Of a DNA stretch of 38,344 nt, positions 1 to 38,344 are shown piece by piece. The notes beneath the pieces are model-generated. The model did not search any database and had not been told where the DNA came from. It was given only the letters and a program-made list of their open reading frames with translations. Where the stretch lies: contig JASEJA010000001.1 of the NCBI GenBank assembly GCA_030017755.1, positions 1 to 38,344 on the forward strand, in the 5' to 3' direction. Each line of letters starts with the position of its first letter. Position 1 is the first letter of the stretch. The translations under genes were made by a program, and so were the position numbers. This DNA comes from Candidatus Bathyarchaeota archaeon (GTDB taxonomy: Archaea > Thermoproteota > Bathyarchaeia > Bathyarchaeales > Bathycorpusculaceae).

Positions 1-11
1 GGTGCCCGCAA

Positions 12-1007
12 GTGTCGACGACGTTTTTGATCACGAAGTTGATTGTGCATGATGTAGCTGTTGTTAGTGTTGTGCCGTCAGTCGCTAAGGTTTTTCCTTG
101 CGATGTAGTTTACATTACGGTTATCGTTAAGAATAAGGGGAATGAGGCTGAAACTTTCAACGTAACTACATACTACAATGAAATTGTTATTGATACGAAA
201 ATGGTTGCCGATTTGCCTCCCGGTGCTGAAACAACTTTAATGTTCGCTTGGTCTACGTGTGTGCCTGTGGGTAATTATACGATAAGTGCTGTGGCGAGCA
301 TAGTACCTGGAGAGACTAACATTGAGGATAACACGTTCGTCAATGGTGTTGTTCAAGTTATGGCTAGACCTCCGTTACCTCCAATACATGATGTTGCAGT
401 TTTAAGTGTTTCACCTTCAAAAACCATTGTTTATATAGGTGAAGTTGTCAACATTTACGTTGTTGTTAAAAATCAAGGAAATCATACTGAAACTTTCGAT
501 CTCACCGCCTATGCAGATATAAATGCAACAGTCATTGGAGATGAAATCATTGTGGGCACATGGATTGTGAGGAATTTGGAGCCGAACGAGGAAAGGTCGC
601 TAGTTTTCCGTTGGAATACGAGGAATATGGCTGAAGGAAATTATACTTTAAGTGCAGAGGCGAGCGTGGTGCTTGGGGAATTTAACACTGAGAATAATAG
701 GTTCGTTAATGGTGTTGTTTGGGTTAAGCTATGGGTGTTTCCTCCCGTTTGGGAGGTTCCTAAAGAGCTCTTAGTTCTACTATTCTTATTAGCCGCGCTT
801 ATTGGAGCTTGTTTAGTTGCTGCCATTATATTTGCGTTCTTGTGGAGGCGTCGTAGAAAGAAAAAGGATGGAATGGACAAGCAGCCAGCCCGCCCTGAAG
901 TTGAGTTCAAAACTATTAAGACATGTAGCATGTGTGGGAAAGATTTTCTTGGAACGTACACTTTCTGTCCCTACTGCTTCACTTTCCACGGAAAAGACTA
1001 CGAATAA
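12..1007 (+). CDS. CARDB-repeat surface protein with TM helix and C-terminal zinc ribbon (probably 5'-truncated by window edge)
   Basis: Two CARDB-like repeats (HDVAVVSVVPS...VFPCDVVYITVIVKNKGNEAETFNVTTYY; HDVAVLSVSPSKTIVYIGEVVNIYVVVKNQGNHTETFDLTAY), TM segment LLVLLFLLAALIGACLVAAIIFAFL, RRRRKKK stop-transfer, then CSMCGKDFLGTYTFCPYC. Frame is open to the window start. Confidence 0.8.
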   Translation: MSTTFLITKLIVHDVAVVSVVPSVAKVFPCDVVYITVIVKNKGNEAETFNVTTYYNEIVIDTKMVADLPPGAETTLMFAWSTCVPVGNYTISAVASIVPGETNIEDNTFVNGVVQVMARPPLPPIHDVAVLSVSPSKTIVYIGEVVNIYVVVKNQGNHTETFDLTAYADINATVIGDEIIVGTWIVRNLEPNEERSLVFRWNTRNMAEGNYTLSAEASVVLGEFNTENNRFVNGVVWVKLWVFPPVWEVPKELLVLLFLLAALIGACLVAAIIFAFLWRRRRKKKDGMDKQPARPEVEFKTIKTCSMCGKDFLGTYTFCPYCFTFHGKDYE

Positions 1008-1186
1008 TTAGTTAACCCCCACCATCTAATATTTGTTGAAGGCAACTCGGCTAGCGATGCAGATAATCCAAAAGATTCAGTTTTCTTGAACAAATTTGGA
1101 CAGAAGTATATATTAATTCTAGAGGATTATATCATAAATACTTTTTAACCCTTAAATTGTAATGGAGATTAGAGGAGAAAATAGAT

Positions 1187-1582
1187 ATGGCTAAAAAGCC
1201 AGAGCCTCCTGTTCGTGTCATCTCTATATTAGTCGGGATCATGATCGGATGTATTTTGGCGTATGCTTATCAGGTGAATTTGCCCACTTTATTTCATGAA
1301 ACTTATTTGTGGGCTAGTTTAGTTGTTTTCGTCACCATTCCTGTGCTGGCTGGTTTTGTTAGCGCTTTGCTGCATCCTGCCATGGCAGTGAAGAATGGTT
1401 TGTATGTTGGCTTTTTCAGCGGATTATTTAACAGCATATTGGCTACCATTAAGCTGATTTATGCACCAGCCTTAATGCCAAACGAGGTTTATGCCTTTTC
1501 CGTATTCGCCGTAATGTCAGTTTTCATCTGGATGATTCTTGCAGCTGCGGCTGCTGTGCTGGCACAGAGATTTTATGATTAG
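1187..1582 (+). CDS. small integral membrane protein, hypothetical
   Basis: 131 aa ORF, about 4 hydrophobic helices, purine-rich RBS-like gagattagaggag upstream. Confidence 0.6.
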   Translation: MAKKPEPPVRVISILVGIMIGCILAYAYQVNLPTLFHETYLWASLVVFVTIPVLAGFVSALLHPAMAVKNGLYVGFFSGLFNSILATIKLIYAPALMPNEVYAFSVFAVMSVFIWMILAAAAAVLAQRFYD

Positions 1583-1773
1583 CTGATCATTTTGTCGTAA
1601 TATTACTCGCGAGGGAATATGGATTTTAGAGGTTCTCTCCTCGAATTAAATAATAGGAAATTCTCCAGAATCTTAAAAACACTGTTTCGGATGTTGAGTC
1701 AGATGAAAATACGAAAGCACTTTTATGGCAGAATGAGAAATGGTGCTAAATGAACGATTGAAGGGAAAGATTC

Positions 1774-2184
1774 TTGGTCAAGAGAAAGAGTGGAACGAGT
1801 TTGGTGTTTGTGCTTTCTTTTTGTTTGCTTGTGGTAATCTTTCGGTTTACGTTTACTCAACTTGAGATTTCACATGGTTCAGATCAGAATGTGGCAGAAG
1901 AGATTAATCCGTCGTCATACGGAGCTATCGATCTCTACGCTCAGAAGGAGCCATACAGCGGAGAAGGGCCGAATCAGCCAAGTGATCTTTTGCGCCATAT
2001 GAAGAGGTAATTTTATATGCATATGTTACTTATAGACTATCCTGTGTATGGAAAAATTGTCGCCTTTGAGGTTCAAGGCCCAATGAATTCTATGGAGAAT
2101 TTGTCTTTCACCCTCACCGCATGGTCTATCACCCTTAAGGGCCATACATGTCCAATTCTTGTTTCAAACACTACACCCAACTAA
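1774..2184 (+). pseudogene. decayed secreted protein related to the C-terminal region of the 10188..12125 protein
   Basis: Frames read IDLYAQKEPYSGEGPNQPSDL / FAPYEEVILYAYVTY / DYPVYGKIVAFEVQGP, colinear with LDLYSQYPRPYGGQDFNMPSDSFAPQVQVELYALVKYNDDPVQQKLVAFEVRHG but split over three frames. Confidence 0.65.
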
Positions 2185-2279
2185 AAAGTCCCATCAAGAT
2201 TTCTAACGCAAGTGAGGGCTGGTAGAAGATTAATCTACTTTTAAATAGGCATTAGGTTATCTTTTTTTTAGAAGCAAAA

Positions 2280-3347
2280 ATGCCAAAAGTGAACATGGTA
2301 TATGTTGCGTTGGCTTTCTGTTTTCTTTTGTTTTCCTATGTTAGAATAGGCTGTTCAATCGAGCCTGTTGTTATCGAATTTCTTTATCGTGAACCCTGTC
2401 TGACATGCCTAATGCGGGAAAAATACTATGAAATATATCTGCATAACAATCAGACGATAAATAATATTCAGAATGACTATGGAACTAAAGTTTTGGTTAA
2501 GCGAATATGGTTTTATTCTTCGGAGGGGGCAGCAAAAAGGGATCAGTACGGTATTAGCATTACGGATTGGAATTCAATAGTTATAAATCATGAAGTGATA
2601 ATCCATGGAGATCGGAAAGCCAATGAAACTTACATAAGAGAACTTATTGATTTTTATCTAGGGGAGTCGCCTTCACCTTCTCAACCGCCTCCATCTCAAC
2701 CCTTAGACTTCATAGCAGTACTCATACTCGCTTTTTCCTTTGGTTTTTTTGAAACATTTTCTCCATGCCTTATTATAATGTTATCATTTATACTAAGTTA
2801 CACTATAGGGAAGACAACTCAATCTAAAGAAAGCTTCTTACATGTTATGATTTTTGGAGTAGGGTTTGTATCTGCTGCAGTACTTATTGGATTAGCATTC
2901 GGTTTAGTGTTTCTCTCCGTGCCAACACTTCATGTTTCATTAACGGTGGTTGTATGTGTTTTCGTTATATTCTTTGGGCTCAATTTATTGGGATTGTTAA
3001 AAGTGCCTTTTCAGACAAAGCCCTTAATCAGAAAGCTGGCCAGAAAATACGTTACTGCATATGCTGGAATTCTCATTCTCGGCTTTATTTTCTATTTCCT
3101 CGACCCTTGTATCGCACCCATTTTTATTTCGATGCTGCCCTTACTTCCTGATTTGCTCCACCTAATCCTTTTTGTGTTTTGCTTAGGCGCTATTATTCCC
3201 TTTGTTGGTATTGGAATTTTTGCTGGTTCGGTGTCAAAGTTGGCTAGAAGCACCTACAAACATCGTTTTAAAATTCGAGCAATCAGCGGCTTAATTCTGA
3301 TAGGTTACGCCTTATATCTTATTGCTTTACTATTGTTTCAAAATTAA
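2280..3347 (+). CDS. thioredoxin-like N-terminus fused to CcdA/DsbD-type membrane domain
   Basis: Signal/TM start, CLTC motif in a Trx-like segment, then multi-TM domain with paired SPC...ML and DPCIAPIF motifs typical of CcdA. Confidence 0.7.
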   Translation: MPKVNMVYVALAFCFLLFSYVRIGCSIEPVVIEFLYREPCLTCLMREKYYEIYLHNNQTINNIQNDYGTKVLVKRIWFYSSEGAAKRDQYGISITDWNSIVINHEVIIHGDRKANETYIRELIDFYLGESPSPSQPPPSQPLDFIAVLILAFSFGFFETFSPCLIIMLSFILSYTIGKTTQSKESFLHVMIFGVGFVSAAVLIGLAFGLVFLSVPTLHVSLTVVVCVFVIFFGLNLLGLLKVPFQTKPLIRKLARKYVTAYAGILILGFIFYFLDPCIAPIFISMLPLLPDLLHLILFVFCLGAIIPFVGIGIFAGSVSKLARSTYKHRFKIRAISGLILIGYALYLIALLLFQN

Positions 3348-3493
3348 TCAGATGAACTCTTAAGAGGCTTCATTAGAGCCCTATTTTCTCACTTAGGTGT
3401 TATGCTTTTTAGAGTAATTCTAATAGGTTTTCGCTGTTTAGGCTGCAAGTTTATTTACAACAACAGACACTAATTTAGCCAAGGCTAAACTGG

Positions 3494-4774
3494 GTGGTGT
3501 TGATGGTGAAGGGGAAAGTTATGTTGACTTTTTTGTTGCTAAATGTTATTCTATTATTAGTTTTTTCAACTTTTGCTTTGAGTAAAATTGTGGATGTGAG
3601 GTTTCGCTCTAGTGGGGTTATTAAAGTGTATCCGGGTCAATCCATAAAGGCGGCTTTAAACAGCGTTAGCGATGGGGGCACCATTCTCATTAAGTCTGGA
3701 AACTATTTGGAATCAAATATTGTGGTTAATAAGACTGTGACAATAGTTGGAGAAAATGCGGAAACAACCGTGATTGACGGTGGAGGCACAGCTGAGTACA
3801 TATTCTTCGTTATTAAAAGAAACGTAGTAATAGAAAACATCACGATACGAAATACGGATCCTACAGCATCTAGTCCCGCAGTTTACATGTATAATGTTGA
3901 GAACGTCACATTAATGAACGTTATAATTACAGATGTGTTTTATGGAGTTCAGATTCGCTCTTCTAACTTTACGAAGATAACATATAACAGAATTTCTGAA
4001 AGCTTTAATTCTGGGGTTTATGTTCATGGCAAAAGCTACAACAACACTATTGCGAAAAATACTTTAACAAACAACCCAACAGCCATCCGGATTGCAAGTG
4101 GCACATGCCAATTTAACAGGATCTACCATAATAACTTCATTAACAACACGGATGGAGAGGGATATCAGGTCATAAACCATGGGGTGCATACCGTTTTTGA
4201 TGATGGCTATCCTTCTGGTGGAAACTATTGGAGCGATCATGTTGCATCGGATTTGAGGTCTGGACCTGATCAAGAGGACGTTGGAAGTGATGGAATACTT
4301 GACGAGGGTTACCCTGATCCTTATTCTCTGTGGGATAGGTATCCTTTAGTTCACCCAATAACTAACGTTGAAGTTATTGCAGATGAAAACCGTTTCATGG
4401 TTCAAGTTTCAACAAACTCCACTTTAACTGGCTACGACTTTAACCAGTCAGCGAAAAGCTTAACTTTATTTATTGACGGAACACCAAATACTAATGGCTC
4501 TTGCAGAGTTGCTGTTCCTAAGGAATTGTTGTCGTCTGAGTCGCCGTATGATTGGATAATAATTGTCTATAATGGTGATTGTGGGCAAGCGATTTCATAT
4601 TGGGCTTCGGAGGATAGTCGCAGCACCTACTTCTACTTTACTTATAGTCATTCTCCTGCATGGAAAATAGAGATAGTTGTAGCTGAACCCGTAACTCTTA
4701 CAACACTGATCTTCTTAGCTGTAGCCGTCACGTTGATAATTTTTGGAAAAGGGCTGAAACAAGAGAAGCGTTGA
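3494..4774 (+). CDS. NosD-like right-handed beta-helix surface protein with C-terminal TM
   Basis: IQAAL-type start (GQSIKAALNSVSDGGTILIKSGNY), repeats of ENITIRNT / NVTLMNVIITD / NRISESFNSGVYVHG, HNNFINN, GNYWSDH, hydrophobic C-terminus. Confidence 0.75.
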   Translation: MVLMVKGKVMLTFLLLNVILLLVFSTFALSKIVDVRFRSSGVIKVYPGQSIKAALNSVSDGGTILIKSGNYLESNIVVNKTVTIVGENAETTVIDGGGTAEYIFFVIKRNVVIENITIRNTDPTASSPAVYMYNVENVTLMNVIITDVFYGVQIRSSNFTKITYNRISESFNSGVYVHGKSYNNTIAKNTLTNNPTAIRIASGTCQFNRIYHNNFINNTDGEGYQVINHGVHTVFDDGYPSGGNYWSDHVASDLRSGPDQEDVGSDGILDEGYPDPYSLWDRYPLVHPITNVEVIADENRFMVQVSTNSTLTGYDFNQSAKSLTLFIDGTPNTNGSCRVAVPKELLSSESPYDWIIIVYNGDCGQAISYWASEDSRSTYFYFTYSHSPAWKIEIVVAEPVTLTTLIFLAVAVTLIIFGKGLKQEKR

Positions 4775-4778
4775 AGAG

Positions 4779-4788
4779 AAAAAGGGGG
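4779..4788 (-). terminator. putative terminator (minus reads CCCCCTTTTT)
   Basis: Shortly downstream of the stop of 4822..5808. Confidence 0.4.
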
Positions 4789-4821
4789 AAACATCAAAAA
4801 GGAAAAGAAGTGTAAGAATGT

Positions 4822-5808
4822 TTAATTTTTGGGCTTCAGATGCTTTTTTGAATTTTTTATTAATATTGCTATAGATAAGGTTGCCAGTAGTAGGATTAAG
4901 ATGGCGATAGCAGTGAATTCAGGAATCACCGTGTAAGTGTAGTATTCGCCGGCTTTGTCATCGGATGCAAAGTTTCCAGCGTAATCATAGGCTTCTATTT
5001 TATACTTGACTAGCGTGCCGAGGGCTTGACCTGGAATTTCAGCTTCCCAGAAGCCACTAGTTGCGTTAAATTCCATCGACAGACTTTTTGATGTTGTCCA
5101 ATTATCTGTTGTGTATATAAGTGTAACATTCTTTACACCAGTTTCGTAATCCGTGACATTCACTGAAACCTTGACTACTTGAGTTTCTAGCACATTATCC
5201 GGAGGCGGATCTTGTGTAACTTCAACAATTTCTGGATGAGTAGTGTCCAATGCATATTCATAGTATCCATGTATAGGAGTATAAGGCATTTCAACAATGT
5301 CTGGGTCTAGCAAGTATGTGTCTTCAGCGTCAAGGGTCAAATTGCAAGAAAGTGATTCGCCAGGTGTTGTAGGTGCACTTATTATTTTGAAGGTTATGGT
5401 TGCTAAGACTCCGCTACCGTTAACGCCGGGTACTTCGCCTAACAAAGATGCACCCATCATAACATAGCCGGTGGTGTTGTCAATCACTGGTGTGGGTGTA
5501 ACCGGGAATTTGAATGGGCTGTCTGCTGGAATGAAAGCCTTTGTGCACTGCAGTAGGCTTGGGTCAAAGTGTAATTTAACCTGCCAATTATATAGGTTTG
5601 TGACGTCTGTCACTGTGGCGTTAACAACAAAGGTGCTGTTAACAGGAGTGGTCTCAACGTAAAATATGTTGTCCTTCGGAACTATTGATACTGTGGTTCC
5701 GTCAGTAGCTTGAGCAACAATTTTTGGCGATGTGGAAAAGATTAGTGCAGCAGCGATTAGTATTAGGCAAATCAGGGATATACTGTGTTTCAGATTGATT
5801 TTTCTCAT
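4822..5808 (-). CDS. cohesin-domain surface protein with C-terminal PEF-like membrane anchor
   Basis: Signal peptide; cohesin-like NATVTDVTNLYNWQVKLHFDPSLLQCTKAFIPADSPF...GSGVLATITFKI; Ig-like domain; VIPEFTAIAILILLLATLSIAILIKNSKK. Confidence 0.75.
   Translation of the reverse strand: MRKINLKHSISLICLILIAAALIFSTSPKIVAQATDGTTVSIVPKDNIFYVETTPVNSTFVVNATVTDVTNLYNWQVKLHFDPSLLQCTKAFIPADSPFKFPVTPTPVIDNTTGYVMMGASLLGEVPGVNGSGVLATITFKIISAPTTPGESLSCNLTLDAEDTYLLDPDIVEMPYTPIHGYYEYALDTTHPEIVEVTQDPPPDNVLETQVVKVSVNVTDYETGVKNVTLIYTTDNWTTSKSLSMEFNATSGFWEAEIPGQALGTLVKYKIEAYDYAGNFASDDKAGEYYTYTVIPEFTAIAILILLLATLSIAILIKNSKKHLKPKN
5453..5561. repeat. 109-nt near-identical tract shared with 11692..11800
   Basis: cccatcataacatagccggtggtgttgtcaatcactggtgtgggtgtaaccg[g/c]gaatttgaatgggctgtctgctggaatgaaagcctttgtgcactgcagtaggcttg; one mismatch by eye. 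Confidence 0.9.
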
Positions 5809-5883
5809 GTGCTTTTACCACCTAAACCCTAGATATATATAGCATTGCTATTTGAATTTTACGATGCAGAAATATTCTAGTTG

Positions 5884-6951
5884 TTAAGGATGTTTTGTTC
5901 CACGGGTCTCTTTTAGAAGTTTTCTTCTCTTAACATATTTATATGTATGTTTAGTTGTGGCGTATACTATCCATAGCACTATTAAACCGAAAAAGGTTGC
6001 AATGACCGGAGTATAGTCCAAGGGCCTTAGAGCTAAACCCACCGTAATGCTCTGAGATTTTGTGTCGCTTATCCCATCATTGTCCACCACTTCAAGTTTA
6101 ATTTTCACCACAGTGTAAGTTTTGCGATAGGTATGATAAATTACTGAGGTGTCAACTTCGGTTATGTTTCCATCGCCAAAATCCCAAATGTACTTTACAA
6201 TATATCCATCGAGGTCATAGGAGCGGGAAGCGTTAAACAGAATGGGTTCGTTCACCAAGTAAGGCGTGTCAACGACTAAGAACAGATTTTCATGCGATAG
6301 CACCGTTGGCGAAATGCTAAATGCGGCGAAAGGTGGACTTTTCATTCCCATGGTAGCTATTGAACCACTTTCTTCAGTAAAGGGCATCTCGTTCATTTCT
6401 AAGTCCTGTAAGAATGTGTGGAACTCGTATGGGATCCACGTTCCATCAGGCATCTGCCATGCCCCTGGAGGGACGGCCGGGTAATCTCTGGTTGCGATTC
6501 TGAGGCTGGTTTGTCCAGCATGTAGAACCGTGAAGTTCATGGAGCATAAAATTCCAACATCGGGAACGTTGACCGTGTCCAAGCCTAGAATGTTTGCTCC
6601 ATAGACTATGAAGCCATAGGTCGTGAAATTTTTAAACTCAAGCGGTGCGATTACCGCACTTTTACCTTTGAAAATGTTGTCTTCTGGAAGCCACGCAGCC
6701 GTGCAATTTACGACTGTAACGTTATATTCTATTGCAACCTGCCAACCGAAAATGTTTGAAGCATCACTCACCGTTATATTAACTGTGAATGCGTCTCCAG
6801 GCGATAACCAAGTTATTTCTCTAGGAACTATGGAGATTTTTGTTTCTGGAGAGCCATGTACGTAGGAAAAATTGAAGGAAGAAGTTACTAAAAGAATTGT
6901 TATTAATGCAATGCTAAGCTTTAGGTAAGAGCTACTGTTCAACGTTTGCAC
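5884..6951 (-). CDS. cohesin-like plus PKD-domain surface protein with C-terminal TM
   Basis: Cohesin-like NITVSDASNIFGWQVAIEYNVTVVNCTAAWLPEDNIF; PKD motif FNASRSYDLDGYIVKYIWDFGDGNITEVDTSVIYHTY; TM PVIATFFGLIVLWIVYATT. Confidence 0.75.
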   Translation of the reverse strand: MQTLNSSSYLKLSIALITILLVTSSFNFSYVHGSPETKISIVPREITWLSPGDAFTVNITVSDASNIFGWQVAIEYNVTVVNCTAAWLPEDNIFKGKSAVIAPLEFKNFTTYGFIVYGANILGLDTVNVPDVGILCSMNFTVLHAGQTSLRIATRDYPAVPPGAWQMPDGTWIPYEFHTFLQDLEMNEMPFTEESGSIATMGMKSPPFAAFSISPTVLSHENLFLVVDTPYLVNEPILFNASRSYDLDGYIVKYIWDFGDGNITEVDTSVIYHTYRKTYTVVKIKLEVVDNDGISDTKSQSITVGLALRPLDYTPVIATFFGLIVLWIVYATTKHTYKYVKRRKLLKETRGTKHP

Positions 6952-7027
6952 CTTTTGGCATTCAATTATAAATACTGCAACTTATAAGATTGCCGCTGGC
7001 TTTTTTCAAAATTCGTTTAGTTTTAAT

Positions 7028-7039
7028 AAAAAGGGAGGG
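7028..7039 (-). terminator. putative terminator (minus reads CCCTCCCTTTTT)
   Basis: Immediately downstream of the stop of 7040..8926. Confidence 0.4.
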
Positions 7040-8926
7040 TCACGGGCAGCTTTTTCCGTAATTTATTGCGGCTAATCCTATGTCCAGCATGTCTATTTTT
7101 TTGTCTTGATTTAGGTCGGCTTCAGGATTCCATCGTGGATGTAATATATTTGAACCGTAAGTTAGACAGATTAGGCCTATGTCAGCCATGTCTACTTTTC
7201 CATCATCATTTACATCTCCAATCAATCTAACTTTTATAGTTCCGTTGGTGAAAGTGTTGTCTGTTAGATCTGTTTCGTACGGAACTGGAGCGGCTTCTGC
7301 GGATATTGTGTAATTGTGACATGCTGGTACACCAGCGGTATTCCAGGTGAGTGTTATTGTCGTATTTCCGTTTGGAGGTAAGTTTTCAACAGTTATTATA
7401 CCGATAAGTGTTGCGTCGTAGAAAGCTTTAACGTCAAATGTTTCTGTCAGATCTCCCTCGTTCTTCACGGTGACGTTAATGTGGGCAAGCCATCCTTGAT
7501 AGACCCATGTTGAATAAGTTTTAACATCAATTATTGCTATGTCCCTTATAACCGATGCGAAATATCCATTTTGGACTTCATGTATTATCGGCTGACCTGT
7601 TGAGTCTTTAAGGACGGTGTCTGTTAGGTTCAATGGACTAGTGCCGAAAGCATCAACGTGAAAAGTTATTCGGAGGAGTGGTAATGGCGAATAGGTTGTT
7701 ATGGGGTTTGGATAGGTGAGTTTGATCCATACAAAGCCTGCTTCGTCACTTTGAATCATACTTGTTGTGGGGGTTTGGTTCAAAACTTTGAAGAATGTTA
7801 TGCCGATGAAGCCTAGCGGAGCAGTGTTGTAGGTTAGGTTGAACTGACAGGACTTCATGTCTTCAACATCGTCCAGAGTTATGTTTATATAAAATTCGTT
7901 GCAAGGGACAAGTGTAGGATCTATTATTTCTTGGGGTTCTACACTTAGTTTGGCAATCAACATGTTGTTGAAGTAGCCGTTGAAAGTGTCGTGTGGAAGA
8001 GTGTTACCCAGTGAGTCGTATAGGGCTTCCTCAATTATCGGTATGGATGTTTCACCAAAATCTTTCACGTGAAAAGTGATTGTTGCAAGGTCTCCGTCGC
8101 CGTTAACTCCGACGCCATCCATTATCGTACAGCTCATTAAGACAACTCCGTGCGTCGCATTGAAAGTATATAGGATGTCAAATTCAAAATCTGTTGTGCC
8201 GCCTAACTTTAGAAATGATCCTTCAGTCACGTTTAGAACGTCTATGATTGCTGTTGGAAACGGCACAGTTAGTTGCCAAGCGTAAAGGTCTGTAGCGTTT
8301 GTTATGCTCATGCTTAGAGTGAAGTTGTGGCATGGTGTTAACGTTGGATCAACCACTCTTGGAGGATTCACGTAGAGCTTTGCTGGTGGTGGAGGCACCC
8401 AATTGCTAAAGTAGCCGTCTTCTAACGTTGCTGGAATTTCCACCATATCGGGATCAAGCAGATACGTGTCTTCGCCGTAAGGTCTGGAATAGTTTATGTA
8501 TGAGGAGCCTATGCCCTTAACTTCAAATTCGATGCATGCTAGAACCCCGCTTCCGCTGACGCCGGGAGCCGTACCAAGCTGGGATGCACCCAACATGACG
8601 TAGCCTGTGTCATTATCAATTATTGGTGTTGGTTGTACCGGAAATCCAAATGGGCTGTCGGAGGGGATCCAAGCACGTGCGCAGCCTAATACGCTTGGAT
8701 TAAATGTCGCTTTTATCTGCCAGTTCCAGAGGTTAACGACGTCGCTTACTGTAGCGTTAATAATGAATGTTGTGCCGATGTCTTTTGAGGGGTCTATTAC
8801 TGAGGGGGGATTAATTGAAAGTGTCGCTATTTCTGGCGCGAATATTGGTTTAATAGTTAATATTGATGATAAAAGAGTTATTGCCGCAAGCCATATGATA
8901 ACTCCCGTTACTGCCTTAATTTTCAT
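7040..8926 (-). CDS. multi-cohesin adaptor: three cohesin-like domains, CARDB, C-terminal dockerin
   Basis: Three DxxxLWxWQ/CQ...GxG/DLATITF-type units; CARDB VKNEGDLTETFDVKAFYDATLIG; dockerin GDVNDDGKVDMADIGLICLTYGSN...ADLNQDKKIDMLDIGLAAINYGKS. Confidence 0.8.
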   Translation of the reverse strand: MKIKAVTGVIIWLAAITLLSSILTIKPIFAPEIATLSINPPSVIDPSKDIGTTFIINATVSDVVNLWNWQIKATFNPSVLGCARAWIPSDSPFGFPVQPTPIIDNDTGYVMLGASQLGTAPGVSGSGVLACIEFEVKGIGSSYINYSRPYGEDTYLLDPDMVEIPATLEDGYFSNWVPPPPAKLYVNPPRVVDPTLTPCHNFTLSMSITNATDLYAWQLTVPFPTAIIDVLNVTEGSFLKLGGTTDFEFDILYTFNATHGVVLMSCTIMDGVGVNGDGDLATITFHVKDFGETSIPIIEEALYDSLGNTLPHDTFNGYFNNMLIAKLSVEPQEIIDPTLVPCNEFYINITLDDVEDMKSCQFNLTYNTAPLGFIGITFFKVLNQTPTTSMIQSDEAGFVWIKLTYPNPITTYSPLPLLRITFHVDAFGTSPLNLTDTVLKDSTGQPIIHEVQNGYFASVIRDIAIIDVKTYSTWVYQGWLAHINVTVKNEGDLTETFDVKAFYDATLIGIITVENLPPNGNTTITLTWNTAGVPACHNYTISAEAAPVPYETDLTDNTFTNGTIKVRLIGDVNDDGKVDMADIGLICLTYGSNILHPRWNPEADLNQDKKIDMLDIGLAAINYGKSCP

Positions 8927-9077
8927 TTCACACCTTCTCCTTTCGGTTATTTTTACTTATTATTGTAAAATTAAAAGTTTATTTAAAGTTTCTGGAGACA
9001 TTTTTATAAGGAAAATTGCAACTTTCACAATAAGATGCTTAGTTCAATTCTTATGACCATTAAGCTTGGCTGAACTG

Positions 9078-10079
9078 TCATACACCTGTGTTTCCATAGT
9101 TTTTGCATATTATGCCTATGTCCTTCATGTCGATTTTTCCATCATTGTTAAGGTCGCATCTTGGGTCCCAGTTTGGGTCGCCCGGTTTTGATCCGTAGGC
9201 TTTGGCTGCTAAGCCTATGTCCTTCATGTCTACTTTCATGTCTTCGTTTACATCTCCCACTAGTATTACTCGGAATTGTGCAGTGCTAAGAACGCTTTCA
9301 TTACCATATTTACATGATCCGTAAACCGTGTAGTTGCCTAGCATTACATCTAATTTTGGAAGTGTTATGGCAACTTGGAAGTTTGAAGTGGATGATGTGG
9401 AAATTAAGGTGTAAGCTGAAAGCTGACTTCCAGTACTTGATGTTGAAGTTATTGTAAAGGTAGCGTTCTTTTCTGGACAGTAGGGGATTCCTCCGTTTTT
9501 CGGGAAATCTGTGTAAAGGCTTGAGTAAATAGTTGTTATTCCAGTTGGAGCCGTGGATGATATTTCAAATGAAGCAATTATGTAGCTTGAAGAGTTCGCT
9601 GAAGTTGATACCTTGTTGTAAAAGGCTTGGAATGGGGAACCTGTTGAGAATTGAAGGTAGAACGCTACCATAATAGATTGGGAAACATTGCTGTTGTTTT
9701 TCCATACAACCTTCGCGTAAGCTGTGGAGCCTCTCATGAAACTATTTTGGGGATTTCCATACATGTCGCATGAGTATAAATCTGTTATTTCCACAAGCCA
9801 GTTTGCACCTTCTATGGCGTCTGTTTGTAATGTTCTGAAAACGTAATATCTATATTCCGTATCTATTTCTAATGCTATGAGGGCATCCTGCGCTGGTGAG
9901 CCATCTAATGTTAGGTTTCCTTGGATTATGACTGTTTCTCCAGCGTTGTATGTTTGTTTATTTGTTGTTATTGTTAGCGTAAGTGTTGAAGCTGAAACAG
10001 GTTTTGTTACAATTAAGAGTAAACATAGTGTCACCGCAATTAAAATGCTCTTCAAATTCAAGAATTTCTTCATTTGCAT
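9078..10079 (-). CDS. secreted dockerin protein with MG2/Big-like N-terminal domain
   Basis: Signal peptide; TTNKQTYNAGETVIIQGNLTLDGSPAQDALIALEI; C-terminal dockerin GDVNEDMKVDMKDIGLAAKAYGSKPGDPNWDPRCDLNNDGKIDMKDIGIICKNYG. Confidence 0.8.
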   Translation of the reverse strand: MQMKKFLNLKSILIAVTLCLLLIVTKPVSASTLTLTITTNKQTYNAGETVIIQGNLTLDGSPAQDALIALEIDTEYRYYVFRTLQTDAIEGANWLVEITDLYSCDMYGNPQNSFMRGSTAYAKVVWKNNSNVSQSIMVAFYLQFSTGSPFQAFYNKVSTSANSSSYIIASFEISSTAPTGITTIYSSLYTDFPKNGGIPYCPEKNATFTITSTSSTGSQLSAYTLISTSSTSNFQVAITLPKLDVMLGNYTVYGSCKYGNESVLSTAQFRVILVGDVNEDMKVDMKDIGLAAKAYGSKPGDPNWDPRCDLNNDGKIDMKDIGIICKNYGNTGV

Positions 10080-10155
10080 CTTGTTTCACTCGTTAGTAGA
10101 AAGTTTGTTTTGGAAGTAATAAGGCTTATGGATTTTTCTTCTACGTTCTAAAGAG

Positions 10156-10167
10156 AAAAAAGGGGGG
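10156..10167 (-). terminator. putative terminator (minus reads CCCCCCTTTTTT)
   Basis: About 20 nt downstream of the stop of 10188..12125. Confidence 0.45.
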
Positions 10168-10187
10168 TGTTGAATGGTTTTTCTTTT

Positions 10188-12125
10188 TTATGGTCGTTTG
10201 ATGTAGAAGTCTATTGTGTTTGTCTTTTCTGGGCAGTATGGTGTTCCGTTGTTCCATGGAAGGTTGTTATAGGCGTTACCATAGACTGTTCCTTTGCCTA
10301 CCACGGCATGCGAAGGCATTGGTATGCTGATTATCCATGTGTCTGTGCGGAATTCACAATAGTGTCCGTATTCGCCCCAGCCGAATTCTCCGATGTAGTA
10401 TACATCGTGGCCTATTACGAAGCCTAGCTCGTCGTACACTACTACTGTGAGGTATACTGGAACTGGCTGCATGCGATATGTGCGGAATTCCATTACGAAT
10501 TCTAATGGGTCGTTGACTAATGGTTTCCTCTTGATGAACTTTGTTACTTTCGGTTCGATGCTTGTTATTTCAACCGGCCACCAAACTTTGAATGGCATCG
10601 TGTCGTTTGCAACTTTTTCTGCTACTTCAACTGTTGCTCTCGCTATCCATTCACCTAACACTCTACCTTCTGGGTTATCGCATGGCCATGGAATTCTGAA
10701 CGACACGTGAGCTATGCCGATGTCGTTGGTTGTGGCTTCTCTGTAGATGTAGAATTCTCCGTGGCGGACTTCAAAGGCTACAAGTTTCTGTTGCACCGGG
10801 TCGTCGTTATATTTGACTAGTGCATAGAGCTCTACTTGCACTTGTGGAGCAAATGAGTCGCTTGGCATGTTAAAGTCTTGTCCACCGTATGGACGTGGAT
10901 ATTGTGAGTATAGGTCTAGACTTAAGCCTAATACGCGCATTGGAGCGCGGTAGTTTCCACCAATGCATGTTCCTAGGGGGATTTCATCCATGTGTTGGTT
11001 TAGTGCGTAGCCGTAGAAGTTGTCGTTGGGGTCCAATGGGTTGCCTTCCAGACTTGTGAAGCTTAAGTCTGTCCAAGCTTCCTCAGGAGATATTGTTTCA
11101 TAAATGGCTGTGAAGTGTAGGCTTACGAGTAGGCCTTCTCCCTCTGGGAATGGTGCATGCCAGACGTTGCCGTCTCCGGGCATTATTATTACGCCGACTG
11201 TCCAAGCGTTGTAGCCTGGTGGAAGCGCGGCGTCACCCATATAATCGAAAGCACTTGCATAAATCACTGATTCGCCGTTGTTTGTAAAGTTTTCCATGAA
11301 CGTTCCTTCAGTATAGTTAACTGGCTCTAGAAGGGTAGCATTAAATCTTAAGGCGAACTGAAAGCCTATAATCTCCCATGCTGGGTCAACGTTTTTCACT
11401 AGAATGTCTATTTGGACATCTTGACCTAAGACTCTTGCTTTGTATTCAGCTGGATAAACCATGTAGTATGGATAAATTTCTGGTGGGGCCCAGAATATTT
11501 CGTAGTGTCCAGGTTCAGAGGTGAAAGGTATATCCGCCATGTCTGGGTCCAATAAGAACGTGTCAACAGCATCGAAGGTAAAGTCGCAACTGTAATATTC
11601 TTCATATCCAACTCCTTGTGCCACTTCAAAGACTATCCAAGCTAGGTCTCCGCTACCACTCACGCCTGGTTCACCACCTAGCCTGCTTGACCCCATCATA
11701 ACATAGCCGGTGGTGTTGTCAATCACTGGTGTGGGTGTAACCGCGAATTTGAATGGGCTGTCTGCTGGAATGAAAGCCTTTGTGCACTGCAGTAGGCTTG
11801 CGTTAAAGTATAACTTAATCTGCCAGTTCCATAGGTTTGTGACGGCCCCAAGGTATACGCGTATGTAGAATATATCGCCAGCATGAGTGTCAGCGTGGAA
11901 TATTATGTCGCCTGGTCCAGCTGGTGTTAAATCTTTTTTTGTGTCGTATGTGTGGCTTGCAGTCCAGTAAGTTCGGTCTACGTGTGCAAGGTCATAAGTG
12001 TCGTCAGGGTTTAACACCGAAATGGTCGCAATCTGAGCATAGGCTGCTGGAAAAGCCATAATCATTCCGAAGACAAGCATTGCAATGAGGTAGACACTAA
12101 TAACTTTCAAGGAATTCTCTTTCAT
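10188..12125 (-). CDS. secreted protein with two cohesin-like domains and uncharacterised C-terminal domains
   Basis: Signal peptide; VTNLWNWQIKLYFNASLLQCTKAFIPADSPF...GSGDLAWIVFEV; second cohesin-like IIGFQFALRFNATLLEPVNYTEGTFMENF; no dockerin or C-terminal TM. Confidence 0.75.
   Translation of the reverse strand: MKENSLKVISVYLIAMLVFGMIMAFPAAYAQIATISVLNPDDTYDLAHVDRTYWTASHTYDTKKDLTPAGPGDIIFHADTHAGDIFYIRVYLGAVTNLWNWQIKLYFNASLLQCTKAFIPADSPFKFAVTPTPVIDNTTGYVMMGSSRLGGEPGVSGSGDLAWIVFEVAQGVGYEEYYSCDFTFDAVDTFLLDPDMADIPFTSEPGHYEIFWAPPEIYPYYMVYPAEYKARVLGQDVQIDILVKNVDPAWEIIGFQFALRFNATLLEPVNYTEGTFMENFTNNGESVIYASAFDYMGDAALPPGYNAWTVGVIIMPGDGNVWHAPFPEGEGLLVSLHFTAIYETISPEEAWTDLSFTSLEGNPLDPNDNFYGYALNQHMDEIPLGTCIGGNYRAPMRVLGLSLDLYSQYPRPYGGQDFNMPSDSFAPQVQVELYALVKYNDDPVQQKLVAFEVRHGEFYIYREATTNDIGIAHVSFRIPWPCDNPEGRVLGEWIARATVEVAEKVANDTMPFKVWWPVEITSIEPKVTKFIKRKPLVNDPLEFVMEFRTYRMQPVPVYLTVVVYDELGFVIGHDVYYIGEFGWGEYGHYCEFRTDTWIISIPMPSHAVVGKGTVYGNAYNNLPWNNGTPYCPEKTNTIDFYIKRP
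11692..11800. repeat. 109-nt near-identical tract shared with 5453..5561
   Basis: Same tract inside another cohesin gene; flanks diverge quickly. Confidence 0.9.
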
Positions 12126-12256
12126 ATTTCTTTCTCCTTTCTCTCTTCAACGAATAAATAAATTGTAAGTTTTCAAATTTAAAGGTTCTGGAATTATCTT
12201 CTATACGTTAAAGTTAAAGCGGTTACGGCAAAAACTAAAGCTAATAAAATTGGAAG

Positions 12257-13342
12257 TCATTTGCCTAACTCAGAGGAAATAACATGGCAAGCGACAAGAT
12301 GTCCATTTCCAACATCAACAAGCTGGGGTTCTTCCTTGCGACAAACATCAGTAACGGACTGGCATCTGGGGTGAAATCTGCAGCCGCTCGGCGGATTAAC
12401 AGGGCTTGGAACATCCCCTGTTAAGGGTGGACGCTCCCTCCTTCTGGTGGGATCTGGTATTGGGATTGAGGCAAATAGCCCTTGAGCATATGGATGTAAA
12501 GGTTCCTTGAAAAGTTCCTCTGTTGTGGCTACTTCAACAATTTTTCCAAGATACATAACCGCAACTCTATCGCTGATAACTTCCACGACGCTCAAATCGT
12601 GGCTAACAAACATGTAGGTTAAACCGAAATCCTTGCCTAAATCTTTGAAGAGGTTTAGAAGCTGCGCCCTAACGCTCACGTCTACCGACGATGTGGGCTC
12701 ATCTAAAACAACAAATTCCGGGCGGACAATGAGGGCCCGGGACACAGCGATTCTCTGTCTTTGTCCGCCACTAAACTCATGCGGATACCGGCAAAGATGT
12801 TTCTCACTTAAGCCAACCCTTTCAAGCATATCAACGACCATTTTTTTGGCTTCAGAGCCGCGTGCTAATCCTTGGGCTACAAGCGGTTCGGCAACTATGT
12901 CCTTAACAAGCATTCTTGGATCCAAAGAGGTTGTGGGGTCTTGATAAACAATTTGCATTTTACGCCTTAACTGCCTAAGTTTTCTTCCTTTAAAAGTGGC
13001 TAAATCATACTCCTCTCTAATCCGCCTTAGCTTTGAGGAACGCGGATTCTCTTTTTCAAGCTTATCAATTTCCTCTAAAATGTCTTCGGGAATATTGTAG
13101 TAAATGCTACCTGCGTCAGGAGTGAGAAGCCTAATGATTGTTTTTCCAAGAGTTGTTTTTCCACAGCCCGATTCGCCAACCAGTCCGAAGCATTCACCCT
13201 TCATTATAGTGAGGTTAACTCCATCAACAGCCTTAACATCAGCCATCTTCCTCTTAAAGATACCACCAATTATAGGATAATACTTCTTCAGTCCTTTTAT
13301 ATGTAACAAAGTGCTCATTTCGAACCTCCGTAGAGATTGCAT
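12257..13342 (-). CDS. oppF: oligo/dipeptide ABC transporter ATP-binding protein (OppF/DppF-like)
   Basis: GESGCGKTTLGKT, YQDPTTSLDPR, FSGGQRQRIAVSRAL, VVLDEPTSSVDVSV, C-terminal GCRFHPRCQ. True start probably MSTLLHIKG, about 24 nt inside the ORF. Confidence 0.93.
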   Translation of the reverse strand: MQSLRRFEMSTLLHIKGLKKYYPIIGGIFKRKMADVKAVDGVNLTIMKGECFGLVGESGCGKTTLGKTIIRLLTPDAGSIYYNIPEDILEEIDKLEKENPRSSKLRRIREEYDLATFKGRKLRQLRRKMQIVYQDPTTSLDPRMLVKDIVAEPLVAQGLARGSEAKKMVVDMLERVGLSEKHLCRYPHEFSGGQRQRIAVSRALIVRPEFVVLDEPTSSVDVSVRAQLLNLFKDLGKDFGLTYMFVSHDLSVVEVISDRVAVMYLGKIVEVATTEELFKEPLHPYAQGLFASIPIPDPTRRRERPPLTGDVPSPVNPPSGCRFHPRCQSVTDVCRKEEPQLVDVGNGHLVACHVISSELGK

Positions 13343-14481
13343 GCTACAAAATGATCTTTCTCAACTTCAGTGAAGGCAGGTTTAACTTTACGACAAATCT
13401 CCATTGCATAGGAGCATCTGTCATGAAATCTGCAGCCAGATGGAGGATTTAGTAAGCTGGGAACTGTGCCAGGTATGGACTTAAGCGGTTTGCCTGGTCG
13501 AGGAATGGATTCAAGCAGTCCACGCGTGTACGGATGTAAAGGCTTCTTAAAAAGTTCATATACATCAGCGAGTTCAACGACATTTCCTGCATACATAACG
13601 GCAACTCTGTCAGAGATCTCCGAAATAACGCCTAAATCGTGAGTAATATATAATACTGATGATTTAAACATGCTCTTCAATCTTTTTATTAGACTTAGGA
13701 TTTGAGCCTGCACTGTGACATCAAGGTTTGTTGTTGGTTCATCTGCTATCAGAAGTTTTGGGTTACATGCCAAAGCCATGGCAATTACTACCCTTTGAGC
13801 CATGCCGCCGCTGAGCTCGTGGGGGTACATTTTTGCAACTCTTTCGGGGTCAGGTATCCCCATTCCTCTAAGGATGCGAACAACCTCTCTCTGCACTTCT
13901 AGTTTGAATCTGCGTTGGGAACCTGGAATTTTGGATAAAATCTTATTGGTCAAGGAGTTTGGATTTTTGAGCATTCTCTCATAGAGGTTCATTTCGAAGG
14001 TTGAGCCTTTTAATCCCTTTTTCCTCCGCTCTTGCTTAAGAGATTCAAGTGCTTTTTTCAGAAACTCCTCTTTCCTATGTTTGACTAGGACTTCTGAGAT
14101 TTGGCTCGAAACCGTGTAAACCGGGTTCAGGTAGACTCTTGGCTCTTGGAAGACCATGGAAATGTCCTTGCCTCTTATAGTTCTGAGATGCTCATCGCTC
14201 TGTTTTAACAGGTCTACTTTTTTACCTTGAACGTTGAAGAGTATGCGTCCGCCCTCTATTTTTCCTGGAGATGGGATCAGAACTAACGTTGAGAGGCTTG
14301 TCACACTTTTTCCGCATCCGGTTTCGCCGACTAAGCCTAAGGTTTCGCCATCGCGGATATACAGGTTTACGCCGTCTAAAGCTTGAACTATTCCTTCGTA
14401 AGTGTAGAAGTTTAAGACCAAACCATTTATTTCCAGTAGCCTTTCCTCAGTCATTCTATCTCCTCCGAAGGGTTGGGTCAA
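13315..14481 (-). CDS. oppD: oligo/dipeptide ABC transporter ATP-binding protein (OppD/DppD-like)
   Basis: GETGCGKSVTSLS, FQEPRVYLNPVY, LSGGMAQRVVIAMAL, LLIADEPTTNLDVTV, GCRFHDRCSYAMEICR. Confidence 0.93.
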   Translation of the reverse strand: MTQPFGGDRMTEERLLEINGLVLNFYTYEGIVQALDGVNLYIRDGETLGLVGETGCGKSVTSLSTLVLIPSPGKIEGGRILFNVQGKKVDLLKQSDEHLRTIRGKDISMVFQEPRVYLNPVYTVSSQISEVLVKHRKEEFLKKALESLKQERRKKGLKGSTFEMNLYERMLKNPNSLTNKILSKIPGSQRRFKLEVQREVVRILRGMGIPDPERVAKMYPHELSGGMAQRVVIAMALACNPKLLIADEPTTNLDVTVQAQILSLIKRLKSMFKSSVLYITHDLGVISEISDRVAVMYAGNVVELADVYELFKKPLHPYTRGLLESIPRPGKPLKSIPGTVPSLLNPPSGCRFHDRCSYAMEICRKVKPAFTEVEKDHFVACNLYGGSK

Positions 14482-15562
14482 GGACGTCTCGAAGGGCGTC
14501 GCCTAATAGGTTCCATCCCAAAACGAAAACGAAAATGAATATTCCGGGAATCAAGAATACATGCATATATCGTATGAGTTCTCTACCGATCCAGTTTCGG
14601 GATCTCTGTATTATTTGCCCCCAGTCTGCATAATTTGGTGGAGCACCAAGTCCTAGGAAACTAAGCGCTGCAGCTGTCAAAACTATCGACCCTATATCGA
14701 GGGAGGCCATTATAATAATTGGGTATATTGCGTTTGGCAGTATATGTTTTATGACTATTCCTAGGTCGGAAGTTCCAGCAGCCTTAGCAGCTTCTATGTA
14801 ATCTTCGTTTTTCACTCGTAGAACTTCGCCTCGGATGACCCTTGCGTACGAGGGCCATCCAATAAGCCAAAGAGTAATTAACACTTTGTCTAGGTTGTTC
14901 AAGCTGAATCTTAGATTTAAGGGATATAGCAGAACAGAAGCTAGGACGGCGATAAAGATTATCAGCAGAATTACTTTTATTTTCATTCTTGCTCGCGTTA
15001 TAAATGCAAAAAAGGTTGTTAAGCCAAAGATAACGACTAGGATGAATGATACGTTTAGAGTGAATACGGTTGGTATGGCTATTACTAATGCCATCGCAAG
15101 AATCAGTCCAGGGAAAGCTATTATTATATCTGTGAATCGCATAAGTGCCTCGTCGGCTAGGCCGCCGTAGTATGCAGCTGCTACTCCAATAATAATTCCA
15201 ATCATTAGAGCAACCATAACAGTTGTTATGCCTATTCGGAAAGCAGTGATTGTGCCCCAAATGCAAGCGTAGTATATGTCGTAGTGCTGGTCTGTTGTTC
15301 CAAAGGGATGCTCTATTGTGGGAGGGGTTGGCAACGGAGATAACTTGGCGATTTCTTCATCTCTGGGAATAATAAATGGGTCAGCGTAGGGTGGAGGTGC
15401 TAGGACGGGGGATAGGGCTGATAGGATTACGAAGCCTAATATTATTGCTATTCCAACTAATGACAGCGGGCTTTCCTGCACTCTTTTAAACATGAATTTC
15501 CATTCTTTAATTCTCGGTTGCATTGAAGCTTTAAATTCTTCCCATCTTGAACTTGTGGTCAT
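14456..15562 (-). CDS. oppC: oligo/dipeptide ABC transporter permease (OppC/DppC-like)
   Basis: HPFGTTDQHYDIY, EALMRFTDIIIAFPGLILAMAL, EAAKAAGTSDLGIVIKHILPNA, LSFLGLGAPPNYADWGQII. Confidence 0.92.
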   Translation of the reverse strand: MTTSSRWEEFKASMQPRIKEWKFMFKRVQESPLSLVGIAIILGFVILSALSPVLAPPPYADPFIIPRDEEIAKLSPLPTPPTIEHPFGTTDQHYDIYYACIWGTITAFRIGITTVMVALMIGIIIGVAAAYYGGLADEALMRFTDIIIAFPGLILAMALVIAIPTVFTLNVSFILVVIFGLTTFFAFITRARMKIKVILLIIFIAVLASVLLYPLNLRFSLNNLDKVLITLWLIGWPSYARVIRGEVLRVKNEDYIEAAKAAGTSDLGIVIKHILPNAIYPIIIMASLDIGSIVLTAAALSFLGLGAPPNYADWGQIIQRSRNWIGRELIRYMHVFLIPGIFIFVFVLGWNLLGDALRDVLDPTLRRR

Positions 15563-15565
15563 ATT

Positions 15566-16618
15566 TTACGCCAACCTTATCCTCGGATCAATAAACGCGT
15601 AAAGCACGTCAACTATAAGGTTTGCTATAACGAATACTATGGCTGTAAACATCGCAAAGCCGAGAACCGAAGGTACATCTAATTGTTGAGCGGACTGGGC
15701 AGCCCAACTGCCGAGTCCACCGAACCCGAACACAGTTTCAGTTATTACGACACCAGTCATTAAACTGGCAACTAAGAGGCCTGAAATAGTTGTTACAGGT
15801 ATTAACGCGTTTCGTCTTGCATGTTTATTTATAACTTCCTTTTGCGTCAAACCCTTAGCTTTAGCGGTGATTATGTATCCCTTGCTTAACGCTTCAAGCA
15901 TAGATGAACGCGCCACTCTAATGATGAGCGCTATATCAATTACGGTTATAACGGTGGCTGGTAAAATAACATGTTTGAAGGCATCCCAAGAAACCGCTAA
16001 TTGACCATTTAAAATGCCATCCAGAATGTATAAGCCAGTATACTTGGTAAATAATTGGGAGGAATCAACAAAGTGCTGTACTTCTCTAGTGAGTCTCCCG
16101 GGGGGAAGCCAGCCTAGATAACCGTAGAATACTGCCATAAGTATGAAACCAAACCAGAATGAGGGGAGCGACCAACCAATTATGGCTGCTGATCTTGTAA
16201 TGTGGTCAAGGATTTTGTCCTTGTAAACGGCAGATTGAATGCCTAAGTATAAGCCTAGAATGATAATAACTGGTGCTGCAAACACTATTATTTCAAATGT
16301 TGCGGGGAATCTGACGAGTATGGCAGAAAAAACCGGCGCGCTTGCTGTTTGTGACCAGCCTAGGTTTCCTTGTAGAACCTGAGCTAACCAGGTAAAATAT
16401 TGAATGTAGAATGGATCGTTTAGATGATACTTTTTTATAACGCCTTCAATGTTTTCTGGGGTTAGTGCTTGAGGATTTCTTATATACAGTAACGCCCTTA
16501 TCGTCGGCGGAAAACACATCGTGATGGCAAATATTAGCATAGAGACGCCTAACACCACTGGAATTAAAAGGATTAATCTTCTCGCCACATATGTTAGTAG
16601 GCCCAGCTTTCTCACCAT
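15566..16618 (-). CDS. oppB: oligo/dipeptide ABC transporter permease (OppB/DppB-like)
   Basis: YVARRLILLIPVVLGVSMLIF, YHLNDPFYIQYFTWLAQVLQGNLGWS, YIITAKAKGLTQKEVINKHARRNALIPV, DPRIRLA end. Confidence 0.93.
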   Translation of the reverse strand: MVRKLGLLTYVARRLILLIPVVLGVSMLIFAITMCFPPTIRALLYIRNPQALTPENIEGVIKKYHLNDPFYIQYFTWLAQVLQGNLGWSQTASAPVFSAILVRFPATFEIIVFAAPVIIILGLYLGIQSAVYKDKILDHITRSAAIIGWSLPSFWFGFILMAVFYGYLGWLPPGRLTREVQHFVDSSQLFTKYTGLYILDGILNGQLAVSWDAFKHVILPATVITVIDIALIIRVARSSMLEALSKGYIITAKAKGLTQKEVINKHARRNALIPVTTISGLLVASLMTGVVITETVFGFGGLGSWAAQSAQQLDVPSVLGFAMFTAIVFVIANLIVDVLYAFIDPRIRLA

Positions 16619-16691
16619 CCTCAGAAAACTAAGGCAAGTTAATATTTAACTTTGCCGATTACGACGAGGATTGATTCTTGTTTAGGCTATT

Positions 16692-16704
16692 AAAAAAAAG
16701 GGGG
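16692..16704 (-). terminator. putative terminator (minus reads CCCCCTTTTTTTT)
   Basis: About 27 nt downstream of the stop of the dockerin-SBP gene. Confidence 0.45.
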
Positions 16705-16730
16705 TTTAGGTGTTATTTATTTCCAGTTTA

Positions 16731-18923
16731 TTATGGAGGTGGAGCCCAGACTGATGATGTTTTTCCGTAGTCTTTGGCTGCAAAGCCTATGTCTTTCATG
16801 TCAATTTTTCTGTCATTGTTTATGTCGCATCTAAAGTGCCATCTTTCGTGGAGCGGTGGACCATATGTTGCACCGTATGATTTACATGTATAGCCTATGT
16901 CCTTCATGTCCACTTTGCCGTCGTAGTTTACATCTTCTGGTAGCCTATTGCTATAATCATATGGCGGATAATCGGGAAATTCGCTGTGTGGTACGTAGTA
17001 CCACTTCCACAGGTTGTAGAAGTAGATTCCTGGTGAAATTGTGTTGTAGTGCCATCCTACAACCCAGTCGCGTTCGAAGTGGCGACCAACAGCCTGGTAT
17101 AACGGAATGCTTGGAGTTTCTTGTCTTGCTAGCACTTGGATATCATGGTAAATTTGGCACCTTTTCACTGGATCAGACTCTTCGATGCCCTTCTTAATCA
17201 GATCATCCATGGTTGGATTACTGTATTTCTGACATGCTGCAAACGTGCCTTCACTGTGGTAGAACGGAAATGCAAAGTTATGCGGGTCTGGATAGTCAGC
17301 CAACCAGCCGATAATGAAAGTTGCTAACTGACTGCGAACCATGGCGCCTAGGTATGGTTTCCAGTCTATGTTTACGATATTTACCACGAAGCTGGTATGA
17401 TATTTAGCGTTGATAGCATCAATGCCTTCTTTAAGCTTTTCACAAGCTCTTTGCCTTGGAATGTTGCCTGTGTTGTAAGTTACAGTTACAGTGAAGCCTG
17501 TTCCTACGAGTCCTGGAACCTTCGAGAACTCATCATAAGCCTTATCGATATTGTACGTATAGCCCGGTATTGATCCGTCGTAGCATACAAGGCCTGGAAT
17601 GATGGCTGTTGCAGGTGCGATTGCTTCGCCTAGAAACGCCGTCTGCAAATAAGTTGTATAGTCAAAGGCATATGCGAATGCCAATCTTGTGTGTATGCCC
17701 CATGTTGGGTTGCCGAAGAAGTCTCTTGGAATACCGTCTGCGGTGAAGACTCCATAATCATTTATTGTTCCATAGGGGGTTGCTGGATCTACGTCAAACG
17801 TGAAGAACAGCGATCCAACAGCAAGCACTGGAAGTGGATAAGTGCAGCGCAATCCTGGTTGACCGACAATTGTGCCTATGTATTCTCTTGGGACTGCACA
17901 GAAGTCAACATCGCCAGCGAGGAACATGGAGCTTCTCGCTGGCCACTCATAGGCCCATGTTACTGTTGCTGTGTCGACGTATCCGGCTGGTGTTGGGTTT
18001 TTAGCGGGATCTGACGGATATGGTGGTGCAGGCCACTCTGCAGGCCAGCCTCTCCAATAGTTAACGTTTCTCTCAACAGTCCAGTACTTTGCGGCATAGT
18101 CCAAGATCACTAGTTTGTATGGGCCTGTTCCGCACATTATGGGTGAGGGGTCATCCAGTGGTGACACTGCTGGGTCATGGTATGCTAACCAGCTAGTGTA
18201 GTCAGGCCAGTCGCCAGGCCACTCTGGCCTGTGAAGGGTTCCAATAACGTATTCATTTACCCATTGTTTGCTTAGAATGCTCGACCATGACTGCGATAGA
18301 ATTTGCAGGAACGGTGCGTATGGGCCTGGAAAAGCGAGGTTAAACCAGACGTGTGTAGCGTTTGATTCTACGGCATGATCAATCATCTTGCCTACCAATT
18401 CAGCCTCGGGTCCTGGGACAGTTGCAGTGCCGATGTTCCATGCCTCAGCGCCCCAGCTGTTCAGTAATGGTTCATAAAACATCCATTGTGGACCGCCGCA
18501 TCTATCCTGAATCATTCCACGTTCAATGCTATATTCGACATCCTTAGGTGTAAGCAGGTGGCCGCTGGTGAAATTGACATTCTGTCTTATTTTGAATGTG
18601 TATCTATACCGACAGAATAGACCTTCAGGGCTTGTCCAATTGACTTCCTGGAGGGTATACTCCGTCGCAAGCTGTGGAATGAAGTGCTCTAGTGACTCTC
18701 CATCGAAGTATAATAGGGTATCGTAAACGTTGAATATTAGTTCAGCGCTTGCCGTGTCATAGCACCAAGCAGGGTCAACAGTTTCAGGGACGCCGCCCTC
18801 GATTGTTGCAACGTAGATCCCCATAGGTCTTTTGATCACTGGTGCAGCGAAAGCAGGTGTCAGCAGCAAGGATCCAAGCATTAGGAAAACCGAAATTAGA
18901 GCTAATGAAACGACTTTTTTCAT
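16731..18923 (-). CDS. oppA: ABC transporter substrate-binding protein family 5 (OppA/DppA-like) with C-terminal dockerin
   Basis: SBP_bac_5 features (TVDPAWCYDTASAELIFNVYDTLL, TSGHLLTPKDVEYSIER, CGTGPYKL, ADYPDPHNFAFPFYHSEG); C-terminal dockerin EDVNYDGKVDMKDIGYTCKSYG...CDINNDRKIDMKDIGFAAKDYGKT. Confidence 0.93.
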   Translation of the reverse strand: MKKVVSLALISVFLMLGSLLLTPAFAAPVIKRPMGIYVATIEGGVPETVDPAWCYDTASAELIFNVYDTLLYFDGESLEHFIPQLATEYTLQEVNWTSPEGLFCRYRYTFKIRQNVNFTSGHLLTPKDVEYSIERGMIQDRCGGPQWMFYEPLLNSWGAEAWNIGTATVPGPEAELVGKMIDHAVESNATHVWFNLAFPGPYAPFLQILSQSWSSILSKQWVNEYVIGTLHRPEWPGDWPDYTSWLAYHDPAVSPLDDPSPIMCGTGPYKLVILDYAAKYWTVERNVNYWRGWPAEWPAPPYPSDPAKNPTPAGYVDTATVTWAYEWPARSSMFLAGDVDFCAVPREYIGTIVGQPGLRCTYPLPVLAVGSLFFTFDVDPATPYGTINDYGVFTADGIPRDFFGNPTWGIHTRLAFAYAFDYTTYLQTAFLGEAIAPATAIIPGLVCYDGSIPGYTYNIDKAYDEFSKVPGLVGTGFTVTVTYNTGNIPRQRACEKLKEGIDAINAKYHTSFVVNIVNIDWKPYLGAMVRSQLATFIIGWLADYPDPHNFAFPFYHSEGTFAACQKYSNPTMDDLIKKGIEESDPVKRCQIYHDIQVLARQETPSIPLYQAVGRHFERDWVVGWHYNTISPGIYFYNLWKWYYVPHSEFPDYPPYDYSNRLPEDVNYDGKVDMKDIGYTCKSYGATYGPPLHERWHFRCDINNDRKIDMKDIGFAAKDYGKTSSVWAPPP

Positions 18924-19086
18924 TCTCTCCTTCTCCCTCTAATAGTTTTCGCAATAATAAATAGAACTTAGAAGTATTTAATTCTTACGGAAGATTGTTC
19001 AGCTAATTTAATTTTTTATATCTACATGAACAAACTGATGCGTAAAAACCACAAAAGTTTAACCAATTTAGAGGCATAAGGTTAGA

Positions 19087-19299
19087 TTACTCCTCCTCAG
19101 CATTCTGAGTCTGGCGATTCTTCGCTATCCAATTCCTATAACTTCTAAGTAACCACCACGCTACAACCAAAGCAATAATGGAAGACCACATGATAAGAGG
19201 AGGTGCCATCATGATAATCCAAGCAAAAGTTATCGGAACAATCATTATGATTAGGTAAAAAACAACAAGTTTCCAGAACCATCGCTCTTTAAGAAGCAA
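19087..19299 (-). CDS. small membrane protein, two predicted TM helices
   Basis: 70 aa ORF with two hydrophobic stretches. Confidence 0.5.
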   Translation of the reverse strand: MLLKERWFWKLVVFYLIIMIVPITFAWIIMMAPPLIMWSSIIALVVAWWLLRSYRNWIAKNRQTQNAEEE

Positions 19300-19411
19300 C
19301 TTGATCGCCTTCTAAGTACAATTCCACAAAGTAATATTTATTTTTAATGCCGCTAAGAAAACTTTATCTAAAAAGAAAAAGATTTCTAAATTATCCATCG
19401 AAGGGAAAGAA

Positions 19412-19903
19412 ATGAAGAAGAGGAGAAAAACCAAAATCAAAAAGAAAACATTGGCAGTTATAGCGTTTTCCATATTTATAATAATAGTGATCTCGATACT
19501 CAGCACTCAGAAGACTCAAACTAAACCACCAGCAAGAGAATACTTCAAAATCGAAGATGCAGTGGCATTTGTCGAACTTAACCCACTGCAAAATCAAACA
19601 ATAAAAGTAAAAATGCTGAGCTTCAAAATAACACCAATTAAAGGAGATGCGCATTACTTGTCAATCAACCCTGGAGGCAACGTGAAATATGAAGACTGGC
19701 CATGGTTTGAGAAAATAGAGTGTAATAAGACAGTAGACCTAGCTGCGGAAGGAAAAGAGATATTTTATGGAACAACGCCTCTACTGGCTCGAAAAACGGA
19801 AAACGGGTACGCTGTTACTCTTCGCATAACATGCAATGAAACAAGCGACTTGCCAGACGACCAAAAAGTCACAATTTACATTACAGAATTGTTTTCATCT
19901 TAG
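19412..19903 (+). CDS. membrane-anchored hypothetical protein
   Basis: K/R-rich N-terminus, single TM TLAVIAFSIFIIIVISIL, soluble domain. Confidence 0.55.
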   Translation: MKKRRKTKIKKKTLAVIAFSIFIIIVISILSTQKTQTKPPAREYFKIEDAVAFVELNPLQNQTIKVKMLSFKITPIKGDAHYLSINPGGNVKYEDWPWFEKIECNKTVDLAAEGKEIFYGTTPLLARKTENGYAVTLRITCNETSDLPDDQKVTIYITELFSS

Positions 19904-19992
19904 TGAATGCTCAAGGGTAAAAAGGTAACAGAAGCTTTTTTAATTCTCACATTCCTAAGTATAATGGGAAACGAAAAGAGGGAGAAGTCACC

Positions 19993-20241
19993 ATGCGGGG
20001 TTTTCTTGTTGAAATGACAACTCCAACAGATGGATTAGAACGCTTCACCATAAAGATAATAAAACGTTTCAACATCTCACCAAACGAGATAAGGCCAAAG
20101 TTCAGAACTAAACCAAAACCTGGACTAAGCGGCATAATTGTAGGAAGAAACGTAAATGAAAAAGAAGCACAAAAATTCTTGGAAAACTACTTCCGAGAAA
20201 AAGGATTATGGGAACAAGTGCTTACTCTCAAACCAGTTTAG
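19993..20241 (+). CDS. hypothetical protein
   Basis: 82 aa ORF (MRGFLVEMTTPTDGLERFTIKIIKRF...), preceded by gggagaag. Confidence 0.5.
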   Translation: MRGFLVEMTTPTDGLERFTIKIIKRFNISPNEIRPKFRTKPKPGLSGIIVGRNVNEKEAQKFLENYFREKGLWEQVLTLKPV

Positions 20242-20257
20242 AAACATATGTACAGAA

Positions 20258-20671
20258 TTATTGTTCAAAGCCACATGGCGAAGATTTTGCTGAATTAACT
20301 AAGCTTGGTAAGCTATTCTCGACGTATCTCCAAAACTCCTTCTCAAATTTTACCCAATCCTCTTGTGATTTTAACTTCCGCAGAAAAAAGTATCCGCCTC
20401 CAAACATGGTCATCAGCCACGAGCTGACTTTGAAGCCGCTCTCTTTTCCCCCACATAGATCTAACGATATGACAAAATTACTTGGTCGTCCTTCAATTGT
20501 TACATTAACATATCCATCTAACTTAAAATGTGGAGAGTCATCGGCAAGAATCTGATAGCCGTTTGCGATCTTCCCTTTTACTGCTTCAAAATCTTTTTCC
20601 TTAAAAAAGTCACCTATACACTTAGCAAGCAACTCTAAATCAACATTTCTGTTTCTCCAACTTTTTCGCAC
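20258..20671 (-). CDS. hypothetical protein
   Basis: 137 aa ORF with globular composition; no overlapping alternative of comparable quality. Confidence 0.55.
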   Translation of the reverse strand: MRKSWRNRNVDLELLAKCIGDFFKEKDFEAVKGKIANGYQILADDSPHFKLDGYVNVTIEGRPSNFVISLDLCGGKESGFKVSSWLMTMFGGGYFFLRKLKSQEDWVKFEKEFWRYVENSLPSLVNSAKSSPCGFEQ

Positions 20672-20735
20672 GCCAAATCCTCAATAAAAATAATAAGAGG
20701 ATATTTAAAACTTATTAGTTTTGTAAAAAGCATAG

Positions 20736-21236
20736 CTAACCTCGCAATTTTAAAAATAACCCAAGAAGCAAACAACCAATACCAATTGACCCTAAAATAG
20801 GTGAAAGCCATATATAGGGGTAATTATAAACAAGCAGGGTAAGCATCCTTTCTTCAAGTCTATGCCCTGGTGCTGGAAATACAACCAATTCAGGTTTTTC
20901 TGCAACTACCTCCCTATACGAGTAAAGAAGAATAGCAAGGGTCAAAAGGGGCAACGAAGAACAAAGCATCATTGAACAACACTTTCCTTCAAACGTGGTT
21001 TCTGCAAACAATTCAAAGCGTAATGCAAAACCAGCGACAAGGAAGATAACAGAAAATGTAAAGCATAGCGAGTAGATTATTTCGTAAAAAGTGATATTAT
21101 AATACGAGCCATATTCCTTGTATTCTGGAAATGGAATTATATTGAAAAAGCCTACAACAAAAAGGATAAAGCCTAAACTTATCAGTATCACATCTAAATG
21201 TAAACGAATAAAACTAAACAGCCCTCCTGTTCTCAT
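20736..21236 (-). CDS. membrane protein, about 4 TM
   Basis: 166 aa ORF with four hydrophobic stretches. Confidence 0.55.
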   Translation of the reverse strand: MRTGGLFSFIRLHLDVILISLGFILFVVGFFNIIPFPEYKEYGSYYNITFYEIIYSLCFTFSVIFLVAGFALRFELFAETTFEGKCCSMMLCSSLPLLTLAILLYSYREVVAEKPELVVFPAPGHRLEERMLTLLVYNYPYIWLSPILGSIGIGCLLLGLFLKLRG

Positions 21237-21438
21237 AGGTTAATCATTTCCTAATCCTGCACACAATTTCATCACCCAAAAGATACGCGAGTACCAATTA
21301 ATTTACTTTACTTTATGAACATTATTGCTTATACTGCAACCTTCCACCGTAGCTTTTATGTCACGCAATTGGAATATTCACGCCGACCCCCACAACAGCT
21401 AAACGTACGTGTTTGAAAACCTCAAAATCAATAGTGTG

Positions 21439-21450
21439 TTTTAAATAGTT
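21439..21450 (+). promoter_or_regulatory. putative TATA box of the acylphosphatase/coiled-coil pseudogene
   Basis: ttttaaatagtt, conserved in position with ttttaaatagttt upstream of the intact paralog. Confidence 0.5.
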
Positions 21451-21468
21451 AAAGTAAAGAGTCAATTA

Positions 21469-22083
21469 GTGTGTGCTACTGCTATGTCGGAAAAGGCTTA
21501 TGACGTGAAGGCTTCAGGCAGGGTTCAGAGGATCGGCTACAGACGCTTCGTTTTGGAGAACGCTCAAGAACTTGGGTTGAGAGGTTTCGTGCGAAATGAG
21601 GCGGACGGGTCCGTCACAGTTTTTGTCCAAGGAGAGGAAAGCCTAGTCGAACAGTTTTTGAAGAGGATTAAGGAGCCCCACGGCCTGTTGCCATTAAGGA
21701 TTTTGAGGTTAAAGCTGCAGACCTAGATCCAAATTTGAAGTTTTTGAATTTGGCTCTTTGGCTGAGGAACTTCAGGAAGGCTTCGGCTCCATGGAGAAAG
21801 AATTTAGAGACTACAGAGAAGAGTTCAGAGATTATAGACAAGAGTTTGGGGGTTTTGTCGGCAGTTTAGAGACTACAGAGAAGAGTTTAGAGGCTTTGCC
21901 GAGAGAACAAACAAAAACTTTGAGACACTTGCACAAAAGTATGGGGAAATATCCGAAAAATTGACTCAGGTTCTTGAAACGTTACAAAGGGAGTCTGCCG
22001 AGACTAGGAGGGAGCTTACTAGGGCTGTGGACGCCTTGACAGAGCTTATAAAACAGTTCATAGCACAGCGACGTTTTGGTTGA
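21469..22083 (+). pseudogene. acylphosphatase/coiled-coil protein, frameshifted copy of 26757..27407
   Basis: SEKAYDVKASGRVQRIGYRRFVLENAQELGLRGFVRNEADGSVTVFVQGEESLVEQFLKRIKEP, then at least three frame changes before matching the paralog C-terminus (ALTELIKQFIA). Confidence 0.85.
21800..21903 (+). repeat. degenerate 21-nt tandem repeat, 5 units with one 1-nt deletion
   Basis: Units of gaRttYagagaYtaYagRSaa encoding EFRDYRE-type heptads. Confidence 0.75.
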
Positions 22084-22319
22084 TGAGAATTTAAAGATTG
22101 AAGTAGGCGTGTGTGTTTGCAGGAGTACCATGTTTTTCAAGGTCGTTAACTATCGGTACACGTCCTTGGGCGCAGCGAAGGGTGAACAAATGGAGAAGGC
22201 GATTTAAACTTGTGTAGCTAGATTTTGCAATAATACTTCCAAAATTTTTTGGTTCAGTTGTCTTTCTATAAGCAATGGTTAGTAGGGCTGAAGCAACTTA
22301 CTCTTATAATTTTACGACG

Positions 22320-22715
22320 TTATTCGCCAAGTGAATTTATTTTCACCAAAAACTTAAGGTCTCCATGCTTCCTAACAACATCATCAACCAGTCTAACCCT
22401 TAAGCTTTCATCCCTGGAAAATAGAAGATTGCCCCACGTTGAGACGTAGAACTGGAATGGTAGCGGGGCTTTATTGAAAACCTGCAAGTCTATTGGAAAT
22501 CCCATTTCAATTTCCAACTTAGCTGAGAAATCCACCACATAATAAAAGGCTTTAGGGGATTTTCCAACCAAACAGCCACGCCTAAGTCTCTAAAGAATTC
22601 TTTCTATAAAACCTCATAAACATAAGCAAACGAGATTTCGGCAATGCCCTCAAGTTTCTTCCTCAATTTTTCAATAAGCCAGAGCTTCTGCTCAGTGGAT
22701 AGTTTACGGTAATTA
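22320..22715 (-). pseudogene. nucleotidyltransferase (MNT-type) remnant
   Basis: Minus-strand frames: LSTEQKLWLIEKLRKKLEGIAEISFAYVYEVL*KEFFRDLGVAVWLENP, shifted to KAFYYVVDFSAKLEIEMGFPIDLQVFNKAPLPFQF...LLFSRDESLRVR. The GS active-site segment is lost. Confidence 0.65.
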
Positions 22716-23329
22716 AAGCGAGCTCATGAGCTGTAAGTTGTCTAAATTTTCGTTGGCGTATATTTGCAGCTTTTTCACGTAAACTCCTATAGCTGTTAGC
22801 TTCATGGTTATATCATCGCATACGTTGTTGGGAACTAAGAGGCAACCTTCGCGGAGCTTGATTCCTCCAACCTTAGTAACGGCTCCAGTCCCATCTTTCT
22901 CGTAAAGATAGTATTCAACCTTCATTTTGTCCTTATAAGCTAAACCGCTCATACCATAGATAATGACACAAAAAGCTTTCAACTTCGCAGGTTTAGGAAA
23001 AACTTCTAGGGGTAATTTGGCAAAGAGAACTTTTCCGTGAGTAAACAACTCCTCTAGAAATACGGGTTGGCGGCTTCAAGTTCTTCGAGGGTCTGCGGGA
23101 TCACATGTAAATGCATCTTGAGGTTGCCTACGGCTTGGAACAGTTCATTCCAATTTCGCCACATCAGGGCTTTATCTTCAAAAAGGACAAGTAAATCATA
23201 ATCTGAATATACGTTATAGTCTCCTCTTGCAAAACTTCCAAATAGAAAGACTCCTATCACGCCCTGAATTTTTGACAGCATGTCAACAATCTTGTTTAAA
23301 TCTGATATGTGCCTCCCTTCCAAGTGCAT
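22713..23329 (-). pseudogene. nucleotidyltransferase split by a frameshift
   Basis: N-part IGVFLFGSFARGDYNVYSDYDLLVLF...LEAANPYF*; the next frame immediately reads FLEELFTHGKVLFAKLPLEVF.... Confidence 0.75.
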
Positions 23330-23690
23330 TCAAAACACGCTCCATGGCGTCAACGACTTTTTTAGCTCTTTCACCATTAATACCCTCATAACCGAGGGTG
23401 CCATAGGCGCCCCAAAGCTCATCCAAATCCCTAGATAGGGACGGAAATTTCTCCTTAATCCATCGGAGCCTGTTGCTATGCGCACTTCTTGGATGTAAGT
23501 GAAAATGCATTTCCTTCCAGCGCAGCCACAGCCTCAATAGCCTGCTCAACAGTTTTGATTGCCAAATCACCAACAACCATGTACCTTTTCTTGTCAAACT
23601 CCTCTACGAAGGCTAATCTTTTTTCGCGAACCGCTTTGATGTGGATTTCAACGTCGCTCAGGGCTGTCTCGTTATATAGATAAGCTTTTT
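23283..23690 (-). pseudogene. HEPN/PaREP1-like protein split by a frameshift
   Basis: LSDVEIHIKAVREKRLAFVEEFDKKRYMVVGDLAIKTVEQAIEAVAALEG, then in another frame MHFHLHPRSAHSNRLRWIKEKFPSLSRDLDELWGAYGTLGYEGINGERAKKVVDAMERVLNAL. Confidence 0.65.
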
Positions 23691-24026
23691 CTTACACATA
23701 AGAATTTCATTGCCACCACTGTTAAGCATGCATCTGACTAGCTCGCGTTTTTGACTATTCTTCCTTCTCAGGCTTAGTCTGAGGATGTGTCTGGGTCAGC
23801 AAACAACTTGTCAGAAAGATGTTCTCCCCATTCCCTGTCTTTTCCAAGGGATATGCGGGCAATTCTTGCTTGCGCACGCTATTTCTAGTGAAAAGTTGCG
23901 GATAACATGGGAGGTGATGGTTTCCTGGGGTATCAGTAGAGAAAGTAGGCACATACGTTAGTTTGGGACAAGTCTCAATATTGATTTACACTGCAAAAAT
24001 TCATCTTTAGAAAATATTTTCAGCCT

Positions 24027-24320
24027 TTACCGTTCCTCAATCTTCTTAAGTTGCCGTTTATACATTGCAACGATTTCCTCAACGGTTGTTGCATCTTCCG
24101 CCGCCTTGTCAAGCCTGTAGTTTCCAGTGAAGCGTGGAAACCTAATTGCCAATCCGCTTCCTTTTCGTATAGTGTACATGGCACATGTGTGTACTGGACT
24201 CAGAGTTATTTCAGCAACTAAGACTTCAATAACCACAGCGGTTTAAACCAACATCGGCTTCAATAATAGAATTAACTCCCGGTTGCTTATGCTGAATACG
24301 TGTTTCCCCTCATTATTGTT
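24027..24320 (-). pseudogene. 3'-terminal fragment of ATP-dependent DNA ligase (duplicate of the 28649..30412 C-terminus)
   Basis: [69 protein letters not shown] vs [69 protein letters not shown]; upstream homology continues with a 1-nt deletion. Confidence 0.9.
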
Positions 24321-24389
24321 GCCAGCTAGTAGAATAGTAGATTTAAATAAATCTTATGCTTTAAAATTTACAAGAATAAAGTGTCTTAG

Positions 24390-24695
24390 ATGTTAAAGTT
24401 TCACAAGGACATATTAAAGGAATTCAAGTCGGTTGGCAAACATGCAAAGATTATACTTTTTGGTTCCCTGGCTAGGGGCGATTATAGGCTGGATTCTGAC
24501 ATTGACTTAGCGATAATGACAAGAGACAGAAGCTTGATGAAGCTATCCTCGTCTATTGCTGATAAGATACTCGTGGAATACGGGAAGCTCGTGTCGCTCA
24601 AGTTCATAGGTGAGGAAGACTTCGATAAGGAGGATTCCCCTATTAAAGACGAAATTAAAAAGGGGATGGTGATATATAACGGAAGAAACCGTTAA
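24390..24695 (+). CDS. minimal nucleotidyltransferase, MntA-like antitoxin candidate
   Basis: ILFGSLARGDYRLDSDIDLAIMTRD. Confidence 0.85.
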   Translation: MLKFHKDILKEFKSVGKHAKIILFGSLARGDYRLDSDIDLAIMTRDRSLMKLSSSIADKILVEYGKLVSLKFIGEEDFDKEDSPIKDEIKKGMVIYNGRNR

Positions 24696-24735
24696 ACTCC
24701 GAATAAGAGAAGAACTTGATACGGCAAAAAGAAGG

Positions 24736-25074
24736 TTGAAAGCGGCTAAACTCCTTCTTGAAGAAGGCATGTTGGATGACGCTGTAAACAGAGCATACTA
24801 CTCCTTTTTCCACGCCGCTAAAGCTATGCTTAACGTTTTAGGATTCGATGCAAAAACACATTCAGGTTTAATATCAGAGTTCGGATTAAGAATAATAAAA
24901 ACAAACCTGTTAGACAAAAAATTTGCGGAATACTTTAGAAGGGCTTTTGAGATGAGAGAAAGCAGCGACTACGAAATAGGCGTGATATTCGGGGAAGAGG
25001 AAGTGCAAACGCTTCTCAAAAACGCAGAAGAATTTTTGAAAAAGGCCCAAGAGTTCACTGCGAAGAGACTTTAA
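24736..25074 (+). CDS. HEPN-domain protein, HepT-like toxin candidate
   Basis: AVNRAYYSFFHAAKAMLNVLGFDAKTHSGLISEFG contains R-X6-H (RAYYSFFH). Coding similarity extends upstream of the called TTG start. Confidence 0.8.
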   Translation: MKAAKLLLEEGMLDDAVNRAYYSFFHAAKAMLNVLGFDAKTHSGLISEFGLRIIKTNLLDKKFAEYFRRAFEMRESSDYEIGVIFGEEEVQTLLKNAEEFLKKAQEFTAKRL

Positions 25075-25098
25075 ACTTAAGCGTGCGCTGCTACTTTG

Positions 25099-25577
25099 CT
25101 AAAACATTAGATATATTATGTATATGTAAAAACTGAGGAGTATGGCTAGAACCATAGCAGTTTCGATGACGTTTACGAATTGTTGGTGAAATCTAAGCTT
25201 CCAAATGAAAGCTTCAGCGACGTTATACATAGGTCGCTCAAAAAAGGGATGGTTAAGAGACATCGCAGGTTCGCTGACCATTAGCGACAAAAATGCCAAC
25301 CTACCGTTGCCATTTTTGCCGGAAACATCTCCGCATAGAGAGCCGCCTAATAGCAACATGCCATCGCCGATGTCCGTTGCATTCCACGAGGGATACTTGG
25401 CTCCAACAAATCCGCCAGGAATGACTTTCAAGACCTTTAACTCGCTTGAGTTGTAAACTATCAAGACTTGCCAAGCGTATAAATCCTCTACATTGATAAT
25501 GTCAACAGCTACGGTAAAGTTTCCAATAATTACAGGTTCTCGGCTTGCCTCCTCAGGTGACGGCTGAACAAAAAACC
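25099..25577 (-). pseudogene. cohesin-domain gene remnant
   Basis: Minus frame ARFFVQPSPEEASREPVIIGNFTVAVDIINVEDLYAWQVLIVYNSSELKVLKVIPGGFVG...GGSLCGDVSGKNGNGRLAFLSLMV. No start codon or signal peptide visible. Confidence 0.7.
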
Positions 25578-25579
25578 TT

Positions 25580-25741
25580 GCTAAAACGTACCCGGATGTT
25601 GAGGAAAACTTTGAAGAGGAAAGGAATCCGCTTATAGACGAGATTAAAAGGGAATTGTGATTTACGATGGGGGAAAACGTTAAAATTCGAACAAAAGAAG
25701 AGATGGAGACAATAATTCAAAATACAGATGAATTTTTATAA
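25580..25741 (+). pseudogene. deleted NT-HEPN module remnant
   Basis: EENFEEERNPLIDEIKRE (NT C-terminus with 1-nt shift), then MGENVKIRTKEEME joined to TIIQNTDEFL (HEPN start and end, middle missing). Confidence 0.7.
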
Positions 25742-25876
25742 GCATCTTGAAAATTCATAGAGAAAACTTAGCAAACTTCGCCTACCTATTTAATTTTAAT
25801 ACTGCCTATCAAGCTAGAAAACCTACAAGTAAGAATACATTTAAAGCTTCGCATTACTATTACACAGTGAAAATCC

Positions 25877-26281
25877 ATGCGAAGAACCCATGATTGGTTA
25901 AGACAGGCAAAAAAGGATCTTAAACACGCCAAAAAGAGCATAGGTTTAAACGACTACGAATGGAGCTGCTTCTCAGCCCAACAAGCCGCAGAGAAAGGCG
26001 TCAAGGCCCTTTTCCAAGCCTTAAGAGCAGAGGCTGTGGGGCACTCTGTCTCATTACTGCTAAAAAAGCTGCCAAAAAACCATGTCCCAAACGAGCAACT
26101 GATAAATCAAGCAAAAGCCTTAGACAGACATTACATTCCATCAAGATACCCAAACTTCCATCCAGAAGGAGCCCCATTAGACTATTACACAAGGGAAGAC
26201 GCGGAGGAAGCGGTCAAAATTGCAGAAAAAATCATCAAATTCTGTGAAGATAAAATACGCATTATCGAAAGAGAAAGCTGA
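25877..26281 (+). CDS. HEPN-domain protein (COG2250-like)
   Basis: WLRQAKKDLKHAKKSI...CFSAQQAAEKGVKALFQALRAEAVGHSVSLLLKKLP...LDRHYIPSRYPNFHPEGAPLDYY. Confidence 0.88.
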   Translation: MRRTHDWLRQAKKDLKHAKKSIGLNDYEWSCFSAQQAAEKGVKALFQALRAEAVGHSVSLLLKKLPKNHVPNEQLINQAKALDRHYIPSRYPNFHPEGAPLDYYTREDAEEAVKIAEKIIKFCEDKIRIIERES

Positions 26282-26606
26282 ACTTCTAATCAGGCAGTAT
26301 ATAAACAGAATTAAGAGAACTATAGGTTTAGAGTTGGCGATAATTTTCGGCTCATACGCAAAAGGCAACTACTCCTGGGGAAGCGACATAGACATTCTCC
26401 TCGTAGCCAAAAAACTCCCCAAAAGATTATTGGATAGGCAGCCAATTTTAATCGAACCCAACATTCCAATACAAATAGATCCATTCGCTTACACACCCGA
26501 AGAATTCGAAAAAATGTTAAAAGAAAAACATCCACTCATAATTGAAGCATTAAAAAACGGAAAAATCATTTATTCAAAAGGAAAAACATATACACGTCTT
26601 TTCTAA
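26220..26606 (+). CDS. nucleotidyltransferase partner of the upstream HEPN gene
   Basis: LAIIFGSYAKGNYSWGSDIDILLVAKKL. True start may lie inside this ORF; overlaps the HEPN 3' end. Confidence 0.85.
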   Translation: MQKKSSNSVKIKYALSKEKAELLIRQYINRIKRTIGLELAIIFGSYAKGNYSWGSDIDILLVAKKLPKRLLDRQPILIEPNIPIQIDPFAYTPEEFEKMLKEKHPLIIEALKNGKIIYSKGKTYTRLF

Positions 26607-26713
26607 GCCCATAAGGCATTATTAAAGGCGCTATTCCACCGTTTAAAATGCGCTACAATCCTTAAGGGTCTAAGCCTTAACCCTCACAGCAAAACTCTCA
26701 AATCAACAGTATG

Positions 26714-26726
26714 TTTTAAATAGTTT
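26714..26726 (+). promoter_or_regulatory. putative TATA box of the acylphosphatase/coiled-coil gene
   Basis: ttttaaatagttt about 30-40 nt upstream of the start, conserved in the pseudogene copy. Confidence 0.5.
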
Positions 26727-26756
26727 AAAGCAAAAATCAATTAAGGTACTCTACGG

Positions 26757-27407
26757 ATGTCACAAAAAGCCTATGACATCAAAGTTTTCGGCAAAGTCCA
26801 GAGAATAGGCTACAGGCGATTCATCTTAGAGAATGCACAAGAACTCGGGTTGATAGGTTTCGTACGAAATGAGGCGGACGGATCCGTCACGGTGTTTGTC
26901 CAAGGAGAAGAAAGCCTAATTGAACAATTTTTGAAAAGAATCAAGGAACCCCCACGACCAGCCATCGTAAAAAGCCTTGAAGCCAAACCTGCGGAGGTAA
27001 ACCCGGATTTAAAGTTTTTCACCATCGAATTTGGCTCCTTGGCCGAAGAACTCCAAGAAGGCTTTGGCTCCGTGGAAAAAGAATTTAGAGACTACAGAGA
27101 AGAGTTCAGGAATTACAGACAAGAGTTCAGAGATTATAGACAAGAGTTTAGAAGCTTCGTCGGCGAATTTGGAGACTACAGGAAGGAGTTTAGAGATTAT
27201 AGACAAGAGTTCAGAAACTTTGCAGAGCGAACCGATAAAAACTTCGAAAACCTCGCTCAAAAATACGGGGAAATATCGGAAAAGTTGACGCAAGTTCTTG
27301 AAACATTGCAGAAAGAGTCTGCTGAGACTAGAAAGGAACTTATAAGGGCGGTGGACGCTTTGACAGAGCTCATAAAACAGTTCATAGCGAAGCAGAGTTT
27401 CACTTAG
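26757..27407 (+). CDS. acylphosphatase domain fused to long heptad-repeat coiled coil
   Basis: GKVQRIGYRRFILENAQELGLIGFVRNEADGSVTVFVQGEESLIEQFLKRIKEP (catalytic R and N retained), then EFRDYRQ heptads and an amphipathic C-terminus. Confidence 0.85.
   Translation: MSQKAYDIKVFGKVQRIGYRRFILENAQELGLIGFVRNEADGSVTVFVQGEESLIEQFLKRIKEPPRPAIVKSLEAKPAEVNPDLKFFTIEFGSLAEELQEGFGSVEKEFRDYREEFRNYRQEFRDYRQEFRSFVGEFGDYRKEFRDYRQEFRNFAERTDKNFENLAQKYGEISEKLTQVLETLQKESAETRKELIRAVDALTELIKQFIAKQSFT
27081..27227 (+). repeat. 21-nt tandem repeat, seven in-frame units
   Basis: EFRDYRE EFRNYRQ EFRDYRQ EFRSFVG EFGDYRK EFRDYRQ EFRNFAE = 147 nt. Confidence 0.85.
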
Positions 27408-27422
27408 CAGAGCGGGATTTGG

Positions 27423-27560
27423 ATGCACATGGAAGAGAAACATAAATCAGATTTAAATAAGATTATCAACAATCTGTCAAAAATTCAAGGCGTTATATGA
27501 GTCCTGCTCTTCGAAAGCATAGCAGAGGACACTACACTATTCCAATTCAACAAGAATCGT
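27423..27560 (+). pseudogene. nucleotidyltransferase N-terminal remnant
   Basis: MHMEEKHKSDLNKIINNLSKIQGVI*VLLFESIAEDTT aligns with MHLEGRHISDLNKIVDMLSKIQGVIGVFLFGSFARGDYN of 23054..23329; Gly codon replaced by TGA. Confidence 0.75.
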
Positions 27561-28018
27561 CTCAAAAATTTAAAATTTTATGAAACAACAATCTCTATAT
27601 TTTTGGAACAACGTTCAACATAACAAACAAGGCAAAATCGTGTCAAATCCTTTGTTACAAAAGCGAAACTTCCCTCAATTTATCTAAAATTTTCTCAAGA
27701 ATCAACGATAACTATTAGCGATTTAAGCTGCCTTGCCAGTTTCCACATTCATGTTCTAGCACATTTCTGTTATGAGAAACGCGCGTGCTTTGCGAAACGC
27801 AAGGGTTAAGTTAATAAGACATGCAAAGCGAACACTAAATGAAAGATACAAAGAAGTTCGAAAACATATATCAATCAAACCGGTTTCTCTTCGATCCTCA
27901 TTCTTGTCGATTAGGCGATAAGACTTACGAAGTATAAGGCGCACTTGGTCGAGCAAATTTAAATAAGTATTCTTAAATAAGCATTCACCCTAAGTTCCTA
28001 TGAATAAAGTGTACTAGA

Positions 28019-28324
28019 ATGTTAAAATTTCATAAGGAAATCCTAAAGGAATTCGAGCCCGTTGGCAAAAACGCCAAAATCATACTATTTGGCTCATTAG
28101 CTAAAGGCAGTTATAGACTGGATTCAGACATCGACTTGGCAATAATAACAAAGGATAAAAACTTAATGGAGTTGGCTTCTTCCATCGCCGACAAGATACT
28201 CGCAGAACAGGGAAAACTTGTATCCCTCAAATTCATAGAAGAAAAAGAACTTGAAGATGGAAAAAGCCCATTTATAAAGGAGATTAAAAAGGGAATCGTG
28301 CAAAAGAAGACTGGAAGCAGCTGA
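28019..28324 (+). CDS. minimal nucleotidyltransferase (paralog of 24390..24695), C-terminus altered by deletion
   Basis: ILFGSLAKGSYRLDSDIDLAIITKDKNLMELASSIADKILAEQGKLVSLKFIEE intact; tail QKKTGSS reads into HEPN sequence out of frame. Confidence 0.8.
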   Translation: MLKFHKEILKEFEPVGKNAKIILFGSLAKGSYRLDSDIDLAIITKDKNLMELASSIADKILAEQGKLVSLKFIEEKELEDGKSPFIKEIKKGIVQKKTGSS

Positions 28325-28647
28325 ACTTTTGTTTGAAAAGGGAATGTTAGAAGACGCCGTGAACAGGCATATTACGCATTTTTCATGCAGCCAAAGCCAT
28401 GCTTAACGTTTTGGGATACGACGCAAAAACCCATTCAAGCCTAATATCCGAGTTTGGATTAAGAATAATCAAAACTAATTTATTAGATCAAAAATTTGGG
28501 CAATACCTTAGAAGGGCTTTTGAGATGAGAGAAAGCAGCAACTATGAAATAGGCGTAACATTCAACAAAGACGAGGTAAAAACATTAATAAAAAATGCAG
28601 ATGAGTTCCTAGGAAGAGCTTAAGAGTTCGTAAAGGAACGACTTTAA
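28303..28647 (+). pseudogene. HEPN gene remnant (paralog of 24736..25074)
   Basis: AKRRLEAAELLFEKGMLEDAVNR, two 1-nt deletions, then AMLNVLGYDAKTHSSLISEFGLRIIKTNLLD...NADEFLGRA* with CAA-to-TAA near the end. Confidence 0.85.
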
Positions 28648-28648
28648 C

Positions 28649-30412
28649 TTAACTTTCAACAATCTTCTTTAATTGTTTCTGGTACATCTCAACAATTTCG
28701 CTTATAGTGGTTGCGTCTTCAGCAGCCTTATCAAGCCTATAATTTCCAGTAAAACGCGGAAAACGTATGGCAAGTCCGCTTCCTTGACGTATGGCATTCA
28801 TTGCACACGTATGTATTGGGCTTAGGGTTATTTCTGCCCCCAAAACTTCAATTACTACCACTGGTTCAAACCAAACATCTGCTTCAATCATAGAATTTAC
28901 TCTCGGATGTTTATGTGATATCACATGTTTTTTCATCATTTCAGGAAGCTTTGCCAAATCCTCGTCTGTGAAGCCTGTTCCACATTTTGTTACTGTTTCG
29001 AATGTGTCGCTTTCTGGGTTGTATGCTGCTAACAATAGTGCGCCATATGTTCCTGCCCTTTTTCCCCTTCCGTGAAATGCGCCAACTATTACGAGGTCCA
29101 CGGTGTCTGTCATCTCGCTTTTGTAGTCTCGTTTATATTTTATCCAAAGCCAGCCCCTTGCGCCCGCTTGGTAAACAGAATCTTCAGCCATGGATTTGCA
29201 GACTAAGCCTTCACAACCATTTTCTATAGCTTCTAAAAAGAATTTCTCCAGCTCCTTCGGGTTGCTTGTTATTATGTATTTGGCTGTTTTCACCCTTTCG
29301 CTTTCTTCTATTGCTTTCACAAGGGCTTCTCGCCTAATTGGATAGAGCTCTAAAGTTAGGTCTTTGCCGTCTACATATAAGGCGTCAAACATGAAAAGGG
29401 ATACAGGATATTCCTCCATAGCTTCTTCAATTCCGTATTTGCGTCTTCGATGCATAAGCTCCTGAAAAGGGCGCATTTCGCCAGTGTCGGCGTCTATGGC
29501 GACGCATTCAGCCTCTAAAATGGCTTCTTTCGCTTTAACATGTTTTTTAACGAGTTCTATGGCGTCTGGATATTGACTTGAAATGTCTTCTAAACGCCTT
29601 GAAAAAAGCGTCACATCACCATTTTTTTTGTGGATTTGAATTCTTTCGCCATCATACTTGTATTCGGCTATGCATTTTCCGCCAAGCTTTTCCAAAATTT
29701 CCTCTGGAGAAGAAAGCCGTTCAGCAAGCATGGGTCTTATGGGTTCGCCAACCAAAACCGCAAACTTTTTCACGCCCCTCAATCCTTTTTCCGCCACAGC
29801 CTTCGCAACCCTTCCAAGGTCCGAGGAAATGTTGTAGGCGCGTTCCACAAGTTCTCGGGCTTCTTTTCCTCCTCCATAGGCTATGGCTAAGGCATCCAAA
29901 ACTGTCATGTCAGCAATGCCTAGGCGCAGGTTGCCAGTTACCGTGCGCATTATATATTTTGCCTCTTTTGGGGTTGCATCAGCCAAAAGCCCAGCGAGAA
30001 GGGCGGTTTTTAGGTCCACGGCGCCCGAGCCCGAAGCCTTAGCCATCTTATCCAATGTTTCATAGACTTTTTGAACCGTGAGGGGTTGCTGGAAGAATGT
30101 TACTTGTTTCTTTTTTGCCATAAATTTTTGGGCTGTTTCGCCCAAATCTCCAGTCTTCTTCAGGTCTTCTTCAATTTCTGACTCTTTAATTCCCGAGGCT
30201 TTTGCCAAGGCTTTTATTGCGAGTCTTTCGGCTACGCCTATTTCAAGTTTGACGAAGTCTGGGTAAATTTTGCCCTGCGTTAAGTAGACGACTTTGTCGA
30301 TGATTTCTTTCGGAGTGTTTTTTAGGAGGTCGACTAGGAGGTCTGTCATTTCAAGCCTTTTCGTTGTGGCTTCAATTTTTTCGTATGTGTCTGCAATTGT
30401 TGAATAAAGCAA
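28649..30412 (-). CDS. lig: ATP-dependent DNA ligase
   Basis: AEYKYDGERIQIHKKNGDVTLFSRRLEDISSQYPDAI, ECVAIDADTGEMRPFQELMHRRRK, EGLVCKSM, WLWIKYKRDY; 587 aa. Confidence 0.96.
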   Translation of the reverse strand: MLYSTIADTYEKIEATTKRLEMTDLLVDLLKNTPKEIIDKVVYLTQGKIYPDFVKLEIGVAERLAIKALAKASGIKESEIEEDLKKTGDLGETAQKFMAKKKQVTFFQQPLTVQKVYETLDKMAKASGSGAVDLKTALLAGLLADATPKEAKYIMRTVTGNLRLGIADMTVLDALAIAYGGGKEARELVERAYNISSDLGRVAKAVAEKGLRGVKKFAVLVGEPIRPMLAERLSSPEEILEKLGGKCIAEYKYDGERIQIHKKNGDVTLFSRRLEDISSQYPDAIELVKKHVKAKEAILEAECVAIDADTGEMRPFQELMHRRRKYGIEEAMEEYPVSLFMFDALYVDGKDLTLELYPIRREALVKAIEESERVKTAKYIITSNPKELEKFFLEAIENGCEGLVCKSMAEDSVYQAGARGWLWIKYKRDYKSEMTDTVDLVIVGAFHGRGKRAGTYGALLLAAYNPESDTFETVTKCGTGFTDEDLAKLPEMMKKHVISHKHPRVNSMIEADVWFEPVVVIEVLGAEITLSPIHTCAMNAIRQGSGLAIRFPRFTGNYRLDKAAEDATTISEIVEMYQKQLKKIVES

Positions 30413-30448
30413 GATTTAACTCACCCTAGCGTGGTTGACTGCTCCATA

Positions 30449-30805
30449 TTAGAGTGGCGAGCGGTTATACATAACTTTACCCTTTTCCGTTACCTCCAAG
30501 ATGAAAGCGTTCTTCCTTCTTTTCATATCCATGAATTCTTGGATGGTATATCCTACAGGTTCGATGGGTATTCCAAACTTGTTCATATCCATCAGTTTAG
30601 CTATCCTATCAAGGAAGCTCTCTTGAAAATCTGCTACGACTAGAATGTCAATGTCGGAGCCCTCATTGATATTGTTAGTGGCAAAAGACCCAAATAAAAC
30701 TATCAAGTAAGGGTTTAGGTTTCTTATCACCTCTTGGACATAAGCCTCTATCTTCTTAAAAATCTCCTCACTTCTTTCAATATTGACTCTGCGTAGTTTA
30801 AGCAT
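30449..30805 (-). CDS. nucleotidyltransferase
   Basis: LIVLFGSFATNNINEGSDIDILVVADF. Confidence 0.85.
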   Translation of the reverse strand: MLKLRRVNIERSEEIFKKIEAYVQEVIRNLNPYLIVLFGSFATNNINEGSDIDILVVADFQESFLDRIAKLMDMNKFGIPIEPVGYTIQEFMDMKRRKNAFILEVTEKGKVMYNRSPL

Positions 30806-31164
30806 TTTTTAGAAATCTCCTCTGTATAATATTTATAGGCTGGTCCTTTAGGATAAAAGTTTGGATATCTCGACCCTATATAATGTCTATCAAGTTCTTT
30901 TCCATGGTCGAGGAATTCTTTAAAAACTTTTTCCAGTTTGGAAGATTCCTCTAAAAGTTCCGTTACAGAGTGCGTTATTATGGCTCTATATCCCTTTGAA
31001 TATAAGAATCCCTTAAGCGCCTTTTCAGCTGATTGTTGAGAAAAGAAGGCGCTGGCATAGTAATTTTGATCTTTTAAGCAGTCTTTGGCGGTTTTCAAGT
31101 CTGCCTCAGCTTGATCAAGCCACCTTAATCCCTCTTCCAAGTTGTCCATAGTTACAGCCTTCAA
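30748..31164 (-). CDS. HEPN-domain protein (COG2250-like)
   Basis: WLDQAEADLKTAKDCLKDQNYYASAFFSQQSAEKALKGFLYSKGYRAIITHSVTELLEE...LDRHYIGSRYPNFYPKGPAYKYY. Confidence 0.88.
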   Translation of the reverse strand: MKAVTMDNLEEGLRWLDQAEADLKTAKDCLKDQNYYASAFFSQQSAEKALKGFLYSKGYRAIITHSVTELLEESSKLEKVFKEFLDHGKELDRHYIGSRYPNFYPKGPAYKYYTEEISKKCLNYAESILKEVRRFLRR

Positions 31165-31212
31165 ATAGCTTAATGAGAATCAGATTATTAAGTTTCTTTC
31201 CTTTTAGAGGGT

Positions 31213-31991
31213 TTAGAGTTTCATTTTGTCAAGCTCTGTCAGCAATTCTGTAAGTCTCTCTATGGCTATTTTCCAGGCGGTTTCCCCTTTTTCTTTTGTG
31301 GCTTTTGTTGGGTCTCCTATAACGCCTGTTCCGCTTATTTCCTTTGTTTTGAAACTCCATGAAACTTTTGGTCCAGTTTCTTTTAATCCTATTTTTGTGT
31401 ATTTTGATTTGGGAAGCGTAATTTCGGGCTTTTTGATTTTACCTTTAACTACGCTGTCTTCTCGGTTTGCAAGGGTTGTTGAAGTTTCAAATTCTCCAGC
31501 ATGGGCGTATAAGAGGTTTCTATATATTTTTCTATGAAGTCTGGTATGAGGCTGACGGTGTCTATGGCTACAAAGGCATCTGTGTCCGTTTTTATTCTTT
31601 GAGCTGCAGCTTCAAGGGCTGGAGCGTTTCCGCCATGTCCATTTTCAAAAAGAATCTTTTTAAATCCATGCTTTGTGAGGGAGCAAGCCACTTCATAAGC
31701 CAACTGCTCTAAGGTGTATGGAGTAAGAGTGACTGTTCCGGAAAAGTCCATGTGATGGGGAGATACGCCATAATAAATTGGAGGCGCTACTAGGGCACAT
31801 TGGGCTTTTTCAGCGGCTTTCATTGAAAGCCAAAAGGCATCGTAAGCGTCTGTGTCCAATGGCAGGTGGGGTCCGTGCTGTTCACAGCTTCCAACGGGCA
31901 CGATAACCACATTGTGAATTGTTAAAAATTCTTTCACGTCCATCCATGTGAGTTCTCCAAGATAATAGCTTCGCATTTTCATACTTTTCAC
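31213..31991 (-). pseudogene. creatininase family protein interrupted by a frameshift
   Basis: VVIVPVGSCEQHGPHLPLDTDAYDAF...FENGHGGNAPALEAAA...; the conserved HAGEFETSTTLANREDSVVKG... continues in another frame to TAA at 31213. Confidence 0.8.
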
Positions 31992-31996
31992 TTCTC

Positions 31997-32530
31997 CTAA
32001 AAAGTCTCATAATGAACTATTTGATTTATTGGTCTCCTACTCCGCGGTTGTGGAGCCTCAGCGGGATAACCAACTGGGATTATGGCGACGGGTCTTATTC
32101 CTTGGGGAACTTTTAAGATTTGCCTTGCTTCCTCTTCTCTGAAGGCGCCAACCCAACATGTTCCAAGACCAAGAGAATAGGCTGTTAAGTGGATGTTTTG
32201 TATGGCAGCCGCCGTGTCTTGTATGCAATAAAGGGTTTTGCCGCGAATTCCATAGCCTTGTGAAGAGCGGTTTTCGTTTGCACAAACCATAATTACCACG
32301 GGCGCTTCTTCAATAAAAGACTGATTTAAAGCTGCTTCCGCCAATCGTCTTTTGATTTCTGGTTTACGCACAATTATAAACTCCCAGGGCTGAATGTTTC
32401 CCGCAGAAGGAGCCCAATGTGCCGCTTCAATAAGCTTTTCCACAATTTCGGCTGGAACATTTTGGCTTTTGAAGGCTCTTATACTTCTCCTTCCTTTAAT
32501 GGCTTCTAAAACATCCATAAACTTCACCAC
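31997..32530 (-). CDS. nitroreductase family protein
   Basis: MDVLEAIKGRRSIRAFKSQNVPAEIVEKLIEAAHWAPSAGNIQPWEFIIVRKPE...LGLGTCWVGAF...VPVGYPAE. Confidence 0.92.
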   Translation of the reverse strand: MVKFMDVLEAIKGRRSIRAFKSQNVPAEIVEKLIEAAHWAPSAGNIQPWEFIIVRKPEIKRRLAEAALNQSFIEEAPVVIMVCANENRSSQGYGIRGKTLYCIQDTAAAIQNIHLTAYSLGLGTCWVGAFREEEARQILKVPQGIRPVAIIPVGYPAEAPQPRSRRPINQIVHYETF

Positions 32531-32739
32531 AGGTTATCCATAATTTACGTGCACAAAAGCCTTAAGTTTTATCATGCTTTATTTGTTTTGGATGATGAGG
32601 TAGAGAGTCAATAGAGCCTATAGCTGTGATATGACTCGACGGGCGAACTGACACTTATTATACGGAAAGCTTATCAGCAAATTTTGCGAATGAGAAAAGA
32701 AGCACGTTTAGTTACTAATGGACTTAGGCTGGATGGGGT

Positions 32740-34407
32740 TTGCCCAAAAAACTTAGGGAGAAGCTTGACAGACTTTCCTCAAAGCCTATGGTTAAATATG
32801 GAGTTTATTTGACAAGTGTTGTGCTGTTTTTTGCTTTAATTTTGTTGCCTCCGATTTTGGGCATAATTATCAAATGGAGTGCGATGGGAAAGGTCTTAGG
32901 TGATGGCGAGCTTGTAGCCCGCATTCTAAACGCTATGAAAAACTCCTTCGTAATAGCCCTGCTGGTCTCTGTTTTAGATGTTGCAGCGGGGATTCCCATG
33001 GCATGGTTTATAACTCGCGGAAGGTCTAAATGGATAAATTTTCTGGACACCCTTGCGGATGTTCCCTTTATAGTGCCCACGGCTGTGCTTGGTTATTCGC
33101 TTCTCCTTTTCTGGCATAAGCCTGACGGAATTTCAGCCTTTTTTGGCGGTTCCATTGTTTCACCTGGGTGGCTCCTCGTCGCTCTTCTGCATTTCACTTT
33201 TTCTTATCCCATTGTGGTGAGGGTTATTGTAGGCGCTTTACTGGATTATAAAATTGAATATGAGCAAGCATCAAGAACTTTGGGTGCACCACCACTTACA
33301 ACAGCTAGAACGGTTACGCTTGGTATTATAAAGCCTTCGTTAATTGCGGCGTTCATACTCGCCTTTGCAAGGTCAATTTCGGAAACTGGAGCGACAATGA
33401 TGGTTGCCGGAATCTTTGAAAATGGACCTGTTTTCATCCAAAACATGAAAAACGCCGTCTCAGCTCAACCACCACAGGTTAGTCAAGCAGTTTACGAGGG
33501 TTCAACTACTTTGGCAAGCATTATTCTCGTAATTGTTTCATGTCTAATTTTTGCAGTTGCCCGCATTCTGGGAAGTAGGCTAGGGGTGCCAATAAAGAAA
33601 GCTTGGCCAACATTAGAAAGAAAATTGAGCTATTCCTCGGCGACGCTTCTTCGGAACATCACTACACTTTTAATCTTCTTTATCATTGTGCTTATTCCCT
33701 CACTGTTTGTGGCGCTTCCAGCTTTTGAAGCCCTTTCAACAGATGCGCTGTCAAAAGCACTAGCTGGCGTGGAGCCTTGGACAGAGTATTGGCAAAGTCT
33801 CGTCCTTTCCTATTCTCTTGGAGCAGTTGTAACCCTCTTGAACGTTCTTATAGGCTTGCCCATGGCTATAATAGTCGCAAGAAAGAGACTTGGAAACCTT
33901 TCATCAACTTTAAACATGCTTGTGGACATTCCGATAATAGTTCCATCGGTGGCGTTGGGTGTTTCTCTTAGATTCTTTTGGAAGGAAACTTTAGCCTTTA
34001 TACCCGACATTTGGCTGCTCATTTTTGCGCATTTAGCAATTACCTATCCATATCTTGTAAGGTCTATGTCTGCAGCCATTGAAAGGATAGGCATAGAATT
34101 GGAAGAGGCTTCTAGAACTTTGGGGGCTAAGCCATTGGGCGTGTTCAGAACTATAATATTTCCGTTAACTAAATACTCAATGTTTTCTGGTGCAATAATG
34201 GTTTTTACAAGAAGCGTGAGCGAGACAGGCGCCACATTAGCGGTTACTCAACTTAAAACGGCTCCCGTGGTTCTTGTGGGTTGGGTTAAGGGAAAAGTTG
34301 TTGCTACATCTTTGGAAATAGGCTTGGGATGCGGTTTCTTAATATTAATATCCTTCATAATCTTATTGGCATTAAGATTAGTCGTTAGAGGCAAGGGAAG
34401 GTATTGA
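32740..34407 (+). CDS. fused two-domain ABC transporter permease (Fe3+/thiamine/molybdate-type superfamily)
   Basis: Two MetI-like EAA motifs: EYEQASRTLGAPPLTTARTVTLGIIKPSLI and ELEEASRTLGAKPLGVFRTIIFPLTKYSM; TTG start. Confidence 0.85.
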   Translation: MPKKLREKLDRLSSKPMVKYGVYLTSVVLFFALILLPPILGIIIKWSAMGKVLGDGELVARILNAMKNSFVIALLVSVLDVAAGIPMAWFITRGRSKWINFLDTLADVPFIVPTAVLGYSLLLFWHKPDGISAFFGGSIVSPGWLLVALLHFTFSYPIVVRVIVGALLDYKIEYEQASRTLGAPPLTTARTVTLGIIKPSLIAAFILAFARSISETGATMMVAGIFENGPVFIQNMKNAVSAQPPQVSQAVYEGSTTLASIILVIVSCLIFAVARILGSRLGVPIKKAWPTLERKLSYSSATLLRNITTLLIFFIIVLIPSLFVALPAFEALSTDALSKALAGVEPWTEYWQSLVLSYSLGAVVTLLNVLIGLPMAIIVARKRLGNLSSTLNMLVDIPIIVPSVALGVSLRFFWKETLAFIPDIWLLIFAHLAITYPYLVRSMSAAIERIGIELEEASRTLGAKPLGVFRTIIFPLTKYSMFSGAIMVFTRSVSETGATLAVTQLKTAPVVLVGWVKGKVVATSLEIGLGCGFLILISFIILLALRLVVRGKGRY

Positions 34408-34408
34408 C

Positions 34409-35515
34409 GTGCCAGACGTGCGCTTAGTCAATGTTACAAAAAAGTTTGGAAAAATTGTGGCTGTTGACAACGTTAGCCTCCACATTTATGATAAGGAATA
34501 TTTCTCACTTTTAGGTCCCAGCGGATGTGGAAAAACAACCTTGCTAAGGCTTATTGCCGGACTAATACAGCCAGATGAAGGCGAAATTTACATTGGAGAC
34601 AGACTTGTTAATGACGTGCCGCCAGAAGATAGGGATATAGGCTTCGTCTTCCAAACCTTCGCCCTTTTTCCGCACATGACTGCTTGGAACAACGTTACTT
34701 ATGGTCCAAGAGTAAAGGGCTTTGACGTAAGGAAGGCTGAAACAATAGGGCATGAGGTGCTTGAAATGGTTAGGCTGCACGAGCGTTTAGATGCTTTCCC
34801 AAACGAGTTAAGCGGTGGAATGATGCAGCGAATAGCTGTGGCAAGAGCATTAGCGGCTGGAGCGAAACTGCTGCTTCTAGACGAACCCTTAGGACAGTTA
34901 GACGCCAAAGTAAGGAATGAACTGCGTTATGAAATAAGAAGGATGACGAAAGATTTGGAGTTAACGGCTATACATGTAACACATGACCAATCCGAAGCCA
35001 TGGCAATTTCAGATAGAATCGCAGTTATGAAAAAGGGAAAAATTCTTCAGGTTGGAACTCCACAAGAGCTTTACATAAACCCGCAAAGCATATTTGTAGC
35101 CCACTTTATTGGAGAATCAAATTTTCTTGAAGGATACGTTTCTAACATAAGCGGCAAAACAACAATTATTGAACTTCGTGGCGGAATAAAAGTTCAAGCA
35201 GTTAATAATAAGGGTGTGAAAGGCGGTGAGAAGGTGCTTTTAGCCATAAGACCAGAAATCTTTACGGTTGAAAAGGGGAAAAAAGAAGATAAAAACGCTA
35301 TTTTAGGCAGAATAGAAAGGGTAACTTTTGAAGGAACAAACGTAAGATATGAGATTAGACTTAAAAATCAAGATTTAATTGTGATTGTCAAGCCTTCCTT
35401 GACAGGAGAATGGTTTAACATGGGTGAAGAAGTAACTGTTAGCTTCCCAACAGAAAAAGCTCACGTGTTCAAATATCCAGATGTGGGATTAAAGGAGGAG
35501 ATAGCTGTTGAGTGA
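34409..35515 (+). CDS. ABC transporter ATP-binding protein (PotA/FbpC-like, with TOBE domain)
   Basis: LGPSGCGKTTLLRLIAGL, FQTFALFPHMTAWNNV, LSGGMMQRIAVARALAAGAKLLLLDEPLGQLDAKVR, C-terminal TOBE-like region. Confidence 0.92.
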   Translation: MPDVRLVNVTKKFGKIVAVDNVSLHIYDKEYFSLLGPSGCGKTTLLRLIAGLIQPDEGEIYIGDRLVNDVPPEDRDIGFVFQTFALFPHMTAWNNVTYGPRVKGFDVRKAETIGHEVLEMVRLHERLDAFPNELSGGMMQRIAVARALAAGAKLLLLDEPLGQLDAKVRNELRYEIRRMTKDLELTAIHVTHDQSEAMAISDRIAVMKKGKILQVGTPQELYINPQSIFVAHFIGESNFLEGYVSNISGKTTIIELRGGIKVQAVNNKGVKGGEKVLLAIRPEIFTVEKGKKEDKNAILGRIERVTFEGTNVRYEIRLKNQDLIVIVKPSLTGEWFNMGEEVTVSFPTEKAHVFKYPDVGLKEEIAVE

Positions 35516-36155
35516 ACTAATAAAATGGTTTGAAAAGAGAAGAGAAACAAAAGCCTTAGCAACAGTGCAGCAACATTTGGCCTTAACAACTGGAATAATT
35601 GAGGATTTGGAGAAGGCAATAATGGCAGCCATAAAAAATGACGAGAAAGAAATGCAAAAATGCATAGAAAGAGTGGCAAACAGCGAAAGAGAAGCGGACA
35701 AGCTTCGAAGGAAAGTCATGGATGAAATATCAAAGGGAGAACTTCCACCAGACGACAAAGTCGACTTAATGGATCTCGTCAAGAGGGTGGATATGGTTGC
35801 AGACTGGAGCAGAGAATCCACCCGTGTGCTTGGCGCAATACCGATGATGCATGTGCCAAACTCCATAAAAAATGAATTTGTAGAAATGGTTAAAGGCGCA
35901 AAAGAATGCACGCTCTCTCTTCAAAAATGCGTGAACAAAATGATGACAAAACCAGAAGAAGCCCTCCAAGCCGCTGACACAGTGGAGCGGGAAGAGGAAA
36001 AAGTTGACGACATCCATGAAAAAGCCAGAGCGCTTCTTGGAAAAGAAGAAATACCTAAGGCTGGAATAGCAGTTTTAATAAGCCAATTGTTTGAAGCTTT
36101 AGAAATGATTGCAGATGCATGTGACCAAGTTAGAGTTATAATGGTTAGAAAATGA
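35508..36155 (+). CDS. DUF47/PhoU-like regulator
   Basis: SEREADKLRRKVMDEISKGELPPDDKVDLMDLVKRVDMVADWSRESTRVL; all-helical; overlaps the ATPase 3' end. Confidence 0.8.
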   Translation: MSELIKWFEKRRETKALATVQQHLALTTGIIEDLEKAIMAAIKNDEKEMQKCIERVANSEREADKLRRKVMDEISKGELPPDDKVDLMDLVKRVDMVADWSRESTRVLGAIPMMHVPNSIKNEFVEMVKGAKECTLSLQKCVNKMMTKPEEALQAADTVEREEEKVDDIHEKARALLGKEEIPKAGIAVLISQLFEALEMIADACDQVRVIMVRK

Positions 36156-36166
36156 GGTAAGCGCAC

Positions 36167-36442
36167 ATGACGGAGATAAAAATTAACATATCCGAACTTA
36201 AAAGTGAAGGAGAAGATGTGGTAAAGGAATTAGCGGATTTTATAAAGGAAAAAACGAACGCCGAGGTTGACACAGCTACAGATTTCATAACTGTAAAGGG
36301 AGAAGAAGGAAAGGTTTCCAAAAAATACTTAAGGGTACTTCTAAAGAAGTTTTTACACCAAATAGAACTGAAAGAGTATTTCAGAGTTATAAGCCACGAA
36401 AGCTCTTTAATGGTTAAAGAGAAGAAAATTGAAGAAGAATAA
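36167..36442 (+). CDS. eL22-like (eukaryotic ribosomal protein L22e family) protein
   Basis: DFITVKGEEGKVSKKYLRVLLKKFLHQIELKEYFRVISHESSLMVKEKKIEEE resembles eL22 [57 protein letters not shown], including the acidic tail. Confidence 0.78.
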   Translation: MTEIKINISELKSEGEDVVKELADFIKEKTNAEVDTATDFITVKGEEGKVSKKYLRVLLKKFLHQIELKEYFRVISHESSLMVKEKKIEEE

Positions 36443-36448
36443 GCACCC

Positions 36449-36847
36449 CTACTTCTTCTTAAGCGCCTCACGCTTCTTTTTGGCTAAATCGTCTTGAATT
36501 TTAAGAGTATAATGTCTCGCAACGTAGACATTTTTGTAAGCTTCCAAAAGCTTTCCATTTGCCATAAACCCTTCAGCCTCCTTTAGCAAACTTTGAACTT
36601 CGCTAAGGCTAGGCATAACGTCGATTTTTTTAGGATTTGGTTTCCAATGGGTTTTGTTGTTTTCGTTTTGAAGTGTTATGGAGAATAGAAATAATGCGTA
36701 TTCTAATTCTGCTGCAAAACTCCAGATGCCGTCAGCAAATAAGTTGTCGTTTTTATTGTTTAAGGCGGTCATGGATTTTTCTAAGTAATCCTTGGCATTT
36801 TTCAAGGTCTTCAATATTTTCTCATTAACATTCATGGTCTCAACCAT
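36449..36847 (-). CDS. helical hypothetical protein
   Basis: 132 aa helix-rich ORF with K-rich C-terminus; start may be MNVNEK. Confidence 0.6.
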   Translation of the reverse strand: MVETMNVNEKILKTLKNAKDYLEKSMTALNNKNDNLFADGIWSFAAELEYALFLFSITLQNENNKTHWKPNPKKIDVMPSLSEVQSLLKEAEGFMANGKLLEAYKNVYVARHYTLKIQDDLAKKKREALKKK

Positions 36848-36893
36848 TTCGGCACTTTAATACTTCCCATATCTTTTTTATCCGTTTCGCCAC

Positions 36894-37816
36894 TTAGCTC
36901 TCCTTCTTTACAACAAAAAGAATTCCCAAAAGAATTAGCGCTGCCCCAAAAACAAAAATCGGCTGTTTTTTCTTGAAACAAGATCACTCCCAAAATGGTT
37001 GCTCCAACAGGTTCAAGCAAAGCCATGGTTGCTGTTTCAAAGGATTTCAAGTTGGACAAGGAGGAAAAATATAGGGTGTGGGCTGCTGCTGTTGGCAGCA
37101 TACCCAAACCAACAAGCGGAAGGACAACATCTATGCTAGTCGGCAGCAATAAAGTTTTGTTTGTAGCTGATAATCCTAAGACACAAATGATTATTCAGTT
37201 AAAAGATAAATCAGCAACATTATGGATAATATATCCATCTGACTCCTTACCTTTCTCCCATAAGTGAGGTAGAAGGCTTCAACAAAAGCAGCTAATGTAG
37301 CCTCTAAATCTCCCTTTAAGCTGGGAGAAAAACTATCAAATGAAGTATTAGCCATCTGGGTTTCAGCATAAGCAATCACGCATACGCCAATAAAAGATAA
37401 TGTTAAGCCCAAAACAGCCAAACGTGAAGGCTTAAACTTGAAAAGGAAACTTGAAATAAACATGGAAAAAATTGGAGTGGTGTTAACAAGAACTGTTGCG
37501 TTCAAAACCGTCGTATCCTTCACAGCAGATATGAAAAATATGAAGTGTAAGCCAAGAAAAAGCTAAGAACTAAAAGGTTTTCCAAACTCTTTTTTATAAG
37601 GTTAAAGCTGAAAAATCTTCTAAGCGCAAAAAGCACTATAGCCAACACAAAACAAGCGATGATTAAGCGCCAGAAGGCTATAGAGAAAGTATCTAAATTT
37701 TGAAGGAACCTTATAAAGATAGCTGCCGTTCCAAAGAGGATGCCAGCACTTATACCTTCTGTAACGGCTATTCTTCTCGTTTTAACATGCATGGTGTATG
37801 CTCTTCTCCAAATCAC
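36894..37816 (-). pseudogene. EamA/DMT-family transporter interrupted by about three frameshifts
   Basis: Segments in successive frames: ISAGILFGTAAIFIRFLQNLDTFSIAFWRLIIACFVLAIVLFAL / LHFIFFISAVKDTTVLNATVLVNTTPIFSMFISSFLFKFKPS / IIICVLGLSATN...AAHTLYFSSLSNLKSFETATMALLEPVGATILGVILFQE / QPIFVFGAALILLGILFVVKKES*. Confidence 0.8.
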
Positions 37817-37861
37817 ATTTATACATTTCCGCTTCTAAAAGGAATAAGAAGGCGCAATTTG

Positions 37862-38344
37862 ATGAATACTGAAGATATTATGGAATTAGCCCTAAAACTT
37901 GCTGGATTAAAAAAAGTTCCAGCGGACAGCGCCATCTATGTAAAGGGCGACAAAATCAGGAAACTTTTGTTTGGCTTAGATGCTGGTGTTCCAGAGCTTT
38001 TGCTTGCCAAACAGTTGGGTTATGACGCTGTTATCGCCCATCATCCTCCAGGTGGAACAGCAGCAATAAATTTCCATGAAGTTTTTAAGAGGCATGTTCA
38101 GCAGATGGTTGCTGTGGGAATTCCAAAGGAGGAAGCAGAGAAAGCCATTGAAAGGAAGCTTGAAGATTTAGAGGTTGAAGCCCACACGCGAAATTATGCA
38201 CAAGCAGTGGATGTTGCAAAAGTTTTGAAAATGCCCTACATGAACATTCACACCCCATTGGACGAAGTTGGAAGAAGAATTATGAGTGAAAAAATAAACA
38301 ACAAAATCACAAGAAAATCAAAGGTTAAAGACGTTGTCTCCGCC
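37862..38344 (+). CDS. NIF3-like (DUF34) protein, truncated at window end
   Basis: LLFGLDAGVPELLLAKQLGYDAVIAHHPPGG...NYAQAVDVAKVLKMPYMNIHTPLDEVGRR; frame open to 38344. Confidence 0.75.
   Translation, partial: MNTEDIMELALKLAGLKKVPADSAIYVKGDKIRKLLFGLDAGVPELLLAKQLGYDAVIAHHPPGGTAAINFHEVFKRHVQQMVAVGIPKEEAEKAIERKLEDLEVEAHTRNYAQAVDVAKVLKMPYMNIHTPLDEVGRRIMSEKINNKITRKSKVKDVVSA

Follow-up and report, generated by a model that had tools for sequence, protein, structure and literature searches.

How is a secreted solute-binding protein (SBP) held beside its importer when its chain ends in a dockerin and shows no other recognisable anchor? To our knowledge, the retention of secreted binding proteins beside importers is only partly known for archaea, the accepted means being transmembrane (TM) helices, lipids and pilin-like signals, and the function of archaeal cohesin-dockerin pairs outside cellulosomes is largely open. 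The question is raised by a stretch of 38,344 nucleotides from a Candidatus Bathyarchaeota archaeon (GCA_030017755.1, contig JASEJA010000001.1, positions 1 to 38,344), referred to here as the window. Within it, a reading made from the sequence only had placed an OppA-like protein with a C-terminal dockerin at 16731 to 18923. These coordinates stand, and the gene lies on the minus strand, the plus strand being full of stops.

16731..18923, minus: OppA/DppA-like solute-binding protein with a C-terminal dockerin, 730 aa (reading frame and domain search)
18846..18923, minus: signal peptide MKKVVSLALISVFLMLGSLLLTPAFA, cleavage likely between AFA and AP, no lipobox Cys (hydropathy and reading)
17247..18683, minus: SBP_bac_5 domain (PF00496)
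16752..16943, minus: dockerin with two F-hand repeats, aa 661-724; repeats DVNYDGKVDMKD (16899..16934) and DINNDRKIDMKD (16791..16826)

The binding protein and its dockerin

Residues 81-559 of the protein matched SBP_bac_5 (PF00496) with 122 bits and an E value of 3.6e-35, which places it in SBP family 5, and the two BPD permeases and two Opp/Dpp-type ATPases encoded with it (12257..16618) provide the gene context of that family. The closest PDB matches, HbpA, DppA and OppA, each cover part of the chain, and no NCBIfam equivalog scored above its cut-off for the SBP. No second SBP_bac_5 gene was found in the MAG, which is 88% complete and 1.2 Mb in size. The sequence AGAGGGAGAAGGAGAGA, directly 5' of the ATG, resembles a ribosome-binding site. 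Archaeal promoters differ from the sigma-70 type, and a scan for sigma-70-type promoters gave a site count not above that of shuffles.

The sequence-only reading had described a signal peptide lacking a Cys for lipid anchoring and a chain lacking a C-terminal TM helix. Both descriptions hold, as judged by hydropathy and reading of the sequence rather than by a trained predictor: the AFA and AP residues form a likely cleavage site, no Cys occurs among residues 1-50, and the sole further hydrophobic stretch (aa 429-447) is part of the SBP domain. Class III proteins of the bindosome type begin with a short basic leader that runs into a pilin-like hydrophobic segment; this SBP has no such N-terminus, and its signal is of the cleavable AxA type. 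The protein would thus be secreted and soluble after cleavage of the signal peptide.

Both repeats of the duplicated Ca-binding dockerin were found as the same reading had quoted them, with loops at aa 664-675 and 700-711. The Ca-ligand positions 1, 3, 5, 9 and 12 are D or N throughout the two loops, as in type I-like dockerins. Pfam Dockerin_1 gave 16.9 bits on the SBP, below the cut-off of 22.9, and was passed by the two sibling dockerins of the window (24.9 and 29.9 bits). Despite this sub-threshold score, the match is not a chance one, because a local dockerin profile of three rows (the SBP row included) had exactly three matches in the whole MAG, all three being the window dockerins, and the solved dockerin 2y3n_B was matched by sequence (E 9e-4 with the SBP, 2e-6 with the scaffoldin described below).

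An array of importer, cohesin and dockerin genes

The SBP gene is the first of ten genes that lie on one strand over 14 kb, with intergenic gaps of about 150 bases or less. The other nine follow in this order.

15566..16618, minus: OppB/DppB-type permease
14456..15562, minus: OppC/DppC-type permease
13315..14481, minus: OppD-type ATPase
12257..13342, minus: OppF/DppF-type ATPase
10188..12125, minus: secreted two-cohesin protein, 645 aa, no C-terminal TM helix, no dockerin
9078..10079, minus: secreted dockerin protein, 333 aa, weak MG2-like match N-terminal to the dockerin
7040..8926, minus: scaffoldin with three cohesins, CARDB and a C-terminal dockerin, 628 aa, no C-terminal TM helix
5884..6951, minus: cohesin and PKD protein with a membrane anchor, C-terminal TM helix at 5956..6012 and basic tail
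4822..5808, minus: cohesin protein with a membrane anchor, C-terminal TM helix at 4858..4914 and basic tail

The last two proteins had been named as TM-anchored cohesins in the sequence-only reading, and they are real: C-terminal TM helices (aa 314-332 in 5884..6951 and aa 299-317 in 4822..5808) are followed by K/R-rich tails. That reading did not contain the cohesin proteins at 7040..8926 and 10188..12125, the dockerin protein at 9078..10079, or a further cohesin-like domain outside the array.

25102..25716, minus: eighth cohesin-like domain with a hydrophobic segment C-terminal to it, no clear start codon (E 2.6e-11 with a local profile; no Pfam match)

From its sequence, this last feature is possibly a remnant; alternatively, it may encode a third TM-anchored cohesin whose start was not recognised. 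The array contains all three dockerins found in the MAG and seven of the nine cohesin domains found there, the eighth being the domain just listed. The ninth, the only one outside the window, is a partial cohesin with CARDB on the minus strand of another locus (L213:9444-10058), cut by the end of contig C93; it was revealed by a more sensitive profile, which ruled out a Pfam-based reading that confined the cohesins of the MAG to the window. The arrangement of the array recurs, locally rearranged, in three other genomes (G120, G121 and G135).

As in the clostridial cellulosome, the array encodes a multi-cohesin scaffoldin with its own dockerin, separate surface-anchored cohesins and dockerin-tagged cargo. 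It differs in that the cargo is a transport receptor and the anchors are TM helices, and no glycoside hydrolase was found among the three dockerin proteins of the genome. Because the alignments were shallow (four rows for the SBP and seven for the scaffoldin), the AlphaFold models were of low confidence, with mean pLDDT values of 31 and 47, and the first cohesin of the scaffoldin was the only usable part. Foldseek matched it to type II and archaeal cohesins, including, at an E value of 2.3e-5, 2xdh from Archaeoglobus fulgidus, so this low-confidence model suggests a likeness to the archaeal cohesin fold of that non-cellulosomal cohesin-dockerin system.

Elsewhere, the window contains three HEPN/nucleotidyltransferase (MNT) gene pairs within 7 kb (24390..25074, 25877..26606 and 30449..31164), which are toxin-antitoxin-like, and a lone nucleotidyltransferase-like ORF at 28019..28324. 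On the plus strand lie an acylphosphatase fusion whose long coiled-coil tail is repetitive, with EFRDYRQEF repeats (26757..27407), a two-domain ABC permease and a TOBE ATPase next to which no binding-protein gene was seen (32740..35515), and a surface protein with CARDB, a TM helix and a cytoplasmic tail resembling a zinc ribbon (3..1007).

Membrane helix and dockerin among relatives

Searches with the SBP covered the class (257 genomes) and the phylum (398 genomes), and those with the SBP_bac_5 family covered the class; the loci were annotated by local profiles. The comparison set comprised 141 SBP_bac_5 genes, mostly from Bathyarchaeia, and the relatives belonged to Bathyarchaeota and Hecatellales. 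The search for SBP_bac_5 plus dockerin architectures, which had been proposed along with the idea of a dockerin-held SBP, returned from these genomes twelve proteins with a C-terminal dockerin from nine genomes. A second, unrelated SBP family, Peripla_BP_6 (LivJ-type), also has members with a C-terminal dockerin in the class (L034:166-1728, L040:1486-3000 and L037:547-1716, the Peripla_BP_6 match of the last being sub-threshold). One of these dockerin SBPs shares its locus, which also encodes ABC ATPases, with an enzyme of the penicillin-amidase family that has CARDB and ends in a dockerin (L093:963-4430, minus).

In the subfamily of the window SBP, each complete member has a single retention device, which is an N-terminal TM helix, a C-terminal TM helix or a dockerin, as called from hydropathy and reading of the termini rather than by a trained predictor. 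Eleven members, the window SBP included, carry the dockerin, and four (L079, L080, L087 and L088) carry the C-terminal helix. A hydrophobic N-terminus with no obvious cleavage site is found in L090, L194-L199 and others, mostly outside the class. In a tree of 33 members, the forms with an N-terminal helix fall on one side, and TM and dockerin alternate among the remainder; well-supported branches force at least three changes of the dockerin label. Two sister pairs each join a TM member to a dockerin member with high support, L079 with L086 (100/100) and L087 with L089 (100/99), and a third, L088 with L078, is weakly supported.

The first of these pairs locates the exchange. L079 and L086 share 68% identity over 675 aa and diverge sharply thereafter in the tail, which consists of a beta-domain, a coiled coil and a TM helix in L079 and of a beta-domain and a dockerin in L086. 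The gene directly after L086 encodes a single-cohesin protein of 237 aa with a C-terminal TM helix. Residues 761-779 of the L086 SBP were considered as a TM helix and rejected, as the hydropathy is borderline (1.62), the stretch falls in a CARDB-like beta-domain, and the dockerin is C-terminal to it. A pairwise sign test on the tree found three independent pairs, each differing as expected, and gave p 0.25; it could not reach significance because only three independent swaps are firmly resolved.

The dockerin-bearing forms are linked to cohesins. A separate cohesin gene was present in the locus of 9 of the 12 dockerin-SBPs and of 2 of the 129 other SBP_bac_5 genes (Fisher p 2.5e-10) in fetched loci of up to about 20 kb, and the proportions were 7/10 and 2/80 (p 5e-7) where at least 4 kb of flank was available on both sides; relatedness among the genes compared makes such figures look stronger than they are. 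The three dockerin-SBP loci with no separate neighbouring cohesin gene are L077, L116 and L081, the cohesin of L081 being in its own chain. At the level of whole genomes, cohesins and dockerins are both present in those carrying the dockerin members L086 (G143), L089 (G139) and L078 (G057), and neither was detected in those carrying the TM members L087 (G168) and L088 (G161) or L090 with its N-terminal helix (G122). The genome of L079 (G111) is a counter-example: it has cohesins and a dockerin, and its SBP still has a TM helix. The L081 protein (8853-11978, plus) unites two dockerins and a cohesin in one SBP chain, and by its sequence it could self-assemble into chains.

In bacterial type I dockerins, loop positions 10-11 set specificity. 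These positions read MK/MK in the window SBP and in its neighbour at 9078..10079, and MA/ML in the scaffoldin. At the G135 locus nearly every dockerin, that of the SBP included, has GK/GK, and in G120 and G121 MD/MG or similar residues prevail. SBP dockerins matched non-SBP dockerins at these positions more often in their own genome (0.51) than in other genomes (0.22; permutation p 4.5e-4), and among 22 positions the within-genome excess was largest at position 10 and third largest at position 11. Over the remaining dockerin positions the excess was smaller (0.42 vs 0.36, p 1e-3), so that shared ancestry or gene conversion contributes to the likeness. The shared code fits a common pool of cohesin partners, for which ancestry or conversion may be a partial alternative.

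Probable retention by docking and its alternatives

The anatomy of the SBP, the absence of any other recognisable anchor, the gene linkage, the TM/dockerin swap and the common recognition residues are read directly from the DNA and its relatives. On these grounds, the SBP is probably retained by non-covalent docking, which would stand in for the TM anchor seen in its relatives and would involve the TM-anchored cohesins either directly or by way of the scaffoldin. Its dockerin would plug into cohesins encoded downstream and thereby hold it near the OppBCDF importer. By the direct route, it would bind the cohesins of 4822..5808 and 5884..6951; by the other, it would bind a scaffoldin cohesin, and the scaffoldin dockerin would in turn sit on a TM-anchored cohesin. 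The scaffoldin could let a single membrane anchor carry several SBPs, forming a small cellulosome-like array with receptors instead of enzymes. We infer the binding of SBP and cohesin, its Ca dependence, stoichiometry and choice of partner, as well as the ligand, which may be a peptide or another oligomer. The proposal that the dockerin replaces the usual anchor is thus borne out in part: the alternation of TM and dockerin, the sharp L079/L086 junction and the cohesin linkage favour it, but the anchor usual in this group is a TM helix and not a lipobox.

A different role for the same parts would be to place the SBP in an extracellular scaffold or surface layer away from the importer, for adhesion, matrix formation, capture of polymer-bound substrates or cell-cell contact rather than membrane retention for transport. 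Neither the scaffoldin nor the two-cohesin protein is TM-anchored, the surroundings of the cohesin-dockerin system include CARDB, PKD and beta-helix domains, which are frequent in surface and adhesion proteins, and the cohesin-dockerin systems of ANME archaea are discussed chiefly for surface attachment and partner contact. We nevertheless consider such a role unlikely, as the SBP gene heads OppBCDF, the dockerin stands in place of a TM anchor among relatives with the same importer genes, and the local module of L086 consists of an SBP-dockerin and one TM-cohesin only. Recruitment of accessory proteins by the dockerin, with the SBP held by another, unrecognised anchor, would suit the two other dockerin proteins and the soluble multi-cohesin proteins, and the anchors were predicted by hydropathy and reading only; yet the window SBP and most dockerin relatives have no lipobox Cys, C-terminal TM helix or uncleaved-looking N-terminal helix, whereas the relatives that lack a dockerin have a clear TM helix, and we regard this explanation as very improbable.

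The SBP might also be soluble under the S-layer, its dockerin being a vestigial or weakly selected addition that local shuffling of domains had brought in from dockerin genes nearby. Degenerate Ca loops do occur in two SBP dockerins (L078 and L089), and the likeness of whole dockerin domains within genomes suggests shuffling. Both loops are intact, however, in the window SBP and the loops are so in most dockerin relatives, the TM tail is recurrently lost where a dockerin is present, and dockerin-SBPs are strongly linked to cohesins, all of which makes a vestigial dockerin improbable. The degenerate dockerins (L078:7857-9947 and L089:10925-13336) were also seen to share helix motifs (DAG..SAHW and MRD...HFN/NFN) with another dockerin of the same locus.

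Archaeal SBPs are known to be retained by a class I signal peptide with a C-terminal TM helix, as class II lipoproteins, or through a class III pilin-like signal, as in the Sulfolobus bindosome (PMC2910488). Docking would likewise keep a secreted binding protein at the cell surface, and the bindosome also groups SBPs; those anchors are covalent or membrane-embedded in the SBP chain, whereas the window SBP ends in a protein-binding module. The architecture itself is not unique, since the passages covered of an earlier report on ANME archaea (Chadwick et al. 2022, PMC9012536) describe OppA/NikA and TroA proteins that bear dockerins, along with scaffoldins that have as many as five cohesins. By that description, which is the sole basis of the comparison, ANME share with the window the SBP-dockerin fusion and multi-cohesin scaffoldins ending in a dockerin, but they belong to another lineage (Halobacterota), and operon linkage, replacement of TM by dockerin and an anchor role for the SBP dockerin are not given in those passages. 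Archaeal cohesin-dockerin pairs are reported to bind (cited in PMC9012536); for the A. fulgidus pair, unlike the window proteins, no link to an SBP was found in the texts consulted. Literature searches combining dockerin with Bathyarchaeota, OppA or solute-binding protein gave no other report; subscription journals lay mostly outside their scope, and older reports are possible. What is new relative to the ANME dockerin-SBPs is the operon linkage, the anchor swap and the common recognition code.

The TM-anchored relatives mostly have no adjoining cohesins, which suggests, at the level of gene content, a swappable non-covalent surface retention of transport proteins. More tentatively, and with less confidence than we place in docking at this locus, the cohesin-dockerin pair may be a general, evolvable fourth mode of SBP retention in Bathyarchaeia, in which dockerins have repeatedly replaced TM tails, compatibility among SBPs, scaffoldin and anchors is maintained by a genome-specific recognition code, and several receptors are brought together round one importer by scaffoldins. 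The idea that a dockerin takes over from a TM tail can be tested directly on small recombinant domains, with the L079/L086 pair and the minimal two-gene module of L086. If it is correct, such a dockerin, beside its own cohesin anchors, would offer a means of retention that is reversible, modular and dependent on Ca, and archaeal cohesin-dockerin systems would have a concrete job.
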